Assembly: GCA_002737725.1 (NCBI GenBank)
Contig: NSIP01000004.1
Span: 124,001-188,000 of the forward strand
Reading direction: 5' to 3'
DNA length: 64,000 bases
DNA from: Rhodospirillaceae bacterium
GTDB lineage: Bacteria; Pseudomonadota; Alphaproteobacteria; Rhodospirillales; Rhodospirillaceae
Below, piece after piece: positions 1-64,000 of the stretch. The notes below the pieces were generated by a model. The model saw only the letters and a program-made list of their open reading frames with translations, made no database searches and had not been told where the DNA came from. Position 1 is the stretch's first letter; each line of letters begins with the position of its first letter. Position numbers and translations under genes: made by a program.

Positions 1-795
1 ACGAAGCGAGGGACATCGTTCGCGCACAAACTGGTCATAGCTGCTCCACATCACTTCGAAGCTGCCGAGTTCGCCACCAAGTGTGGATTCCAGATGCCCA
101 AGGAAAGCCACGACATCATCGAACTTGTCGATCCCTGCAAACGCTGTATTTACGCTTTTCGGCTTGGCGCGCAGACGACAGACGGCGCGGGTCACAAGGC
201 CAAGCGTACCCTCGCTGCCGATGAACATATGCTTGAGATCATAGCCCGCGTTGTTCTTCAGCATCTTATTCATCGATGAGATAATCGTTCCATCTGCGAG
301 CACAACTTCCAGTCCCAGCACACTCTCACGCATCATGCCGTAACGAATGACCCGCACACCACCCGCATTCGTCGAAATCACACCACCCATTGTGGCCGAG
401 CCACGTGCGCCCAAGTCGAGCGGCAGCATAAAGCCCCGCGCTTCGCAGTATTCATGAGCGGTTTGCAAAATCACACCCGCCTGTACAGTCAAGGTCCGCC
501 CATCGGCGTCAAACTCTTCGATTTTGATCATGCGCTCAAGCGAGAGCACCACCTCGCCGCCCAAAGGCACGCCGCCGCCCACCAGCCCGCTCATTCCCCC
601 TTGCGGGACAATCGCCTGACCTCTCGCATGGCAAAGTTTCAGAATTTCTGAAACTTCAGCCGTGGACTTTGGCCGCAGCACACACAGCGGCGTTCCAGCC
701 ACGCCATGCCCTCGTGCATTGAGATAGCGCGGACCAATATCAGTACCGGTCAGAAGTCCGGCCACATCAACTATTCGCTCCAGAGCGTCGATCAT
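1..795 (-). CDS. FAD-linked oxidase, GlcD/D-2-hydroxyacid dehydrogenase type (partial, 3' end outside window)
   Basis: The first 265 codons of a flavoprotein of the FAD-binding PCMH family, which oxidises 2-hydroxy acids such as D-lactate, glycolate or D-2-hydroxyglutarate. Visible in sequence: the FAD pyrophosphate loop PQGGMSGLVGG at residues 64-74, GGVISTNAGG at 137-146, and the segment NNAGYDLKHMFIGSEGTLG at about 181-199. These are hallmarks of the GlcD/D2HGDH subgroup. The substrate-binding C-terminal half lies beyond the left edge. The ATG shares an ATGA overlap with the stop of the SnoaL-like gene upstream, which supports this start and translational coupling. It is the last visible gene of the minus-strand run nitrilase-like, YdhR-like, SnoaL-like, oxidase. 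The substrate cannot be told from what is visible. Confidence 0.88.
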   Translation of the reverse strand, partial: MIDALERIVDVAGLLTGTDIGPRYLNARGHGVAGTPLCVLRPKSTAEVSEILKLCHARGQAIVPQGGMSGLVGGGVPLGGEVVLSLERMIKIEEFDADGRTLTVQAGVILQTAHEYCEARGFMLPLDLGARGSATMGGVISTNAGGVRVIRYGMMRESVLGLEVVLADGTIISSMNKMLKNNAGYDLKHMFIGSEGTLGLVTRAVCRLRAKPKSVNTAFAGIDKFDDVVAFLGHLESTLGGELGSFEVMWSSYDQFVRERCPSLR

Positions 796-1157
796 TTTTT
801 AAACTCGGCCAAATCGTTCCAAACTTCCTGGTCTACGATTTTGCCGCCCATGATGTCGAAGCGATCGAGGAACCTGACATTTGCAATCGGTGAACCGTCA
901 AGCGCCTCGCCATTAAGCATACCCAAGCAGTAGACTGTAATTACGCCACTGCGCTCGGTTTCATCAAAGTTGTGATAGGTTTTGCGAATAAATTTATAAC
1001 GCCCCTTCGACCAAGCCACCACCTCCTCCAGGCTTTTGAATTTGGCATTCCCCGGAAACGTCATGATGGTTCCCGGCGCCAAGAATGCCGAGGCCTTGGC
1101 TAAATCGCGCTGCTCCATCGTTGTGAGGAACGAAACGACTAAGTCCTTGCCTGACAT
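792..1157 (-). CDS. SnoaL-like / NTF2-fold protein
   Basis: A 121-residue protein with the length and layout of the SnoaL-like (nuclear transport factor 2 family) fold: an N-terminal helix pair (EQRDLAKASAFL), a strand with the typical FPGN segment, and a C-terminal stretch (NVRFLDRFDIMGGKIVDQEVW) that matches the beta-sheet part of the family. Members are isomerases, cyclases or small-molecule binders, and the sequence does not say which. A related protein is encoded at 12140-12514. Its stop overlaps the start of the FAD oxidase gene by ATGA and it follows the broken YdhR-like gene by a few bases, so it is probably part of one operon. Confidence 0.8.
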   Translation of the reverse strand: MSGKDLVVSFLTTMEQRDLAKASAFLAPGTIMTFPGNAKFKSLEEVVAWSKGRYKFIRKTYHNFDETERSGVITVYCLGMLNGEALDGSPIANVRFLDRFDIMGGKIVDQEVWNDLAEFKK

Positions 1158-1162
1158 GCGCC

Positions 1163-1516
1163 CTACTCCGCCGCCTGCAATTTTGCCGACGCCCTTAATT
1201 CTGGCGAAATGGTAATCGTACCTTGCGTGTTATCCACCACGCACGGCGCGTCAAAATATTCGACACGTAAGTCAGAGCCGTAGGTATCGGTCATGAATTT
1301 TTCCCACTCAGCCGTAAAGTGCACCTTCGCATCGCCCATGGTCTCAAACTCGTATGCACCGCCCGCCCGTTTACCTGGCTCGCCAATGCAATACTTACGC
1401 AAGAGGTCTGGGATTTACTGATAGTTCGGCGCGGTGCCTTCATACAACTCTAAGCGAGCAACGGCTGGCATCGCCTCTTTGAGATAGGGGGTAAAAGTCA
1501 CAAGCGCGAAAATCAT
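1163..1516 (-). pseudogene. YdhR-like monooxygenase with an in-frame TAA at codon 34
   Basis: From the ATG at 1516 the frame reads MIFALVTFTPYLKE...TAPNYQ, then a TAA (1415-1417), then continues in the same frame as IPDLLRKYCIGEPGKRAGGAY... to the stop at 1163, 117 sense codons in all. The two halves together look like the small dimeric alpha-beta barrel family of putative YdhR-type monooxygenases, where 'Y..IPGLLRKYY' and 'GGAYEFET...A..' are typical. The stop sits where the family usually has a glycine or similar residue, so one or two base changes explain it. The 3' part could restart at a TTG at 1402, but that would lack the first beta strand. Either a recent nonsense mutation or a sequencing error. 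The flanking genes are intact. Confidence 0.7.
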
Positions 1517-1528
1517 GTTCGATTCCCC

Positions 1529-2629
1529 TTACAATATTCCGTCAAGCTTCATACGCTCGATTGCAGCTTGTTGGCGTTGCAAAAAGAACGCGCGATCTGG
1601 CACTTTCACTTTTCCATTTTCGACAAAAGTATTGGGGGCACTAAAGGTTTTCCCTGCGTAACTTGCGGCGTACAGTTCGAGCGGCTGGCGCGACAACAGG
1701 TTGGTCATTCCTGGCGATGCGCGATATTTGCGCATCGAACTCATGTCAAGAATGGCATTGGCGCAGAACGTTTCACCCGTATAGGCCTCGCCCAAGACAT
1801 TGCCCTTGTAATCGACAACCTTCGACATGCCACCGGTTGATTCAGGTGGGAGCGGCGTTCCAACAATACGCGCCGTATTGGCAGACACCACAAAGCACAC
1901 GTTTTCGATAGCGCGGGCACGTCGACCAATTTCCTTTGGCGTTAAGCCAGGCGCGGCAACTTCCGACGTGGAGTGGCAAATGATCTCGGCACCGCGCAGC
2001 GCCATGGCACGGGCGATTTCGGGGTAAAGAATCTCCTCGGATGCAACACACGCGAGATTGCCGATTTCAGTGCGCGCCACGGGGAATACGCCGTCAAGAC
2101 CATAAGCTTCCAAGTATTGATCCCACACATCAAAGGGCGTGGGCGCAAATAATGAAATCAGCCGGCGGTAACGCAAAACCACGTTCCCATTCGGACCAAT
2201 AATAAAACAGCACTGGAAGTAAAGATCGGGAAACTTCGGGTCGTTTTCGTAGACGTTGCCGGAGATGTAGCACTTTAGCGCCTGAGCGACGGCACCCAAG
2301 GCCTCGTACTCTTTCCCATCGATATCGATGCACCCGATTTCTTTCCATTTCGGAATAGGCTCGCCCATCGGAAAGCTCGAGAGAAAGTATTCAGGCAATA
2401 CGACAAGTTTTGTGTCGGTCCCGTTAAAACCCTTGGTAAAATTATTGGCACTGGCGATATTGCCTTTCAACTTGGCAACGGTTGCCAGCATTTGAGCGTG
2501 TGCGTCCTCTTTGCTTTTACCATTGACGGCGACGCATTCCACTTGCAACGCCAGCGCTGTAAATGTCGTAATCGGGGTTGCATCTGTCGATATTAACTTT
2601 GAAGACTCCGCCGCATGGGCACTATTCAT
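1529..2629 (-). CDS. Nitrilase-fold protein with replaced catalytic Cys and Lys
   Basis: A 366-residue carbon-nitrogen hydrolase superfamily protein. The glutamate of the triad is present (VVLPEYF, E80). The catalytic lysine position reads YRR (R156) where amidases have YRK. The nucleophile position reads ASEEILYPE, so Ser197 aligns with the Cys of CxxxxYPE, and the nearest Cys (194) is three residues upstream. Later family segments (RGAEIICHSTSE, RARAIENVCFVVSAN) are kept. By family knowledge, loss of Cys and Lys should abolish ordinary amidase or nitrilase chemistry, so this may be a pseudoenzyme or an altered activity. I chose the ATG at 2629; a longer frame starts at a TTG at 2695 and would add a weakly signal-like leader. 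It begins the run followed by YdhR-like, SnoaL-like and FAD oxidase genes. Confidence 0.78.
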   Translation of the reverse strand: MNSAHAAESSKLISTDATPITTFTALALQVECVAVNGKSKEDAHAQMLATVAKLKGNIASANNFTKGFNGTDTKLVVLPEYFLSSFPMGEPIPKWKEIGCIDIDGKEYEALGAVAQALKCYISGNVYENDPKFPDLYFQCCFIIGPNGNVVLRYRRLISLFAPTPFDVWDQYLEAYGLDGVFPVARTEIGNLACVASEEILYPEIARAMALRGAEIICHSTSEVAAPGLTPKEIGRRARAIENVCFVVSANTARIVGTPLPPESTGGMSKVVDYKGNVLGEAYTGETFCANAILDMSSMRKYRASPGMTNLLSRQPLELYAASYAGKTFSAPNTFVENGKVKVPDRAFFLQRQQAAIERMKLDGIL

Positions 2630-2734
2630 CAGGAAAACCTGCCAAAAATAAGCCCGCATCAAACTCGTGCGGACAACAAGCATTCGGTGTAACAATATGC
2701 CGAGAAAGCAGCAATGGCCTAGGGTGGTTCACCT

Positions 2735-3427
2735 ATGGAAAAACGCATAGAAATATCGGCGGGATTTAACCGGCCCGGACAGTCTGCCCCCCGGACTGGC
2801 AGTAAAATACGCATGATCACGGCCATTTTTGGATTATTCGTTGCCATCATCGCCGCGACCCAACTCATTGCCCGTAAAGACGATGAAAGTGTTCGGGCCG
2901 CACGCGTCACAGACTGCGATAGGCTTGCTGCTCACCCCTCTGATACGCAAAAGCTTGCCCCCGGAGTTGTTCAAGCTGAGGTCGACATACCGACGGCTAG
3001 AAAAGCTTGCCAGAATGCCCACGACCAGAGCCCCAATGATGGAAGGATTTTATATCAACTGGGGCGAACCTATTTTTACAACAAGGATTTTGAAAAGGGC
3101 ATCGCCTACTTTCGACTCTCCGATGCCGCTGAGTATGCCCAGGGCCAGTTCGTGCTTGGCCTCATCTTGGTGCAAGGTAACGGGGCTGAGCCCGATACCT
3201 GTACAGGCGGCGCGCTGTGGATCAAGGCCGCACGCCAGAGGCACATATACTCTAAAATCTTCCTCGCCAATAACTGGCTTGATGGCATGTTCGCCGAGTG
3301 CAAGTTCAACATCACCGAGCAGGAAATTGAAGGCATGGTTTCAGCAGCAGAAGAACTAGCCGACACGTCCACACAGCATGAAGATGTGGACACCATGCGC
3401 AAAAACTGGGAAAGCCGGAAGCGATAA
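2735..3427 (+). CDS. Membrane-anchored Sel1/TPR-like repeat protein
   Basis: A 230-residue protein with one hydrophobic segment (about residues 27-46, MITAIFGLFVAIIAATQL) that would anchor it in the inner membrane, followed by a periplasmic domain. The segment YQLGRTYFYNKDFEKGIAYF at about 106-125 and the following AEYAQGQFVLGLILVQGNG are tetratricopeptide/Sel1-like helical repeats, which mediate protein-protein contacts. Several cysteines (61, 92, 155, 188 region) could form disulphides. It is divergent from the nitrilase-like gene. An internal ATG at residue 27 would start right at the membrane segment and cannot be excluded. Partner unknown. Confidence 0.7.
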   Translation: MEKRIEISAGFNRPGQSAPRTGSKIRMITAIFGLFVAIIAATQLIARKDDESVRAARVTDCDRLAAHPSDTQKLAPGVVQAEVDIPTARKACQNAHDQSPNDGRILYQLGRTYFYNKDFEKGIAYFRLSDAAEYAQGQFVLGLILVQGNGAEPDTCTGGALWIKAARQRHIYSKIFLANNWLDGMFAECKFNITEQEIEGMVSAAEELADTSTQHEDVDTMRKNWESRKR

Positions 3428-3550
3428 GAATTCGTCGTCAATACCCCAGAAACATAAAATCGAGCGTATGAGTGGAACGACAATGCGCGTCTTGAGTCTG
3501 TTATTCAAACGTTCCGCTTGAACGTCAAGAAGCTGTGACTACATTATCGC

Positions 3551-4021
3551 TTACGCCGTCCGCGTTGCGCCAACGACACAGACCATAATCAGGCAAGACA
3601 ACGCACCCCGGTTTTCCCACGCATGCATGTTGCCGGTCTGCACCACACTATCGCCGGGCTTCAGCAAGAGTTCGGTGGTCTCCAGGCCAAGGGTGAGTTG
3701 GCCTTTGATGACGGCGATATAGTCGACCGTGTCGCCTTTATGCAATGGGATCTTGATGCCCGGAGGAAGCTCAGCTGTATAAAACCGTGTTCCATTAAAC
3801 TGCTGGGGTATACGGCCCAGCCCTGGCTCGGTCACGTCGGATTTTGCTGGCACCGTCGTTGGAACGTCATCGGTTTGCCACAAGCGCACCATGCGACAGC
3901 CATTGAGAATGAGCACATCTGACGGTTCGTTGTCGGCCATGACAAAGGACTTGCCGTCTTTGTTAACCGACGTGAGCACACGGCGAACTTTTTCGGTGAA
4001 GGGTTTTTGCATGTCGACCAT
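3551..4021 (-). CDS. Single-domain cupin protein
   Basis: A 156-residue protein. The C-terminal half is a cupin barrel: PLHKGDTVDYIAVIKG at about 92-107 and a second motif with PGDSVVQTGNMHAWENRG at about 122-139 (His94, Asp100 and His133 as likely metal-site residues). Proteins of this shape bind a metal and small acids; the reaction is not predictable. The start at 4021 is chosen because CAGGAGAT lies at the right distance upstream. The same frame remains open further upstream, but that stretch overlaps the membrane protein gene in another frame. It is the last gene of a minus-strand unit with the membrane protein and the amine oxidase. Confidence 0.8.
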   Translation of the reverse strand: MVDMQKPFTEKVRRVLTSVNKDGKSFVMADNEPSDVLILNGCRMVRLWQTDDVPTTVPAKSDVTEPGLGRIPQQFNGTRFYTAELPPGIKIPLHKGDTVDYIAVIKGQLTLGLETTELLLKPGDSVVQTGNMHAWENRGALSCLIMVCVVGATRTA

Positions 4022-4055
4022 GACTATCTCCTGATCATTCGTTGGGGAGGCTAAT

Positions 4056-4454
4056 TTATCCGTGTCGCTGCCACAACCGCACACCAATATAAGCGGCAAG
4101 AACGGCAACAAATTGGTAGATCGGCAAAATGGCAAATGCCAACCCTGTTTGTGGGTCTGTATCGACCTCAATGAGAAACGCGTACCCATAGATTCCCAGA
4201 ACCGGTAGCCCAGCGAGGATTTGGACCACCACGAACACCCAAGCGACTTGCCCCTCAGCCTCGTGTGCAAAACGGTTTGCAACAGCGTATGGCCCCACCG
4301 CCCAAGCCGCGAGCACCGGCAAGAGAAGCAGCGAGGCCAGCAGATCGCTGCTTTGACGGTGATTGCCAAAAGGCCCTGCTGCCCAAAGCACGATGGCTAT
4401 AGTCAGCGCAATGGCGACTAAGCAAACGAGACTTGAAACGCGCGCTGGCATCAT
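4056..4454 (-). CDS. Four-helix integral membrane protein, unknown family
   Basis: A 132-residue hydrophobic protein with four probable transmembrane helices (about residues 7-27, 37-57, 70-93 and 103-125) and no recognisable catalytic motif. It begins 15 bases after the amine oxidase stop, and the cupin gene follows closely, so all three are likely co-transcribed. Its role is unknown. Position in the operon is the only hint of a link to the exported amine oxidase. Confidence 0.65.
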   Translation of the reverse strand: MMPARVSSLVCLVAIALTIAIVLWAAGPFGNHRQSSDLLASLLLLPVLAAWAVGPYAVANRFAHEAEGQVAWVFVVVQILAGLPVLGIYGYAFLIEVDTDPQTGLAFAILPIYQFVAVLAAYIGVRLWQRHG

Positions 4455-4468
4455 GGTGGCGTGGATAA

Positions 4469-5893
4469 CTAAATTTCCTGCAGCACTTCCTGCGTAGCGC
4501 GTTCGGCCGATTCCATTGCGCCCTCCATGCCACGGTTTGATAATCCGGTATGTTCACCCGCAAAGTGAATGCGGCCATGGGCCTTACCGACCTCAAGCAC
4601 AAAGTTCTTCACTTGGCCTGGCCCCCAAATGGCGTAGTCGCCACCCGCGAACGGATCGCGCACCCACGACTTAATGTAAGCCGCTTCCAGCTTACCCTTG
4701 GCAGCCGGACGGATGCGCTCAATCTCCGAGATCACCAGTTTCTTGCCGTCTTCGGGCGATAACTGATCGACGCGCGTCGCATTGAACCCACGGCACCACG
4801 CCGTTAGGGACGTGATCACGTTGGGGTCATCATCGAAGCGATTGACCATCACCCAGCCAGCAGCCGTGTCGGTCCACATGCTGGGCCCCTGCCCGTCGGC
4901 CTCCCAGAACTTGGCTTTGGGAACAATGTGCACCTGAGTCATGGGGAAGTAAGGCACGGTTTTAATGGCTGCGGTTTGCACTTCTGGCAAAACCGGGTCG
5001 AAGCGAATATAGCGCATCACTGGCATGGGCAGCGTGCACACCACATGCTTGCCTTTGTAGACAGTGCCATCTGCACAAACGACTTCCGCGCCTGATTTAT
5101 CGCTGCGAATACCGATGACTTTGCAATTGAGATGCACCTCATTCTTCAAAGCTTTGGCCATTGCATCAGTCAGCAAGGCATTACCGCCAACCACGGCCTT
5201 CAGCACGGGCGCAACCGCGCTCATAGTCTCAAACCATTTTTCTTGGAACATCATCATCAGCAATGACACATCATGTGACGATGTGCCGTAAGCAATGTTG
5301 GTATTGAAAAACAGATCGATCTGCGCGTCGGTGAACCCCAACTCTTTAAAAAAACCGTGGACTGGCAAGTCATGCTTGAAGAAGGCCGGGTCATACCAGT
5401 CGTCGGGATTTTTAAGCACTTGATGCTCGTGATACAACGCATCGGCCAATCCGAACGGCGGTGATTTTTTATACTTCTCGGGAAAAATATTCAGCGGTGA
5501 AGCGGCCCAATCTTTCATCGCGATGTGCTTGTCTTGCATATACAAGCCGGTGACGTTGAGCTTCGAACGCGGAATATAGTCGCGCAATTCAAGCTTCATG
5601 CGCTCGCACATATCAAAAATGCGGCCATAGCCGCCGCCAAATGTATTACCGCCCGCCTCTGGTTTGCCGGGCAAATCTTTGAGCGTGTACACGCGCCCGC
5701 CCACGCGATCACGGCCCTCAATGACTTGCACTGAGACGCCAGAGTCCTGCAAATCGATGGCGGCCTTGAGGCCCGAGAGCCCTGCCCCAATCACAATCAC
5801 ATCGGCGCTATTAGCTGCGCGCGCAGATTTGGCCACAACGCTACTTGCGGCAGCGACAGCGGCAGTGGTTTGTAAAAACGAACGGCGATCCAT
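4469..5893 (-). CDS. Tat-exported flavin amine oxidase (copy 1)
   Basis: A 474-residue flavoprotein of the monoamine oxidase/amino-acid oxidase family. A twin-arginine leader (MDRRSFLQTTAAVAAASS) is followed by the dinucleotide-binding VIGAGLSGL (about 34-42), the EGRDRVGGR motif (59-67) and, near the C-terminus, the FAD-contacting FAGEHTGLSNRGMEGAMESAERA. These enzymes oxidise amines, with FAD reoxidised by O2 or an acceptor. The leader implies a folded periplasmic enzyme. The start at 5893 puts RR at residues 3-4; the frame extends nine codons upstream to a start with no clear leader. It shares its architecture with the product of 6983-8431, so the two are paralogs separated by two genes. 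Substrate unknown. Confidence 0.9.
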   Translation of the reverse strand: MDRRSFLQTTAAVAAASSVVAKSARAANSADVIVIGAGLSGLKAAIDLQDSGVSVQVIEGRDRVGGRVYTLKDLPGKPEAGGNTFGGGYGRIFDMCERMKLELRDYIPRSKLNVTGLYMQDKHIAMKDWAASPLNIFPEKYKKSPPFGLADALYHEHQVLKNPDDWYDPAFFKHDLPVHGFFKELGFTDAQIDLFFNTNIAYGTSSHDVSLLMMMFQEKWFETMSAVAPVLKAVVGGNALLTDAMAKALKNEVHLNCKVIGIRSDKSGAEVVCADGTVYKGKHVVCTLPMPVMRYIRFDPVLPEVQTAAIKTVPYFPMTQVHIVPKAKFWEADGQGPSMWTDTAAGWVMVNRFDDDPNVITSLTAWCRGFNATRVDQLSPEDGKKLVISEIERIRPAAKGKLEAAYIKSWVRDPFAGGDYAIWGPGQVKNFVLEVGKAHGRIHFAGEHTGLSNRGMEGAMESAERATQEVLQEI

Positions 5894-5971
5894 CGGACAA
5901 AGCCCCCCAGGGCGAAACAAGTGATTGCCGATTGTCAGTCGCTCCGACTCTGGAATCCAGGGTTTTTTCGC

Positions 5972-6640
5972 CTACCCGGCGTGAAGGATGCGGTATTTAG
6001 ACAGCAGGCGCTCAAATCCCGCGCTCAATGTGGATTCTAACTCAGGCTTGTTTTCCAGCTTCCCGAGCAGCAACCCTACAGCCTCAATCGTTGCCAAGCC
6101 GTCCTTGCGGGGTTCCTTGCGCAGTTTGCCATACCGTGATGGCCGTTTGGGCCCTAAAATGATACGTCGGCATTTCAGCAGCCACGCATTGCGCCACCAA
6201 ATGGCCTTAGCTTGGCTCCAGGTCCCGTCCAGCACAATGATGCCCTCAATGCCTCGCAGCATGGATTGTTGGTCGCTGAGCGCCTTGCCCTTTTTGTCCA
6301 CCAGCACCACGTCTTGGCCCGGCGCTTCGGTGGCCGCACTCGCTGAGCCTAAATACAATACGGCCCATTTTTTGGGGTCGGCATCCCGCCCCAATGCCTT
6401 GGCTAAATTGGGCCACGAGAGCCCCACCTTCATCACAGCATTCTTAAGGTACAGGGCTGTCAACCGCGCTGTACCCAGGTCAACATCCTGCTCCTGCGGG
6501 TGCTGCAAAATCAGCACCCCCACCTTATTGGCCATCGGAACCAGCCCCTCGCACATGCACAAAGCCAAAGGCTTTTGGCAATTGGGGCAAACAACGACTT
6601 CTTCAGGAATTTCGGGTGCGGTGGGGTTGGCTTTGGTCAT
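5972..6640 (-). CDS. tapT: DTW-domain tRNA-uridine aminocarboxypropyltransferase
   Basis: A 222-residue DTW-domain protein. The DxTW signature is visible as VLDGTWSQA (DGTW at 138-141), preceded by the QHPQE motif (46-50) and followed by RKEPRKDGLATIEAV (about 174-188). N-terminal cysteines CPNC (18-21) and CMC (28-30) form a probable zinc site. In E. coli the family member TapT (YfiP) transfers the 3-amino-3-carboxypropyl group of S-adenosylmethionine to uridine 47 of tRNA to give acp3U. This is a housekeeping gene sitting between the two amine oxidase genes, and nothing links it functionally to them. Confidence 0.88.
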   Translation of the reverse strand: MTKANPTAPEIPEEVVVCPNCQKPLALCMCEGLVPMANKVGVLILQHPQEQDVDLGTARLTALYLKNAVMKVGLSWPNLAKALGRDADPKKWAVLYLGSASAATEAPGQDVVLVDKKGKALSDQQSMLRGIEGIIVLDGTWSQAKAIWWRNAWLLKCRRIILGPKRPSRYGKLRKEPRKDGLATIEAVGLLLGKLENKPELESTLSAGFERLLSKYRILHAG

Positions 6641-6775
6641 GGCCTCGGCTTAAGGGATTTGGCCAAGCGCGGCAACCCATGCCTTCGCCGCGAAGGACAA
6701 TTTGCGACAAACTGCGACAAATGGGAGCCGCCCACGCGGGTATCGTCAAACCATCAACACATGATGGGGAACGCC

Positions 6776-6964
6776 ATGTCTCAGAACGAACTGCAAAAAC
6801 TACTTTACGCCGCGCTAGCGTCTGATTCAGAGAACGCGCGGCACAATGCACGGGACCAAGATTCACAGGCCGAGAACGCACCCACCGACCTCAGCTATTG
6901 CACTCCCGCCGAGATCATCGCCCACTATGATTTTAGGGCGCGGGCATCGAGTCAGCCGAGATAA
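6776..6964 (+). CDS. Small hypothetical protein (62 aa)
   Basis: A short open frame with a good ribosome binding site (GGGGAA, about 5 bases before the ATG). The product begins MSQNELQKLLYAALASDSEN and ends with an acidic, polar stretch (LSYCTPAEIIAHYDF). No signal peptide, membrane segment or known domain is visible. It lies between the DTW gene and the second amine oxidase gene and converges on the latter. It could be a real small gene or chance; the binding site is the main support. Confidence 0.4.
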   Translation: MSQNELQKLLYAALASDSENARHNARDQDSQAENAPTDLSYCTPAEIIAHYDFRARASSQPR

Positions 6965-6982
6965 GCAAACCGCGGCAACCAG

Positions 6983-8431
6983 CTAAAGCGCCTGCAGCAC
7001 TTCCTGCGCAGCGCGTTCGCCCGATTCCATCGCGCCTTCCATGCCACGGTTCGACAGCGCGGTATGCTCGCCGCAGAAGTGGACGTTGCCATGGGGTTTT
7101 GCGACGTGCTGGATGAAATCGCGCACTTGGCCCGGTTGCCAAATTGCCCAATCACCGCAGCTAAACGGATCGGTCTGCCAGCTTTTGAACCCACGCACTT
7201 CCAGCTTGCCTTTCGCTGAGGGGCGAATCGCTTCGACGCCCGCGATGATGGCCTTTTTGGCTTCGGCTTCGGGCATACGGTCGATTTGATCGGCCATCCA
7301 GCCGCGATGCCAAAGGGTAAAACTGGTGATCTCGTCAGGCTTTTGCCCGAATGGTTGGGCCATCATGTTGCCGACAATGCCGTCAGTCCATAGCCCCGGT
7401 TTCAAGCCGTCCTCAGTCCAGAATGGCTTTTTGGCTACGATGTGCGATTGCGTGAGTTTCTGCACACCCATGGTTTTGATCGCGCGGCCCTGCGCACCAG
7501 GCACCACCGGATCCATTTTCACATTGCGAAGTGCGGCAAAAGGAATCGAGCAGATGATTTTCTTAGCGCGATACACACTGCCATCCGCACAAGTGGCCTC
7601 GGCCATGTTGCCGTCGGAACGAATTCCAACAACCGCTTTCTTATAATGCACCTTGTCGCCCAGCGCCTTGGCCATGGCATTGGGAATGGATTGGTTGCCC
7701 CCCTTACCCGCATAGGTCGCGCGCGGCAAAATATCGCGCTGCATGTTGCCCCACGAGTAGGTGAACGCCACCATCAAGGACGACACATCGTGCGCCGAGG
7801 CGCCGTGCTCGCAGTTGATGTTGTAGGCCAACTCAATCGAGGCTTCGTCGAGGCCTTGGCTGAGGAACCAATCATGCATGGAAACATCGAGGCCGAAGCT
7901 TTTGGGGTCATACCAATCTTCGTAGTTTTTCCCCAAGGGGTTTTTGGTTGACATCAAAAGCGGCATAGGTTGCCAAGGCATCATCTTTTTCATGGGACCT
8001 TTGAAGGCATTACGCGGGTGGTCAGCCCATTCACTTTCTTTGATAACCTTACCATCAAGAACCAACTCGCGTTGGAAAATCAGCGGCGCGCGTTCGGCGA
8101 TGTTCATCAGCTCAACACCGAAACGTTGCGCGCTATCAATCATGCGGCCGTAACCAGCGCCGATACCGTTGCCGCCCGCTTCCGGGTTTCCAGGAATGTC
8201 AGTGAGCGACAGCACACGGCCACCTGCCCGGTTACGGCCTTCAATCACCTGCACCTTGGCCCCACCATCTTGTGCGTCATGTGCTGCGCGCAAACCTGAC
8301 AGCCCCGCGCCAATGATCAACACGTCGGACTCGGTGGCGGCACGCAATGGCTTGCTGATGAAACTCGATGCTGCGCCTGCGGCAGCAGCGGTTTGCAATA
8401 ATCCACGGCGACTGATGAAACGTGTACGCAT
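6983..8431 (-). CDS. Tat-exported flavin amine oxidase (copy 2)
   Basis: A 482-residue paralog of the 4469-5893 enzyme. Tat leader with SRRGLLQTAAAAGAASS at the N-terminus, VLIIGAGLSGLRAAHDAQDG for FAD binding, EGRNRAGGR shortly after, and the C-terminal FCGEHTALSNRGMEGAMESG for the flavin. The start at 8431 follows GGGGAGC at good spacing; an upstream ATG in frame (8491) would put the Tat motif 27 residues in. It is transcribed towards the small gene and away from the VOC gene, with an intergenic palindromic element in its promoter region. The same C-terminal sequence in both copies argues for a duplication before divergence in substrate range (inference). Confidence 0.9.
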   Translation of the reverse strand: MRTRFISRRGLLQTAAAAGAASSFISKPLRAATESDVLIIGAGLSGLRAAHDAQDGGAKVQVIEGRNRAGGRVLSLTDIPGNPEAGGNGIGAGYGRMIDSAQRFGVELMNIAERAPLIFQRELVLDGKVIKESEWADHPRNAFKGPMKKMMPWQPMPLLMSTKNPLGKNYEDWYDPKSFGLDVSMHDWFLSQGLDEASIELAYNINCEHGASAHDVSSLMVAFTYSWGNMQRDILPRATYAGKGGNQSIPNAMAKALGDKVHYKKAVVGIRSDGNMAEATCADGSVYRAKKIICSIPFAALRNVKMDPVVPGAQGRAIKTMGVQKLTQSHIVAKKPFWTEDGLKPGLWTDGIVGNMMAQPFGQKPDEITSFTLWHRGWMADQIDRMPEAEAKKAIIAGVEAIRPSAKGKLEVRGFKSWQTDPFSCGDWAIWQPGQVRDFIQHVAKPHGNVHFCGEHTALSNRGMEGAMESGERAAQEVLQAL

Positions 8432-8467
8432 TGAAAGCTCCCCTATCGCAGAAATCGAATTTCCAGG

Positions 8468-8549
8468 CCCCGATTTATTCGGGGTATCCATCTGCCATCA
8501 CGCACAATTTGCGTATACGGCATGATGGATGCCCCGGATGAACCGGGCA
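8468..8549. repeat. Composite palindromic intergenic element (paired REP-like units)
   Basis: Hairpin CCCCGA/TCGGGG (8468-8473 and 8479-8484), then ATCCATC-TGCC (8486-8496) facing GGCA-T-GATGGAT (8519-8530), then a second hairpin CCCGG/CCGGG (about 8533-8547). The two halves form one larger inverted structure around a core of about 22 bases. It lies in the 221-bp divergent promoter region between the amine oxidase and VOC genes. It resembles bacterial interspersed palindromic repeats. No second copy was seen in the window. Confidence 0.6.
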
Positions 8550-8652
8550 ATGACGAAATGAAAATGTAACGCAGATTTTATTCTCACTCACTCCCGATTG
8601 CACCCTGACCACGCTGCGGTATGGTGGGCACCCTTGATTCTTGGAGCCTGCA

Positions 8653-9720
8653 ATGACCCATAAACCCCGCGCCATTGGCGGCCTGCATGAAGTTTGTATC
8701 GGGGTGCCCAGCTTCGAGGTCCCGCTGGTCTATTGGCAGGCCTTTGGCTTCAAGGAAGGAGCAAGCGGGGCATTGTCGGCCGCAGATGCAAATGCGCTGT
8801 ATGGTGTGAATAGCGGCCTTAATTCCATGCGTTTGCAGCACCAAGACGCCGACCACGGCCTCATCCGCCTGATGAAATGGGACACGCCTACAAATGATGG
8901 CGTCTCGGTTGCACCCTTTCGCGGGCATGGATCACGCTGGTCGGGCCAATTCGCGCGCGACATTCTCGACATCGCAAACCATGCGGCCATCGCCCGCAAG
9001 CAGGGCTATCCGGTGTACGATGTGCCGCCCAGTTTTATTGACCTGTCGAGCTACAACCCCGCCATGTTCGGCGGCAAGCCGGTGCTGCCCTTTACTGATA
9101 AAATTGTCGCGGTTCGTGAGTACAGCATGATCCAACCCTTAAGCCGTCAAGCTGTGTTGGAGCGATTTGGTTACGACAGCAAGTTGCTGGGCAAGATCAG
9201 TGAGGCTTCGTTGCTGCGCACATCACAAATCGCCCATGGCGGTATGATGTTCACCGCCGACACCGACGCTCCAACGGATTTTTATGACAAGGTGTTGGGA
9301 CTGAAGCGCGTAATGGTGCAGGAAACCACCTGGGATAAAGCCATGGCTAGCCGCGCGGCGTTCGATTTAGTCGAGGGTGAAACGCACTGGTCGTACACAT
9401 TTGAGGAGCCGCGCTCAGGCACCGATAACGATACGCGCCGCAGCGGCCGACTGCTGATGTTCCGCTTTAAGCCTGACAGCAAACTGGCCGACCGGCGTGC
9501 GAAATCCAGTCCCGGCGCCTTAGGCTATTGCCTGTTCACCTGGCGCGTACGCGACGTGACCGAGATGCACAAGGCCTGTGCCGCGCATGGCTGCACGTCT
9601 TTGACAGATATCCGCGCTGATGAATTTGGCACGCATACATTCACGTGCATTACACCCGATCGATTCGTGTGGCTCTTCGAACAGGCCAGTGAAACTGAAA
9701 TTGCGACCATGAGCGTGTAA
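8653..9720 (+). CDS. Two-domain VOC (glyoxalase/dioxygenase fold) protein
   Basis: A 355-residue protein with two vicinal-oxygen-chelate modules: the N-terminal one begins IGGLHEVCIGVPSFEVPLVYW (about 8-28), and a second begins around residue 190 with SQIAHGGMMFTADTDAPTDF, ending in HTFTCITPDRFVWLFEQ. VOC proteins bind a divalent metal and act as lyases, extradiol dioxygenases or isomerases. GGAG precedes the ATG at 8653; an in-frame TTG at 8641 is less likely. Its neighbours (amine oxidases, cupins, another VOC) suggest a shared catabolic theme, but no substrate can be named. Confidence 0.78.
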   Translation: MTHKPRAIGGLHEVCIGVPSFEVPLVYWQAFGFKEGASGALSAADANALYGVNSGLNSMRLQHQDADHGLIRLMKWDTPTNDGVSVAPFRGHGSRWSGQFARDILDIANHAAIARKQGYPVYDVPPSFIDLSSYNPAMFGGKPVLPFTDKIVAVREYSMIQPLSRQAVLERFGYDSKLLGKISEASLLRTSQIAHGGMMFTADTDAPTDFYDKVLGLKRVMVQETTWDKAMASRAAFDLVEGETHWSYTFEEPRSGTDNDTRRSGRLLMFRFKPDSKLADRRAKSSPGALGYCLFTWRVRDVTEMHKACAAHGCTSLTDIRADEFGTHTFTCITPDRFVWLFEQASETEIATMSV

Positions 9721-9721
9721 G

Positions 9722-10713
9722 CTACTTCGGGCTGATCAGCACTTTCTCCACCCAGCCTTCGCCATCGCCGCTGGGGACTTTAACGAACGAGCACGAGTCC
9801 TCTTCCAAATACACAAAACTCGGTAGCGGTTGCGGTTACAACCTTCGAGGCTTTGTCGGCGGCTGCGTAAATTTTCACGCACTTGATTTTAGCATCAGCA
9901 CATCGCCGGTTTGAAAGCCCTAGCCCGCTTGCGGGGCTGCGACGGCTGCACTGGCCGGTGTGAGCTTGCCGCGCACCGAGCGCACGATGTTGTTCTAGTT
10001 ATCAACATAGCTGGAGGCGATCAGTTTGCCTTCAGCGGTGTTACTGTACCCACCCAGGCCACCAACCCACTCCGCCGCCACCGAGAATCGCGCCGAGTGC
10101 GAAGTGCGTAGCTTTGGCCGAGCCTTCGGCAGCAGCCACTTGCATGGTCGTGCGCGTATTAGACAGCACCATGCTCGTCTGAGCGACCTTGGACTTCATG
10201 CTGCCACCCGACAGCCCGCCGATGGTCCCGGCTGTGCCAGGCAACAACCCGAGTGCCGCCCCCGCAACGCATGCTTTGTTCTCGGAGAAAGCCACATAGG
10301 GCGTGAGAACATATTCAGCGGTCATCATTTAGCCGCCGCCCATGTTGGAATTTCGTTGCAACTCCCCACCGCTGGAAAGGTTGCGCTCTTAGTTAATATT
10401 TTGCATAGCCATGCCGCGCTCAATCAACGTGAAGCACCCCTACTGCAAAATGATAAGTCGAATGAGGCCCGTGGGGCTGGGCAAGCCCAAACGATTGATG
10501 GCCTGAGAGGCGTAATCTTGCGGCCCAACCAACGCAAGCGTGCCCATGGAAGCCTCACACTTTTCGATATCTTTTGTACCGCCAGAACTGCCGCCCTGAA
10601 CTTCGCTACCGCCCTTACCCTTTTTTATGCTTTGCGCATGAGTGCTGGAAACCACTGCAACCGATGCTGCAACTGACAAGCAAGAGTGTGGTGAGAAGTG
10701 TTTTGCGAATCAT
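9722..10713 (-). pseudogene. Degenerate CsgG/HfaB-family gene with C-terminal SH3-like part
   Basis: Reading from the ATG at 10713 (preceded by GGAGG) gives a signal peptide start (MIRKTLLTTLLL), then a frameshift into SVAASVAVVSSTHAQ. The next segments are KCEASMGTLALVGPQDYASQ and SPTGLIRLII, then TAG (10440-10442), FTLIERGMAMQN, TAA (10389-10391), SSGGELQRNSNMGGG, TAA (10329-10331), TAEYVLTPYVAFSENKA and TSMVLSNTRTTMQVAAAEGS. A second frameshift follows, then NTAEGKLIASSYVDN with TAG for the expected Tyr, further stops, and finally GEGWVEKVLISPK. The order matches CsgG-like outer-membrane secretion lipoproteins followed by an SH3-like domain. At least six in-frame stops and several frameshifts make it non-functional. 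Confidence 0.8.
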
Positions 10714-10782
10714 GATAGCCTCCTATCGGTTGCCTCGCCCAAACAATGATGGTTTGGGAGAAATTTGAAAACAAGAAACGCG

Positions 10783-11253
10783 CTAGACCGCAATGCGTTG
10801 CGTCAGGTTGACCAAAACGCCGTCGGGATCGCGCACGAACATTTCCAGCACCGCCATGGGTCTCCCTGGGACGCCAATTTTTGCGGGCGCATTGATGACC
10901 GTGTAACCAGCTTTCGCAATTTTATTGTGCAGGTCGAGTATGTTCTGTGTGCTAATAACCAGAGCCACTTCACCGTAGCGAATACGCTTGGGAGCTGGAA
11001 TATTTTCCATGGGCGGTGCGGCGTCTTTCACTTCCATCAACCCGACATTGCCAAATTGCGAGCCGTGCGCGTTCAACACCATCATTTTGACTCCGGTGCA
11101 GGGCATCCCCATAAGTTGGGCCACCCCTTCGCTATCGACGTCGCCCTCATAAAAAACATCCCACCCCAGAATGTCGCGATAAAACGCCAGCGACTTTTGC
11201 ATGTCACGCACTAAGATCGTCGTGCGCTTAACGGCTTCTGTAAGTGCGGGCAT
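10783..11253 (-). CDS. VOC-family protein
   Basis: A 156-residue single-module VOC protein: TTILVRDMQKSLAFYRDILG near the N-terminus is the typical first beta-alpha unit, and the C-terminus MFVRDPDGVLVNLTQ is the usual metal-binding end strand (GxLVxL type). Likely a metal-dependent lyase, isomerase or dioxygenase, substrate unknown. The ATG at 11253 is used; an in-frame start upstream would overlap the bicupin gene. It ends the minus-strand run bicupin B, SnoaL, bicupin A, VOC, all with gaps of about 10 bases. Confidence 0.82.
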   Translation of the reverse strand: MPALTEAVKRTTILVRDMQKSLAFYRDILGWDVFYEGDVDSEGVAQLMGMPCTGVKMMVLNAHGSQFGNVGLMEVKDAAPPMENIPAPKRIRYGEVALVISTQNILDLHNKIAKAGYTVINAPAKIGVPGRPMAVLEMFVRDPDGVLVNLTQRIAV

Positions 11254-11263
11254 TAATGAAATC

Positions 11264-12127
11264 TCACCAGGGGTTTTGAAACGGATAGGGCGTGGAATAA
11301 TCAGCAAGTTCTGGTGGCAGGGCCGGTTTGTGGTCCGGCGTGTAGGTGAATGGTGATGGTTCTTTCGAGAACGAATTCACCAATGGCCCACCGTGAATAC
11401 GGATCAGCAAGTTGTAGCCCGTCTCGCTGCCTGCTGGGCCGTGATATTCGTTTTCGCGCCACCAGCTGTAACCGCCTGGCCCCATCTTGCCCACGTCGCC
11501 GAATACATACTCGCCAGAAAGCACAAAAATTTCCTCGATGACGGGGTGCGCAAACTTACCCAGCATAATCTTGGACGGTGCATGCTGCGGCAAAGCGCTG
11601 TACAGAAACGTTTGTTCGAATGTCACAGGATCAACACGCAATTTTTTGGTGAAAATGGATGGTGATAGCGGCTTGCCTGTCACCGAGCCCTCAGCGCCTG
11701 TTTTCCACTCCATCGCAAAAGCATCGAGATGAACAACGGTCTTGGCGGGGTCGCACATGCCCACGGGCGATGGGCCGTGCGTCGGGCGGGGCGTGGCTGA
11801 AAACATCGCCAACAGCACCGCGCCTACGTCCGAGCGCATTTCCGACCATGTGTAGCCCGCAGGCAAATAGGCGTAAGAGTCTTTTTTGTAGACTTGCGTG
11901 CCCACAGTGAACGATCCATCGAGCACGTAAAATTCAAACACGCACGGGAAGTACATGGGGCCAGGCAGTTTCATTCCGGGCGACAACCGCATAATTTCGG
12001 TCACCGCACCTGCGTCTGTATCGCGGCTCAGTGCCTTCACGTCGACTTGAATGCCGAGCTCGGCAAAGCCGCTGGCGCTCCAGGGGATGGCTTGGGCTTG
12101 AACGAAACAAATATGCGGACGCGACAT
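11264..12127 (-). CDS. Bicupin paralog A (degenerate first cupin)
   Basis: A 287-residue protein of two cupin modules, sharing the opening 'M.RPH..FVQAQ..PW' with the products of 12525-13370 and 13511-14356. The C-terminal module keeps the metal-site pattern (AHPVIEEIFVLSG ... GGYSWWRENEYHGP). In the N-terminal module the paralogs have HEE, but this copy reads CVFEFYVLDG, so its first-domain metal site seems lost. Related proteins are ChrR-like/DUF4437 cupins of unknown substrate. The start follows GAGGG. The gene lies 12 bases after the SnoaL gene and 10 before the VOC gene, in a likely operon. Confidence 0.82.
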   Translation of the reverse strand: MSRPHICFVQAQAIPWSASGFAELGIQVDVKALSRDTDAGAVTEIMRLSPGMKLPGPMYFPCVFEFYVLDGSFTVGTQVYKKDSYAYLPAGYTWSEMRSDVGAVLLAMFSATPRPTHGPSPVGMCDPAKTVVHLDAFAMEWKTGAEGSVTGKPLSPSIFTKKLRVDPVTFEQTFLYSALPQHAPSKIMLGKFAHPVIEEIFVLSGEYVFGDVGKMGPGGYSWWRENEYHGPAGSETGYNLLIRIHGGPLVNSFSKEPSPFTYTPDHKPALPPELADYSTPYPFQNPW

Positions 12128-12139
12128 GATACCAGCCCT

Positions 12140-12514
12140 CTAATTCTTTGGCCTGAATTCAGCCATATCGCTATAGACGTTCATGTCGGCGATTTTGCCG
12201 TTCACAACTTCAAAGCGATCTATGTATCGCACGCCAGAATATGTGGTTCCGTTATTCCATTCTCCGGCCATGCTACCAATGGAATAAACAATCATGCCAT
12301 TCGCTGTGGGAATTTCATCATAACGGTCGGTGGTTTTAATGGCCGATTTCTGGCGGCCCTTCGACTGAGCGGCGAATTCGCGCGGGTGGGTGAATACCGA
12401 ACCACCCGTGACCGTCATTTTGAAATTTGGGGCTATCACCGTCTCCATGGTCGCGAAATCGCGTTTGCCCATGGCGTCCAGGAATTTTTTCACAACTTCA
12501 ATGGCTGAGGGCAT
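12140..12514 (-). CDS. SnoaL-like / NTF2-fold protein (second copy)
   Basis: A 124-residue relative of the product of 792-1157: the same helix start (KKFLDAMGKRDFATMETVIAP), the RYIDRFEVVNGKIADMNVYSD end and a matching length. The fold forms a small conical pocket used by isomerases and cyclases; conserved acidic residues in the pocket are compatible with catalysis but do not identify it. It sits between two bicupin genes with gaps of 10-12 bases, which suggests its product works on the same compound as the bicupins (inference). Confidence 0.8.
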   Translation of the reverse strand: MPSAIEVVKKFLDAMGKRDFATMETVIAPNFKMTVTGGSVFTHPREFAAQSKGRQKSAIKTTDRYDEIPTANGMIVYSIGSMAGEWNNGTTYSGVRYIDRFEVVNGKIADMNVYSDMAEFRPKN

Positions 12515-12524
12515 GGCTTAACTT

Positions 12525-13370
12525 TCAATACCACGAAATGCGGCGCGGTGGTTTAGCGTATGCCTTCATGTGCTCGGGCACTTGAGGTTGATAGGGCGCA
12601 TCGTAATCGACCTCGACAATCTCCGGCGGAATGATATTCGACAATGGCCCGCCGTCAGTGCGAATAAACATCATGAAGCCGGTCAACGAGCCATAGGGGC
12701 CATGCATTACCTGTTCGCGCCACCAGGCATAACTGCCAGGGCACATCACGCCGACATCGTTCACTGCATACTCACCGGCCAGCACGAACATTTCCTGGAC
12801 AATCGGATGCGACCAGCGTTTCGACATATAGCGAAAGGGTAACGCCGAATAAAGAATACTAATCTCGCCAGTGTAAGGGTCTTGCCGCAAGGGCCGAACG
12901 CCCGTTCCTTTAATATAACGGGTGTACGGGTTTTCCGTCCAGGTCTCCAAACCCTCGCGCGAGACGTCTTGGCGTGGCACATAAAGTTTTTCGTCATAGA
13001 AGCCCGCGGGTGGCGCACCGGTTTTTTCTTCCGGTGCACCAGACAACATGGTCAGCACCACAGCCCCTTGGGGTGCGCGAATACGATCACGCATCCAGCC
13101 TTTCGGAAAATTGGCATAGCACCGGCGTGTAAATGACTCACCGTTAATCTCGAGTGCGCCATCGAGGACTAAAATTTCCTCGTGGCAGGTGAGATAGCGA
13201 TCGCCTGCAAAATCCCAGCCTGCCGGATAACGCACAATCGTCGAGCACGCGCCGTTGCTTACATCAAGGCTGAGAACTTTGACATCCAACTCGGGCCACG
13301 CGCCGCTGGCGAACCCCTTTTGCCAGGGCACATCTTGGGCTTGAACAAACATGCAATGCGGCCGCGCCAT
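12525..13370 (-). CDS. Bicupin paralog B
   Basis: A 281-residue double-cupin protein. The first module has YLTCHEEILVLDGALEING, the second SHPIVQEMFVLAGEY with a downstream SYAWWREQVMHGP, so both keep His/Glu residues suited to a metal. AGGGGAC precedes the ATG at 13370; the frame opens further upstream but without a better signal. It is divergently transcribed from paralog C across 140 bp, which must hold promoters for both directions. First gene of the B-SnoaL-A-VOC run. Confidence 0.84.
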   Translation of the reverse strand: MARPHCMFVQAQDVPWQKGFASGAWPELDVKVLSLDVSNGACSTIVRYPAGWDFAGDRYLTCHEEILVLDGALEINGESFTRRCYANFPKGWMRDRIRAPQGAVVLTMLSGAPEEKTGAPPAGFYDEKLYVPRQDVSREGLETWTENPYTRYIKGTGVRPLRQDPYTGEISILYSALPFRYMSKRWSHPIVQEMFVLAGEYAVNDVGVMCPGSYAWWREQVMHGPYGSLTGFMMFIRTDGGPLSNIIPPEIVEVDYDAPYQPQVPEHMKAYAKPPRRISWY

Positions 13371-13510
13371 CGTGTCCCCTGCCCCCAAACCAATGGCTAT
13401 CTTGGCTGCGAATGTCCACAATTTCTAGCGGCAGATTGGTCTTGGAATCCCGTGATGCCTCGCCCATAGTCGACCCGATTTGGGGATTGAAACAATACGG
13501 GAGAGCCACC
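13371..13510. promoter_or_regulatory. Divergent promoter region between bicupins B and C
   Basis: 140 bp separate the two ATGs. No operator palindrome of convincing length is seen. The 3' end carries GGGAGAG as the binding site for paralog C. Two cupin paralogs read outward from here, so shared regulation is plausible (inference). Confidence 0.45.
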
Positions 13511-14356
13511 ATGGCCCGGCCACATATAATGTTCGTTATGGCGCAAGATTTACCTTGGCAGAAAGGGATCTACGGCCCCGGGCGCGAGGATGTTGAGATG
13601 AAAATGCTCTCCATCGATGAAAAAGGCACCGACGCCACCACCATCATTCGCTTCCCGGCGGGATGGGAGCGTACCGCGCCGGAATATTGCACCGCGCATG
13701 AAGAATTCATGGTGCTGGATGGGGCCATTACCATCGACGGCCACACCTACGACACGCACTGTTATGGGTTTTTCCCCGCAGGCTATACCCGCGAAAAAGC
13801 ATCTTCGCCCAAAGGCGCAGTCCTGCTGACCATGTTTTATGACAAGCCTATGGTCATCAATGGTAAGGGCAAAGGCTTCGACGAGAAGTTATTGGTGAAA
13901 TTTATCGATCCAAAACTTTTGGATTGGGACCCCGGCCTTGTGGACCCGCAACTGGCCAAGGGAGTTGCGATCAAGCACTTCCGCACCGATCCCTATACCG
14001 GCGAAACCTCATTCCTGTATTGCTCGCCCCCGCACCGCGTTCCGCCAGGCATGTCCAAGCCCAAGTGGACCCATCCGATGGTTGAAGAACTTTATGTCAT
14101 CGAGGGTGACTATGTTTGGGGCGACTGTGGCCGCATGGGACCTGGGGGTTATGCTTGGTGGCGGGAAGACGTCTATCACGGGCCGTCTGGCACGGACTCT
14201 GGTTACCACTTGTTTGTGCGCACCATCGGCGGGCCGTTGGTAAATACCTTTGACACCGAGAAATTGCCCTTCACATGGGACGCGCCTTACAACCCGCAGC
14301 TTCCGCCCGAACTCATGAAATTTGCAAAGCCATACGTGAAGCCGAAGAACTATTAG
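13511..14356 (+). CDS. Bicupin paralog C
   Basis: A 281-residue double-cupin protein, the most complete of the three paralogs. First module: YCTAHEEFMVLDGAITIDG with a following FFPAGYT; second module: THPMVEELYVIEGDY, then GGYAWWREDVYHGPSG. Each has the His/Glu residues expected of a metal site. The start at 13511 has GGGAGAG upstream and aligns with the paralogs. An alternative frame extends to 13412 with no support. A strong terminator follows directly. Function unknown; ChrR-like/DUF4437 cupins are the nearest family I can name. Confidence 0.85.
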   Translation: MARPHIMFVMAQDLPWQKGIYGPGREDVEMKMLSIDEKGTDATTIIRFPAGWERTAPEYCTAHEEFMVLDGAITIDGHTYDTHCYGFFPAGYTREKASSPKGAVLLTMFYDKPMVINGKGKGFDEKLLVKFIDPKLLDWDPGLVDPQLAKGVAIKHFRTDPYTGETSFLYCSPPHRVPPGMSKPKWTHPMVEELYVIEGDYVWGDCGRMGPGGYAWWREDVYHGPSGTDSGYHLFVRTIGGPLVNTFDTEKLPFTWDAPYNPQLPPELMKFAKPYVKPKNY

Positions 14357-14370
14357 TCATAGGCACTAAA

Positions 14371-14402
14371 AAAACGGCGCCCATTGCAGGGCGCCGTTTT
14401 GA
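14371..14402. terminator. Bidirectional rho-independent terminator
   Basis: Perfect 12-bp arms AAAACGGCGCCC (14371-14382) and GGGCGCCGTTTT (14389-14400) around a 6-base loop, flanked by A- and T-rich ends on both sides. It sits between the convergent bicupin C and cytochrome c genes and can serve both. Confidence 0.9.
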
Positions 14403-14424
14403 TTTTTTCGCGAGTGTAGAGAAA

Positions 14425-14826
14425 TTATTTGGTCTGCACTTTGAGATAGGCGATCAGCGCCTTGCGGTCTGGTTCCTTGGGAACGCCCGCAAAGGCCATT
14501 TTGTTTCCCGGTAAAAAGTCCTTCGGTTTCACAAGCCATTCGTTGATCGTCTCTTCGGACCAGATGATTCCTGATTTAGCGACCGCATCAGAATACTTAA
14601 AATCGGCCTTCGCTCCGGCTTTTGCGCCAAAGAGGCCATTCAGGTTTGGGCCAACCTTGTGACGCCCATCATTCTCGGTGGAGTGACATGACCGGCACAT
14701 CAAGAAGACGCGCTGGCCAAGCTTCATGGTCGCTTCATCAGGTGTTTGCGCCATTGCTGGAGCGGTAACCGTTAGCGACATCGCCAATCCGGCAAAAGCA
14801 AAAGAAACGGAAAGAAGTTTTTTCAT
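14425..14826 (-). CDS. Periplasmic class I cytochrome c
   Basis: A 133-residue c-type cytochrome. Signal peptide residues 1-26 (MKKLLSVSFAFAGLAM..., ending AMA), haem-binding CRSCH at 44-48, and a methionine ligand in PGNKMAFAG (Met110). Length and the C-terminal helix (DRKALIAYLK) match cytochrome c2/c550-type soluble electron carriers. The start at 14826 has GAGGTG upstream. Monocistronic as far as visible; possible electron partners are not encoded next to it. Confidence 0.9.
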   Translation of the reverse strand: MKKLLSVSFAFAGLAMSLTVTAPAMAQTPDEATMKLGQRVFLMCRSCHSTENDGRHKVGPNLNGLFGAKAGAKADFKYSDAVAKSGIIWSEETINEWLVKPKDFLPGNKMAFAGVPKEPDRKALIAYLKVQTK

Positions 14827-15152
14827 TGGCACGTCACCTCAGGTTCACTTTAATAGCGCCGTTGAGCGCGCATCACCTCAAAAATCGAGCGAAAAGTAGT
14901 AGGTTTAACTTCAAAGTAAAGCCAGATTTTAGAGGCTGTTACAATGCGCGCCAAACAACCACATCTTACACCTTGGATTATTGTATGTATGATTGAGTGT
15001 AAAGTGAGGCGTGACAAGGCCATGATCTGGCCGCGTCTTGGGAGCGTAATACATAAGACCTTGCCAAGATTTGGCAAACACGCGACTGAGATTGTGAGCG
15101 ATCTCACCTTGGTGGGCTTGGCCCTAGATGAATAAGGCGCTACGTAGGTAAA
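14827..15152. other. Intergenic region between cytochrome c and RND adaptor genes
   Basis: 326 bp, divergent promoters for the two genes. It contains the inverted pair ACCTTG...CAAGAT-like short repeats but no operator, RNA gene or convincing small frame that I can support. Confidence 0.4.
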
Positions 15153-16253
15153 ATGATAAATAATTTGATAGCTATGGATAAGGCAAAAGTCGTCGCGCTT
15201 GGTATTCTCGCCGCCGTCGTGCTCTGGATTGGCTCAGGTATGCTGTTCCGCGGCGAGAAGCCCGCAGCAGGGTCACCTGCCGCCAGTACCACGGGGCAAG
15301 CCGAAACTGCCACAACTGTACGCATCGTGCGTTCAATAGCAGAGCCGTTTCAAAGCGGTGTGATCTTGCAGGGGCGCACTGTTGCTTCACGCTCTGTCGA
15401 ATTGCGTGCGGAAGTCTCGGGTCGTATCGAAAAAATTCTCATCGAGCGAGGGCAGCCCGTCAAGCAAGGGCAGGAAATTTTGCTGATCGCGGTGAATGAT
15501 CGCGCGGCGCGCCTGGCCCAGGCCAAAGCATCGCTGACCCAACGAGATATGCAAGCCGAAGGCGCGCGCCAGTTGGCAAAGCAGAGCTTTCAAAGCCAAG
15601 TCAAGTTAGCCGAGGCCGAAGCCCAGTTAGCGCAAGCCAAAGCCGACGTTTCGCGCTTCGAACTTGACCTGGCCAACACCCGGATCAAAGCCCCGTTCGA
15701 CGGCGTGATGGACTCGCGATTGGTCGATGAAGGCGCGCTTTTGAATAGCGGCGACCGGATTGGCACCGTGGTTGATCTCGACCCTATCAAGATCAGCGCA
15801 CAATTATCAGAACGTAATGTCGGTGACGCCAAGACAGGGCTTACGGCCAAAGTTGTGCTGACAGACGGCAGCACGCTTGACGGTCGAGTTAACTACATCG
15901 CTTCGGTCTCGGACCCCAACACACGCACCTTTACAATCGAAGTGCTGGTACCAAATCCAAATGGCAAGGTGCTCTCGGGCCTTGCCGCACAGCTTCGCTT
16001 GCCCTTCGGCCAAAATACCGCGCACCGCATTTCGCCGTCAGTGATGACATTGTCTGATGAAGGCAAGATTGGTGTGAAAAGCGTCGACGACGAGAACAAA
16101 GTGAAGTTTTGGCCCGTGGAAATTCTCGACGACGGCCCCGATGGCGCGTGGGTATCGGGCCTGCCCGATCAACTCAACCTCATCGTCGTGGGGCAAGAGT
16201 ACGTGGCACTTGGCCAAAAGGTCGCCCCCGTCATGGCTGAGAAGACGAATTAG
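15153..16253 (+). CDS. RND efflux periplasmic adaptor (membrane fusion protein)
   Basis: A 366-residue HlyD/MFP-family adaptor that links an inner-membrane RND pump to an outer-membrane channel. N-terminal membrane anchor (about 10-30), lipoyl halves SVELRAEVSGRIEKILIERG and FELDLANTRIKAPFDGVM, separated by an alpha-helical hairpin (about 120-170), then a beta-barrel domain and the C-terminal membrane-proximal domain. An internal ATG (codon 8) could also be the start. The cognate pump gene begins at 17112; the DUF2177 gene lies between on the opposite strand. Confidence 0.88.
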   Translation: MINNLIAMDKAKVVALGILAAVVLWIGSGMLFRGEKPAAGSPAASTTGQAETATTVRIVRSIAEPFQSGVILQGRTVASRSVELRAEVSGRIEKILIERGQPVKQGQEILLIAVNDRAARLAQAKASLTQRDMQAEGARQLAKQSFQSQVKLAEAEAQLAQAKADVSRFELDLANTRIKAPFDGVMDSRLVDEGALLNSGDRIGTVVDLDPIKISAQLSERNVGDAKTGLTAKVVLTDGSTLDGRVNYIASVSDPNTRTFTIEVLVPNPNGKVLSGLAAQLRLPFGQNTAHRISPSVMTLSDEGKIGVKSVDDENKVKFWPVEILDDGPDGAWVSGLPDQLNLIVVGQEYVALGQKVAPVMAEKTN

Positions 16254-16651
16254 GCAATATTCTTTGCTGCCAACATCCCGACTGTTGCCGCCAGTGCCGT
16301 TAAGGCGCTGCCCCAAATGATATCAACCAGCGCAACTTGCGCCGGGAAGTCTTTCAACGTCGCCCAGTTGGTGAGGTCGTAAGTCGCGTAGGCGACAAAG
16401 CCGAATAACGCGCCGCGCAAGGCCGCATCGCGCCACTCGCCTGAGTCCAAACTGCTTGAGGCTGCGAAGTAAACCACGCCGAGCGGATATACCGCGTAGA
16501 ACAAAACGGCGGCGAGAAAGTTGACTTTCTCGGCCATGAGGTGCCCCAAATGTTCCTTATAAAAACCCTTCGCGACAAGACCCAGCCATATCCCGTCGAC
16601 CACCAACATCGTGAGCAACGTCACGCAATAGCAAACCACATATTTTGTCAC
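16250..16651 (-). CDS. DUF2177 family membrane protein
   Basis: A 133-residue protein with four probable membrane helices. The family signature is visible: DGIWLGLVAKGFYKEHLG near the N-terminus and YATYDLTNWATLKDFP in the C-terminal half. The biochemical role of DUF2177 is unknown. Its last 4 bases overlap the end of the adaptor gene tail to tail, and it interrupts the adaptor-pump pair on the opposite strand, which suggests an insertion or inversion between two once-adjacent genes (inference). Confidence 0.82.
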   Translation of the reverse strand: MTKYVVCYCVTLLTMLVVDGIWLGLVAKGFYKEHLGHLMAEKVNFLAAVLFYAVYPLGVVYFAASSSLDSGEWRDAALRGALFGFVAYATYDLTNWATLKDFPAQVALVDIIWGSALTALAATVGMLAAKNIA

Positions 16652-17111
16652 GCCAAGTCCCCTACTTCTTCAAACTGATTAAATATATGCAGACCCAAAC
16701 ATTAGCTTACAGCGTCAGCGCATAATTTCGAGCCCTTTCGGCAGCCTACCCTCTGGCCTTAGAAGCATCAGTGGTCAATGGTGCCCTGCACCAACTGAGT
16801 ACGGAGAGACGAGATGATGGATCTGGTGTGGAAACCACGTAGCTTGCTGTGCTCGCGTTTTTTGGCCCAGTGTGGGGTGACAGATCTTCAACGCGCAATA
16901 TACCGGCAAACGTAATCTCCGCAGAAAATGAGGAGTATAGTTGCCCTTTTCTCCGCGGGGGCCACCCGCCACCCATACAGACTTGCCCCTAAATTATTTG
17001 TGGTTACCGCCCTGTGATGTTTGTTACGCTTAGTTACTCTATTCCTGATGGTGATCAAGGCATCAAGGTTTACATTGGTGTCCGCTACCTGGGCCTGGAG
17101 CGAGAGTTGCA
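16652..17111. other. Intergenic region upstream of the RND pump gene
   Basis: 460 bp. It includes the upstream region of both the DUF2177 and the pump genes. No RNA gene, clear operator or supported small gene was seen. GCGAGAG just before 17112 is the likely binding site of the pump gene. Confidence 0.4.
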
Positions 17112-20100
17112 ATGAACGCCATTATTGATGCCGCATTTCACCACACACGTATGGTGGTCGTGTCGTTGGTGGTGCTTTTTCTGGCAGGCACCATTGCTTA
17201 TGTCTCGATCCCCAAAGAAGCAGAGCCCGAGATCAAGATTCCACTGATTTTTGTATCCTTGCGCCTCGACGGCGTCTCGCCGGGTGATGCCGAGCGTTTG
17301 CTAATCCGTCCCGTCGAAGAAGAAATGCAAGCCCTGCAAGGGATCAAAGAAATTCGTGCCACCGGGTTTCAAAGCGGCGCATCGGTGGTTTTGGAATTCG
17401 TCGCCGACACCAAAATGGACCGCGCGCTGGATGACGTGCGCGAGGCCATGGGGCGCGCGCGGCCAAAAATCCCAGTCGATGCCGACGAGCCGGTGGTGCG
17501 CGAGTTTAATCAAGGCGGCTTCCCTATTCTGACGGCCAGCATTGCTGGTGATGTCCCTGAACGCACCCTGCTGCATATGGCGCAGGATTTACGCGACCGC
17601 GTCGCACAACTGCCTAACGTGCTTGAGGCCAATGTGTCGGGTGTGCGCGAAGAGCAAGTGGAGATTATCATCGATCCACTGCGGCTTGAGCACTACGGCA
17701 TCAGCAACCAAGAACTGTTCCAAATCATCAGCCGCTCAAATCGCCTCGTGGCAGCGGGCAACCTAGATACCGGACGGGGCAAATTCTCGGTCAAAGTGCC
17801 GGGGCTGTTTGAGGATGTCGGCGATATTTGGGAACTGCCCATCAAAGCCGACCGTAATGGAACAGTGAACTTATCGGACGTAGCCGAAATCGGCCGCACG
17901 TTCAAAGACGCCAGCACTTTTGTGCGGGTCGACGGCCAGCGCGCTGTCACGCTCGATGTGGTGAACCGCCGCGGCACCAACGTGATTCAAAGTGTCGAGG
18001 CCATCAAGCAAGTGATTGCCCGAGAAACCAAAGCCTGGCCTGCAAGCATTCACGTGCAAATCATCAATGACCGTTCCATCAATGTGAAGGCGCAGCTCGG
18101 CACCATCGAGAACGGCGTGATTTTCGCGATCTTCCTGGTCATGGCCGCCTGCATGGGGCTGTTAGGCTTGCGCAATGGCCTGCTGGTGGGCTTGGCGATC
18201 CCCGGATCGTTCCTCACAGGCATTCTGGTGATGTATTCCTTGGGCATGTCGATCAACTTCGTCGCGGTGTTCGGGCTGATCCTTGTCACCGGCATGTTGG
18301 TGGATGATGCCATCATCGTGGTGGAGAATGCCGACCGCCGCATCATGGCCGGGCAAATTCCAAAATTCGCCTACGCCGATTCCGCCAAGCGGCTGGCTGT
18401 GCCCGTCATCACCTCGACGCTCACCACCATCGCGGCCTTCGTGCCATTGATGTTCTGGCCCGGCTTCATCGGCCAATTCATGGGGCTACTACCCTTCACA
18501 GTGATTATCGTGCTGGTCGCATCGCTGATCATGGGTTTGATTTTTGTGCCAGCCGTCGGCGGCATGCTGAAAGCCCCGTCGGGCGTGACCTGCAACTTAA
18601 TAACAGTCGAAGACAAATCAATTGTTCACCCACAGCAAGCGTCGGGTTGGGTTAAGGCCTACATTGACCTGCTTGAAAAAGCATTGAACCACCCCGGCCG
18701 CGTGCTCAGCATTTCATTGGGCTTGCTCGTCGTTGTGCCTGCGCTGTTCTTCGCTGTCGGCAAAGGCTTTACGCTCAATCCAGCAGAAGAACCGCGCTCG
18801 GCGGCTTTGCGTATTCATGCCTTGGGCAACATGTCGCTCGATGAGCAAGATGGCTTGGTGAAAGAGGTTGAGCGGCGCATCCGCGATATCCCCGACTTTG
18901 ACCACGTCTACACCCGCACAGGGCGACCCGCGGGGGCGACAGGCGAAGACGAAGATGTGATTGGAGAAATTCGCCTGCTGTTCAAAGAGTGGGGCGAGCG
19001 CCGCACGGCCGATGTCGTGCTGAGCGAGGCGCAAGCTCGCATCCGTGATCTACCGGGAATTATTGTCGAGTCGAAAAAAACGCTGCATTTGTCGAACGAC
19101 ACCAGTATCGAGATTCTGGTGGCTTCGAAGTTTCCTGAACTACTGATGGATGCGACTGCTAAAATTCGCCATGGCATGGATAAAATCGAGGGCTTGCGCA
19201 ATCTGGATGACACCCTGCCCCTGCCCGGCATCGAGTGGGAACTGGATGTGGACCGTTCTGAAGCGGCGAAATACGGCGCTGATCTCACAACCGTGGGCGA
19301 TTCCATCCGCCTCATCACCAATGGGCTGCGGCTGGGGCGCTATCGCCCGGACGATAGCGTCGAGGAAATCGATATTGTCGTGCGCTACCCGTCAGAGTAC
19401 CGCAACTTACGTCAGCTCGACTCCATCCGTATTGAGACCCGCGATGGCCAAGTGCCGATTTCGAATTTCGTGAAGCGCAAACCGGTGCAAGAGGTGTCGG
19501 AAGTTCAACGCGTCGATGGCAAACGCATCTTGAAACTGACGTCAGGAACCATGCCCGGCGTGTTCGCCATCGATAAGGTGAAAGAGACAAAAGAGATGAT
19601 TGCTAAGCTGAATCTCGACAGCCGCGTCGAGATTCATTTCAAGGGTGAAGAAGAACTGCAGCAGGAAAACACCAATTTCCTGATCTTCGCATTTGGGTCG
19701 GCAGTATTCCTCATTGCCATGATCTTGCTGGCCGAGTTCAACAGCTTCTTCTCGGTGATGTTGATTTTGTCAGCCGTGCTGCTTTCGACCATTGGTGTCT
19801 TTGCGGGGCTGATTATCGCGCAAACGCCATTCGTCATGACCATGACCGGCGTGGGCGTGATTGCCTGCGCAGGCGTGATTGTGAAAAATAACATCGTGCT
19901 GCTCGATACTTACAACATCTTCAAGCACGAGATTGCCGACACGCGCGAGGCCATCATGAAAACGTGCGTGCAGCGCCTGCGCCCGATTTTGCTGACCAAC
20001 CTCACGGCGATCTTGGGCTTGGGGCCCATCGCATTGCAACTGCACGTCGACTTCTTTGCCCGCACGGTGGAGTACGGCACGCCTGCCCTGCAATTCTGGA

Positions 20101-20315
20101 AACACTTGGCGATTGCGATGATTTACGGCCTGGGCTTTGCCACCGCATTAACACTAGTGGTCACACCCTCGGTGCTGATGCTGCAGCATAACTTAGCCAA
20201 AAAGGCGCGTGGGCTGCTTCATCTCGACGACAACGACAGTGCTGACAAACCCGTTGAAATGCCCGCCATGGCCTCGGCCGAAATTCGCACGCTGCATCGG
20301 CCTGCAGCGGAGTAG
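17112..20315 (+). CDS. RND multidrug efflux permease (HAE-1/AcrB type)
   Basis: A 1067-residue inner-membrane proton-driven exporter. Usual RND layout: N-terminal helix, periplasmic porter loop, six helices, second loop, final six helices. The proton relay is intact: the Asp pair in GMLVDDAIIVVEN (398-399), Lys925 in GVIVKNNIVLLD and Arg957 in RLRPILLTNLTAI, equivalent to AcrB D407/D408, K940 and R971. The sequence resembles the less-studied 'efflux RND transporter permease' groups rather than E. coli AcrB itself. No outer-membrane TolC-like gene is encoded here, so the channel must come from elsewhere. Substrate unknown. Confidence 0.92.
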   Translation: MNAIIDAAFHHTRMVVVSLVVLFLAGTIAYVSIPKEAEPEIKIPLIFVSLRLDGVSPGDAERLLIRPVEEEMQALQGIKEIRATGFQSGASVVLEFVADTKMDRALDDVREAMGRARPKIPVDADEPVVREFNQGGFPILTASIAGDVPERTLLHMAQDLRDRVAQLPNVLEANVSGVREEQVEIIIDPLRLEHYGISNQELFQIISRSNRLVAAGNLDTGRGKFSVKVPGLFEDVGDIWELPIKADRNGTVNLSDVAEIGRTFKDASTFVRVDGQRAVTLDVVNRRGTNVIQSVEAIKQVIARETKAWPASIHVQIINDRSINVKAQLGTIENGVIFAIFLVMAACMGLLGLRNGLLVGLAIPGSFLTGILVMYSLGMSINFVAVFGLILVTGMLVDDAIIVVENADRRIMAGQIPKFAYADSAKRLAVPVITSTLTTIAAFVPLMFWPGFIGQFMGLLPFTVIIVLVASLIMGLIFVPAVGGMLKAPSGVTCNLITVEDKSIVHPQQASGWVKAYIDLLEKALNHPGRVLSISLGLLVVVPALFFAVGKGFTLNPAEEPRSAALRIHALGNMSLDEQDGLVKEVERRIRDIPDFDHVYTRTGRPAGATGEDEDVIGEIRLLFKEWGERRTADVVLSEAQARIRDLPGIIVESKKTLHLSNDTSIEILVASKFPELLMDATAKIRHGMDKIEGLRNLDDTLPLPGIEWELDVDRSEAAKYGADLTTVGDSIRLITNGLRLGRYRPDDSVEEIDIVVRYPSEYRNLRQLDSIRIETRDGQVPISNFVKRKPVQEVSEVQRVDGKRILKLTSGTMPGVFAIDKVKETKEMIAKLNLDSRVEIHFKGEEELQQENTNFLIFAFGSAVFLIAMILLAEFNSFFSVMLILSAVLLSTIGVFAGLIIAQTPFVMTMTGVGVIACAGVIVKNNIVLLDTYNIFKHEIADTREAIMKTCVQRLRPILLTNLTAILGLGPIALQLHVDFFARTVEYGTPALQFWKHLAIAMIYGLGFATALTLVVTPSVLMLQHNLAKKARGLLHLDDNDSADKPVEMPAMASAEIRTLHRPAAE

Positions 20316-20325
20316 CCCATACATA

Positions 20326-20365
20326 TCAAAAAAAGGGGGCGGAGCTTTGCGGCCCCGCCCCTTTC
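20326..20365 (-). terminator. Rho-independent terminator for the SnoaL-like gene
   Basis: Arms GGGGCGG (20336-20342) and CCGCCCC (20355-20361); on the minus strand the stem is followed by a run of seven T. It lies between the convergent pump and SnoaL-like genes and serves mainly the latter. Confidence 0.8.
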
Positions 20366-20379
20366 ACTTTCAAGACCAC

Positions 20380-20919
20380 TTATTTCTTCTCAGGGCTCGC
20401 GCCGGGCGCGGGCGGCAACTGCAACCCGAGCTGCCACAACTGGCCAACGTTGTCGGCATTGCCCCAGCGCTCAACGACCTTACCATCTTTAAACTTGTAA
20501 ATGTCAGTCGCCGAAATACGGGCGGTTTTGCCCGTGGCGGCTTGTGCACCCATAGCCCCTGTCATTTTGCTGGTCAACACCACGCGGGCAATCAAGTAGT
20601 CGCCTTGGCAAATGACCAACTCATTCTCGTATTTACGCTCACCAAATGTCTTGAACGACTCATCATACATCGTGGCCATTCTTTCGACTTTCATGGGCGT
20701 TTTGGTGCCGCCGCCCCGGTCTTGATTATGGCTGATGAACTCGGGCGCATAGAATTTCGGGGCAACCGCGCTGTTGCGCGGGATGAACATCTCGTTGGTC
20801 ATGCCCATATAGGCGATGTAGTTAGGGTTTTTGGCATCGCAGCCCACGAAGGTGCCGCCCTCAGCCATAGCAGGACCTGTCAGCAAAATAGCTGATGCAG
20901 CTAACAAAAGATTCTTCAT
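20380..20919 (-). CDS. Exported SnoaL-like protein
   Basis: A 179-residue protein with a clear signal peptide (MKNLLLAASAILLTGPAMA) and a SnoaL/ester-cyclase-like domain: APEFISHNQDRGG, then the RISATDIYKFKDGKVVERWG end segment typical of polyketide-cyclase-like NTF2 proteins. It is therefore likely periplasmic, which is unusual for the fold but seen in proteobacteria. GAGGAGA precedes the ATG at 20919. It follows the M29-like gene by 26 bases and both probably form one unit. Confidence 0.8.
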   Translation of the reverse strand: MKNLLLAASAILLTGPAMAEGGTFVGCDAKNPNYIAYMGMTNEMFIPRNSAVAPKFYAPEFISHNQDRGGGTKTPMKVERMATMYDESFKTFGERKYENELVICQGDYLIARVVLTSKMTGAMGAQAATGKTARISATDIYKFKDGKVVERWGNADNVGQLWQLGLQLPPAPGASPEKK

Positions 20920-20945
20920 TGTTGTCTCCTCATATTGATGAATTA

Positions 20946-22151
20946 CTATTTCAAAAACAGGCCGTCTTTGAGCCAAACTTCGCCGTTCAGCGTGATGGTG
21001 CAGTCGGTGAATAAATCCCGCCAGCGGTTGTAGCCACCGCCCGCAACTGCCCCACCAATTTCAGTGTTATTCCCCAAACCGATCCGCACAACGCCCGCGC
21101 CATAGCCATAATAGGGAATCCAGGGGTCGCGTTCGGGCACGGTGAGCAGCGGATTAAACCCCAGGCCCAGTTCGCGAAAAAACCTCACGGCTTCGGGCTG
21201 CGCATCGAGTTCAGCGCGCATAAACTCCACACCCTTTTTGGCCGTCACGGATGCAATCTTGCCCTTCTTGATGGTGACCTTCGCACCTTCCACCGAGCGC
21301 GCACTCCAACGCGAAGGCCCATAGGCGATCACACCGTTCACGGTGCTCTCGATGGGTGCCACGCGAATCACACCGGGCGGAATCTCGATTTCGCGCTCTA
21401 CCAATGTTTTCAAAGGTCGTACGCGTTCGGCAGACGCCACGCCGTCTTGACGAATCACAGGACGGTCACCGATTTCAAAACTAAGATCAGTTCCGAGTGG
21501 CGTGATCATGCGCACCTTGCCGCGCTTCATGGCCGTCACAAACCGGGCTTGATGATCGGCCAACGCCGCATAATCGGTGTTTAAAATCGCGTTCTGGTAC
21601 GTGACGTCGATGGTTTGCATGGCCGGTGCCGGATGGCCGGGCATGATGGTCACGCCCGTCAGGCCCAGGTCACTTCCCAGCGGGCCATACGCATCCGTCC
21701 AATGGAAATGGATGGTGCGGCGCGGCCCGCCCTTTTCCACCAACAGCCGCTGCATGGCTTTGTAGGCTGGGTGGGCAGGATTTGTGCCCGGCAGCATGAT
21801 GGCGGCATCGACATCCACCAGCATATTCACATACGCTTCGATAGACGCATCCAACCCAGCGCGAAGTGTTTTAGCATCCCACTCTGCTGGGTACGGCGTT
21901 TTCAACGCATCGATCACACCCAAATCAACGCCACCGGCTTTCATGACGGCGTAGCGAATATGAGGTTGAAATTCGTTCATGTAGCCTGGCATAGCGACCG
22001 AGATCACACGCTCACCCGGTTGAAGCTGCAATTGCGTGACAATGCGCTCGGCGATGGCTTGGTATTGAATGGTGCGTTGTGGCAGAACCTGATTTTGGGC
22101 AAGCGCTGCGCCACTGAGGAACAGTGATAACGTCAGTGTTCGGATTAACAT
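20946..22151 (-). CDS. Exported aminopeptidase-T-like (M29) protein lacking metal ligands
   Basis: A 401-residue protein with signal peptide MLIRTLTLSLFLSGAALAQ and the general layout of the M29 aminopeptidase family: LGTDLSFEIGDRPV in the middle, then EIPPGVIRVAPIESTVNGVI and an IGLGNNTEIGG segment. In true M29 enzymes the second of these reads P.GEV with a metal-binding Glu, the third follows a Glu, and the end has HxD. Here they read PPGVI, GVVRIGLG and FTD, so most metal ligands appear replaced. GTAGGGG precedes the ATG; the frame continues upstream. Either a non-catalytic relative or a different chemistry. It pairs with the exported SnoaL-like gene. Confidence 0.65.
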   Translation of the reverse strand: MLIRTLTLSLFLSGAALAQNQVLPQRTIQYQAIAERIVTQLQLQPGERVISVAMPGYMNEFQPHIRYAVMKAGGVDLGVIDALKTPYPAEWDAKTLRAGLDASIEAYVNMLVDVDAAIMLPGTNPAHPAYKAMQRLLVEKGGPRRTIHFHWTDAYGPLGSDLGLTGVTIMPGHPAPAMQTIDVTYQNAILNTDYAALADHQARFVTAMKRGKVRMITPLGTDLSFEIGDRPVIRQDGVASAERVRPLKTLVEREIEIPPGVIRVAPIESTVNGVIAYGPSRWSARSVEGAKVTIKKGKIASVTAKKGVEFMRAELDAQPEAVRFFRELGLGFNPLLTVPERDPWIPYYGYGAGVVRIGLGNNTEIGGAVAGGGYNRWRDLFTDCTITLNGEVWLKDGLFLK

Positions 22152-22236
22152 GGCCCCTACCCATTCGCATTTGTTGCACACCACATTAGTATGCGCAGAT
22201 GCGGCCGAAACCGAAAGAACGTAAACAGTCCACGTC

Positions 22237-22851
22237 ATGAACGAATTCCACGATCATTGGCAGCGTGTCTACGGCAAAAAGGCTGAAACCAGCGTCAGTT
22301 GGTATCAAGCCACGCCTGCGCGCGCGTTGGCCTCTGTCCGCGAAATCGCGCCCAGCTTAGAGGCGAGTATCATCGACATCGGCGGTGGCGCTTCAACGCT
22401 GGTCGATGGATTGCTTGAGGTTGGATATACCGACATCACGGTGCTCGACATTGCCGCCGCCGCACTTGAAAAATCCAAGGCGCGGCTTGGAGCGCGCGCG
22501 GCACACATCAACTGGATGGCGGCTGACATCACATCCTGGTCACCGTCACGGACCTGGGATGTGTGGCACGACCGCGCGGCGTTTCATTTCCTGACAACGC
22601 CCGAGAACCAAACGCGTTATCTCAATGCTTTAGAACGCGGCACGAAGGCCGGGTCCCACGTGATCATGTCAACTTTCGCGCTCGATGGGCCAGATCGCTG
22701 CAGTGGGTTACCTGTGCAGCGCTATAGCGCGCAAACATTGGCACAAAAAGTTAGCCCGCTATTTAAGCTCATGGAAGAGAGCCAAGAGCAGCACCTCACC
22801 CCATGGGGTGCGACACAAAGCTTCACATTCGCCGTCTTTGTGCGCAGCTAA
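22237..22851 (+). CDS. Class I SAM-dependent methyltransferase
   Basis: A 204-residue cytosolic methyltransferase. Motif I is IIDIGGGAS (about 45-53), motif II ITVLDIAAAAL (about 68-78), and WMAADITSW marks the loop contacting the adenine. The opening HWQRVYGKKAETSVSWYQ is typical of a small-molecule methyltransferase subgroup found next to thiol and tellurite genes; the substrate is not identifiable. Divergent from the M29-like gene (85 bp) and tail-to-tail with the Mpo1-like gene (4-base overlap). Confidence 0.85.
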   Translation: MNEFHDHWQRVYGKKAETSVSWYQATPARALASVREIAPSLEASIIDIGGGASTLVDGLLEVGYTDITVLDIAAAALEKSKARLGARAAHINWMAADITSWSPSRTWDVWHDRAAFHFLTTPENQTRYLNALERGTKAGSHVIMSTFALDGPDRCSGLPVQRYSAQTLAQKVSPLFKLMEESQEQHLTPWGATQSFTFAVFVRS

Positions 22852-23384
22852 GCGGTTTTTGACACGGCGTTGTATTTCACCGAGCGGCTTTGAATTTCGC
22901 CTTCAAGGTTTTTTTGCTGGCCCAGCGCAAACAACATTTCAGCAATCAGAAAAGGCGGTGCCATGAACACTTGCGTTGCATTGCTGAACACGGCCGGGCG
23001 ACGTCCTTCAAAATAGTGGCCGACGAATTGGATAATCCAGCCACCCACGAAACAAATTCCAAAGATAGTCCACACAGTCGCTGGCGCGCGGCTGCCAACG
23101 CTCTCGGCTAAGGCGTACAACACGCCATAGATTAGCGCGGCAATCAGGCCAATGACGAAAACATTGCTGAGGTGAAAGGCAACCAGGGCGACAAAAATAA
23201 AACTGCCCAGCGAGAACACCAACGGCCCATCAGGGCCGGGCAAAGTGACGAGATGAGCCTGCGAGGCTGCGAGCAACAACGAATACACGATCATCGGCAC
23301 GCCAATGTGATGCGTTGCCTGATTTCGCCCATCACGGTGATAGGCTGCATACATTGCCAGTTGCTCTATGAACCACTCGCGCAT
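22848..23384 (-). CDS. Mpo1-like (DUF962) membrane protein
   Basis: A 178-residue protein of the Mpo1/YGL010w family. In yeast Mpo1 is an iron-dependent dioxygenase in alpha-oxidation of 2-hydroxy fatty acids. Visible signature: YAAYHRDGRNQATHHIGVP (about 12-30) with several His, four or five membrane helices, and QFVGHYFEGRRPAV near 120-135. The His residues that would hold iron are kept. Whether the bacterial protein has the same activity is inference. Confidence 0.85.
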   Translation of the reverse strand: MREWFIEQLAMYAAYHRDGRNQATHHIGVPMIVYSLLLAASQAHLVTLPGPDGPLVFSLGSFIFVALVAFHLSNVFVIGLIAALIYGVLYALAESVGSRAPATVWTIFGICFVGGWIIQFVGHYFEGRRPAVFSNATQVFMAPPFLIAEMLFALGQQKNLEGEIQSRSVKYNAVSKTA

Positions 23385-23416
23385 GTTTCACCTTGGAGCG
23401 TTTCGGGGCTTAGAGT

Positions 23417-24673
23417 TTAGCCCATTCGGTGAGGAACGAAACGGCTGGTATTTTGGGTAATCAGCGAAGTGTCTTCACGCAGGCCAATCCCACAGCTTTG
23501 ATCGCCGATCACCCAACTGCCAATCACGGCATGGTGGGTGCAGCTTTGGCCACTGAGTGTGCGGCCCTCTGCACGCGCCATGGGCGCAGCAGCTTGATAT
23601 ATATAGCCTTCGCGTCCGTAAGGACCATCGACCGAGGCATGGGGCGCGCCGACCACTTGCCCCTTGGCCCCAAGCGTAGCCAACGAGATGTTGGCCCCTT
23701 CTCGACCCAACTTGGGCTTGGCAAAGACATCCGAGCCCGACTTGAACTGTGCCGTCTCAAAATGACTTTCCAGCAAATACGGATGATCTGGGAACAGTTT
23801 CCATAAAACAGGAAGAATGCCTTTGCTAGACAGCACCAACTTCCAAGCCGGTTCAATCACGCGCAAAGATCCGCCCATCACAGCTTTGGCCATTTGGTCG
23901 CCAAACGGATCGGACAGCACCCAATCCCAGGGCAGAAGTTTATACAGCGAAGAAATCTTCTCCCCGGCCAAATCAACAAAATAACTCTCACCCGCCGCAT
24001 CATCTTCTGGGCTCGACCACCCAATATCGGCCGCAGCAATCATCTTGGTAGCAAAGCCCGCCTCGATGGCCACGTCTTGCATATAACGCACCGTGCCCTC
24101 GTCTTCGGGATGAGGTGCGAAACTGGTGAGGTGCAGCACATAAGGGCCCGCGCTCGCCTTGGCCAAGTCCGACCAAGCAGCCACCAACGCTTCGTGGATG
24201 GAATTAAATTGATCGCCGTCGGGGTGGCAATCTTGCAGCCAATGCCATTGTACGACGGACGCTTCGAATAAGCCTGTGGGCGTGTCGGCGTTATATTCCA
24301 AAAGCTTTGGCGTCACCTCGCCATCGTTTAAGCCTGGAAAAGCAAAGTCAAAGCGACCGTAAATAGGCTTCTCATCAGCCTGATGCCTGCGCCACGAATT
24401 TTCAACGAGGTCAGCGACACTGTCGGGATAGCCAATGGCTTCATACAGGCCTTTGGTGACAACGTAATCCACCGCCTGAAGGCACATCTGGTGCACGTCG
24501 TTGGTCGCAGCCTCAATCAGGTCCACTTCATCGGGCGACAGCACCCAACACGCATTCTCATCCCAATACTCGAGCTTCTCACCTTTGTCGGTCAGTGAGG
24601 TGTGCCAGTCGAATCCAATCTTTTCTACTTTGGCCTGCCAATGCTCGCGTGGCGCAAGGACGTCGCGATGCAC
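23417..24673 (-). CDS. Glutathionylspermidine-synthase-like ATP-grasp protein (YgiC/YjfC type)
   Basis: A 418-residue protein with the C-terminal synthetase (ATP-grasp) domain of bifunctional glutathionylspermidine synthase but no amidase domain, as in E. coli YgiC and YjfC. Visible marks: PKLLEYNADTPTGLFEASVVQ (about 130-150), LGREGANISL for nucleotide binding, and the C-terminal GSWVIGDQSCGIGLRED. The YgiC/YjfC proteins have ligase structure but their substrate is not settled. It is the last gene of an operon with DUF1190 and DUF350 genes, the same trio as yjfL-yjfM-yjfC. The neighbour's stop is 4 bases upstream. Confidence 0.88.
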   Translation of the reverse strand: MHRDVLAPREHWQAKVEKIGFDWHTSLTDKGEKLEYWDENACWVLSPDEVDLIEAATNDVHQMCLQAVDYVVTKGLYEAIGYPDSVADLVENSWRRHQADEKPIYGRFDFAFPGLNDGEVTPKLLEYNADTPTGLFEASVVQWHWLQDCHPDGDQFNSIHEALVAAWSDLAKASAGPYVLHLTSFAPHPEDEGTVRYMQDVAIEAGFATKMIAAADIGWSSPEDDAAGESYFVDLAGEKISSLYKLLPWDWVLSDPFGDQMAKAVMGGSLRVIEPAWKLVLSSKGILPVLWKLFPDHPYLLESHFETAQFKSGSDVFAKPKLGREGANISLATLGAKGQVVGAPHASVDGPYGREGYIYQAAAPMARAEGRTLSGQSCTHHAVIGSWVIGDQSCGIGLREDTSLITQNTSRFVPHRMG

Positions 24674-24677
24674 GGCC

Positions 24678-25301
24678 TTAAGAACCAGCGCTCATGCCGC
24701 GCCCTGTGGAGCCAAAACCGCTGCGCGCAACCGTGCGCGTGCCCGCCAAAGCCCCCGTTGGTGACATTCGCGTGCGAACAGTGGTGGCTGCATTGGGGTT
24801 GAGCGCCTGACCGGGGGCCAGCCGCGAGACTGCGCGGTCGCCTGAATACAGAAAACCACTGCGGTCGGCATACACGGGACGAGGCTGCTGCATGGGCTGT
24901 TGCCCCACGCTGCTCATTCCACCGCCCAATGTACGACCCATCATGTAGCCCATGACCATGGGCATAAACATGCCAGACCCGCCCGATGCGCTTTGCGTGG
25001 AAGCAGCCGTTGTTGGCGCTGCTTCGCAGTTATCAAAGCCCGCCGCGAGGCATTCTTCGCGCGTGGCAAACTTCGGGGCTGATTGCGCATGTTGGGTTTT
25101 TGCCTCAGCAAAACCCTGGTCGCAGGCCTCGGGGGTGTAATCTTGTCGGCAGGCTTCCGACGATTGGTAAATATTTACGTCTGTATCCTGCGCGTTATCA
25201 CATGAGGCCAAGGCGCCAGCAGCGACGCCCACAAGCAATGTGGTCACGTAGCGCGAGCGGCGGCGTTTGGTTGTCGACTGAGGAATGGCGGAATTGGACA
25301 T
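24678..25301 (-). CDS. DUF1190 lipoprotein (YgiB/YjfM type)
   Basis: A 207-residue protein with basic N-terminus (KRRRSRYV), a hydrophobic stretch and the lipobox GALASC, so probably a lipoprotein. The DUF1190 signature follows: YQSSEACRQDYTPEACDQGF and FATREECLAAGFDNCE with six conserved cysteines. The rest is Gly/Ser/Met-rich and ends in a GFGSTGRGMSAG tail. YgiB-type proteins accompany YgiC-type ligases in enterobacteria. The role is unknown; its position between DUF350 and the ligase gene supports a joint function, possibly acting at the membrane. Confidence 0.87.
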   Translation of the reverse strand: MSNSAIPQSTTKRRRSRYVTTLLVGVAAGALASCDNAQDTDVNIYQSSEACRQDYTPEACDQGFAEAKTQHAQSAPKFATREECLAAGFDNCEAAPTTAASTQSASGGSGMFMPMVMGYMMGRTLGGGMSSVGQQPMQQPRPVYADRSGFLYSGDRAVSRLAPGQALNPNAATTVRTRMSPTGALAGTRTVARSGFGSTGRGMSAGS

Positions 25302-25311
25302 TGTTTACCCC

Positions 25312-25704
25312 TTAACTACTGATGGCGCCGGCGTTCAGCACGCCCATGGCGAGCGACAATCCGCCCAGCAAAATACCATAACCTGTTTTGTCTTTGGTGA
25401 TGCCGTCGTGAAGGCCGGGGATGAGCATCGTCACAATGAAAAGAGCGACCAATTGCCCGACCAAGCCAATGCCGCCCCAAACGATCATTTCCGTAATCTC
25501 GAAGGTGCTGGAAGCCGTACTGTGCAGCACCAATGCCATACCAATCGCCGTACCACTAAAGCTGATGGCAGCAGCGCTGTTGCCGTTGCGAATGAGTTCG
25601 ATTTCTTTGAAGGGCGTGACGAGCATATAAATGCCAAGCGCCACGGCGAGCAAACCGAGCGAGCTGCCAAGAAACATGGCGTATTGAGGCAAGCTATCAA
25701 TCAT
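25312..25704 (-). CDS. DUF350 membrane protein (YjfL type)
   Basis: A 130-residue integral membrane protein of four helices. The family segment ELIRNGNSAAAISFSG (about 42-57) and WGGIGLVGQLVALF are visible. The start at 25704 has AAGGAA upstream; an in-frame extension would add an unsupported leader. First gene of the DUF350-DUF1190-ligase operon. Function of DUF350 unknown; in other bacteria it occurs with polyamine or glutathionylspermidine-related genes. Confidence 0.85.
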   Translation of the reverse strand: MIDSLPQYAMFLGSSLGLLAVALGIYMLVTPFKEIELIRNGNSAAAISFSGTAIGMALVLHSTASSTFEITEMIVWGGIGLVGQLVALFIVTMLIPGLHDGITKDKTGYGILLGGLSLAMGVLNAGAISS

Positions 25705-25817
25705 GGAGTCAAATTCCTTAAACAAAGCGATCGACTCAGAAACTCTAACAGGGTGCTCTACCCTCCACATAGGTATTTCATGGCTAGAACACAACATTGG
25801 TTTGTTGTATTAAAAAT

Positions 25818-26819
25818 ATGATCATTAACGGCCCAGCCAGTTCATTGCCCTTCCCGCCGTTCCGCCAGCGCTTCCCGTGGATCGGTGCTGACTTACAAAC
25901 CTTGCGCAATACTATCCGTGGAACCGGCGTTGATTTGTCGGGCTATACGACCGAGCGTATTCGCTTTCCCTGTATGGACGGGTCGCGCGACGTTCTTTTG
26001 GCTGCCTTGAATCGACCCACAAGCCCGATGGAAAAGCCCTTGGTTCTGCTGATACACGGCTTGAGCGGCAGCGAGGACAGCACGCACATCATCATGGCCG
26101 CGCATTACTTCCTTTCGTGTGGGTATGCCGTTTTGCGGTTGAACCAGCGCGGGGCCGGCCCATCGCGCGAGACTTGCAAAGGCTATTACCATGCCGGTCG
26201 CAGCGACGATTTGGGCGGGGTTATTTCGCAGCTCTCAGACGGCCTGACCCGCCACGGCGTTTGCCTCATGGGTATATCGCTGGGCGGCAATGTGCTGCTC
26301 AAATGTTTGGCCGAACACCCTCGGTTTGCCCACGTGAAAGCTGCCGTTGCAGTATCACCCCCGATTGATCTCAAGGCCGCCCAACTGCGCATCATGGAGC
26401 CGCGGAACGGCAAGTATCAAAGCTACCTATTAAAGCGCATGAAAGAAGGTATACAATCATCTGATTTAATGGATGATATTTGTATTGAATCTCTTGCAAA
26501 GATCGATACGGTTTATGCCTTCGACGACCAGATTGTAGCCCCCGCGAATGGCTTTGCCGATGCGCCCGATTACTACCGCAGTAGCTCAGCCTTGGAGTTG
26601 CTAGATGCCATCGATACGCCGACCCTGATCATTCACCCCGCCGACGACCCCTGGGTTCCGGTCGACCCCTTGCTGAAGCGCGTTGTCCAGCCCAAAGCCA
26701 CGTCGAAGCACATGAGCGTCCTATGCCCTGAGCATGGCGGACATATTGGAGGCCATGGGCGAGGATCATCGGTGCCCTGGCACAACCTGTGCGCGGAGAT
26801 TTTCTTCCAAGCTTCCTAG
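25818..26819 (+). CDS. Alpha/beta hydrolase, YheT family
   Basis: A 333-residue serine hydrolase of the YheT/EMB8 group. Oxyanion region HGLSGSEDS (80-88), nucleophile in GISLGGN (Ser154), Asp in HPADDPWVP near 275 and His in PEHGGHIGG near the C-terminus give a complete triad. The segment LRLNQRGAGPS is typical of the family. The likely start is the ATG at 25818. Divergent from the DUF350 gene across 113 bp. Members are esterase-like enzymes without a firmly known substrate. Confidence 0.87.
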   Translation: MIINGPASSLPFPPFRQRFPWIGADLQTLRNTIRGTGVDLSGYTTERIRFPCMDGSRDVLLAALNRPTSPMEKPLVLLIHGLSGSEDSTHIIMAAHYFLSCGYAVLRLNQRGAGPSRETCKGYYHAGRSDDLGGVISQLSDGLTRHGVCLMGISLGGNVLLKCLAEHPRFAHVKAAVAVSPPIDLKAAQLRIMEPRNGKYQSYLLKRMKEGIQSSDLMDDICIESLAKIDTVYAFDDQIVAPANGFADAPDYYRSSSALELLDAIDTPTLIIHPADDPWVPVDPLLKRVVQPKATSKHMSVLCPEHGGHIGGHGRGSSVPWHNLCAEIFFQAS

Positions 26820-27017
26820 TGTGCGACAGAAATTTGACGGGAATTCTTTGGAAACAGCTACCCCAGAGAGCGCGTGGTAACTCTGCAACACCCTTCGCAT
26901 ACACAATGGGTTGACCAGCAGGCGGCCATGCAAAGCTTGGCCTCTTCAAAGCCATCACCTAGGATAGAGCCTTCGTGGTCAAATGATTGCGATTGGTACA
27001 TTTTTCTGGGGGTCTAA

Positions 27018-29732
27018 ATGAAAATCAGCACTTTCCGCGGCTTTGCCACAGCATGTCTGGCCACAACGGCTTTGGTTGCATCAGTTGCGCCTGCCTTTGC
27101 GCAGATTGAAGAAATCGTTGTCACCACACGTAAACGCGCGGAAAATTTGCAAGAGATTCCGATTATCGTGACGGCCTTCACCGCCGAAAACATCGAACGT
27201 AAAGGCATCGGTACGATTACTGACGTGTTGAAATACACCGCCGGTGTACAAATCAACGAAGCCTTTATTCCCCAAGATCAGCGCATTATTATTCGCGGCT
27301 TGTCCCCCACACGCGGCCGCCCCAACGTCGCTGTGCTGCAAGACGATATTGATATCTCATCTGAGTCATTGCAATCGGGGGGTGGCTCGCTGCTGATCAA
27401 TCCACGCTTGTTTGATATTGAGCGCGTTGAAATCGTCAAAGGCCCGCACTCGGCGCTCTATGGCCGTTCAGCATTTGCAGGTGCCATTAACTACATCACC
27501 AAGAAGCCCAGCAATGAGTTCGAAGGCCGCGGACAAGTCGAAGTCGGTGGATACGGCAAGTATGACGTTAAAGGCAGCATCAGCGGGCCAATGATTGCCG
27601 ACAAACTGTCGGTCGGCGTAAATGCAGCCTATTGGCAGTTTGATGGCTTTCACAGAAGCACTGTAAGCGGCGAACGTCTCGGCGGATACGAAGGCAAAGG
27701 CGTTGGCGGCTCGGCGATCTATCGCGCCACCGACACGTTCAAAGTCACGCTACGCGGTGAATACACCAACGACAGTGCCGAACCCTTGGCTCGTGGCGTC
27801 GTCGCATCAAACCTACGCGAAGCCGTTCCTGTCAGCGCGCGCACCGATGTCCCGGTGGCTGTTGGCGGAATAGCCGGTCGTGGCTTTGTTGTTAGCCCGC
27901 TGTTGACGACCTTACCCATCATCACCGGAGCGATCCCTGATCGCAAGGCTGGAAATCTGATTGCCCGTGTCAGCACGAACCCACGCACACCAGGCAAAGA
28001 TTATCCTGGTGTTGATCGTAAGGTTTTCCGCACGACATTGCGGGTCGATGAAGAATTCTCAGTTGCCGACTTCACCTCACTCACGCACTACGGCCATGCC
28101 AAAGCCAAACAGTTTCTTGAACTGGCCAACATTGGCGACATGAATGCAACGAAAGTTGCACAAGAGCTTAATTACGAAACTGATACAAAGCTCGTCAGCC
28201 AAGAACTTCGTTTGCAGTCAAACCAAGATGGCGCGCTGAAGTGGGCAGTTGGTGGCTTATACTGGAACGAAGAAGCCGATCAATTAAGCCGTGCACTCAC
28301 GTGCTTCACATCTTTCAATACGACACTACAAGCTGGACCAGCAGTCATTACGGTACCCAGTGGCAATCCTGCTTTGAATTGCGGTCCTCTTGTGGCCGCT
28401 GTCGGAACAACGCTGCCCAGCAACCCAGAAAACTGGGGCCGCAATACGTTCCACTCATCTTTGTATGCAAGTGCGGATTACGACATTACTGAGCAATTCA
28501 TTCTTAATCTTGAAATCCGCCAAACCTGGGAACGTGAACATACAAAGGGGCCTGTCTTTACACGTGGTATCGATCCGTTTGGCCTTATTGCGCCAGGACC
28601 CGCTCCCACCGGCTGCTCGCCGCCGCCAGCTCCTCCAGGCCCCCCGGGCCCGGCTGTCATCGTGCCACGTTGCTTGACGCGTGATTCAGGAGTGATCTTG
28701 CCCAACGGAACACGTGATCCACGCGGATCGCTTGCCACGATCGGCGAAGTGAAAGTTGACGATTACTACACACCACGCATCGGCGTGTCTTACAAAGCCA
28801 ATGAAGATCTGTTGTTTTACGCCTCAGCGGCCGAAGGCATCAAACCGGGCGGCATCTCGACGCTCGGAGGCGGTAACGGTGGTTACAATCGTGACCTTCT
28901 GGAATACGCACCCGAGAAGATGTGGGTTTACGAAGGTGGGTGGAAATCAACCTTTGCTGATGGCAAAGCGTTGTTCAACGCCGCTGTCTATTACCAAGAT
29001 TTCACGGATAAACAGGCCACCACTCAGATCGTTCTTCCCAACGGTATCTTGGGAACACGTGTCACGAACGCTGCAGCAGCGCGTATTTGGGGCACTGATA
29101 TCGAGTTGGCGTTCCAACCAACTGAAGAGTTGAACTTTAACATCGGCTATACTTGGTTGGATGCGAAGTACAAAAGCTTTATCGTTCGTACCGGCGGTTC
29201 CAACCCCATCACGCGCTCAGGAAACTGCACACCAGTCGTGACATATACGCTGAACGGCGTCGCGAAGACGGTTGTCAATCCGACGGCAGCGCCACCAGCA
29301 GGCTCCGTAATCACAGCCCGCACCTGCGACGTTGATAAATCTGGCCACAAGCTTGAGTTTGCGCCAACCCATGCCTTGAATATCAATATGCTTTACAAGG
29401 CCGACCTTGGTAACGACATGAGCTGGATCTCTGAAGTCAGCGTCCAGGCCCAAAGCAAGCGCTATGCTGACGACGATCAACGTAGCTACTTGCAAGGCTT
29501 CTGGTCTGCCGATTTCCGCACCGGAATTGAAACCGAGACGTATTCGATCACAGCGTATGTTGATAACGCCTTCAACGACGACACGATTAAGGCGGGTCTG
29601 GCCAATACAGACTTCCCGAACCTCGCATTTATCGCCTCGCCCGCGCCGGGCACTTTGATCCTGCCGAGCAACTTCACCGCCAACTTGCCCGATAAGCGGC
29701 AGTTCGGCGTTCGCGCCAGCTACAAGTTCTAA
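27018..29732 (+). CDS. TonB-dependent receptor (copy 1 of a tandem pair)
   Basis: A 904-residue outer-membrane receptor. Signal peptide to about residue 28, a TonB-box-like IEEIVVTTRKR, plug domain (TDVLKYTAGVQINE ... IVKGPHSALYGRSAFAGAIN), then a 22-strand barrel ending in ...RQFGVRASYKF with the C-terminal aromatic residue. It imports a siderophore, cofactor or sugar-type ligand that cannot be named. An external loop around 530-555 contains PPPAPPGPPGP, a proline-rich insert absent from its neighbour. The neighbouring receptor shares near-identical N-terminal and C-terminal segments and terminator, so the two look like a tandem duplication. Confidence 0.92.
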   Translation: MKISTFRGFATACLATTALVASVAPAFAQIEEIVVTTRKRAENLQEIPIIVTAFTAENIERKGIGTITDVLKYTAGVQINEAFIPQDQRIIIRGLSPTRGRPNVAVLQDDIDISSESLQSGGGSLLINPRLFDIERVEIVKGPHSALYGRSAFAGAINYITKKPSNEFEGRGQVEVGGYGKYDVKGSISGPMIADKLSVGVNAAYWQFDGFHRSTVSGERLGGYEGKGVGGSAIYRATDTFKVTLRGEYTNDSAEPLARGVVASNLREAVPVSARTDVPVAVGGIAGRGFVVSPLLTTLPIITGAIPDRKAGNLIARVSTNPRTPGKDYPGVDRKVFRTTLRVDEEFSVADFTSLTHYGHAKAKQFLELANIGDMNATKVAQELNYETDTKLVSQELRLQSNQDGALKWAVGGLYWNEEADQLSRALTCFTSFNTTLQAGPAVITVPSGNPALNCGPLVAAVGTTLPSNPENWGRNTFHSSLYASADYDITEQFILNLEIRQTWEREHTKGPVFTRGIDPFGLIAPGPAPTGCSPPPAPPGPPGPAVIVPRCLTRDSGVILPNGTRDPRGSLATIGEVKVDDYYTPRIGVSYKANEDLLFYASAAEGIKPGGISTLGGGNGGYNRDLLEYAPEKMWVYEGGWKSTFADGKALFNAAVYYQDFTDKQATTQIVLPNGILGTRVTNAAAARIWGTDIELAFQPTEELNFNIGYTWLDAKYKSFIVRTGGSNPITRSGNCTPVVTYTLNGVAKTVVNPTAAPPAGSVITARTCDVDKSGHKLEFAPTHALNINMLYKADLGNDMSWISEVSVQAQSKRYADDDQRSYLQGFWSADFRTGIETETYSITAYVDNAFNDDTIKAGLANTDFPNLAFIASPAPGTLILPSNFTANLPDKRQFGVRASYKF

Positions 29733-29756
29733 ATTCGATAATACGTATGAGATTTG

Positions 29757-29788
29757 GCCCCTCCTGGGAAACCGGGAGGGGCTTTTTC
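29757..29788 (+). terminator. Terminator of TonB receptor 1
   Basis: Arms GCCCCTCC and GGAGGGGC with a 10-base loop, followed by TTTTTC. The 3' half plus tail is the same as in the terminator of receptor 2. Confidence 0.9.
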
Positions 29789-29959
29789 TTTGTCTGCACG
29801 ACAGAATTCGCTGCTTATTGCGCAATAGCAAAACCCGCCAGATTGTATGCGGTTGACCGCAAGATGGTCTCTACAACCCCTTGGCGAAACATCGCCGCTC
29901 TATTATCATCACTCCGGATAGGGAAATTGCTCGTTTAACATTTGAGGGGGATATTTTTC

Positions 29960-32575
29960 ATGGCGCATTCGTTCGCGCGCGGCTTTGCGGCCGCTTGCCT
30001 AGCGACCACCTGCATTGTCGGCTCAGTGACTGAGGCCTCGGCTCAGATCGAAGAAATCATTGTCACAACGCGTAAGCGCGCGGAAAACCTGCAGGAAGTC
30101 CCCATCGTTGTCACGGCTTTCACGGCTGAAAGCTTGCAGCGCAAGGGCCTGACCGAACTGAAGGACGTCATCCGCTATACAGCGGGCGTGCAGTTCGACG
30201 AAGGCTTCTCGGCGCAAGATACGCGCATCGTCATTCGCGGCCTATCGCCCACGCGCGGCCGCCCCAACGTCGCCTTTTTGCAAGACGACGTGGATATTTC
30301 GTCGGAAGCCATCAACACAGCCGGATCAAGCTTCCTGATCAACCCCCGCCTGTTTGACGTCCAGCGCATTGAAATCGTCAAAGGCCCACACTCGGCCTTG
30401 TTTGGTCGATCAGCATTTGCGGGTGCCATCAACTACATCACCAAAAAACCCGGCGATACGTTCGAGGGTACGGCCAATTTTGAATTGGCAAGCTACGGCA
30501 AGGTCGAAGCGCGCGCAGGGGTTTCAGGCCCCGTCGTAGAAGGCGTACTCAACATGGGAATCAATGTTGCAGGCTGGAGCAACGACGGCTTCTATGACAA
30601 CTCGATCACCAATTCCAGCATCGGCGGTGGTAAAGGTGCAGGCGTTGCAGCTTCAGCCGTGTTCACGCCCAACGACGCTCTGAAAGCAACACTGCGCAGC
30701 GAATACTCGGCCGATCAATTTGAGGTACAAGCGCGCGCACACCTCGATGCCAATACACTGGCCCCGATTCCGACTGCCGCCACACAGGCTATCTGGGGTA
30801 CGGGCGCAAACCCCGCGCCTCTCGCCAATCCTCGCCTCAACGGTGTGCTCCCCATCCTGACGGGCAGTGCCGGTAGCGTGAGCGATCGCGCACTCGTGCC
30901 GCGCCTCAGCCCTGATCCGCGCACAGGCCTGGATTATTCGGGCAACGACCGTAAGATTTTCCGCACGACACTCCGGATTGATTACGAATTCGAAGCTGCG
31001 ACGTTCGCGTCAATCTCGCACTACGGGACCGGCCGGACGACTCAGTTCGAGGACGCGCAGCGCCAAGGCGACGTCAATTCGAATCTCACCGCCGCGGAAA
31101 CCAACTTCACGACGCGCGTTACGCTCATGAGTGAGGAATTGCGCTTGCAATCCAACACCGACGGGCCCTTTACTTGGACCGCCGGGGCGTTGTACTGGGC
31201 CGAGCGTGCCAAACAGAACAACAGATCGTTCACGTGCTTCACACCCACTGGCGCAACCTGCGGACCCTTGATGCGCCAGGTCGGCACAACCCGCCAGTTT
31301 ATAGACGAGCCCTATAGTCGCGCGACTCAGCACCATTCGCTTTATGCCTTGGCCGAATATGACATCACTGAACAGTTGGGAATTTCGCTGGAAGTCCGCA
31401 ACACATGGGAAGACGAAGACCTGACCGCGCCCAACATCGTCGACAAGGGTGCTGGCTGCGCCTTGCCCTTCCGCTCATTGGCGCTGAACGGTGTGACGCT
31501 GACATGCGCGGCGACCTTCGGCCCGTTCGTGCCGGTGTTCCGTGAGACAGTTAAGACGATCCTTGGTTTCCAGACCCGTTCCGAATTCTTCGTCCCGCGC
31601 CTTGGGTTCGACTACAAAATTAACGATGACGTCTTGATCTACGCTTCAGGCTCGAAAGGTGTGAAACCGGGCGGTGTGTCAACCATCTCAGGCGGCGCGG
31701 CCGGCATTGATGAAGAAGCCAACAGATATCTTCCTGAAAAGCTGAAGGTCTATGAAATCGGTATGAAATCCAACTGGGTGAACGATACGTTGCAGCTCAA
31801 CATCGCAGGTTACTATCAAGACTTTGCCGATAAGCAGACATCGACCCAGATTTTGCTGCCAAACGGCTCCTTGGGAACACGCATCATCAACGCATCTTCA
31901 GCAGAAGTCTACGGTGTGGACTTCGAGTCAGGGATCGCAGTCAACGAAAATCTGACACTGTCGATTGGCTATACGTGGCTTGATGCAAAATACAGTAAGT
32001 TTCTAACCACTGGCGCCAGTATTGGCTCTATCACCAACGCTGCCAACTGCACTCCGTTGAGAGTCACGCTTCAGCCCTTCACGGGGCCAGCGTCTGTGGG
32101 GACGGCGACGAACCGCGCCACGACGTGCAGCCAGGATCGCACAGGAAACAAGCTAGAAGATACGCCCACGCACTCGTTGCAGTTAGCGCCGTCGTGGACT
32201 GCGCCGATCAACGGCGATCTGTCGTACTTTGTTGAAACGAACGTGCAATACACCTCGAAGCGCTTCGACACAGAAGATAATAACTTCTTCTTCCCTTCCT
32301 ATTGGAACGTGGATTTGCGCGCGGGCCTCGTCGCCGAGGAAGCCGGTTGGGAAGTCACAGCATTCATCAACAACCTGTTTGATGATGATAAAATCAAAAC
32401 TGGCTTCGCTTCGCCCGACTTCAAACGCTCGTATTGCCTGGGTGGCGCACCTTGCAATGTTCCACCGATCCCACCATTGGGTTCAGGTCCGTTTAACTTC
32501 GTGTTGCCGAATCATTTCACGGCGTCACTGCCCGATAAGCGCCAGTTCGGCATCCGGGCCAAATACGACTTCTAA
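29960..32575 (+). CDS. TonB-dependent receptor (copy 2 of a tandem pair)
   Basis: A 871-residue receptor with signal peptide, IEEIIVTTRKRAENLQEVP, plug domain with the same order of motifs as copy 1 (TAGVQFDEGF, IVKGPHSALFGRSAFAGA) and a barrel ending RQFGIRAKYDF. GAGGGGGA precedes the ATG at 29960. External loops differ most from copy 1, as expected if the pair diverged in ligand choice. It lies 227 bp after the stop of copy 1 and has its own terminator. Confidence 0.92.
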   Translation: MAHSFARGFAAACLATTCIVGSVTEASAQIEEIIVTTRKRAENLQEVPIVVTAFTAESLQRKGLTELKDVIRYTAGVQFDEGFSAQDTRIVIRGLSPTRGRPNVAFLQDDVDISSEAINTAGSSFLINPRLFDVQRIEIVKGPHSALFGRSAFAGAINYITKKPGDTFEGTANFELASYGKVEARAGVSGPVVEGVLNMGINVAGWSNDGFYDNSITNSSIGGGKGAGVAASAVFTPNDALKATLRSEYSADQFEVQARAHLDANTLAPIPTAATQAIWGTGANPAPLANPRLNGVLPILTGSAGSVSDRALVPRLSPDPRTGLDYSGNDRKIFRTTLRIDYEFEAATFASISHYGTGRTTQFEDAQRQGDVNSNLTAAETNFTTRVTLMSEELRLQSNTDGPFTWTAGALYWAERAKQNNRSFTCFTPTGATCGPLMRQVGTTRQFIDEPYSRATQHHSLYALAEYDITEQLGISLEVRNTWEDEDLTAPNIVDKGAGCALPFRSLALNGVTLTCAATFGPFVPVFRETVKTILGFQTRSEFFVPRLGFDYKINDDVLIYASGSKGVKPGGVSTISGGAAGIDEEANRYLPEKLKVYEIGMKSNWVNDTLQLNIAGYYQDFADKQTSTQILLPNGSLGTRIINASSAEVYGVDFESGIAVNENLTLSIGYTWLDAKYSKFLTTGASIGSITNAANCTPLRVTLQPFTGPASVGTATNRATTCSQDRTGNKLEDTPTHSLQLAPSWTAPINGDLSYFVETNVQYTSKRFDTEDNNFFFPSYWNVDLRAGLVAEEAGWEVTAFINNLFDDDKIKTGFASPDFKRSYCLGGAPCNVPPIPPLGSGPFNFVLPNHFTASLPDKRQFGIRAKYDF

Positions 32576-32596
32576 TATCGCCACAACCTAAACGCG

Positions 32597-32634
32597 AAAA
32601 AGCCCCTCCCGGGTTCACCGGGAGGGGCTTTTTC
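32597..32634 (+). terminator. Terminator of TonB receptor 2
   Basis: Arms AAAAAGCCCCTCCCGG and CCGGGAGGGGCTTTTT around a 5-base loop. It is a strong rho-independent terminator. Confidence 0.92.
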
Positions 32635-32754
32635 TTTGTGGGACACGCAACTGTATAATCGCGGTTATCGTTACTGGACCCCTGACATGCGAACATGTTA
32701 GATTTTTAAGATTGGTTCCAATGTTGTCAAGATTAACCCGAGGGGAGGATTTCG

Positions 32755-33393
32755 ATGTTTAAAAGAACACTCATCTCTACAGCAGCTTTAACGGGGCTTG
32801 CCTTAGCGTCACCCGCATTCGCACACAATGGGCTCGATTTAAAAGAAGCTTACGCTGGTTATTCAACGCCGATGACGTTGTCCGTCAACCACGGTTGCAA
32901 AGCCAGCCCGGTCACGGGTCTTCGTATCAAAGTGCCAGAAGGCGTTGACGACGCAAAGGCTGCCTTCGATGCCAATTGGACCATCGAATATAAGATGCGC
33001 AAACTGGCCAAACCGATTGAGTCTCATGGCCGTCAGAAAACTGAAGTCGTCGATGAGATCGTGTGGAAAGATTCGGTCAAGAAATTATCAGTTGATGGCT
33101 GGTATCCGTTCCAATTCAGAATGACGATGCCAGAGACGCCCAACAAAGTTCTTCATATTAAGGCAATTACGGTCTGCGCCGAGGGCACAGACGCGTATGT
33201 CGATATGCCCAAGGAAGAACTGAAGGTCGACGACCCTGCGTTCGCCAAGAAAGCGTGGGAGTTTATGATCGCCAGCCCAACCCCTGCGCCGTTCCTGGTG
33301 ATCCGCGCGCCCGACAAGAAACAATACCCCTGGGAGTGGACGGCTGAACAAGCACGCGGCGCATCACCTAAGCAGGAAGCTATGGCGAAATAG
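32755..33393 (+). CDS. YcnI-like (DUF1775) copper-binding protein
   Basis: A 212-residue exported protein. The signal peptide ends AFA, so the mature protein starts with His (HNGLDLKEAYAGYSTPM). YcnI-family proteins use this N-terminal His with further ligands to bind copper. A second His lies in LSVNHGCKASP, and TGLRIKVPEGVDD is the usual strand that follows. GAGGGGAGGAT is a strong binding site before the ATG. It follows the tandem TonB receptors in the same direction with its own promoter space of 120 bp; a link to metal uptake is possible but not shown. A terminator follows. Confidence 0.83.
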   Translation: MFKRTLISTAALTGLALASPAFAHNGLDLKEAYAGYSTPMTLSVNHGCKASPVTGLRIKVPEGVDDAKAAFDANWTIEYKMRKLAKPIESHGRQKTEVVDEIVWKDSVKKLSVDGWYPFQFRMTMPETPNKVLHIKAITVCAEGTDAYVDMPKEELKVDDPAFAKKAWEFMIASPTPAPFLVIRAPDKKQYPWEWTAEQARGASPKQEAMAK

Positions 33394-33419
33394 CGCCAGA
33401 AAGTTTTTACGAACACATT

Positions 33420-33448
33420 AAAGGGGCGGCCAATGGCCGCCCCTTTTT
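33420..33448 (+). terminator. Terminator of the YcnI-like gene
   Basis: Perfect arms AAAGGGGCGGCC and GGCCGCCCCTTT around AAT, followed by further T. Strong in both directions. Confidence 0.92.
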
Positions 33449-33800
33449 CTTTTCCTGGACGAAACCGACTTCAGACAGACCTATTTGCGAATATGCTGTA
33501 TTAATCCTTTGGAATGGCTGCGATCTCTATGCGCCATCTATCAAAGGCTGCGCTTGATCTTTGACGACGGAAATCGTCTTGCTCTGGCACTCTTTATTGC
33601 CCATCTCTGCGATCATGACCAAACCTGCATCAGACCTGCACACACGACCGGATTTCTGTGTCATCTTCGCTCCTCCTTCGGGGGCTACGATGAAACAGAA
33701 ATCCTCCGTTAACAATTCATGCCGCTTTGTCTATCGAATGCTGATGGCGGATAGACTAACATTACGAGTGGTGCAGAAAATCGGCCAGTTCAATCTCGCA

Positions 33801-35048
33801 ATGAAGCCAGCAATGAATGTGTCTCCGCTTATTTTGGCTACCGCCGCGCTTCTTCTTTTCGCGCCAAGTTCGCATGCGGCCGAAGTGCCACCCGGTATCG
33901 CCGACCCCGACACGGCGCTATCGGACCCGATCTATCACGACCCGGTATTCTGGTGGCGCATGAGTTCGCTGCCAAAGGATGTCTTCGAGCCCGATCCCTA
34001 TTTTTATTGGCCGCCAGCCGTGATTAAAGGCGCGCCAGGACCGTTCTTGCCAGCGGCCACGACAGGCAAGGAAACAGTTACCCCGAAAGCTTTGGAAGCC
34101 GCTAGCGCATGGGCGCAAAGCCATGAAAGTTCTGCTTTGGTCGTAATTCATCGCGGCAAAGTACAATTGGAGCAGTATTGGAAAACGGTGTCGGCCAATC
34201 AGTTGACCAATGGTCGGGCAATTACGCGAAGCGTCACGCCCATGCTGCTGGGCTTCGCGGTTGCTGATGGCAACCTGAAGCTTGATGATCCGATAAGTCA
34301 ATACATCACCGAGTGGCGAAACGATCAGCGCGGCCAGATCACCGTGCGTCAACTGGCGCAGAATGTTTCGGGGCTAGAGGTCACTGAGCCGTTGCCGGTG
34401 ACACAGGTCTACGGCAACAAAGACCTCTGCTTGGCGTATTGCGGTGATGTGGTGCGGGCCGCACTGAACTACGACCATACAAACCCACCGGGTACCCGGT
34501 TTGAGGTTGCACAGGAAAATACCCAGTTGCTCGCACTCGTGATCGAGCGCGCAATGGATGTACCTGTGCAGCAACTGTTGTCAGAGCGGGTCTGGAAAAA
34601 AATCGGCGCAAGTGACGCGGCTTTCCAGTTCGACCGACCCAATGGCACAGCGCGCGTGATGTGCTGCATGCGCGCGACACCGCGTGACTGGGCTCGCTTC
34701 GGCGTGCTGGTGATGCAGAATGGACGCTGGAACGGCCAGCAGGTTTTGCCCAAAGGCTGGGTGGAAACCATGGCAACGCCATCGGCGCGCAATCCGAGTT
34801 TCGGTCTCGGCCTGTGGCTGGGCAGTCCCTACGTGGCAAGCCGCAGTTACTTCGAAGGAAAGCCCGGTGGCATGCCGCAATCTGAGCCATTCTTGGCCGA
34901 TGACGTGCGTATGATGGAGGGGGGCGGTTTCCGCACTGTCTATATGGTGCCGTCGCGTGACTTGATGATCTTGCGTCTGGGCCAACAAGTTAGTGATTGG
35001 GACCATGCGGCGCTGGTCAATACCGTCATCCGCGGTATGAAACGCTAG
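33801..35048 (+). CDS. Beta-lactamase-fold serine hydrolase homologue without catalytic residues
   Basis: A 415-residue exported protein of the class C beta-lactamase/NylB-like family. The signal peptide ends SSHAAE. In active members the nucleophile motif is SxxK followed by S(V/F)T; here the aligned stretch is AITRSVTPMLLGFAVADG, with Ala140 for Ser and Arg143 for Lys. The Tyr of the second motif (YxS/N) aligns with Val236 in PGTRFEVAQENTQLL. The rest is well kept: LDDPISQYI, TVRQLAQNVSGLE and the C-terminal GFRTVYMVPSRDLMILRLG. So the fold is intact but the three catalytic side chains are absent. The start at 33801 is chosen because it begins the signal peptide; longer in-frame starts have no support. 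Confidence 0.78.
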   Translation: MKPAMNVSPLILATAALLLFAPSSHAAEVPPGIADPDTALSDPIYHDPVFWWRMSSLPKDVFEPDPYFYWPPAVIKGAPGPFLPAATTGKETVTPKALEAASAWAQSHESSALVVIHRGKVQLEQYWKTVSANQLTNGRAITRSVTPMLLGFAVADGNLKLDDPISQYITEWRNDQRGQITVRQLAQNVSGLEVTEPLPVTQVYGNKDLCLAYCGDVVRAALNYDHTNPPGTRFEVAQENTQLLALVIERAMDVPVQQLLSERVWKKIGASDAAFQFDRPNGTARVMCCMRATPRDWARFGVLVMQNGRWNGQQVLPKGWVETMATPSARNPSFGLGLWLGSPYVASRSYFEGKPGGMPQSEPFLADDVRMMEGGGFRTVYMVPSRDLMILRLGQQVSDWDHAALVNTVIRGMKR

Positions 35049-35140
35049 TGCCGCATGTGTGAATCTGATCGATCGATCCGACTCAAGAGCTGTTTATCTT
35101 GAAAAGCAAACAGCGCACCAATTCTTTGAAAGGGCTTCCA

Positions 35141-36016
35141 ATGTTTTCTAGACGTAGTTTTGTGGCATCAACTGCGGTAGCGGCGACCGCGCTGACGGGT
35201 GCGCACTCAGTCGCGGGGAAAGACCAAGTTTTACCGTTGTCCCCAATACACCAGGTGCGATCCGAGTTTCTGTATTTCGATGATCCGGTGGAGGCATTTC
35301 GGGCGCATATGCGCATCGAACGCGACCTTGCTGAGAGCGAAGGGTCAACGATAACCTGGTATCATTGGATGGTTTTTGTGATTCCAGGCGGCCGCCGACC
35401 GGAACCGTTGATGCGCTATGAGGGGATTGAGTACAGCTATTTCCGTAATCTCGGAAACAACAACTACCGCATTCATGCGCATAACGTCTCTTTTCCACGT
35501 GATCTGAAAACTAATAAATTCACAGACACTGTCGTCAACCCGATCACTGGCGAGCGCGTAAGGGCGCCAGTCTCTTTACTGCTACACGATACCGGGACAA
35601 TCGCCAGTCCGATTGGGTTTCGCAATGTCAACGGTGATGGAACTCCGCAAGAGGTTTATCGCCAATTCCGTATCGAGGACGATCTCATCAAACTTGATAG
35701 TGTACGCAGCGCCCCCCCGGAATGGCCTGCAACTCATATCGAAAATTCATGCCAATGGGTGGGCAAGGACCTTTTTGATAACAAGGCGATCACCTCTCTT
35801 CCTGTCCATTTCTGCGGACACTATGCCTTCGAATACTACCCGTGGCTCAAGATGCCGAAAGGCAACGGCCACCTATCTGGATTCTGGGACGGCAAGAAAT
35901 TGAACTCACCGCAAGATATTCCACAAGAAATGCTCAGTCGGCTCGAGCGGGAGTACCCAGAGCTACTTGCGCCCCGTTGGGGAGAATTCGATAAACCAGT
36001 TGCTTTCAAGATCTGA
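35141..36016 (+). CDS. DUF1838 family protein, Tat-type leader
   Basis: A 291-residue protein of the DUF1838 family, unknown function. Leader MFSRRSFVASTAVAATALTG carries a twin-arginine-like SRRSF. Family marks: EAFRAHMRIERDL, RYEGIEYSYFRNLG, and PVSLLLHDTGTIASPIGFRN. AAGGGC precedes the ATG at 35141. It follows the beta-lactamase-fold gene by 92 bp in the same direction and the two may be co-transcribed. The family is common next to short-chain alcohol or terpene degradation genes in actinobacteria and alphaproteobacteria; no activity is known to me. Confidence 0.85.
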   Translation: MFSRRSFVASTAVAATALTGAHSVAGKDQVLPLSPIHQVRSEFLYFDDPVEAFRAHMRIERDLAESEGSTITWYHWMVFVIPGGRRPEPLMRYEGIEYSYFRNLGNNNYRIHAHNVSFPRDLKTNKFTDTVVNPITGERVRAPVSLLLHDTGTIASPIGFRNVNGDGTPQEVYRQFRIEDDLIKLDSVRSAPPEWPATHIENSCQWVGKDLFDNKAITSLPVHFCGHYAFEYYPWLKMPKGNGHLSGFWDGKKLNSPQDIPQEMLSRLEREYPELLAPRWGEFDKPVAFKI

Positions 36017-36221
36017 CATCCGTCCCTCCCGCTTACCCCATCCGGGCATACGCGTGATGGAGACCGGACAGGTGAGTGCGCGCGATGATGTTTCCTTGGC
36101 GCTGAACTGGTCGATAAATCGGTGAACCTCCGGCCATCGAAAGAAAATTTAGCAACGGAACATGCGTGAACGCTCTGTTGCCAGTCAGTAGGCTTGCTCC
36201 CTGATCAGCAGCGGCTCTGCT

Positions 36222-37409
36222 TTAAGCTTTAAGGCCGATGACCTGGGGTGAAAAGCGATCTCGGCCATTCTGCGAGTTTGTAGTCTTCAATCCTGACGCA
36301 CGCATTTCACCGGCAAAGTCGACCGAGTGCCAATCGGCATACCAGTCTTCATGGTTCCAACGATAGTTGTACCAAAGTGTATATTTCGCCTTCACTGTTT
36401 GTGGTGGCGTATTCATGTCGGTTGGCGAGAACACCCCGCCCGGGCGAAGGATGCGGGCAACTTCTTTGATAATGTTCTTAGCCCCTTGCTCGCTGACTTC
36501 GTGGAAAAGCAAATTAGACACGACCAAGTCAAAATGATTTGCTGGAAATTTGGTGTCCTCCGCCAAACGCTGCGCAAAATTCACGGCCACGCCCATATCA
36601 GCCGCCTTCATATGAGCGTAGCGAACCATCGGCCCACCAACATCAATGCCCCAGACTTCCGCGTCCGGAAAGCGCCGCTTCATGGACGTCGCGAGTTGTC
36701 CGATGGACGTTCCAATCTCGAGAATACGCCGCACCTTCCCATCTTTCGGAATCTGCGCTGCTTTCGCCATGGCCATATGTGCGCCGTCTTGGGAATTGTA
36801 ATCGACGTAAGCGCCCCAGTCCGTACCGGAATGATACATATGGCCGGCGAAAGCATCGCCCACATAACCGCCAGGCATCGAATGAATCTCGTGCGTGGTG
36901 TATTCAGGGAGAAACATTCTCGGATTGAGCTCGAGCGAACCCGGGCCCATTTTATCGGCGCGTTCCATTTCCGCTAAAAATTCATCTGCCCGTTCGTGAT
37001 AGGCCTTCTGAAGCAACTGGTACTTCAGCTTTTGTTGGCTGCTGCGGGTACGGCAGGTCATGGCAATCAACGGATCGCTCTCCAGAAGGGCCACTGCTTC
37101 TGCCCATGACATATCGGATTTTGGGTCAATGCCCTTTGCTTTCAAAAGTTCTAGCGCCCGCTGTTCGGCTGCATACTCCAAATGAGCTGCCCGCCAGACA
37201 TACTGTCCAGCATAGAAATCCCCTTTGCTCTCAAGCGCCAGTGTTGGCAGGCGCGCGTAAATGCCGTCGTGACCGCGAGCAGCCAATGTTCGCACGATCT
37301 CTTTACCCTCGGCAGACTGCATACTCAGCGCCGTTGCGGACGCTGTTGCAGCGGCGACAGACAAGAACACATCGCGACGCTTCATGGTCAGTAAACGACT
37401 GTCGGTCAT
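36222..37409 (-). CDS. Class I methyltransferase with a Tat-like leader
   Basis: A 395-residue protein. The C-terminal 200 residues are a class I methyltransferase: RRILEIGTSIGQLATSM (motif I, slightly altered), AEVWGIDVGGPMVRYA (motif II), FDLVVSNLLFHEV and ILRPGGVF. The N-terminus reads MTDSRLLTMKRRDVFLSVAAATASATAL, with a twin-arginine followed by a hydrophobic run, as in an exported protein. SAM is not known to be available in the periplasm, so either the leader is not used or the domain binds something else. CAGGAGAT precedes the ATG at 37409. It follows the small gene at 37433-37804 by 23 bases. Confidence 0.75.
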   Translation of the reverse strand: MTDSRLLTMKRRDVFLSVAAATASATALSMQSAEGKEIVRTLAARGHDGIYARLPTLALESKGDFYAGQYVWRAAHLEYAAEQRALELLKAKGIDPKSDMSWAEAVALLESDPLIAMTCRTRSSQQKLKYQLLQKAYHERADEFLAEMERADKMGPGSLELNPRMFLPEYTTHEIHSMPGGYVGDAFAGHMYHSGTDWGAYVDYNSQDGAHMAMAKAAQIPKDGKVRRILEIGTSIGQLATSMKRRFPDAEVWGIDVGGPMVRYAHMKAADMGVAVNFAQRLAEDTKFPANHFDLVVSNLLFHEVSEQGAKNIIKEVARILRPGGVFSPTDMNTPPQTVKAKYTLWYNYRWNHEDWYADWHSVDFAGEMRASGLKTTNSQNGRDRFSPQVIGLKA

Positions 37410-37432
37410 AGATGATCTCCTGTGTTCAAACT

Positions 37433-37804
37433 TCAACGGGCTTTCTTGACGGATGGATCGGGGACATCGATGGATGCCGCATAAGGAAGGTCGCCGATTT
37501 CCTTGAATGGGTCATTGATCTCTGCAACAAAGCTATCGCGCTGTTTGCGCCATTCCGCCGCCTCTTCCCGTGTTGGCTGGTACTGCTCAATCATATCTCG
37601 TGTGACCGCGCCATTTTTCTCCAGTAGCACTTCAACAATCATCATGCGCCGTTGAATCGCCCAAACGTTAGCGCTAAGTGCCGTCAGCGATGTGATCAGG
37701 CTGTCGACATAAGGATTGTTGGTAAACACGGCACGGTCATAGTCAGCTTTAACGAAATTCGCAGCGTACGTTTCGCGGCTTGTCTTCAACGGTGATTGTG
37801 CCAT
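37433..37804 (-). CDS. Small soluble hypothetical protein (123 aa)
   Basis: A 123-residue hydrophilic, mostly helical protein beginning MAQSPLKTSRETYAANFVKA and ending with a Pro/Lys-rich tail. No signal peptide or membrane helix and no family recognised. GGGGAGG upstream of the ATG is a strong ribosome binding site, and the downstream methyltransferase gene follows closely, so the two are probably co-translated partners. Confidence 0.65.
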   Translation of the reverse strand: MAQSPLKTSRETYAANFVKADYDRAVFTNNPYVDSLITSLTALSANVWAIQRRMMIVEVLLEKNGAVTRDMIEQYQPTREEAAEWRKQRDSFVAEINDPFKEIGDLPYAASIDVPDPSVKKAR

Positions 37805-38457
37805 GGCGCAGCCTCCCCAGCCTACAAATGCGATCTTACAGAGTTTCTAATCTCTGCAATTTCTTCACTTTGGACCTCGGAACTGGGGAGTCAACAGCAA
37901 TGATTTGGGCCGTTCTCACGCTGATGAGCGGTAATCCGCCCATCGGATCGACTTGCATCAATGCAACCGAATCAACGGGTTGGCGAGCTTACATCGATTT
38001 GACATCGCTCACTTCTGGGTCTTCGAGCTTCGGCATTGAACATCTGTGCCTTCAAATACGTCATTCCGCTTGAAACGCGACTGGATCAAAGTTATTTTAA
38101 GTAGTCAATTTTGGCCAAACTCGAGCAATACTGCGGGCTGCGTCATATTGATGTGCGCCATAAGTGCAAGATTTTACAAAAATTCATTGTAAATACCCTG
38201 ACAAACAGGGATTTCATCCACTTACGTAGATAGCATTGCACGCCGTTGACTGCGGCCCCAGCCAACTTCAACATATCCATACCGATCAGAGAGATAGCTC
38301 ACCGCTGACTGATCGAAAACGTAGCAGTCCCTTAGCATTGGGTCGTAAACGATCAACCAATATTGCTTCGTATCCGATGAGTTCTCACGTCTTGATCAAC
38401 TCTAGTATGGGGCCCGCTTTTAACCCGACATGTGACAATGTTCGATAGGACGCACGA
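37805..38457. other. Intergenic region before the GTP-derived pathway locus
   Basis: 653 bp between divergent units. A short hairpin CCCTG-ACAAA-CAGGG is at 38196-38210. No gene, RNA or operator that I can support. A minus-strand frame at about 37870-38040 is interrupted by stops and was not called. Confidence 0.45.
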
Positions 38458-39219
38458 GTGATCAAGCTCAACACAACCCCTCTCGTCAGAGCGGCTGCCA
38501 TCGCCGGTGCCTGCGCAGCACTGGTCTTGCTTATACTTGTCAGTATCATCAGCTCAGCAACGTCCAGCGGCCAAGCCTTCGCGATAGCCTCGATCATGAC
38601 CTACGTGTTGGCCATCCCCATCGTCATCCTAAAAATAAGAGCATATCACCCTTTCTCACGATTGGGGGCTGCCAATATGGTTACCCTCGCACGCCTTGTT
38701 ATCACGTGCCTGTTGGCGGGACTTGCTGCGGAACTTCTACTCTCTGGCGCAAAGTTACAAAATTCCCTCACTTGGTTTTTCTTTGGTATCGCTGCATTGG
38801 GCACAGCGCTTGATGGTTTAGACGGATTTCTTGCGCGCCGCTTCAGCACCGAGTCAGCCTTTGGCGCTCGATTTGACATGGAAGTTGATGCGTTCCAAAT
38901 TTTCTGCCTCGCCGTGATCACTGCATTGTTGCTGAAGGCCGGATGGTGGGTTTTGCTCAGTGGGCTGCTTCGGTATGCGTTTGTGGCCGCTGCGCTTGTG
39001 TACACTCCGCTCAGCCGCCCCCTATTCCCATCCTGGCGGCGCAAGTTTGCAGCAGTAGTACAAAACAGCGTATTGGTCATGGTGATGATACCAAGTGTGA
39101 CCCAACCAGAAAGCGGGTATGTTGCCGCCCTGGCGCTTGCACTATTAGTTTATTCATTTTCTGTTGATGTCTTATGGCTCACTCTGAAATCTCCGCTACG
39201 ACCGGCGCGTTTGTCATGA
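38458..39219 (+). CDS. CDP-alcohol phosphatidyltransferase family protein
   Basis: A 253-residue membrane enzyme. The full family signature D-x2-D-G-x2-A-R-x8-G-x3-D-x3-D is present: LDGLDGFLARRFSTESAFG... with Asp119, Asp122, Gly123, Ala126, Arg127, Gly136, Asp140 and Asp144. Six or so membrane helices surround it. These enzymes join a CDP-activated group to an alcohol (phosphatidylglycerol, inositol or choline head groups). The acceptor here is unknown. An ATG for the next gene overlaps its stop (ATGA), which couples the two. First gene of the nine-gene locus. Confidence 0.9.
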   Translation: MIKLNTTPLVRAAAIAGACAALVLLILVSIISSATSSGQAFAIASIMTYVLAIPIVILKIRAYHPFSRLGAANMVTLARLVITCLLAGLAAELLLSGAKLQNSLTWFFFGIAALGTALDGLDGFLARRFSTESAFGARFDMEVDAFQIFCLAVITALLLKAGWWVLLSGLLRYAFVAAALVYTPLSRPLFPSWRRKFAAVVQNSVLVMVMIPSVTQPESGYVAALALALLVYSFSVDVLWLTLKSPLRPARLS

Positions 39220-40853
39220 GCGCGCCGAAGCCATGGTGGCAGCTTGTGATTTCCATCAGCGTTCTATTTATCGTTTTGGGACTGCCGCATTGGCCCGGCA
39301 ACCTTTCCCTTCTCTGGTTTGCGCGACTGCCGCTCGAGCTGCCTGTTCTTTTCCTGGCGCTTGTCATCACGCATGGCACCACTCAAAGAGGCTTGGGAGT
39401 AGTCATTGCCGTCACTCTTGGCGCATTGACCTTTCTCAAGATCGCCAACCTCGTGACTTACACCGGATTTGCAAGGCCGTTTAACATTCTGGTCGACCCC
39501 GCATTGGTTTGGGTTGCTCTGAGTACAGCCAGCCAAAGTCAGGGCGCTATGTTCGGCGCAGGCCTTGTCGTCGCAGTTCTCGCCACGATTACGATTACCT
39601 TTTCATCCCTTTGGTGGGCGACGCTCACCCTTGCTTCGCGCTGCACACCTGTCTTCAAAGGCCGCGGCATCACCCTGGCCACGCTCATGTTGATTTGCGC
39701 GTTCGCCCTCCAAGACGTAAAGCTCACTTCCGCGTGGTGGCCAGTGACTAGTTTTGAGACATCGAAATTTGCAGTCGAACGCGTTGCTTCAGTTGCCGAG
39801 GGTTTACGCAATGATCGCCGTTTCCGAGAAGAGATGGCAACAAGCGACGTTATGGCAATTCCAACGGACCAGCGCCTAGCCCGGTTAAAAAATATTGATG
39901 TGCTCCTGGTCTTCGCGGAGTCATACGGCCGCGTAGCTTTAGATGACCCATCCCAGTTCACCACGCTGCGGGCGACCCTGCAACAGTTTGAGATCGAGCT
40001 TTCTAAAAAGGGGTTTGCATCGCGCAGCGCTTGGCTTACCTCGCCAACGTTCGGGGGCCAAAGCTGGCTGGCGCATGGGACATTTCTATCTGGATTGTGG
40101 CTGGATGATCAGGGTCGTTACGACAGCTTGTTTATTAGCAACCGCGATACTGTAATCGGGGATTTTGGCAAAAATGGGTGGCGCACGGTTGCGGTGATGC
40201 CTCAAATTACGTTGGACTGGCCAGAGGCAGATTTTTTTGGCTATGACAAAATCTACGCCGCACAAGACTTGAACTATCAAGGTCAATCTTTTGACTACAT
40301 GACCATGCCCGACCAATATACCCTTGCTGTGCTTGATAAGCGTGAGCTTTCGCCCAAAGATCGCCGCCCCATTATGGCCGAGATTGGGCTGGTGTCTGGT
40401 CATATCCCTTGGGCCCCACTGCCGCTGCTGATCGCCTGGGATGAAGTTGGAAACGGCAGCGTATTTGACATTGCACGGACACCAACCGTTGATGTCGATT
40501 GGCTCAACCAAGCACAACTCAAGCAAGACTACACGCGCTCTATGGACTATGTTTTGCGAACCTTACTGTCATTTCTTTTGATCGAAGGTCGAGAAAACAT
40601 CGTGATGATAATCGTGGGGGACCACCAACCTGCACCGATTGTGAGCGGACAGTCCGCAACTCATGACGTGCCAATTCATATCATTGCGAGCAATCCGGCC
40701 CTGTTAACCGCTATCGACGATTGGCACTGGACCGTCGGGATGATGCCCACAGACTCAAGTCCAATTTGGCGGATGGATGTGATGCGTGAAAAAATACTCA
40801 GTGCCTTTACACCGCCGACAGATGTGCGCATGGCTCAAGACAGCGCGCAGTGA
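39216..40853 (+). CDS. Membrane alkaline-phosphatase-superfamily (sulfatase/LtaS-like) protein
   Basis: A 545-residue protein. N-terminal half: five or six membrane helices (about 5-165). C-terminal half: an alkaline-phosphatase-like domain with VLLVFAESYGR, the PTFGGQSWLAHGTFLSG region for the nucleophile, and VGDHQPAP as metal ligands. Proteins of this shape transfer phosphoethanolamine, phosphoglycerol or other phospho-groups, as in LtaS and EptA. The start at 39216 is preferred for its ATGA overlap; an upstream in-frame ATG at 39174 also exists. Pairing with a CDP-alcohol transferase suggests a lipid head-group modification (inference). Confidence 0.8.
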   Translation: MSAPKPWWQLVISISVLFIVLGLPHWPGNLSLLWFARLPLELPVLFLALVITHGTTQRGLGVVIAVTLGALTFLKIANLVTYTGFARPFNILVDPALVWVALSTASQSQGAMFGAGLVVAVLATITITFSSLWWATLTLASRCTPVFKGRGITLATLMLICAFALQDVKLTSAWWPVTSFETSKFAVERVASVAEGLRNDRRFREEMATSDVMAIPTDQRLARLKNIDVLLVFAESYGRVALDDPSQFTTLRATLQQFEIELSKKGFASRSAWLTSPTFGGQSWLAHGTFLSGLWLDDQGRYDSLFISNRDTVIGDFGKNGWRTVAVMPQITLDWPEADFFGYDKIYAAQDLNYQGQSFDYMTMPDQYTLAVLDKRELSPKDRRPIMAEIGLVSGHIPWAPLPLLIAWDEVGNGSVFDIARTPTVDVDWLNQAQLKQDYTRSMDYVLRTLLSFLLIEGRENIVMIIVGDHQPAPIVSGQSATHDVPIHIIASNPALLTAIDDWHWTVGMMPTDSSPIWRMDVMREKILSAFTPPTDVRMAQDSAQ

Positions 40854-40864
40854 TTGGGTAGATC

Positions 40865-41626
40865 ATGTTTCACCATTACGCTCAACTCACGCAAGAGATG
40901 GTTTCCAATCCACAGGCAATTACGGTGATACCGCTTGCAGCTATGGAAGCGCACGGGCCGCACCTACCACTCGGAACAGATGGGATAATTGTCGATGGTA
41001 TCCTCGACCACGCAGCTGCATTGGACCAATCGGCGCATGCGGTATATCGACTGCCAACCCTTTGGCTGGGCGCATCGGAGGAGCACGTTGACCACCCCGG
41101 AACGCTGTCTTTAAATGCCGAACAAATGATCAGCCAGATTGTGGCGATTGGTGAAGGACTCGCCCATTGCGGTCTTCGGCGTGTGATGTTGTTCAATGCA
41201 CATGGGGGCAATGTTGCGGCAGCGGCAATCGCCGCTTTGAAGCTCAGGACGCGTTTTGGCATGTTAGTCGCAAGCGCCCATTGGCTCGACTTCGGTCTCC
41301 CAGATGGCTTCACCGCCCCCGGCTCTGTGATGGCCGATGTTCATGGTGGCTGGGTTGAGACATCAATTCTGCTTCATGTGAACCCTCAGCTTGTATCGAA
41401 AGAGTTACCACCGCCCGCGCCACCAGCAACACCCACGCCAAGTTTATTTCCCAACGGCAATATCCAATGGGGGTGGAAAACCTCTGACCTTGCGCAGGGC
41501 GGGTACATTGGCTGGCCAGATCTCGCCACGGCGGCCATAGGTCGCGCTTTGACGGCCCATGCAGCGGAAAGACTAGTGCAAACTTTGTGCGAATTAGCCG
41601 ATGCGAAATGGGCGCCACAGCCTTAA
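40865..41626 (+). CDS. Creatininase-family amidohydrolase
   Basis: A 253-residue protein. The metal-site residues of the family are present: MEAHGPHLPLGTD (Glu28, His30, Asp39), NAHGGN (His113) and DVHGGWVETS (Glu165). The family includes creatininase, MftE and archaeal ArfB, the formamide hydrolase that acts on the GTP ring-opening product in riboflavin/F420 synthesis. Next to GTP cyclohydrolase II and RibD genes, an ArfB-like amidohydrolase role is the most attractive reading, but GTP cyclohydrolase II releases formate itself, so another amide may be the target (inference). It follows the preceding gene by 11 bases. Confidence 0.9.
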   Translation: MFHHYAQLTQEMVSNPQAITVIPLAAMEAHGPHLPLGTDGIIVDGILDHAAALDQSAHAVYRLPTLWLGASEEHVDHPGTLSLNAEQMISQIVAIGEGLAHCGLRRVMLFNAHGGNVAAAAIAALKLRTRFGMLVASAHWLDFGLPDGFTAPGSVMADVHGGWVETSILLHVNPQLVSKELPPPAPPATPTPSLFPNGNIQWGWKTSDLAQGGYIGWPDLATAAIGRALTAHAAERLVQTLCELADAKWAPQP

Positions 41627-41641
41627 TGACAATGGCGCTAA

Positions 41642-42784
41642 TTACAACGGTCGCAGTTTTTGCCGTATGATCTCACCCAGCATATGTCCAGCATTTTTGG
41701 CTTTTGTCGTGAGGTAACTTAAATTGTGCGGATTGACGCTGCCCAACAGGCGTCGATGCCCCGTCACAGAGATACCGAAACTTTCAAGCGCTTTGAGCTT
41801 TTCGGGATTATTGGTCATGAGAATAACTTGTGGGAATTTAAGCAGCGACAGCATGGCGCTGGCAACCGCATAACGCCGTTCATCGGGCCCGTATCCGAGT
41901 ACAGCGTCGGCCTCAAGCGTATCGTGCCCAAGTTGCTGTAGCCCGTAGGCGCGCATTTTATTGACAAATCCAATCCCGCGCCCTTCTTGATCGAGATAGA
42001 GCAGCACACCGCCACCAGTTTCTGCAATTTCGGAAATGGCTATCCGAAGCTGATCACCGCAATCACATTTCAAGCTGGCAAAGAGGTCGCCTGTGAGGCA
42101 AGCCGAGTGCAACCGCGTGAGGACGGGGCGGCTTGGATCAGGCTGACCAACAATCACTGCAATTTGGTCGCGCAAACCATCTCCGCCGCGAAAGACGATA
42201 AATTCTGCTTGATCAGCTTCAGCCAGGGGGACGAAAGCGCGCGCCGCAATCGACAACTCCTTTGCTGAGTGATCATGAAAGTTTTCCACCGATTTTGCGT
42301 CGACAACGACCAGAGATGAATCATGAGAAGAGGTGTCGGGTAGAATCACTGCAGCGGGCAACATATATGCCAACTTAACCAACTCAAGTGCTATCGACTC
42401 ATGCACATCTGCTGCGCGTTGCGGGATGGTGGGCAATGTGGGTGATACAGCAAAGAGCATGGCATCAATATCTGCAGCCGACAGACCCGCCAACGAAAGG
42501 TGCGAGGCGTTTGTGGCCACAAACCCAAGGTGACGCAGGCGGGGGGCTGGAAGCACGAGTGCAGGTTTGGCATTGAATTTTTCTTGCCATTCGGCGAGGC
42601 GTTCGCCTCCCATTGTCTCGGCTGCCGCGACAATTTGGCTTTTGCCGCCACCTGCCTGGAGTCTGACCGGACGCCCGGCGCGGAGTTCGCCGATGGCGCG
42701 TTGCACCGAAAGCCGGCCTGGATCGCCTAACCAGCTTGCCAATCCTTCCTCGGCTAGGCCACTCTGGGAAATGTCTCTCAACAC
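41642..42784 (-). CDS. ribA: GTP cyclohydrolase II with N-terminal extension
   Basis: A 380-residue protein. Residues about 195-375 form a complete GTP cyclohydrolase II: zinc cysteines in SACLTGDLFASLKCDC (Cys229, Cys240, Cys242), YLDQEGRGIG (263-272) and TNNPEK (324-329). The enzyme opens GTP to 2,5-diamino-6-ribosylamino-pyrimidinone 5'-phosphate with loss of formate and pyrophosphate. The first 190 residues (VQRAIGELRAGRPVRL at about 27-42, LVLPAPRLRHLGF at 76-88) resemble a divergent remnant of the DHBP synthase half of bifunctional RibBA. GTG start with AGGTGA upstream. It is divergent from the RibD-like gene with only 24 bp between, leaving no room for an FMN riboswitch. Confidence 0.9.
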   Translation of the reverse strand: MLRDISQSGLAEEGLASWLGDPGRLSVQRAIGELRAGRPVRLQAGGGKSQIVAAAETMGGERLAEWQEKFNAKPALVLPAPRLRHLGFVATNASHLSLAGLSAADIDAMLFAVSPTLPTIPQRAADVHESIALELVKLAYMLPAAVILPDTSSHDSSLVVVDAKSVENFHDHSAKELSIAARAFVPLAEADQAEFIVFRGGDGLRDQIAVIVGQPDPSRPVLTRLHSACLTGDLFASLKCDCGDQLRIAISEIAETGGGVLLYLDQEGRGIGFVNKMRAYGLQQLGHDTLEADAVLGYGPDERRYAVASAMLSLLKFPQVILMTNNPEKLKALESFGISVTGHRRLLGSVNPHNLSYLTTKAKNAGHMLGEIIRQKLRPL

Positions 42785-42808
42785 GGGTCACCTGAGCTTA
42801 AAATCATT

Positions 42809-43588
42809 ATGAATCGATCCGACATATTGGACTGGACCAGAGACTCACCGCAATGGTCGGCATTGCTCGCAAGCGCTCGTGATTCCAGGGCGGCAAAGGA
42901 TATGACGCTCAATCCCTTATGGCCAGTATATGGCTGCCTGACTGGACATCGAGCTCAGTATAGACCTTTTGTCATCGGGCAGATTGGCCAAACCTTGGAC
43001 GGTCGAATCGCCACCGCAACGGGCCAATCGCACTATATCAATGGCGAAAGTGCCATTACCCATCTCCACCGGATTCGCGCCTTGGTGGATGCGGTGGTTA
43101 TCGGCGTTGGTACAGCCATCGCTGACGACCCCCAGCTGACGGTTCGTCATGTGGCTGGCTCACATCCGGCTCGGGTTGTCATTGATCCTCATGGCCGGCT
43201 GCCGCTCAGCGCGAAGTGTTTAGCTGCGGATGGCGTGCGTCGAATCATCGTTCAGGCGAGCAATAAATCCTGGCCAGCGGGGATTGAAGTTCTGAACTTA
43301 CCAGAAAAGAACGTTAGCCTTGAACCTCAAGCGATCATCTCAGCTCTGCATGCGGTAGGTTTTCGGCGCATTCTGATTGAGGGCGGGTCAAACACATTGT
43401 CACGCTTTCTAAACGCCGCGTGCCTTGACCGGTTACATGTCATGGTTGCGCCAATGATTATTGGATCGGGCCCCATCGGCGTTGAACTCCCCGCGATCTC
43501 GTCCCTCGCCGATGCGCTGCGGCCAGCCGTATCAGTTTTTAAGCTTCCAGAGGGTGACGTTCTTTTCGACTGCGCGTTTCAGCCCTGA
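42809..43588 (+). CDS. RibD C-terminal-type reductase (no deaminase domain)
   Basis: A 259-residue protein of the RibD C-terminal/DHFR-like reductase family. Visible: IGQTLDGRIATATGQSHYI (about 57-75), VDAVVIGVGTAIADDPQLTVR, and FRRILIEGGSNTLSRFL for NADPH binding. The N-terminal deaminase domain of bacterial RibD is missing; the first 50 residues do not contain its zinc motif. Fungal Rib7 and archaeal ArfC likewise reduce the ribosyl side chain before deamination. It overlaps the methyltransferase gene tail to tail by 10 bases. The lack of the deaminase suggests the 2-amino group of the pyrimidine is kept (inference). Confidence 0.87.
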   Translation: MNRSDILDWTRDSPQWSALLASARDSRAAKDMTLNPLWPVYGCLTGHRAQYRPFVIGQIGQTLDGRIATATGQSHYINGESAITHLHRIRALVDAVVIGVGTAIADDPQLTVRHVAGSHPARVVIDPHGRLPLSAKCLAADGVRRIIVQASNKSWPAGIEVLNLPEKNVSLEPQAIISALHAVGFRRILIEGGSNTLSRFLNAACLDRLHVMVAPMIIGSGPIGVELPAISSLADALRPAVSVFKLPEGDVLFDCAFQP

Positions 43589-44433
43589 TCTTTGCCCAGG
43601 CGCGCAAAAAAGTCGCGGTGCCCGACAGTGAGTGACTTGATTTCACCGGTGTGAGAGCGCCGCCATTGCGTGATCTCGCTGGGTTCTAGCAGTCCTGTTT
43701 CGAAGACGGCGTTCGCGATCCCATTCAGTGTTTCATCCAAAAGCTGAGAGCTTGATTGGCGGTCGAGAAACCAAGCGCTATCGCCCGCAGTCAGATCATA
43801 GCCGAGTTTGGTCATTTCTTGCTCTATTGCATGTGCTGCGCTGGCCCCTGCTGCGGGGCCGAATCCTTTATCGCGATTTTGATGCAGATTGAATGATTCC
43901 CGTACCGCCCGGTCATGGTCATGATGAGGCTCGCACTGGATGAGTCCGTCAAATGTGAGCGTCGCGAGCAAAGGCAAGCCACGAGATCGCAAAGCCATCG
44001 CAAGGTCTTTCATCCAGCGCCCTGATGTGAGATCAAGCAGTGCCGAGGCCGTTACCAATTCCGTGGAATCCGGCCAACACTTTGGATGCGCCGAGAGATC
44101 AAGCTGTAAGGTTTGCACCTGAATATACTTATTGCCACGACGCAACTCGATACCGGCCGCACACAAGGCCGCGGTATCCGACCATTCTGCCAACACGACC
44201 AGCGCTGATGCCAAATTTTCGGCGTCATGATCAACCAGTGTCCAGCTTTGCTTTGCGGGCAGTAGCTCTGCGAATGCCTGCACCGAAGCCCCAGTCCCCG
44301 AACCGAGATCGCAGATGGCCAAGCTCTCGCGCCCCTCGAATGCACTGGCGCAAGCCGCAAGGACAGATTTATTTCGAGACGCCACGTCAGTCGGCTCGCG
44401 CAATTGGAGCCAATCTTGCGAAAACTTGTTCAT
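43579..44433 (-). CDS. SAM-dependent methyltransferase of the pterin-like locus
   Basis: A 284-residue class I methyltransferase. Motif I is ICDLGSGTGASVQ (about 40-52), with a WTLVDHDAENLASA acidic loop (about 63-76) and a later LVTASALLDLTSGRW, where the catalytic region begins. The Gln/Ser-rich C-terminal half is specific to this group and no substrate can be read from it. Its start overlaps the glycosyltransferase stop by ATGA, so the order dehydrogenase, PTPS, GT4, methyltransferase is one transcript. It would methylate the product of the locus (inference). Confidence 0.85.
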   Translation of the reverse strand: MNKFSQDWLQLREPTDVASRNKSVLAACASAFEGRESLAICDLGSGTGASVQAFAELLPAKQSWTLVDHDAENLASALVVLAEWSDTAALCAAGIELRRGNKYIQVQTLQLDLSAHPKCWPDSTELVTASALLDLTSGRWMKDLAMALRSRGLPLLATLTFDGLIQCEPHHDHDRAVRESFNLHQNRDKGFGPAAGASAAHAIEQEMTKLGYDLTAGDSAWFLDRQSSSQLLDETLNGIANAVFETGLLEPSEITQWRRSHTGEIKSLTVGHRDFFARLGKDQG

Positions 44434-45512
44434 CGCGTTACCGCGCTCAGAGCCGTCGCGACAGATGTCCCAGTGTTAGCCCAACTTGGCAAGCCTTGCG
44501 CGTGTTCCCAAGCTGCATTGGAAAGAGAATCGCTTAAATTTGAGTCACAGAGAAGACGTCTGAGCGCGAGAGAAAGAGCCTCCACATTATCCACAGGAAC
44601 AAGCAAACTTGCGTTTTTTGGCACAGTCAAAGGCACCGCTCCTGAAGCGCACGCAACAACGGGAAGCCCATGCGCCAGGGCCTCTGCGAACGCCATGCCA
44701 TAGCCTTCGTAGCGTGATGGAAGCACAAAAATGCTGGCGCGATTGTATTCAGCCTCTAGGGTTTCAGCACTCACCTCTCCGCGAAATTCAATCCGCGCAG
44801 CGATATGACTGTTTTGCGCAAAGATTTTCAACTTAGCCACTGTATCGGGCTCGCGCGCTAGACTTCCAATGCTGATCGCCGTCCACGCAAGGTCAGCGAG
44901 TTGTGCCAACGCCCCAACCAAAACATCATAGCCTTTGCGATGGGTCACGGTTGCCACTGTCAAAAGTTGCGGAGGGGATTTATTGCGCTCTGCGCGTTGT
45001 TTTTGATCGGTGCCTGGCAAAGCTACATCAAGCTTGGATCGGGGAACACCATAACTCTCGACAAGTGTATCGGCCGTAAACGGGCTGGTCACAATTACAC
45101 GACAAGCCGCGTTGAGTGCGACGCGCTCAGACTCCTTCAACCTCTGCCGCTCTGCATCTGTGAGCCCTGTTTCTAGCGCCAGCGGATGGTGCACAAGGGC
45201 AACAAAGTTGAGTTGCAAGCCATCGAAAACAACGCGCGGGGTTGCTCCGAAAGCAAGGCCATCGACCAAAACGAGCGAGCCGGGCGGCAAGGCTTCAAAT
45301 AAACGTCGTGTTTGGTGAATCTCTTCATCGGTTGGGCGCGGGAAACCAACTGGCAAAGACAACACTTCAACGCGCCAGCCGGTGGCCTGGAGATTTTCAA
45401 TGAGATGCCGGGCATAGACATAACCGCCCGTCATAGTTTCGAGGTCGCCAGGGATTGCAAACCAAAGTTTAGGTCGCGACAAGATCTGCCTCGTAGGCGG
45501 CGCTGGCCACAT
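44430..45512 (-). CDS. GT4-family glycosyltransferase
   Basis: A retaining glycosyltransferase of family GT4 with the GT-B fold. The N-terminal half has the Gly-rich acceptor loop (IPGDLETMTGGYVYARHLIE), the C-terminal half has LLTVATVTHRKGYDVLV and the nucleotide-sugar motif PSRYEGYGMAFAEALAHG (EX7E). Length about 360 residues, as usual. The start is uncertain: the ATG at 45512 overlaps the PTPS gene by 44 bases, and a TTG at 45482 is a second candidate. It is a soluble cytosolic enzyme that would attach a sugar to the pathway product. Confidence 0.86.
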   Translation of the reverse strand: MWPAPPTRQILSRPKLWFAIPGDLETMTGGYVYARHLIENLQATGWRVEVLSLPVGFPRPTDEEIHQTRRLFEALPPGSLVLVDGLAFGATPRVVFDGLQLNFVALVHHPLALETGLTDAERQRLKESERVALNAACRVIVTSPFTADTLVESYGVPRSKLDVALPGTDQKQRAERNKSPPQLLTVATVTHRKGYDVLVGALAQLADLAWTAISIGSLAREPDTVAKLKIFAQNSHIAARIEFRGEVSAETLEAEYNRASIFVLPSRYEGYGMAFAEALAHGLPVVACASGAVPLTVPKNASLLVPVDNVEALSLALRRLLCDSNLSDSLSNAAWEHAQGLPSWANTGTSVATALSAVTR

Positions 45513-45876
45513 GCGATTCGTGCAACGTGATCTTGAGGTGAGCGATGCCCTTGGCTGATGGCCCCAGCTTACCGCAACGAATAGCATCAGCTATGCGGGA
45601 AAAGATCCACTTGGCAACAGCTTCCGTGGTCGAGCGGCGGCCACGAAACTCTGGGTGTTCGTCAAGATTACTGAAGTTAATTATGCCGAGCGTTTCTTTC
45701 ACAACATCAGTCGCAAGCCCTATATCGACGACGATGTCGTTTTCGTCCAACTCAGGTCTGACAAAACAGACATCAACAACATACGTTGCGCCGTGCAGTT
45801 TTTGAGCGGGGCCGAAGGCTTCGCCCTTAATACTATGAGCAATCATCACATGTTCGCGAACGGTTACGCTATACAT
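45469..45876 (-). CDS. 6-pyruvoyl-/6-carboxy-tetrahydropterin synthase homologue with altered zinc site
   Basis: A 135-residue protein of the PTPS/QueD family. Standard members bind zinc with one His and a LHGH pair; here the sequence has His14 (MIAHSIKG) and His28 in KLHGATY, so the third ligand is Ala30. The usual catalytic Cys in the loop before LHGH is missing too. Later residues are kept: NLDEHPEF (His74) and TLHESHVASAAYE (Glu120). The family acts on dihydroneopterin triphosphate or related pyrimidines. I recall the HGAT variant as typical of a distinct subfamily, so this may be a specialised enzyme. Between the dehydrogenase gene (22-bp gap) and the GT4 gene (overlap). Confidence 0.83.
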   Translation of the reverse strand: MYSVTVREHVMIAHSIKGEAFGPAQKLHGATYVVDVCFVRPELDENDIVVDIGLATDVVKETLGIINFSNLDEHPEFRGRRSTTEAVAKWIFSRIADAIRCGKLGPSAKGIAHLKITLHESHVASAAYEADLVAT

Positions 45877-45898
45877 AGCTTTTCGATCCTTACGGAAT

Positions 45899-46873
45899 TC
45901 AAGTGTAGGTCAGAACAGTCGTCAAACCGGAACTGTCTGCAGCAAGTGCTTGCGCGAGCTGAGCGGGCGCGTCATCGAAGGCGATGTCTTGTGTCAGCAG
46001 AGCATCGAAAACACTATTGCACAACAATTCAAGGGCAACCTTCAGCCGTCGAGATGTTGGCCAACGAGCCCGTTGATGCGCGGGAACTGTCCCGACCTGA
46101 GATGATAAGAGCTTCAAGCGTCGCGAGTGGAAAGCCTCACCAAGATTAAGCTTTATGTCCTTATCGCCGTACCAGCTGGCCTCAATCACGCGCGCTTCTA
46201 TTCCTGCACAGCTGAGCGCAAGCCTCAGCCCCTCCTCACTCGCACTTGTGTGTATGACCACATCTTGTTCAGCTGGCGCTGTATAGGGCAAAGCAAACTG
46301 TGCTCCTACTTTCTCAGCAAGGCCCGCGCGGCTTGGGTCAATGTCAACAATTGTGACGCGCGTTCCAGCTGATCGGGCGGCAAGCGCGGCTGTTAAAATG
46401 CCGACCGTTCCGCCACCAATAATGAGAACATGATCCCCCGGCGCGATGCCAGCATCCCACACGATATTCAGGGCTGTTTCCATATTCGCCGCCAGGGTAG
46501 CCCGCCGAAATGGCAGCCCCTCTGGTATAATGTGCGCCTGTTCGCTGGGAATACAGAACTGCCGTTGATGCGGATGTAACGCGAAAACGGCTTGCCCAAT
46601 GCGATCAGCTGGACCTGCCAGTATCTTTCCGACCACGGCGTAACCATATTTTACTGGAAATGGAAACGAGCCTTCCTGGTGTGGACAGCGCATCCGGTCA
46701 TGCTCGGTGCTTGGAATATGGCCACGTAAGACAAGTCGCTCGGTTCCGCGGCTGATGGCAGAATATCGCGCACCGATGAGAACATCGCCGTCTCGTAAAG
46801 TATCAACTATGCCCGGGCGCATCTCTACTTGCCCGCTCGATACATACCAAAGCGCATCGCTTTGCTGCATCAT
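45899..46873 (-). CDS. MDR-family dehydrogenase, BchC-like
   Basis: A 324-residue medium-chain dehydrogenase/reductase. YSAISRGTERLVLRG (about 37-51) is the N-terminal loop of the BchC-like branch, with Ser-Arg-Gly-Thr-Glu in place of the Cys-Gly zinc ligand. The cofactor domain follows with DHVLIIGGGTVGILTAALAARSAGT and a VTIVDIDPSR end that favours NAD(H). First gene of the minus-strand part of the locus. It could oxidise a side-chain alcohol of the pathway intermediate (inference). Two in-frame ATGs (46873, 46870); the first is used. Confidence 0.83.
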   Translation of the reverse strand: MMQQSDALWYVSSGQVEMRPGIVDTLRDGDVLIGARYSAISRGTERLVLRGHIPSTEHDRMRCPHQEGSFPFPVKYGYAVVGKILAGPADRIGQAVFALHPHQRQFCIPSEQAHIIPEGLPFRRATLAANMETALNIVWDAGIAPGDHVLIIGGGTVGILTAALAARSAGTRVTIVDIDPSRAGLAEKVGAQFALPYTAPAEQDVVIHTSASEEGLRLALSCAGIEARVIEASWYGDKDIKLNLGEAFHSRRLKLLSSQVGTVPAHQRARWPTSRRLKVALELLCNSVFDALLTQDIAFDDAPAQLAQALAADSSGLTTVLTYT

Positions 46874-46960
46874 CTTTGCCCTATCTCTCCCAAAAACCTC
46901 GCGCCGCTGCATCCGCTTTTTCAGCTGAGATCGGTCCGGCTCAGCTGAAACCTCAGCCTA

Positions 46961-47821
46961 TCAAGAGAAGGCCTTTTTGTAGTCAGAGAGGAATGTGTCT
47001 AATCCGATGGGGCTGCGCCCAAGCAGCTCCTGAAACGTATCGGTGATGGCTTCAATTTCGCGTTGCCCCTTGGCCGTTGTTGCAAAGATTTCGCAAACAG
47101 CTTCGACGCGCCACGGGTCTGGCAGCGCCTTCAATAAATTCTCACGGTAGGCGGCTAATGGTGGGTCAACAAACTTGACAGGTTTGTCGATAATCCGACT
47201 CAGTCGCGTGGCAATCTCGACGAATGTGACGCTCTCAGAACCTGTGAGTTTGTAACTCTGCCCCTCATGGCCTGGCTCTAACAAGACCTTCGCGATGACG
47301 GCGCCTGCATCGCGGCAATCGACCATGCTGATGCGTGCGCCGCCAACAGGCATCGTGAGCTCGCCGCGCGCCTTTACGCCGTTAGCTGCCGCCAGCAACG
47401 TTTGCATGAAGAAATTAGGTTTTACCATGGTCCACTCGAGGCCCGAAGCTTTGACATAAGCTTCAGAGGCTGCATGCATTTCTGGCACGCGTGCACCAAT
47501 CCCGGCATGAGCCTCGATCGAAGAAATCTTGACGAGGTGCCGCACGCCCGAGGCCTTCGCGGTATCCGTAAAGCGCGCTTCCATATTTCCTTGCTGCTCT
47601 GTGTTTGGGAGCAAGAGAAAAGCCCGATCAATGCCGCGCATGGCGTCTTTTAGAAATTGGAGATCACTCAGATCACCAACCGCAATTTCATGGCCGAGCG
47701 CTGCCAATTGAGACGCCTTTGCGGCATCCCTGGTCACAACACGAGCTTTGTGGCCAGCCACAGCAATGGCGGTTGCTGCCGCCATTGCTGTTTTGCCTGT
47801 CGCACCAGTTAATAAAATCAT
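46961..47821 (-). CDS. NmrA-like NAD(P)-binding protein
   Basis: A 286-residue atypical short-chain reductase of the NmrA/NAD(P)H quinone oxidoreductase group. MILLTGATGKTAMAAATAIAVAG holds the nucleotide loop; the second strand ends in VVTRD, favouring NADP(H). Segments FLLLPNTEQQGNMEARF and VKPNFFMQTLL are usual for the family. AAGGGAAGTGGG precedes the ATG at 47821. It lies upstream of the dehydrogenase gene of the locus by 87 bp on the same strand, but a short distance also separates it from the helicase gene, so membership in either is open. Confidence 0.8.
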   Translation of the reverse strand: MILLTGATGKTAMAAATAIAVAGHKARVVTRDAAKASQLAALGHEIAVGDLSDLQFLKDAMRGIDRAFLLLPNTEQQGNMEARFTDTAKASGVRHLVKISSIEAHAGIGARVPEMHAASEAYVKASGLEWTMVKPNFFMQTLLAAANGVKARGELTMPVGGARISMVDCRDAGAVIAKVLLEPGHEGQSYKLTGSESVTFVEIATRLSRIIDKPVKFVDPPLAAYRENLLKALPDPWRVEAVCEIFATTAKGQREIEAITDTFQELLGRSPIGLDTFLSDYKKAFS

Positions 47822-47969
47822 CCCACTTCCCTTTTTCAACTCGACAGAGACCCGGAGCCTTCGGCTGTCTCGAACGAGATCAACGCGAACCACGCTTGAC
47901 CCATCGTATCTTTAAAAGATTCCATACTCTTATGACCAGAGAATTTTCGATGGCGAGGCTGCCGCGTGG

Positions 47970-49898
47970 TTAAGTGGGATCTTTTCTGACTTTCTTTTTA
48001 TGCAATCCCGCCCAGGGTTTTGGCCCAAACTTCTTCTTATGCACGGGCCTTGCATCACTCGTGTTCGGTCTGGCTGGTCCGCGATCTTTGCGCTTTGCTT
48101 GCCAGTGACTCTTATCAACCCGAGGCGCAGCGCTCGCTTTTTCAGACTGATTGGGCTCAGTCTGAATGGGCTTCGTGACGTGCGGTTTGGCTTCGTAGGG
48201 TTTTGACTGATGTGACTCGTGAGGCTTGGGGGCGACCTGGCCATCACTGGGCATTTCAGCGCGTTCGATGCGAATTTTACCCTTGGTCCGCCCCACGAGA
48301 TCAGCGAATTTCGCAGCCGCCTCTGAATCAACTTCAAATCTGGTCTCATGATCCATTATCCGGATAACGCCGATATGTCGTTTCGTAATATCACCCTGGC
48401 GGCAAATTTCAGGAATGAGGTACTTCGGATCGGCTTTGTCCTGGCGTCCGAGATTCAAGCGAAACCAAACGGTGCTGCTCGGCGCTGTGAAATTTTGTGA
48501 GCGCTGGTCTCTGGGCCGTTCTTGACCTCGGTCTTGCTTTCGCACATAACCGGCATCAGGCGTGCTATATCCAATCCCGGCATCCGTTACGTCTTCGGCG
48601 GCAGGTAGTTTCGAACGATAGACCCGCACTAAAGCTGCGGCGATATCCTCAGAAGATCGCTGCGCTAAAAGCTCTTTTGCCATGGCTACGTCTTCGTCGT
48701 GATCTGCGTCAACCTGCGACAGACTCTGCAACATACTTTCAAGCAATCGCTCGTGATCGAGCTTACGGATCACCTCAACGGTGGGCACCCCACACCAAAC
48801 AGCCTTGATTCCTGCGCTGCCAAGCAGTCGTTCAGCGTGGCGGCGGCGCGACGGGGGAATCAACATAACGCTCACGCCCTTGCGTCCCGCACGACCTGTG
48901 CGGCCACTACGGTGTTGCAAGCTTTCAGAATCGTTAGGAAGATCAGCATGTATGACAAGCCCCAGCGTCGGCAAGTCAATGCCGCGGGCGGCAACGTCGG
49001 TTGCAACACACACACGCGCCTTGCCATCGCGAAGCGCCTGGAGGGCCGCGTTGCGCTCGGACTGACTAAATTCTCCCGAGAGTGACACCACCGAAAACCC
49101 GCGCTCGAGCAAGATTGCATTAAGATGCCGCACCGTCTCGCGTTTGTTGCAGAAGACTAATGTGCTGGGCGATTCAAAGAACCGCAGCACGTTCACAACA
49201 GCATGTTCGGTGTCGTGAGCCGTAATACGCATGGCGCGATACTCAATATCAGCATGGCCCCGCTCCCCCGCCGAGGCTTCAATACGAAAGGCATTGCGCT
49301 GATAGCTCTTGGCCAGCGCAACAATGCCCCGAGGCAATGTCGCAGAGAAAAGCAACGTGCGACGCTCTTTGGGTGTGGCTTCAAGGAGGAATTCAAGATC
49401 TTCGCGAAAGCCGAGATCCAGCATTTCATCGGCTTCGTCCAGAACAACCGCTTTTAAGCCGGAGATCTTAAGGCTATGGCGCTCAAGGTGGTCGCGAAGG
49501 CGCCCAGGTGTACCGACAACAATATGGCAGCCCTCGATCAGTTGGCGCTTTTCTTGGCGTGGATCCATGCCGCCGACGCACGCGACAATACGCGTACCGG
49601 CATGTTGATATAGCCAACTCAGTTCACGGTGAACCTGCAGCGCCAACTCACGTGTGGGCGCGACAACAAGCGCAAGGGGGGCTCCGGCGCGGGGTAAAAC
49701 TTCCGCATCTCCGAGCAAGTTCGACGCGATAGCCAAGCCAAAAGCGATGGTTTTGCCAGATCCTGTCTGTGCCGAGACCAGAAGGTCGCGGGTCGCGGCA
49801 TCTGGGGCAAGCACAGCCATTTGCACGGCCGTAGGATCATTGTAATCGCGTTCTGTCAGGGCGCGCGCGAGAGGGGGGCTCGTCGGAGGAAAGGCCAC
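47970..49898 (-). CDS. DEAD-box RNA helicase with DbpA-type RNA-binding domain
   Basis: A 642-residue ATP-dependent RNA helicase. Motif I AQTGSGKT (43-50), Ia PTRELA, II DEAD (154-157), III SAT (185-187), VI HRSGRTGRAG (about 332-341). A DbpA-like RNA-recognition domain follows from about residue 470 to 555 (WFRLNLGRQDKADPKYLIPEI), then a Lys/Pro/His-rich tail. Such helicases act in ribosome assembly or RNA decay at low temperature. No signal peptide. Monocistronic; the start follows no strong binding site but aligns with the family. Confidence 0.92.
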   Translation of the reverse strand: MAFPPTSPPLARALTERDYNDPTAVQMAVLAPDAATRDLLVSAQTGSGKTIAFGLAIASNLLGDAEVLPRAGAPLALVVAPTRELALQVHRELSWLYQHAGTRIVACVGGMDPRQEKRQLIEGCHIVVGTPGRLRDHLERHSLKISGLKAVVLDEADEMLDLGFREDLEFLLEATPKERRTLLFSATLPRGIVALAKSYQRNAFRIEASAGERGHADIEYRAMRITAHDTEHAVVNVLRFFESPSTLVFCNKRETVRHLNAILLERGFSVVSLSGEFSQSERNAALQALRDGKARVCVATDVAARGIDLPTLGLVIHADLPNDSESLQHRSGRTGRAGRKGVSVMLIPPSRRRHAERLLGSAGIKAVWCGVPTVEVIRKLDHERLLESMLQSLSQVDADHDEDVAMAKELLAQRSSEDIAAALVRVYRSKLPAAEDVTDAGIGYSTPDAGYVRKQDRGQERPRDQRSQNFTAPSSTVWFRLNLGRQDKADPKYLIPEICRQGDITKRHIGVIRIMDHETRFEVDSEAAAKFADLVGRTKGKIRIERAEMPSDGQVAPKPHESHQSKPYEAKPHVTKPIQTEPNQSEKASAAPRVDKSHWQAKRKDRGPARPNTSDARPVHKKKFGPKPWAGLHKKKVRKDPT

Positions 49899-50115
49899 GG
49901 GGAAGGATTTATCCTATAATAAGGTCGATGATCATAAGTGAGATGCCATCCACCCGAATTCACCCAAAGCAGATGATCTGACACCTCTTACAACGTCACC
50001 GGCGGCAACATCAAAATAACCGACTAAGCTATTGATATTTAGTTCTTTAGTTGGCTTAATTGTGACCGACAGCAACCACAGACCAAAGATCACTTATCGT
50101 CAGTATCAAAGCTAG
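49899..50115. other. Intergenic region
   Basis: 217 bp between the helicase start and the gene remnant that follows. Nothing supportable beyond the likely helicase promoter. Confidence 0.4.
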
Positions 50116-50313
50116 GGCTTGCGGAAGGTGCGTTATTGGCTGCCCAGATACAAGCGGCAATTTTCAAGTCCGTTGCGAGAGGCCGTGATTGTCGAGAATT
50201 TTGGCTATCGCCAAATGAACAACCTTTGGCGCGTGCAGGGGTAGTGGCAATTTATACGCGGTCGCACCGATTGGGCAATGGTGGCGCGCAAAGGCTTTAA
50301 GAAAAAGCGCTAA
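50116..50313 (+). pseudogene. Possible remnant of a glycosyltransferase-2-type C-terminal tail
   Basis: An open frame of 65 codons broken by a TAG (50242-50244), ending KGFKKKR. The stretch VENFGYRQMNNLWRVQG, stop, QFIRGRTDWAMVARKGF has the feel of the C-terminal tail of membrane glycosyltransferase-2 proteins (YRQ...W...W..M.RKGF). No upstream part of such a gene is present. It overlaps the stop of the membrane protein gene that is read from the other strand. Weak assignment from memory of the family. Confidence 0.35.
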
Positions 50314-51377
50314 ACGACGGCTGTTACGGCTTTTCGACTCAACGCCCGCCCGACCACCAAAATACCCCAGGTGATAAAGGCCAGCAGGAACGCCAGCGCA
50401 TACAACACTACGGGAACCCGGAACACCTCGTTGACCTGGCCCCACCCGCGGAAGAACTGAAATGTGATCACAATGCCGCCGATATAAGCCACCCAGAATG
50501 CCCACCGCAGCCAGTTGGGCAAGCGCAGGCCATACATTTGGGTGATCACGAACATCGCCAAAAACCCAAAGCCGAATTGAGCCCAGCTATCGCCGTCGCC
50601 GAGAAAGACCGCAACGATGAAGCCGTGGATCAGCACCATGACTTCCATCATCACCATCCAGTATTTGTTCGTGTGGAGACGCGTAAAAAACAGACTCCCC
50701 TGAACCATGATGAGTGTGGTGTAGAGCGTTCCCAACAAATGCCCCACGTTGGCTTCCATCGGGTGGTACCAAAACGTGTACGTAATGGCCCAGGCAAAAA
50801 TGTAGCCATGGTACTTACGCATGGCACGTCCAGCTTCCTGCATCATCGGCGCACGCGCGCCCATGGCCAAACCGCGCCGCTGATTCTCCATCACCAAGAC
50901 CATGGCCAACATAATGATGACCGAGCCTTGCGAGGTCATGATGTGAGTGTCTTGCGCGGTACCGTCGTAAAACAGATGCGTTTGCAGCAGATGAAGTAAA
51001 ATGAAGACGGCGTTGACGCCCAAGGCGATGATATTGGCCGGGTGCAATTTATCGGAATATTTCAGCCCCTTCTCCTGGGCGTAGTAGATCAGGCCCCAAA
51101 TCGACAGCTGATGCAGAATATAGCCACCCCAGGCTGTCGTGCGGCTCCAGAGCGTGGGATCGGTTAGCTTCCAGTAATAGTGGGCAAAGCCCGTATCGGG
51201 CGCTAAAGTGATGGGTGGCAAATAAGGTGCCAATGCCCGAATGAGGGCGACATAGCCAATACAGAAGAGAATCCCCGCAGTTAAGCCTGTAGAGGCAGGG
51301 ATATTCGCCCAAAAAGGCGCTTGGCGAGGCTGGTCGGCTTCTCTTCCGACCGAGCCGTTGGCTGTAGCGTCCGTCAT
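50310..51377 (-). CDS. Polytopic membrane protein, family not recognised
   Basis: A 355-residue protein with about nine membrane helices after a soluble, Ala/Glu-rich leader. Histidines and tyrosines recur inside or at the ends of helices (LHLLQTHLFYDG, MRKYHGYIFAWAITYTFWYHP, EANVGHLLGTLYTT), a pattern seen in proteins that bind haem or metal in the membrane, but no specific motif fits. AAAGGGGA precedes the ATG at 51377; the frame continues upstream without support. A stand-alone gene. Confidence 0.75.
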   Translation of the reverse strand: MTDATANGSVGREADQPRQAPFWANIPASTGLTAGILFCIGYVALIRALAPYLPPITLAPDTGFAHYYWKLTDPTLWSRTTAWGGYILHQLSIWGLIYYAQEKGLKYSDKLHPANIIALGVNAVFILLHLLQTHLFYDGTAQDTHIMTSQGSVIIMLAMVLVMENQRRGLAMGARAPMMQEAGRAMRKYHGYIFAWAITYTFWYHPMEANVGHLLGTLYTTLIMVQGSLFFTRLHTNKYWMVMMEVMVLIHGFIVAVFLGDGDSWAQFGFGFLAMFVITQMYGLRLPNWLRWAFWVAYIGGIVITFQFFRGWGQVNEVFRVPVVLYALAFLLAFITWGILVVGRALSRKAVTAVV

Positions 51378-51557
51378 TGGGGTCCCCTTTATCCACGGCA
51401 ATGCTGGGTCAAGACTAGTGATCCCATGCCCTGAGGCAAGCCCTACAAATGCCTTGTCTCCCTGGCAGAACGAAGAATTCTGGCGCAAGTGTTTCAACCA
51501 CACAAGCAGAAGGGAGAGTCTTGGCTGGAAGCACGGTTACAGACCGATACCAAACTG

Positions 51558-51688
51558 GTCTTGTCACGGATTAGTTCCGCATCCTTAATGCATGATAAAT
51601 CATTCAAGGATGCGGAACTAATCCGTGACAAGACTATTCTTAGCATCGCAGATCAAAAGATGGCCCGCGCCGTCTTCTATGCTAAGAA
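51558..51688. repeat. Two adjacent long hairpins
   Basis: Hairpin 1 has perfect 29-base arms (51558-51586 and 51606-51634) around a 19-base loop whose ends can pair further (AATG/CATT with one bulged base). Two bases later hairpin 2 has 10-base arms TTCTTAGCAT (51637-51646) and ATGCTAAGAA (51679-51688) with a 32-base loop. A frame runs through the structures but is better explained by them than the reverse. A folded RNA, an extruded DNA structure or the remains of an inverted-repeat element are all possible. Confidence 0.8.
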
Positions 51689-51782
51689 GGATATTCAGCC
51701 AGCTTTTTCCAAAGGGTGCCCTCAGGCGGATTTTACTTTGGTGATTGCCCTCGTATTTGAAGAAATCTGACTGTTATGAGGA

Positions 51783-51799
51783 AAGGGGTCTAACCCCTT
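51783..51799 (-). terminator. Hairpin downstream of tRNA-Arg
   Basis: Arms AAGGGG (51783-51788) and CCCCTT (51794-51799), loop 5 bases, 10 bases after the tRNA 3' end on the minus strand. The following T run is weak. Confidence 0.5.
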
Positions 51800-51808
51800 G
51801 ATAAGTAG

Positions 51809-51885
51809 TGGTGCGCCCGGCAGGACTCGAACCTGCGACCTGCCGCTTAGAAGGCGGCTGCTCTATCCAGCTGAGCTACGGGCGC
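51809..51885 (-). tRNA. tRNA-Arg (anticodon TCT)
   Basis: 77 bases including an encoded CCA. Acceptor stem GCGCCCG/CGGGCGC, D-arm GCTCAGCTGGATAGAGC, anticodon loop CTTCTAA with TCT at 51849-51851, T-arm with GGTTCGAGTCC. Reads AGA codons. Confidence 0.97.
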
Positions 51886-51909
51886 CCGAGTCAAACGAGG
51901 TCCGTGAGA

Positions 51910-52209
51910 TTACGAAATTTTTCTGAATGAAAAATTATCGGCATAGGCGCGCAGGCGCTGAGGTCGGGATTGAGGATCGACAATCCGGTACTCAAACCCC
52001 TTTTTCTTGGCAAAAGTGATCGCCTCATCCTTGGTGTTAAACCACATCCGGAGTTGGCGATTGGTGTCATGGCTGCCCGCCCAGCCCATCAGCGGATCGG
52101 CAACTGGGGCATCGCCCGCCTCAAAATCCACCAGCCATTTTTGCGTATTACGCAAACCCGACTGCATGGCGGTTTTGGTGGGGCGATAAATGCGGACACT
52201 ATTTGACAT
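51910..52209 (-). CDS. ETC complex I subunit (NDUFS4-like)
   Basis: A 99-residue protein of the 'ETC complex I subunit conserved region' family, the bacterial counterpart of mitochondrial NDUFS4 at the surface of NADH dehydrogenase. Visible: RIYRPTKTAMQSG at the N-terminus, then MGWAGSHDTNRQLRMWF and DEAITFAKKKGFEYRI. The family is nearly confined to alphaproteobacteria and mitochondria, which supports the taxonomic placing. GAGGAGG lies before the ATG. It sits between two tRNA genes, all on the minus strand. Confidence 0.92.
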   Translation of the reverse strand: MSNSVRIYRPTKTAMQSGLRNTQKWLVDFEAGDAPVADPLMGWAGSHDTNRQLRMWFNTKDEAITFAKKKGFEYRIVDPQSRPQRLRAYADNFSFRKIS

Positions 52210-52268
52210 GTCGACCTCCTCAACGGCCCTGAGTGTACCGCTGAACGCATTGAAAAAAATAAGAAATA

Positions 52269-52345
52269 TGGTCGGAGCGAGAGGATTCGAACCCCCGACA
52301 TCTAGCTCCCAAAGCTAGCGCTCTACCAGGCTGAGCTACGCTCCG
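52269..52345 (-). tRNA. tRNA-Pro (anticodon TGG)
   Basis: 77 bases including CCA. It starts with CGGAGCG paired with CGCTCCG, D-arm GCTCAGCCTGGTAGAGC, anticodon loop CTTTGGGA with TGG, T-arm GGGTTCGAATCC. Reads CCA and other CCN codons. Confidence 0.97.
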
Positions 52346-52517
52346 ACACCCCGAAAGGCCCGCAGTTTCTAAGGCTTCCGGGGCCGAACCGCAACACCTA
52401 CCCTTAAGGCCCCAAAACCGGAATTCTAGCCCTCCTGCCCCCGCAACCCACCCTGCCCTTGAGCAATCCGCAGGCCTACTATGGATTTTCTGGGATCAAT
52501 TTTGAGGGGAAGTTCAA

Positions 52518-52607
52518 ATGATCATGTCCATGAAAGCCCTGGCGTTCGGGATGTTGTGCGCCGCAAGCCTTTCGGCCTGCGGGCTATTCTGGGTTTCCCG
52601 TAGTTGA
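52518..52607 (+). CDS. Very small lipoprotein (29 aa)
   Basis: A 29-residue frame with a good binding site (GAGGGGAAG) and the features of a lipoprotein: basic start (MIMSMKALAFGM), hydrophobic core, and lipobox LSAC with Cys at residue 21. The mature peptide would be only nine residues (CGLFWVSRS). It resembles entericidin-like or other micro-lipoproteins by size only. It ends 5 bases before the stop of the convergent TonB receptor gene. Too short to be sure of expression. Confidence 0.55.
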   Translation: MIMSMKALAFGMLCAASLSACGLFWVSRS

Positions 52608-52612
52608 TCAGC

Positions 52613-55123
52613 TTACCACTTGTAGGTGGTGCGCGCGTAGTAGAAGCCGCCGTTAAACCCGGCTGGTGAGAAGTTGGAGTACTGCGTGAAGCCGCTCGCG
52701 TTCGGACCAGCAATGGTGCCACCCGGAATTGCAACCGTGGTCGGGACGAGGTCGGAGTAGGAGTCGAAAATGTTGTTCGCCCCAATAGCGATTTTCCAGC
52801 TCTCGGTGAAATCATAGCCCACTTCGGCATCGGCTACCCATTGCGAGCCGAATGTCTGATCAAGCCTGAGATCGGCGTTGCGTGAGGTGAACTCCCCGTA
52901 GCGGTTGGCGCGCAGGTTCAGGTCAATGCCATTGATGGAATAGTTCACGCCCAGGTTCAGCTTGTTCTTGGGCTGAGCTACGGTGAACCGCCCAGCTTCA
53001 ACACGCGCGAAGCGGTTGAGTTGCAAGCTTAACGCTGTCAGCGTTGAGGGATTGCCTTTGACGCTGCGCACGTTGGAATCGTTAAAATTGATGCCCGCTG
53101 TGAGGCCCAAGTCACCATCGCCTGCTGTCGTGTTGTAGCTGGCAATAATGTCGATGCCCTTGGTCCGGGTATCGATGGCATTTGTGAAGAAGCGCCCGCC
53201 CGTCACGCCGGGAAAGCCGCGAGCAGTAAGGAAGTTCTGCACCGCAGTTCCAGTCAGGTTCTCAGACAGGGCAATGCGATCATCGATGTCGATTTGATAG
53301 GCATCGATGGTCAGGTTGAGGCCATCGACGGGTTGGGTCGTGATGCCAAGGCTGAAGTTTTTGGACTTCTCGGCTTTCAGACCTTCAGCACCCAGCAATT
53401 TGGCTTCGGGGCTGTTGACGCGGAAAGTGCGAACTTCGAACGGAATGCCGCCGATAAAGTTGGTGGCCGTCGACGAGAAGTAGGTTTGCTGTAACGATGG
53501 GGCACGGAAGCCGTTAGAGACAGCACCACGAATACCGAAGTTATCGACCACGTTGAACTTGAAGGCGAACTTGCCCGAGGCGGTTGAGCCAAAGTCTGAG
53601 TAATCCTCAACGCGGCCCGCTACCGAGACCAACAAGGCATCGGACAGATTAGTTTCCATATCGATATAGGCTGATTTTGAATTACGTCCCGCATCGACCG
53701 CATCATTGGGGCGGAAACCTGGGAAGCCTTGGGCGCCGGGCGCGCTGAGCCCCGTGGTGTCTTGACGGCCGGGGTCGAGGAAGAGTGTCCGGCCACCATC
53801 GGCATATGATGCTGGCTCACCTGCCCCTAAGTTGTAGCTTTCATGACGCCATTCGGCACCGAAGGCGATGCTGAGTGACTGCGGCGTGCCAATTTCAGCT
53901 TCAGTCGCGAAATCCGCGTTGGCAACAACCTGTTGGTACAACAGATCACCGGCATAGAACTTGGTCGGTGTCGATGCGCCATAAGTTGCATTCAGCGTAT
54001 TTTCGACGCCAAATGGGAAGTGGTTGTAGCCGTACACAACACTGGTATCCCAGCGGAAGTCATCGCCGCCCTTTGCGCCACCGGCCACTGAGGCGTCGGT
54101 GATCTCGGAGGTGATGAAGGGCAAGAAGCCATTCGGGTAAATGGTGCGAATATTGTTGTTATCGCGCGGACGGCGCCAAGTTGCGCCGCTTTTGCCATCG
54201 CGTTTGCCGTAGTTGCCGAAGGAGTAAACTTCAACAGAGTCATTCAACGGCACGGACAAATTGTAAATCACGTTGATGTCTTTAACGCGGCTATCGCCGT
54301 ACTTGAAATTGTTGGTGCGGTCGATGGTGGCTTCGCGGGGGTCTGGCGTAGTGCCAATGTTATTGTATTGCTGGCGGATATCGGGGCCTTGGCGATTTGT
54401 AAAGCCGCGCTGGCGATACTCAGCAGTCAGGTTCAAGTAACCTTCTTCGCCCAACCCAATGCCCATGTTGGCTTGGGTTTGGTAAAGATCGCCATCGCCT
54501 TCATAATGCGAGCCCACGTTGGCTGTGACAGACCCGCCATCGCCTTCGTTTTTCAGAATGATGTTTATCACGCCTGCAATGGCGTCTGACCCATACTGAG
54601 CAGCCGCGCCATCACGCAGAATCTCAACACGTTGAATGGCCGATGTGGGAATGGCGTTCAAGTCGGCGGCGGTCGAGCCACGGCCAATCGAACCGTTCAA
54701 ATTTAACAGCGCCGTTTGGTGACGGCGCTTTCCGTTGATCAAGATCAAGGTTTGGTCGGGCGACAAGCCGCGCAAAGTGGCCGGGCGAACGTGGTCGGTG
54801 CCGTCGGTAATGCTAGGCTGTGGGAAGTTGTATGATGGAACAAGCGCGTTGAGCATTTTATTGATTTCGCCCAGGCCCGATTTCTCAAGGGCCGCGAATG
54901 ACACCACGTCGATGGGAACGGGCGAATCAGAAATGGTGCGGTCGATACGGCGCGTACCGGTGACAATAATTTCGTCTAAGCCGGCAGCAGCGGATTGGTC
55001 TTGCGCAAACACTGGTGCGCTAATTCCTGCGCCCAGCGTGGCGGTGATGGCGGTTGCCGCCAGCAATGAGGACTTACGTAAAACTCTATATAAGGTACGG
55101 TTCGTGTCAGGCGTTGTGGCCAT
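52613..55123 (-). CDS. TonB-dependent receptor (copy 3)
   Basis: An 836-residue receptor with a long signal peptide (N-terminus to about residue 40), a TonB-box-like LDEIIVTGTRR, plug (PATLRGLSPDQTLILINGKR, VEILRDGAAAQYGSDAIAG) and barrel up to the terminal YYARTTYKW. The IN-GKRRHQT and DGAAAQYGSDAIAGV sequences are typical of the group that sphingomonads and Caulobacter use for diverse organic ligands. It is not a close relative of the tandem pair. No dedicated exporter or regulator beside it; ligand unknown. Confidence 0.92.
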   Translation of the reverse strand: MATTPDTNRTLYRVLRKSSLLAATAITATLGAGISAPVFAQDQSAAAGLDEIIVTGTRRIDRTISDSPVPIDVVSFAALEKSGLGEINKMLNALVPSYNFPQPSITDGTDHVRPATLRGLSPDQTLILINGKRRHQTALLNLNGSIGRGSTAADLNAIPTSAIQRVEILRDGAAAQYGSDAIAGVINIILKNEGDGGSVTANVGSHYEGDGDLYQTQANMGIGLGEEGYLNLTAEYRQRGFTNRQGPDIRQQYNNIGTTPDPREATIDRTNNFKYGDSRVKDINVIYNLSVPLNDSVEVYSFGNYGKRDGKSGATWRRPRDNNNIRTIYPNGFLPFITSEITDASVAGGAKGGDDFRWDTSVVYGYNHFPFGVENTLNATYGASTPTKFYAGDLLYQQVVANADFATEAEIGTPQSLSIAFGAEWRHESYNLGAGEPASYADGGRTLFLDPGRQDTTGLSAPGAQGFPGFRPNDAVDAGRNSKSAYIDMETNLSDALLVSVAGRVEDYSDFGSTASGKFAFKFNVVDNFGIRGAVSNGFRAPSLQQTYFSSTATNFIGGIPFEVRTFRVNSPEAKLLGAEGLKAEKSKNFSLGITTQPVDGLNLTIDAYQIDIDDRIALSENLTGTAVQNFLTARGFPGVTGGRFFTNAIDTRTKGIDIIASYNTTAGDGDLGLTAGINFNDSNVRSVKGNPSTLTALSLQLNRFARVEAGRFTVAQPKNKLNLGVNYSINGIDLNLRANRYGEFTSRNADLRLDQTFGSQWVADAEVGYDFTESWKIAIGANNIFDSYSDLVPTTVAIPGGTIAGPNASGFTQYSNFSPAGFNGGFYYARTTYKW

Positions 55124-55444
55124 TGTTTTTCAAGCCTTCTTGATGTTAAGGAATTTTGACGTGTGCCAAGTCTATGCAGCCACACCCTCACCATCAACGC
55201 AGAAGAACGTTGGATTTAATTCACTTTTAAAGTGTGTCTCGTGTGCAACAGATGCAAATGGCCATTTTTATTCTGTGGTCGCCAAGCGGGGTGAAAATTC
55301 CTCCTCATCTGCGTGCAGAAAGCTGCGATTTGTAACGTAAAGCTGGACTGGACATAGCCCGCGCTGCAGGCCGAATCCATTTGTATCTGGAATGGCATAG
55401 CCCTATCTGTTGAGGTGAATAACTGAGTAAAAAGGGAGTTCTAG
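55124..55444. promoter_or_regulatory. Divergent region between TonB receptor 3 and an SDR gene
   Basis: 321 bp. It contains the perfect short palindrome CACTTT-T-AAAGTG (55222-55234), a candidate operator within 100 bp of the receptor start. Nothing else was recognised. Confidence 0.45.
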
Positions 55445-56161
55445 ATGAAACGGCGTTTGGCTTTAGCAATTTGGGCTTTGGTGGCAATGATGGGCGGCGG
55501 GCATTTGGCAAATGCAGCCGAGGGCTCGGCCCTGGTTTTTGGCGCCAACGGCAAACTTGGCTCAGAAATGGTGAAGGCCTTGTTGGCCAAGAACATGGAG
55601 GTGACCGCCTTCGTCCGCCCAACGTCTGACCGCTCACTCCTGGCCGGCTTAAAAATCAATTTTGTCGAGGGCGATGCGCGTAACAAAGCCGACGTCGACA
55701 AAGCTTTCGCCTCAAGCAAATTCACGCTTGCTGTCAACACCATCGCACGGCGCAGCCGCCAAGAGTTCGGCCTTTATGATTTGAGTCAGAACAACATCAC
55801 GTCTGCGGCCAAAGCCACCGGCGTGAAGCAGATGATCTTCTTCAGTTCCGTGGGTGTTGGCAGCAGCCGATCACTTTACACCGACAAAGCCTATGCAAAT
55901 TTCAAAGAAACCATGCAAGAGCGAGAAGCCGCAGAGAAAACGCTGATTGCCAGCGGCGTGAACTACACAATTGTGCGCACCGGAGGCGTGCTGAATGACA
56001 ACAACGCGACCGGCAAAGCCTACCTGAGCGAAAAGCCGATTTTGGGGGCAACCACGCGCATCGACCTCGCCGAAATCACGGTTGCTTGCGTAGGCGCAGA
56101 TTTCTGCAAAAACAAAATCTTCCACGCCGCCGACGTCACGCAAAAAGTGCCAGGGGAGTGA
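55445..56161 (+). CDS. Exported atypical SDR (NAD(P)-binding) protein
   Basis: A 238-residue protein with a plain signal peptide (MKRRLALAIWALVAMMGGGHLANAAE is the start, cut near ANA) followed directly by a Rossmann fold of the SDR_a5/NmrA type: ALVFGANGKLGSEMVKAL, with the nucleotide loop GANGKLG, then FVEGDARN and FFSSVGVGS. The fold usually binds NAD(P)H, which is not known to be free in the periplasm. So either the leader keeps it membrane-bound on the inside or it binds something else. It ends 26 bases before the stop of a convergent small gene. Confidence 0.78.
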   Translation: MKRRLALAIWALVAMMGGGHLANAAEGSALVFGANGKLGSEMVKALLAKNMEVTAFVRPTSDRSLLAGLKINFVEGDARNKADVDKAFASSKFTLAVNTIARRSRQEFGLYDLSQNNITSAAKATGVKQMIFFSSVGVGSSRSLYTDKAYANFKETMQEREAAEKTLIASGVNYTIVRTGGVLNDNNATGKAYLSEKPILGATTRIDLAEITVACVGADFCKNKIFHAADVTQKVPGE

Positions 56162-56187
56162 GGCGCTGCCTTTATTGAGCAATGCCA

Positions 56188-56397
56188 TCAAAACTTGCGG
56201 CGAAAGAACCACACGGCGTGGTAACCAGCCCAATATATAACGAGCGCTGTTTGTAATAGCAGCAACACAACTCCTGTGCCCATGGCAAGATCAAAGAATG
56301 CCATGGGCTTCAGGCGGCGGGGCTGTCCATCAACAAACCAGTTCGGTGGCCCTGCTTTGCGTTTGAATGGATAAATGACGGCACAGGACACCCCCAT
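56188..56397 (-). CDS. Small membrane protein, unknown
   Basis: A 69-residue frame (an in-frame start at 56475 would make 95) with one strongly hydrophobic helix (FDLAMGTGVVLLLLQTALVIYWAGY) after a basic, Pro-rich N-terminus and a C-terminal FFRRKF. No family recognised. The positive C-terminus and hydrophobic core are consistent with a real single-pass protein, but no ribosome binding site supports either start. Confidence 0.4.
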   Translation of the reverse strand: MGVSCAVIYPFKRKAGPPNWFVDGQPRRLKPMAFFDLAMGTGVVLLLLQTALVIYWAGYHAVWFFRRKF

Positions 56398-56753
56398 TGA
56401 ATTGTGGTCAGTGGAGCACCAGAAAACGTGTCCACCAAATATTAGAGCCGCCACGAGAGTATTTCGAAACGCCACAACATCTGAGGCCGATAAGGAAGGG
56501 CTGCGTTAACAGATTCTTTGGTACACGTTTCAGGAAGTGATTTGGCCCAATCGACAGAACGCGTAAGGATCCAAGGCATACAGCCGCCGTGGAGAGGTAT
56601 CGCTAAAAAAACAACTGGTCCAACAGGGATACTTGCGAAGTCATATCTACAGCCATTACAAGTAAGACCGTAAAGAACGTGATTAAGGTAACAAAAGATC
56701 GCCACGTCTTCATCTAGCGTCACCGCACGACATGAAAACGTAAGAACAAAAAT
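56398..56753. other. Region with no supportable gene
   Basis: 356 bp upstream of the small membrane protein. Minus-strand frames exist but show no domain, signal or ribosome binding site. Nothing can be called. Confidence 0.4.
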
Positions 56754-57008
56754 TCACCGTCCGCGGCAACCTGAACGGCGCACGTCCTCAAAAAAGTCCT
56801 TTTCCCATGGCCGTTCGTCATATACGCGCTGCCCATACGCTCCATAGTCGCTCACCTTATCTTTGCCGAGTCCTTGATAGAGGGTCGCCAATTTAGCAAT
56901 CGTCGGATCTACGAGGCGGTCCCACGTCCTGCCTATCAATTTTGTTGCGGCTCTGATGTTCGTTTCGGGGTCATAGGCCGACTTTTTGTCAATTCCAAGG
57001 CCACCCAT
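56754..57008 (-). pseudogene. C-terminal remnant of a lytic transglycosylase-like gene
   Basis: An 84-codon frame whose product has a pattern close to the end of SLT-type transglycosylase domains: SAYDPETNIRAATKLIGRTWD, then IAKLATLYQGLGKDKVSDYGAY. The catalytic N-terminal part with the Glu is missing. The upstream stretch is interrupted by a TAA and reads in other frames. A 5'-truncated or shifted relic is the most likely explanation; the assignment is from pattern only. Confidence 0.45.
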
Positions 57009-57103
57009 ATCTCGGGATTAATATATATAGGGCGGACAGGTTTAAGATTCTTGAATGTGCCCACCCTCATCCCCGTAGGGATGTGACCAACCGGAGCATC
57101 CTG

Positions 57104-57724
57104 ATGACATCGACGCTGGCCCAAACCAAAACTGAGCTTTTGTCCCTATCGGCCACCACCGATGCGGGGTTTGAGTCGGGCAAGGATGCCGACATTATAG
57201 CGCGCATCAAAACGTTAGCCGCCGACGTGGAAGCGCAAACACCCACACCTGACCCATCGGCCCATCTGGCCAAAATGAATGGCCGGTGGAAATTGCTGTA
57301 TTCGAGTTTTGGTCTCGAACGCGACACCAACTTACGGCGCATCTCGTTCGGCACCTTACCACGCGATGCGAAAATCCGTCTCAGTGGCGTATTCCAAGTG
57401 GTCGACGCCGCCACTGGCCAATACGACAACCACGTGGAATTTACAGCTGGCGATGTGCCCGGTGTTCACATCACGCAAGGCAAATTCATACCTGAAGCCA
57501 GCGACAAAAAGCGCCTGACCATTACCTTCACGGCCAACGCGGCCGTGCCGCGCGGAACAGAGATCACCGATGCTGCTTTGCGCGCTGCCCTGGATGTGAG
57601 TGGTGACCAGCGCCTGGACGCGCCGCTCAAATTCACCGGCTGGTCCGATGTGACCTACCTCGACGCCGACACCCGTTTGATGCGCGGCAATGCTGGAAAC
57701 TTGTATGTGCTGGTTCGCAGTTAA
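57104..57724 (+). CDS. PAP/fibrillin family protein
   Basis: A 206-residue protein with the layout of plastid lipid-associated (PAP/fibrillin) proteins: N-terminal helices (TKTELLSLSATTDAGFESG), then NGRWKLLYSSFGLE (about 67-80), and the end segment VTYLDADTRLMRGNAGNLYVLVR. Plant fibrillins are lipocalin-like and bind lipids in plastoglobules; bacterial members are mostly cyanobacterial but occur elsewhere. No signal peptide is seen, so the protein is probably cytosolic. CCGGAGC precedes the ATG at 57104. Confidence 0.8.
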   Translation: MTSTLAQTKTELLSLSATTDAGFESGKDADIIARIKTLAADVEAQTPTPDPSAHLAKMNGRWKLLYSSFGLERDTNLRRISFGTLPRDAKIRLSGVFQVVDAATGQYDNHVEFTAGDVPGVHITQGKFIPEASDKKRLTITFTANAAVPRGTEITDAALRAALDVSGDQRLDAPLKFTGWSDVTYLDADTRLMRGNAGNLYVLVRS

Positions 57725-57921
57725 ACCGCGCGATTGTCGGCCCCAGTCATAACGGTAACCATGAATGGCACAATTTTATCATGGATTTAGCGAGCTGTTA
57801 TTTTTGCTCCCCTGGGGTCTAAAAAACCGTTTATGATTTGTGGTTGCGACTCGATATTATTCGGCAACTCAATGATGATAAGCACAAGCGTAACGCTCGA
57901 CCAACAGAGGCAACACGAGGG
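57725..57921. other. Intergenic region
   Basis: 197 bp after the fibrillin gene; no gene or hairpin of note. Confidence 0.4.
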
Positions 57922-58370
57922 ATGACCAAGTGACTCTGTGCGATCAGTTCTTCGATCATTGGAAGTCTGTCCCCAAGAAAAGGTCTTTTGCCTAAGTTGC
58001 GTGATTACCTGGACTACAGCCCAACACCGCAACACAAACCTGGACCTTGATTTTTGATCTGGAGGACACGCGCCTGCCTTTACGCTTGGTCGGAACGCAA
58101 TTGACCAACATCATGGGCAAGGAACTGACGGGCACAGACAACTTGCTGGTGTACCCTAAGCCCCAACGCGCTGACTTCATGAGACGCCATCGCCTTCTCG
58201 CGCGTCAACCTTGCGGTATGCGCTCGTCCTCGTTTGCAAGCTCGATCAAGGGCCCCGTGATTGAGATGACCGGAATTGCCTCGCCACTCATTCGCGATGA
58301 CGGCGCGCTGTCGGTGGTGCGCGTGATTGAAGTGATTCAAGCTGTGGCAACCGGCAACCAACTTTCGTAA
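57922..58370 (+). pseudogene. PAS_5-type gene broken by frameshifts
   Basis: Joining three frames gives a PAS_5-like protein: DQFFDHWKSVPKK, then LPKLRDYLDYSPTPQHK, then WTLIFDLEDTRLPLRLVGTQ followed by NIMGKELTGTDNLLVYPKPQ and the end VRVIEVIQAV. At least two frameshifts lie between 57985 and 58045. PAS_5 proteins are an alphaproteobacterial family of sensor-like small proteins of unknown ligand. The last 107 codons (from 58047) are open and could be made as a fragment, but without the first third of the fold. Confidence 0.6.
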
Positions 58371-58445
58371 GTCAGCACGGCGCCCAAACCCTCGATCTGG
58401 ATAGACATCGGCGCTGGCGTGCCGGACAAGCCAAAAAGTGATATT

Positions 58446-58838
58446 TTACTTCTTGCCGCGTTTGATGCCACGCGCTTTACGCGCCGCATACCGGGCATCG
58501 CGGGCGGCTTTGGCCTCGGCTTCAGCCAACACAGCACGGTCGGCTTCCTCGCGAGACGCAATTTCAGCAGTGACAAGGGCTTCTTGTTCGGCGATTTTGC
58601 GCGCGGCTTCCTCAGCGGCTTTGCGCACCGCCTCTTCGGCTGCAAGCTTGGCCTTCAAGGCTGCGCGTTCGGCTTCGCGCTCAGCGCGGGCCGCAGCCAG
58701 CTTCACGCGTTCGGCTTGGCGGGCAGCAAAGTTGGGATCGTTTGCGCCGAATTTAGCGCGGAATTGTTCCATCTGAGCGCGTTTGGCTTCAGAAGCAGTG
58801 GTCTGCCGCTCGGCGTGACCTTGGGGTTTAAAGCTCAA
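58446..58838 (-). CDS. DUF6481 family protein
   Basis: A 130-residue, strongly helical, charged protein. N-terminal FAERQTTASEAK-like start (HAERQTTASEAKRAQMEQFRAKF), then an Ala/Glu/Arg-rich coiled-coil-like section from about 45 to 115 and a basic end (ARKARGIKRGKK). This is the pattern of DUF6481, small proteins of alphaproteobacteria often annotated as hypothetical. It may bind nucleic acid through its basic tail (inference). Convergent with the PAS_5 relic. Confidence 0.75.
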   Translation of the reverse strand: MSFKPQGHAERQTTASEAKRAQMEQFRAKFGANDPNFAARQAERVKLAAARAEREAERAALKAKLAAEEAVRKAAEEAARKIAEQEALVTAEIASREEADRAVLAEAEAKAARDARYAARKARGIKRGKK

Positions 58839-59015
58839 TCAGTATCTCCGGATCGGTGAGGATATATAGCGCGCGACAGCGCGTGGGAAAGTGCATACAC
58901 GTTCCCGCCGCCCCTGAACAGAGGCGCAAAACACTCCAAATCTTGGCTTGCTTTATAGTTTCGAGTAACTACTATAGATAGAATACAACGCCCTATCATT
59001 CTATCTGAGATATTA

Positions 59016-59297
59016 ATGTCCCACCCGACGACCACAGCAAAAGATGCCCGTGGCGCGCACGAGTTGCTCACGGCGGGCCTGGCCAAAACTGTTGTATATT
59101 TGCTCGAGGGCAACGGGGATATGGCCGTGGGCCTGAGGCTGGCGCTGCGACAAGTGGGGCTGACCAACACGCGCTCGTCTCGGCCACCACCGAACTGATG
59201 AGCCAGTTGAACCAAAACCCCGCCGATGTCGTGATTTTGTCCGAGAGTCCCGATCACGACGCTTTTGACTTGGCCAAGAAGATGCGGCAAGTTTACT
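59016..59297 (+). pseudogene. Truncated, frameshifted response-regulator-like gene
   Basis: Two adjacent frames read as one receiver-type domain: AKTVVYLLEGNGDMAVGLRL followed, after a one-base shift near 59171, by LVSATTELMSQLNQNPADVV, ILSESPDHDAFDLAKKMRQV and then an abrupt end. The order (YLLE-NG, PADVVIL, second acidic loop) matches the first half of a REC domain. At about 59297 it runs into a PAS_5 relic of the opposite strand. A deletion end point. Confidence 0.5.
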
Positions 59298-59543
59298 CGA
59301 GAATAGCTTGCGACGCGCAGCCTCGGGCAGAAATAGGGCATAATCTTGCCCGGTCGTGTCCGTTCCCATCAGCGACACCATACCGGTGCCAAAAAACCTT
59401 ACGCGCAATGTGGTGGGCGCAATGTCGGTGATGATCGTCCAGGGTGCGATCGCAGGCTCGAACTGGTCGAGAAAATCAGGCAGCGTCGGCACCAGGCCAT
59501 TTACAATGCGAGACTGCTGATACCTTTGAAACGTCCCAATCAT
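59298..59543 (-). pseudogene. PAS_5-type fragment
   Basis: Read from about 59543 the sequence gives LPDFLDQFEPAIAPWTIITD, then RVRFFGTGMVSLMGTDTTGQ and LPEAARRKLFSS, the first two thirds of a PAS_5 domain; the rest is missing where it meets the response-regulator relic. The first half is intact in frame, so a short protein could be made, but the fold is incomplete. Confidence 0.5.
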
Positions 59544-59827
59544 TTCTGATCGTGGCAGTTCAACTTCAATCACCACGCGATATCCCCCTGCACTCCATCG
59601 CCACAATCGCAATCTTGACCCGTGTCAAAGTTTTACGCCCAAAGAGCGCATACAATGCCTGCACCCTAGGCTATGATTCCCCGACACTGCCCGAAACCAT
59701 CAGGAGATCCACCATGTCGATACGCTATAAGTGCTTGGTGTCACGAAGTCTTCATATAAGTTGGGATGGTATTTGCCCAAAGTAACCTTGCGCGAACCTT
59801 TTTGCGCGCAGGACTGGAGCCGTGATC

Positions 59828-60769
59828 ATGACCACCAAAGACAGCGACGAAATTTTACGACGCGCGCGACGCATTGCCGCCGAAATGCGCGACAGCATCG
59901 ACGAAGAGTTAGAGATGGAGTTGGACGATGGTCGGCTAGCCGCGCTGCTGACCGCGACCGAACAGGAGTCGCGCCCTGATGATGCCGTTGGCGAAACGCT
60001 AGACCGGCCCACCTATTTCAAAGAGCTCTTCCACCTGCAACGCGAACTTGTGCGCCTGCAAGATTGGGTTGTGGCCAACAAGCTAAAAGTGGTGGTGATT
60101 TTTGAAGGCCGCGATGCGGCTGGCAAAGGTGGCGTGATTAAACGCATCACGCAACGCCTGAACCCGCGTGTGTGCCGCGTCGCAGCCCTGCCCGCGCCCA
60201 ATGAGCGCGAGCGCACGCAATGGTATTTTCAACGCTATGTCGAACACTTGCCTGCTGCGGGCGAGATCGTGCTGTTTGACCGCAGTTGGTACAACCGCGC
60301 GGGCGTCGAGCGCGTGATGGGCTTTTGCACCGACGGCGATTTGGAGGAATTTTACCGCACTGTGCCTGCATTTGAAAACATGCTGGTGGGCTCGGGAATT
60401 GTTTTGCTGAAATATTGGTTCTCGATCACCGACGAAGAGCAGTACATGCGGTTTCAAATGCGCATTCGCGACCCCATTAAACAATGGAAGCTGTCACCGA
60501 TGGATTTGGAATCCCGCCGCCGGTGGGAGCAATACACCAAAGCCAAAGAGATGATGCTTGAGCGCACCCACATTCCCGAAGCGCCGTGGTGGGTGGTCGA
60601 AGCGGTCGACAGAAAGCGCGCGCGACTGAATTGCATTACGCACCTGCTCAGCTCCATTCCCTATGGCGATGTGCAGCACAAGCCCGTGAAACTGCCCAAG
60701 CGCGTGCGCCACCTTAACTACATACGCGGGCCTGTGCCCCGCGACATGTACGTGCCCGCGATTTATTAG
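59828..60769 (+). CDS. ppk2: Polyphosphate kinase 2
   Basis: A 313-residue PPK2-family enzyme that transfers phosphate between polyphosphate and nucleoside phosphates. Walker A GRDAAGKGG (94-102), the lid and Walker B block DRSWYNRAGVERVMGF (151-166), and an acidic helical N-terminus (about 5-40, SIDEELEMELDDGR). Length is usual for single-domain PPK2. The ATG at 59828 follows GGAG; an in-frame GTG at 59822 is less likely. Stand-alone. Class (NDP or NMP kinase) not resolved here. Confidence 0.92.
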   Translation: MTTKDSDEILRRARRIAAEMRDSIDEELEMELDDGRLAALLTATEQESRPDDAVGETLDRPTYFKELFHLQRELVRLQDWVVANKLKVVVIFEGRDAAGKGGVIKRITQRLNPRVCRVAALPAPNERERTQWYFQRYVEHLPAAGEIVLFDRSWYNRAGVERVMGFCTDGDLEEFYRTVPAFENMLVGSGIVLLKYWFSITDEEQYMRFQMRIRDPIKQWKLSPMDLESRRRWEQYTKAKEMMLERTHIPEAPWWVVEAVDRKRARLNCITHLLSSIPYGDVQHKPVKLPKRVRHLNYIRGPVPRDMYVPAIY

Positions 60770-60840
60770 CGCCAGACTCGGGCACAAAATATACGAGCGC
60801 CGGTCTCGGGCGCAAAGAAAAAAGCCGGTCTCGGGCGCGC
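60769..60840. repeat. Three imperfect 17-20-bp repeats
   Basis: GCGCCAGACTCGGGCACAAA (60769-60788), GCGCCGGTCTCGGGCGCAAA (60797-60816) and GCCGGTCTCGGGCGCGC (60824-60840), spaced about 28 bp apart, in the gap between the PPK2 and YgaP-like genes. Two of them are nearly the same. No array or Cas gene accompanies them. Confidence 0.65.
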
Positions 60841-61055
60841 TAAACTTTACAGGTTGAGAAGCCCAAGAACCCATAGGCGAAGCAGTGACCCTTCGCTGCC
60901 GACCAAATCAGCGATGCCCCTACCAGCACGGCGGCCACCGATGCTGCGTAATAGCTCACACCCGGTGGAAGGGTCATGATGATGGGCAGCGATAGAAATG
61001 CGATGCCTATCAGCCCGCGTGCAAAACGGTCGACATCACCAACATTCTTTTTCAT
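60840..61055 (-). CDS. YgaP-like (DUF2892) membrane protein
   Basis: A 71-residue protein with two membrane helices (about 16-33 and 37-56), the N-terminal MKKNVGDVDRFARGLIG and a C-terminal CFAYGFLGFSTCKV. The pattern and length match the DUF2892 (YgaP transmembrane-type) family. AGGAGC precedes the ATG at 61055. No partner gene next to it; the rhodanese half of YgaP is absent. Confidence 0.75.
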   Translation of the reverse strand: MKKNVGDVDRFARGLIGIAFLSLPIIMTLPPGVSYYAASVAAVLVGASLIWSAAKGHCFAYGFLGFSTCKV

Positions 61056-61278
61056 GCTCAACGCTCCTAGTTTGATAAGGAGAACATTCTAGCAGCTTTC
61101 GCGCGCAAGCGTGAGTGGAAATCGGCAACGGTGCGGCCAAGCGCCGCAGGAAGGCTTATGGTCCTTGAGAGCGTGGGCTACCAGGCCCTGCATAACATGC
61201 ACCGCCTGGGCCGTTGTATCCTTTGCAATTGCAGACATCCGCCGCTGCGGCCGACGACACACCCAGTTACGCTTGGTA

Positions 61279-61300
61279 TATATTCCTGATCGGGAATATA
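61279..61300 (+). promoter_or_regulatory. Palindromic operator candidate
   Basis: TATATTCC-TGATCG-GGAATATA (arms of 8 bases, 61279-61286 and 61293-61300) ends 12 bp before the ATG of the small HTH gene. Position and shape fit an autorepressor site; E. coli HipB uses a comparable TATCC-N8-GGATA operator. Confidence 0.6.
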
Positions 61301-61312
61301 AATCCAAAAGCT

Positions 61313-61615
61313 ATGACTGGCGTTAAGCAATATCAGGCCGTCAAAACCCCAGCTGACTTAGGCCAAATCTGCTGCCTGAGGCGCAAGGAATTGGGCCTCA
61401 GGATACAAGATGCAGCCATGATTGCGGGCGTGAATTACCGTTTTGCATCGAACTTAGAGAACGGCAAGCCCATGGCCGAAAATGTTGCGGGCAACATCGA
61501 CCCCGTCATGAATAAATATCGCGATGAAACGCCGATTTCAGCGCGTGCCTTATCCAACATTGGCGATGTGATCAGGCGGCGCGCGAACAGAGTGATCGCG
61601 AACCTCGAGACTTAA
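61313..61615 (+). CDS. Small HTH (HipB-like) protein, possibly a deletion fusion
   Basis: A 100-residue protein. Residues 15-52 form an XRE-type helix-turn-helix (DLGQICCLRRKELGLRIQDA, then VNYRFASNLENG), close to HipB. From about residue 55 the sequence changes to a helical stretch (NIDPVMNKYRDETPISARAL, then IRRRANRVIAN) that resembles the very end of HipA kinases more than a HipB tail. It may be the scar of an internal deletion that joined the start of hipB to the end of hipA. The operator palindrome upstream remains. If translated, it may still bind DNA. No intact kinase gene is present. Confidence 0.55.
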   Translation: MTGVKQYQAVKTPADLGQICCLRRKELGLRIQDAAMIAGVNYRFASNLENGKPMAENVAGNIDPVMNKYRDETPISARALSNIGDVIRRRANRVIANLET

Positions 61616-61618
61616 GCG

Positions 61619-61867
61619 TTAAGTCGCCACAATATCTTCGTAGAAGGGCTCGACCGCGCCTTTGATTTTAACGGTCATGGGGTTGCCGAAGCGGTCGCGC
61701 GATTTACCCGCGGCAATGCGGATCCAGCCTTCGCTGACCGAGTATTCCAAAACGTCGGTCCGCCCAGCCCCATTGAAACGAATGCCAATGCCGCGTCGCA
61801 AAGCCTCGACATTATACTTTGTGCTTTTGGGGTCGATACTGAGTTGATCGGGCGGAGTGTCGGACAT
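61619..61867 (-). CDS. DUF3297 family protein
   Basis: An 82-residue protein with the family pattern: MSDTPPDQLSIDPKSTKYN, LRRGIGIRFNGAGRTDVLEY, VSEGWIRIAAGKSRDRFGNP. These small cytosolic proteins are common in alpha- and gammaproteobacteria and their function is unknown (sometimes mis-annotated as glutathione peroxidase). The ATG at 61867 fits the family start; an upstream in-frame start exists. Convergent with the HTH gene, three bases between stops. Confidence 0.85.
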   Translation of the reverse strand: MSDTPPDQLSIDPKSTKYNVEALRRGIGIRFNGAGRTDVLEYSVSEGWIRIAAGKSRDRFGNPMTVKIKGAVEPFYEDIVAT

Positions 61868-61965
61868 GGTTCGGAGCCTGAAGAAAGGGGTGCTTGAGAT
61901 CATGAAAAAGCAGCTACAGCAATTGAGGGTTCAATATAGATAAAACGACCCTGGGGCTAGAACAT

Positions 61966-62397
61966 CTATGGTGGGGCGAGGGAAAAAACCACGAGGTATC
62001 GCGCCAGTTTTCCCACCGTTACGACCGCCAGGAATGGCACCAAAGGTGCACGCAGCGCGCCTGCCGCTGCAGTCAGCGGATCACCGATGATCGGCACCCA
62101 GGCCAACAACAACGACAAAAGGCCATAACGCCCATACCACGCGACCGCTTGGTCATAACGGCGCGGCGAGACGGGAAACCACGCCCGATCTTTGAACCGC
62201 GCGAGAAACCGCCCGCAGGCCCAATTGGCGGTCGAGCCCAGCACATTGCCAACGGTGGCCACCGCCAAAAGTACCCAGGGCTCGCCGCGCCCGCCGATCA
62301 ACAGGCTGACAAGTACGGCTTCCGACGAGCCCGGAATAAGGGTTGCCGCCAGGAAGGCGCTGAAGAACAGCCCGGTGTAAATGGCAAAATCAGTCAT
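61966..62397 (-). CDS. YqaA/DedA-like membrane protein
   Basis: A 143-residue inner-membrane protein of four or five helices, with the family features: AATLIPGSSEAVLVSLL (about 16-32), VATVGNVLGSTANWACGRFL (about 47-66) and LAWVPIIGDPLTAAAGALR (about 98-116). YqaA proteins belong to the SNARE-associated/DedA group, linked to membrane homeostasis and lipid carrier flipping in better-known relatives. The start at 62397 overlaps the stop of the frame upstream by ATGA. Confidence 0.83.
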   Translation of the reverse strand: MTDFAIYTGLFFSAFLAATLIPGSSEAVLVSLLIGGRGEPWVLLAVATVGNVLGSTANWACGRFLARFKDRAWFPVSPRRYDQAVAWYGRYGLLSLLLAWVPIIGDPLTAAAGALRAPLVPFLAVVTVGKLARYLVVFSLAPP

Positions 62398-62690
62398 GAT
62401 GAAAAGACGGGGCAACCTCTGGCGCGCTCAAGATAAATCGGGCCGACCACGTTGCGTTTGAGGATGCGGGTGACACCAGCATCGGAGATTTTGATGTCGT
62501 GATGTCTCGCGAGTCCGTACGGTCCTACAATAACCATGATGTGGTTTGGTGTGCCTTGCGAATCTTTCGAAGTTACTAACAAAACGTGTCGGAAGTAAGT
62601 TTGAGATGGCTCAATGTTTGCGAACCAAAAATAATATGCGCTTGGAATCAAATGCTCGTGTTTATGAAATTCCAACCTGAGGCTGTGCAA
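62394..62690 (-). CDS. Hypothetical protein upstream of the YqaA-like gene
   Basis: A 98-codon frame with a His-rich start (LEFHKHEHLIPSAYYFWF) and a mixed C-terminal half (GLARHHDIKISDAGVTRIL). No domain recognised. Support is limited to the ATGA overlap with the YqaA-like gene. Could be chance. Confidence 0.3.
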   Translation of the reverse strand: MHSLRLEFHKHEHLIPSAYYFWFANIEPSQTYFRHVLLVTSKDSQGTPNHIMVIVGPYGLARHHDIKISDAGVTRILKRNVVGPIYLERARGCPVFSS

Positions 62691-62803
62691 ATATATGTTT
62701 CGTGCTCGGTATGCGAAAATTTCCCTCCGGCTGCGAAATCAAAAGTTAATACGCCTCGCTATCATGAAATCTGTGTTACGTCCGAGATGTGAGCACAAAA
62801 AGA

Positions 62804-62835
62804 AAAAGGCCCCAATCGCTCGGGGCCTTTTTTGC
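62804..62835. terminator. Rho-independent terminator for TonB receptor 4
   Basis: Arms AAAAGGCCCC (62804-62813) and GGGGCCTTTT (62822-62831) with an 8-base loop; A and T runs on either side allow termination in both directions. Confidence 0.92.
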
Positions 62836-62854
62836 AGCGTGATGGATGTTGGCT

Positions 62855-64000
62855 TTAGAATTTGGTCTTCAGCTTGACCGACCACGTTCCCGGCGGGCTG
62901 AGGAACGAGTAACCGGAAATACCAGCCACGTTGTAGACCTCACCCAAGCAGTTGGTGCAATCAACGGTTAGACGGGTCATCTCGTCCATGGTTTCAATGC
63001 CAATGCTAGCATTAACCGTCCAGGCGCTGTTGGTCTGTGCACCTGAGACAAATGGGCCGTCAGCACGGTTAATGGTGATGGCACCGGTGCTTGAACGATA
63101 GAAGCTCACGTTCGCAGCGGCCGATTCCATGTAGCCGCTGTACTGAGCACTGGCCGCAGGCACAACTTTCACGTTCCAAGAATCGACTGGAATTTCATAG
63201 TTGCCACCAATCGAACCCGTCCATTTTGGCGCGCGTGCTGGCTGAGCAAGGTTGCCGAAGGGATCGACAATGCCTTGGCCGCAACCACCTTGGCCTGGGA
63301 CAACAATACCGACACCACCAAAGCGCACAGCAGCAGTGGCGTTGGCGGCAACGGCAGCTTTACATGCAACCAATTGCGCAGCCGTAGACTTGCCAAGATC
63401 GGTGTAGTTCGGGTCTTGGTAGCCCATCGATCCCGTTAACGTCAGGCCCTCGCCCACTTTGGCTTGGCCTTCGATTTCGACGCCTTTGTTACGCAACGTA
63501 CTGTCGTTTTGAATGATGAACGCCGGAGCAGTCGCACCCACGGGAATGAACGACACGGGGGCTTGGAACTGTTTGGCTTCCATCCAGAAAACGTTAGCGT
63601 TGATGCGCAAGCGATCATCAAAAGCTTGCGTTTTTGCGCCGGCTTCATAGCTCCACACTTTCTCAGGCTTGAAGTCTAGGAACCCGTTGGCACCGCCTGG
63701 TGTGGCCGACCACCCGCCTGAACGGAAGCCACGCGTGGCAGACGCATAAATCAACACGTCATTGGTAGCCTGATAGTTCAAGGCAAATCGTGGTGTCCAC
63801 AGCTTCGCATTTAATTCGGTTGGAATGCCAAAGGCTTTCAAGTTGGCGGTATCGATACGGTTGCTCCTCACAACGCCGTTCACAGTTACCGTCGGAGCCA
63901 CAAGCGGGCTGCGGTTGTCTGTCGTGGCGACAGTCTTTTTCTCGTCAGTGTAACGAATACCCACCGTTGCCGTCAGCTGTTCAGTCACATGGGCGTCTAA
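62855..64000 (-). CDS. TonB-dependent receptor (copy 4, partial, 5' end outside window)
   Basis: The C-terminal 380 or so residues of a barrel: TATVGIRYTDEKKTVATTD, ALNYQATNDVLIYASATRGF, FKPEKVWSYEAGAKTQAFDD and the terminal PPGTWSVKLKTKF with Phe at the end. The frame stays open through the right edge, so the start, signal peptide and plug lie beyond. A GTG at 63988 is internal, not a start. This receptor is distinct from the tandem pair. Ligand unknown. Its terminator is at 62804-62835. Confidence 0.9.
   Translation of the reverse strand, partial: LDAHVTEQLTATVGIRYTDEKKTVATTDNRSPLVAPTVTVNGVVRSNRIDTANLKAFGIPTELNAKLWTPRFALNYQATNDVLIYASATRGFRSGGWSATPGGANGFLDFKPEKVWSYEAGAKTQAFDDRLRINANVFWMEAKQFQAPVSFIPVGATAPAFIIQNDSTLRNKGVEIEGQAKVGEGLTLTGSMGYQDPNYTDLGKSTAAQLVACKAAVAANATAAVRFGGVGIVVPGQGGCGQGIVDPFGNLAQPARAPKWTGSIGGNYEIPVDSWNVKVVPAASAQYSGYMESAAANVSFYRSSTGAITINRADGPFVSGAQTNSAWTVNASIGIETMDEMTRLTVDCTNCLGEVYNVAGISGYSFLSPPGTWSVKLKTKF

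Follow-up and report, generated by a model that had tools for sequence, protein, structure and literature searches.

A mobile gene cassette for a putative GTP-derived, pterin-like pathway in bacteria

What might a compact gene cluster make if it encodes the enzymes that open GTP for riboflavin synthesis, together with a methyltransferase, a glycosyltransferase and a pterin-synthase homologue? The window, i.e., the whole 64,000-nucleotide stretch analysed here, carries nine such ORFs between positions 38458 and 46873 (46912 as the last ORF is listed; the start position typical of that family fits 46873). The original prediction was an uncharacterised, dedicated branch from GTP to a methylated, glycosylated pyrimidine or pterin. 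From the sequences compared here, we favor, with a probability of roughly 0.55, a dedicated mobile pathway that would lead from GTP through a ribitylated 2,5-diaminopyrimidine to a pterin-like product, methylated, glycosylated, and in many cases linked to the envelope, and that would branch off before riboflavin.

Gene content of the locus

The nine ORFs lie where the original prediction placed them and are packed as tightly as it described, with all eight junctions consisting of overlaps or gaps ≤24 bp (Table 1). Pfam matches above cut-off supported the families of six genes (CDP-OH_P_transf, Creatininase, GTP_cyclohydro2, RibD_C with the deaminase domain absent, GT4, and PTPS), while the three other assignments were upheld by relatives or predicted folds. 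Specifically, the window methyltransferase (MT) matched Pfam below cut-off, and Methyltransf_25 matched 23/23 members of its family (E ≤ 0.01). The window dehydrogenase (MDR) fell just short of the ADH_zinc_N cut-off (31.1 vs 31.8 bits), and its AlphaFold model (pLDDT 92) matches MDR dehydrogenases (best E 2.7e-21). For the alkaline-phosphatase-like protein (ALP), the window ORF gave no Pfam match at E ≤ 0.01; Sulfatase PF00884 matches 6/11 family members, the window's ALP not among them, and the predicted fold of the window protein matches LtaP/LtaS/MCR-1 (LtaP 4uop by Foldseek, E 1.2e-9, TM 0.38/0.51; no PDB sequence match at E ≤ 0.1). Six candidate metal or nucleophile residues of ALP (E249, S297, T303, H410, D483, H484) are identical in 9/9 aligned members. 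The listed GT4 ORF shares 119 bp with PTPS; the gene probably begins close to the shorter position in Table 1, with lengths of 347–384 aa in 23 relatives for which we chose the start positions.

Table 1 Features of the nine-gene locus (positions in the window)
Gene	Assignment	Position	Strand	Support
CDPOH	Membrane CDP-alcohol phosphotransferase, optional module	38458..39219	+	PF01066, 55.7 bits
ALP	Membrane-anchored LtaS/EptA-like alkaline-phosphatase-superfamily transferase (predicted), optional module	39174..40853	+	Foldseek, LtaP 4uop
CRE	Creatininase-family metal amidohydrolase, candidate FAPy formamidase	40865..41626	+	PF02633, 188.9 bits
GCH2	Dedicated GTP cyclohydrolase II with intact zinc and catalytic residues	41642..42784	-	PF00925, 159.8 bits
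RED	RibD_C-family reductase without deaminase, archaeal-type	42809..43588	+	PF01872, 128.4 bits
MT	Class I SAM-dependent methyltransferase	43579..44433	-	Methyltransf_25 in family members
GT4	Family 4 glycosyltransferase	44430..45512 (listed ORF to 45587)	-	PF00534, 92.4 bits
PTPS	Triad-less T-fold homologue of PTPS/QueD	45469..45876	-	PF01242, 80.1 bits
MDR	BchC-like medium-chain dehydrogenase	45899..46912	-	NCBIfam bchC, 47.8 bits (below cut-off); AlphaFold fold

Conservation, spread, and separateness from riboflavin genes

To evaluate neighborhood conservation, we defined RED, MT, GT4, PTPS, and MDR as core genes and counted the 84 non-redundant loci with >6 kb on both sides of RED, of which 68 held all five. 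Contig-derived loci were the best 80 of 549 matches, chosen by RED, i.e., frequencies describe close relatives, and P values throughout ignore kinship among genomes. Recurrence in other alphaproteobacteria had been anticipated and was found, and the cassette reaches beyond them. Among 289 genomes of the window's class, RED occurs in 35 and PTPS in 40, so that the pathway would be carried by about one sampled genome in seven or eight; this PTPS accompanies RED in 35/35 cases (P 4e-40, kinship ignored), within 3 kb in 33. In the five PTPS genomes without the RED family, four loci keep MDR-PTPS-GT4-MT and the fifth only MDR-PTPS (20 kb read), suggesting that the RED step can be dispensed with or replaced, a point against the favored pathway.

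The cassette also occurs on plasmids, including those of Actinomycetota and Chromatiales, and three streamlined genomes of 1.4–1.6 Mb from two families hold the core with GCH2 and CRE as seven adjacent genes. Retention of this seven-gene unit in such small genomes, together with plasmid carriage in two phyla, points to a valued molecule, and the distribution suggests a horizontally mobile cassette kept together in many unrelated bacteria. Its product is probably a widespread bacterial small molecule, so far undescribed and distinct from vitamin B2. Plasmid carriage across two phyla would also suit a nucleoside- or azapteridine-type antibiotic. The toxoflavin cluster toxA-E combines a GCHII, a pyrimidine reductase, and a methyltransferase, with ToxE as RibD-type deaminase/reductase; the first three functions recur in the window locus, whereas the window reductase has no deaminase domain and PTPS, MDR, and GT4 are added. 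Since retention in the streamlined genomes would also be unusual for an antibiotic, we give a toxoflavin-like cluster only a slim chance.

The locus has three enzymes of riboflavin type, namely GCHII, a pyrimidine reductase, and a candidate formamidase of the creatininase family. It could thus be an additional inducible module for riboflavin synthesis or flavin secretion, with MT, GT4, PTPS, and MDR as accidental neighbors. Flavin modules are on record in alphaproteobacteria (PMC9478397), the analogy being the RibBA/BrbF modularity of Sinorhizobium. However, deaminase, lumazine synthase, riboflavin synthase, and DHBP synthase are absent from the nine ORFs, in line with the predicted lack of ribB, ribE, and ribH, and none of these four functions was recognised on reading the 30 most frequent neighbor families across loci. 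The most constant partners are instead PTPS, MDR, GT4, and MT, and this quartet persists in four loci without cluster-type RED or GCH2. Where a riboflavin cluster joins a deaminase, RibB, RibE, and RibH to GCHII and reductase, the window locus shares the GCHII and RibD_C folds of RibA and RibD and has RibD_C only. RED further forms a clade separate from canonical RibD (support 100/100), and its profile matches the diaminopyrimidine reductases 6p8c (8e-42) and 2azn (7e-37), its best relatives with solved structures, better than bacterial RibD (3e-31), suggesting that it is closest to archaeal-type enzymes. A comparison with the rest of the host genome located ribA, ribD with deaminase, ribE, ribBA, and ribH elsewhere, the full set lying on contigs C1 and C21, and a QueD-like gene on contig C34. 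GCH2, RED, and PTPS are therefore extra genes, as expected for the proposed GTP branch apart from riboflavin, and we regard a flavin module as very unlikely.

Proposed route from GTP to a pterin-like core

The three zinc Cys and the catalytic Tyr, Asp, and Arg of GTP cyclohydrolase II are all in the window GCH2, which would therefore open GTP to 2,5-diamino-6-ribosylamino-4(3H)-pyrimidinone 5′-phosphate. The Cys and Tyr residues (E. coli 54/65/67/105) occur in 73/73 aligned rows, and Tyr also in the proteobacterial loci L185 and L188. A different form is found in L186, a Streptomyces globisporus plasmid locus with GCH2-CRE-RED-MT-GT4-PTPS-MDR-CDPOH together: there, Met occupies the Tyr site and CRE adjoins. 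We take this swap, seen in neither the window GCH2 nor any of the 73 aligned rows, to be the mark of the FAPy-forming GCHII of the SCO6655 type, a homologue that reportedly makes FAPy through Met120. In this form the cyclohydrolase probably goes no further than the formyl compound FAPy, from which CRE would remove formate.

The metal site of CRE (E28, H30, D39, H113, E165) is invariant in 13 members and corresponds to that of the creatininase-family BrbF/ArfB formamidases, making FAPy deformylation a candidate role; the window protein scored 22 bits against the ArfB model and 107 bits against the MftE model, both below cut-off. BrbF, an alphaproteobacterial member of this family, is a proven FAPy formamidase (PMC9478397). 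The locus resembles the archaeal ArfA-ArfB-ArfC route and bacterial BrbF in GTP opening, creatininase-family deformylation, and reduction before deamination, but differs from the Arf route in its entry enzyme (GCHII vs GCH III), in the absence of later riboflavin genes among the nine, and in the addition of MT, GT4, PTPS, and MDR. Across 85 full-core loci, CRE and GCH2 co-occur in 24, with GCH2 alone in 32, CRE alone in 6, and neither in 23. As 23 of the 24 carry a Tyr-type GCH2 (window included; L186 is the Met-type exception), a formamidase role for CRE would be redundant in Tyr-type loci. RED would then produce a ribitylamino compound that retains the 2-amino group, unlike in bacterial riboflavin synthesis.

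The next and weakest step concerns PTPS, which had been expected to act on pterin precursors; this chemistry cannot be assumed. With the Cys-Asp-His triad at the positions usual for PTPS/QueD enzymes, Cys corresponds to Ala24, Asp-His, in an alignment to 2g64, to a consensus Asn-Tyr (Asn-Phe in the window), and the third zinc His to Ala30, while His14 and His28 are kept; Ala24, Ala30, and E120 are invariant in 41 members. The family thus shares the T-fold and the Glu with PTPS/QueD, but not the triad or a complete three-His zinc site. The annotated plasmid records consulted nevertheless name the gene 6-carboxytetrahydropterin synthase, in part with a queuosine GO term, a name that the active-site residues contradict. 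Along with the PTPS fold, this annotation is what a queuosine/7-deazaguanine or tetrahydrobiopterin route would call on, with the homologue serving as QueD or PTPS, and loss of the Cys alone would not decide against it: the host QueD-like protein on C34 also has no Cys at that place. That protein does keep HGH and DH, however, and its gene directly precedes a QueC-like frame, so that the host already has a QueD-like gene, whereas the cassette homologue has also replaced Asp, His, and one zinc His. In addition, QueD and PTPS use the product of GCH I, from which GCHII products differ, and we consider this route extremely unlikely.

The PTPS profile instead matches S. coelicolor SCO6650 (PDB 3d7j) over its full length (E 4.9e-60, profile positions 1–132 of 134), placing the family in the SCO6650-type T-fold group; SCO6650 reportedly has neither zinc nor triad and no PTPS activity. 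With two counterpart proteins studied in Streptomyces (SCO6650 and SCO6655), the pathway is not as uncharacterised as the original prediction held. The PTPS family of the cassette includes SCO6650, but the proteobacterial GCH2 compared here keep Tyr (73/73 rows, L185, L188). In Streptomyces, the core set stands together in the L186 record, its equation with the SCO6650-SCO6655 cluster resting on SCO6650 and locus numbers. In the pathway we favor, the triad-less homologue may grip the 2-amino-4-oxopyrimidine ring by its conserved Glu during closure or adjustment of a second ring, and a side chain may be oxidised or reduced by the BchC-like MDR to give a pterin-like core. MT and GT4 would then methylate and glycosylate it; the substrates of PTPS, MDR, MT, and GT4 in this scheme are guesses.

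Envelope modules and cytochrome b561

The lipid tailoring genes of the original prediction are present in the window, yet they proved optional. CDPOH is found in 21/85 and ALP in 17/85 full-core loci (either in 22), while 50 others carry an OpgH-like membrane glucosyltransferase instead, a neighbor that the window locus lacks. The two modules never co-occur among the 85 loci (P 1.2e-11, kinship ignored), although the tree implies five or more changes of the add-on. In an optional, lineage-specific final step, the OpgH-like enzyme may attach the product to a glycan or lipid of the envelope, with CDPOH and the LtaS/EptA-like transferase, sometimes with a flippase-like protein, as the alternative for the same linkage. 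This exclusivity, the predicted fold of ALP, and flippase-like matches in ten distinct loci (11 locus ids, two confirmed by Pfam) would also fit an envelope-glycan modification system, the true output being a decorated periplasmic glucan or phosphoglycolipid and the GTP-derived part a mere substituent. Against this, neither module is present in 13/85 loci, compact streamlined clusters included, although MAG flanks may miss genes; we consider such a system unlikely.

The core set, the two alternative add-ons, and a neighboring cytochrome b561 make an old Streptomyces puzzle, said to be that of a FAPy-forming cyclohydrolase adjoining an inactive PTPS homologue, testable in many easy strains. Cytochrome b561 occurs in 43/85 full-core loci, ≤600 bp from RED in 32 of those, against a background of about three copies per genome (56 matches in 17 genomes that we chose). 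The product might hence be a redox-active glycosylated (8-ribityl)pterin-like cofactor, exported or membrane-anchored, that exchanges electrons with this b561, a quite doubtful extension of the scheme; if true, it would be an ascorbate-like or quinone-linked periplasmic carrier common to some phototrophs, methylotrophs, streamlined bacteria, and actinobacteria. Arguing against it, b561 gave no match at the window locus or in the streamlined clusters; in the window genome, four b561 matches score above cut-off, none of them on the contig of the locus.

Locus structure and host riboflavin genes

Nine open reading frames were found at the positions claimed by the original prediction, and its gene names match the Pfam, NCBIfam, profile and fold results. 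In order, they encode a CDP-alcohol phosphotransferase (CDPOH), an LtaS/EptA-like membrane protein of the alkaline-phosphatase superfamily (ALP), a creatininase-family protein (CRE), GTP cyclohydrolase II (GCH2), a RibD_C reductase without deaminase (RED), a methyltransferase (MT), a GT4 glycosyltransferase (GT4), a T-fold PTPS/QueD homologue (PTPS) and a BchC-like dehydrogenase (MDR), with successive junctions of -46, 11, 15, 24, -10, -4, -119 and 22 bp, the -119 bp overlap suggesting that the GT4 start was called too early. Single-sequence models detected MT and ALP poorly, and both were identified from family-level or fold evidence: the predicted fold of ALP is LtaP/LtaS/MCR-like (pLDDT 84). 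A gap of 48 bp separates the end of an NmrA-like gene from the MDR start that follows it on the same strand, and the two could be co-transcribed; the NmrA-like gene is absent from the listed frequent neighbor families.

Coordinates of the features discussed in the text
Feature	Sequence	Positions
Nine-gene locus	window	38458-46873/46912
NmrA-like gene	window	46961-47893
RibBA of the window genome	L050 (host contig C21)	4611-5792
FolE near cluster	L223	11308-12075
FolE near cluster	L046	14424-15155
FolE near cluster	L047	14371-15114
Putative exported protein	L101	17118-18248
Membrane protein	L074	6305-8698
Rearranged cluster	L185 (Palleronia plasmid)	5825-13599

Three GTP_cyclohydro2 matches occur in the 2.9 Mb host genome (37 contigs). 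The RibA on contig C1 (L049) has both the zinc cysteines and the tyrosine, and contig C21 carries a row of riboflavin genes: ribD (deaminase domain included), ribE, ribBA and ribH. Since zinc cysteines are missing from the translated GCHII half of this RibBA, the host presumably relies on the RibA encoded on C1. With RibA on C1 and RibBA on C21, the GCH2 of the locus is not the sole GCHII of the genome, and the locus genes are extra to the host riboflavin genes, i.e., not a riboflavin operon. The host also has a second PTPS-family match on contig C34 (L219), better-scoring than the PTPS of the locus: this QueD-like protein keeps HGH and DH, lacks Cys at the usual place, and is encoded directly before a QueC-like frame (read by eye).

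Conservation and the minimal gene set

When RED was used as query against an order sample of 150 genomes, 16 (own included) matched at E ≤ 8e-48 and all further matches were at 7e-30 or weaker, a clear gap. In a 60-row tree, 45 RED rows (window included) stood apart from 15 canonical RibD rows, with support 100/100. Across genome contigs, at least 549 hits encode a relative, some perhaps ordinary RibD; the best 80 of these, which were used as loci, come from alphaproteobacteria of several orders and from Burkholderiales, e.g., Polynucleobacter rarus and Jezberella.

Collapsing loci at 95% RED identity removed three of 122; of the 119 non-redundant loci that remained, 85 contain all five core genes (RED, MT, GT4, PTPS and MDR). 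Among loci with both RED flanks longer than 6 kb, the core was complete in 68/84 and incomplete in 16/84. These counts may be too low where ORF calling or MAG errors have split or fused genes, e.g., MT in L053 and L057. The recurrence of this neighborhood in other alphaproteobacteria, believed in the original prediction, is borne out. Beyond the core, the 85 full-core loci included GCH2 (56), OpgH-like (50), cytochrome b561 (43), FkbM (32), CRE (30), CDPOH (21) and ALP (17), as counted outside L049-L052 (own genome) and above score thresholds. A first neighbor clustering from stop-to-stop ORFs contained antisense artefacts, and the neighbor families used here were rescored by profile, with Pfam names where possible; structure predictions exclude plasmid rows and L166. 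Two other conserved neighbors, a putative exported protein of ~377 aa (18/85 full-core loci) and a membrane protein of ~800 aa (14/85), gave no Pfam hits at E ≤ 1e-5.

Co-inheritance was evaluated in one fixed sample of the class (289 genomes): RED was detected in 35 and the PTPS family in 40, and all 35 RED genomes have PTPS. The two genes lie ≤3 kb apart in 33/35 genomes, 62 kb apart in G172, and on different contigs in G177. In the 20 kb read for each of the five PTPS-only genomes, four keep MDR-PTPS-GT4-MT and one (G343, locus L224) only MDR and PTPS. In a wider sample, the PTPS family was found in 32/397 genomes of the phylum.

Three small genomes, two of one genus (G363 and G431, 1.4 Mb) and one of another family (G283, 1.6 Mb), encode GCH2, RED, MT, GT4, PTPS, MDR and CRE side by side, with none of the other profile-set families in the 20 kb read at each cluster. 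Our best estimate is that these seven genes constitute the pathway itself. The original prediction laid weight on CDPOH and ALP, but both are missing from these compact clusters and are additions.

Proposed GTP opening and subsequent steps

The gene set is real and widespread, and is probably dedicated to a GTP-derived compound. Family knowledge applied to the gene set, conservation and active-site residues together suggest a pathway in which GCH2 would open GTP and RED would reduce the product, followed by PTPS/MDR, MT and GT4, with optional add-ons. The first two reactions would be its firmest parts, and those of PTPS, MDR, MT and GT4 are assigned from family and fold alone. The Streptomyces counterpart of the gene set is already partly studied; within open-licence literature, no product was found for this gene set, while SCO6655 appears in a published table and PMC3509567 cites a study of it (Biochemistry 2006, 45, 12144).

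All 73 aligned GCH2 rows, 30 of them from loci with CRE, have the three cysteines and the tyrosine; these rows hold some loci twice (e.g., L035/L059 and L040/L072, same contigs) and include three genes several kb away from RED (L101, L105 and L117). At the tyrosine position, the Streptomyces globisporus copy has Met and the Palleronia and Agrobacterium copies Tyr. S. coelicolor SCO6655, with Met120, reportedly makes the formyl compound FAPy. CRE keeps the creatininase metal residues, and a role as the deformylase needed by a Tyr-less GCH2 was considered: the invariant tyrosine rules this out for the proteobacterial loci read, while for the Streptomyces form, with its Met, such a role may still apply. 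BrbF, an alphaproteobacterial relative of CRE, deformylates FAPy, and its matching cyclohydrolase is described as still to be discovered (PMC9478397). In the same study, two more distant BrbF homologues, from O. anthropi and Methylobacterium, failed to complement (PMC9478397), so that formamidase activity of CRE is not to be assumed.

Several genomes have CRE without GCH2 at the locus, G023 and G044 among them. In the seven that were searched for a Tyr-less, zinc-bearing GCHII elsewhere in the genome (G031, G048, G074, G239, G333, G339 and G410), none turned up among the matches read (in G074, all but L247). G339 (L251) and G410 (L252) each have a single GTP_cyclohydro2 match, without the three zinc cysteines and tyrosine, and nonetheless carry a cluster with CRE and RED. 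The lack of a recognised GTP-opening enzyme there recalls the missing cyclohydrolase of BrbF (PMC9478397).

GTP cyclohydrolase I was considered as an alternative entry, but FolE is encoded nearby in just three of the scanned loci (L223, L046 and L047), too few to carry this explanation. None of the three has the cluster GCH2, and RED is missing from L223 as well. For the reductase step, the best matches of RED are reductases of the non-deaminated diaminopyrimidine (6p8c and 2azn).

In an alignment with 2g64, the catalytic Cys and the second His of HGH each correspond to Ala in the PTPS family, and Asp-His corresponds to Asn-Tyr. All 41 PTPS-family sequences compared have Ala24, Ala30 and Glu120. 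Among solved structures, SCO6650 (3d7j) is the nearest; it is reported to lack zinc, the triad and PTPS activity and to have a pterin-like binding site, in agreement with the alignment. Five plasmid annotations (L183, L184, L185, L187 and L188) name this homologue 6-carboxytetrahydropterin synthase, four with a queuosine GO term; for a triad-less protein this name is likely a misannotation.

Putative envelope add-ons, phototrophy and mobility

The 85 full-core loci comprise 50 with OpgH-like, 22 with CDPOH and/or ALP, none with both, and 13 with neither, an exclusion with P = 1.2e-11 if kinship is ignored. Outside these 85, CDPOH and OpgH-like occur together in L177 of G172. On a tree of RED, PTPS and MDR, at least 5 changes between add-ons were needed vs at least 14 in 300 shuffles, suggesting that lineage explains much of the pattern, yet that it was re-created several times. 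OpgH-like and CDPOH/ALP may thus be exchangeable ways to link the product to the envelope. Flippase-like matches come from 11 locus ids, with L035 and L059 standing for one locus, and include plasmid loci L183, L186 and L188; two were confirmed by Pfam, and the L186 match lies inside a long ORF with uncertain limits.

The BchC-like nature of MDR led us to consider phototrophy. Photo_RC was detected in 20/289 genomes, of which 5 have RED (P = 0.078) and 8 have PTPS (P = 0.0024), with kinship ignored in both and two of the eight sharing a genus. A Photo_RC match is missing from 32/40 PTPS genomes, the window's included, which rules out phototrophy as the main explanation; a partial link may exist.

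RED matches were found in 13 plasmid records (two from one strain), six of which were opened. Core genes occur together on plasmids of Microbacterium, Ca. Thiodictyon syntrophicum, Palleronia, Streptomyces globisporus, Methylosinus trichosporium OB3b and Agrobacterium. In the RED tree, the actinobacterial pair falls outside the proteobacterial rows and Burkholderiales rows are nested with a Xanthobacteraceae row, a placement that fits cluster transfer between classes. On the Palleronia plasmid, the cluster has a Rhodobacterales form in which the gene order is rearranged, and genes for an inositol monophosphatase family protein and a PfkB kinase adjoin the cluster genes.
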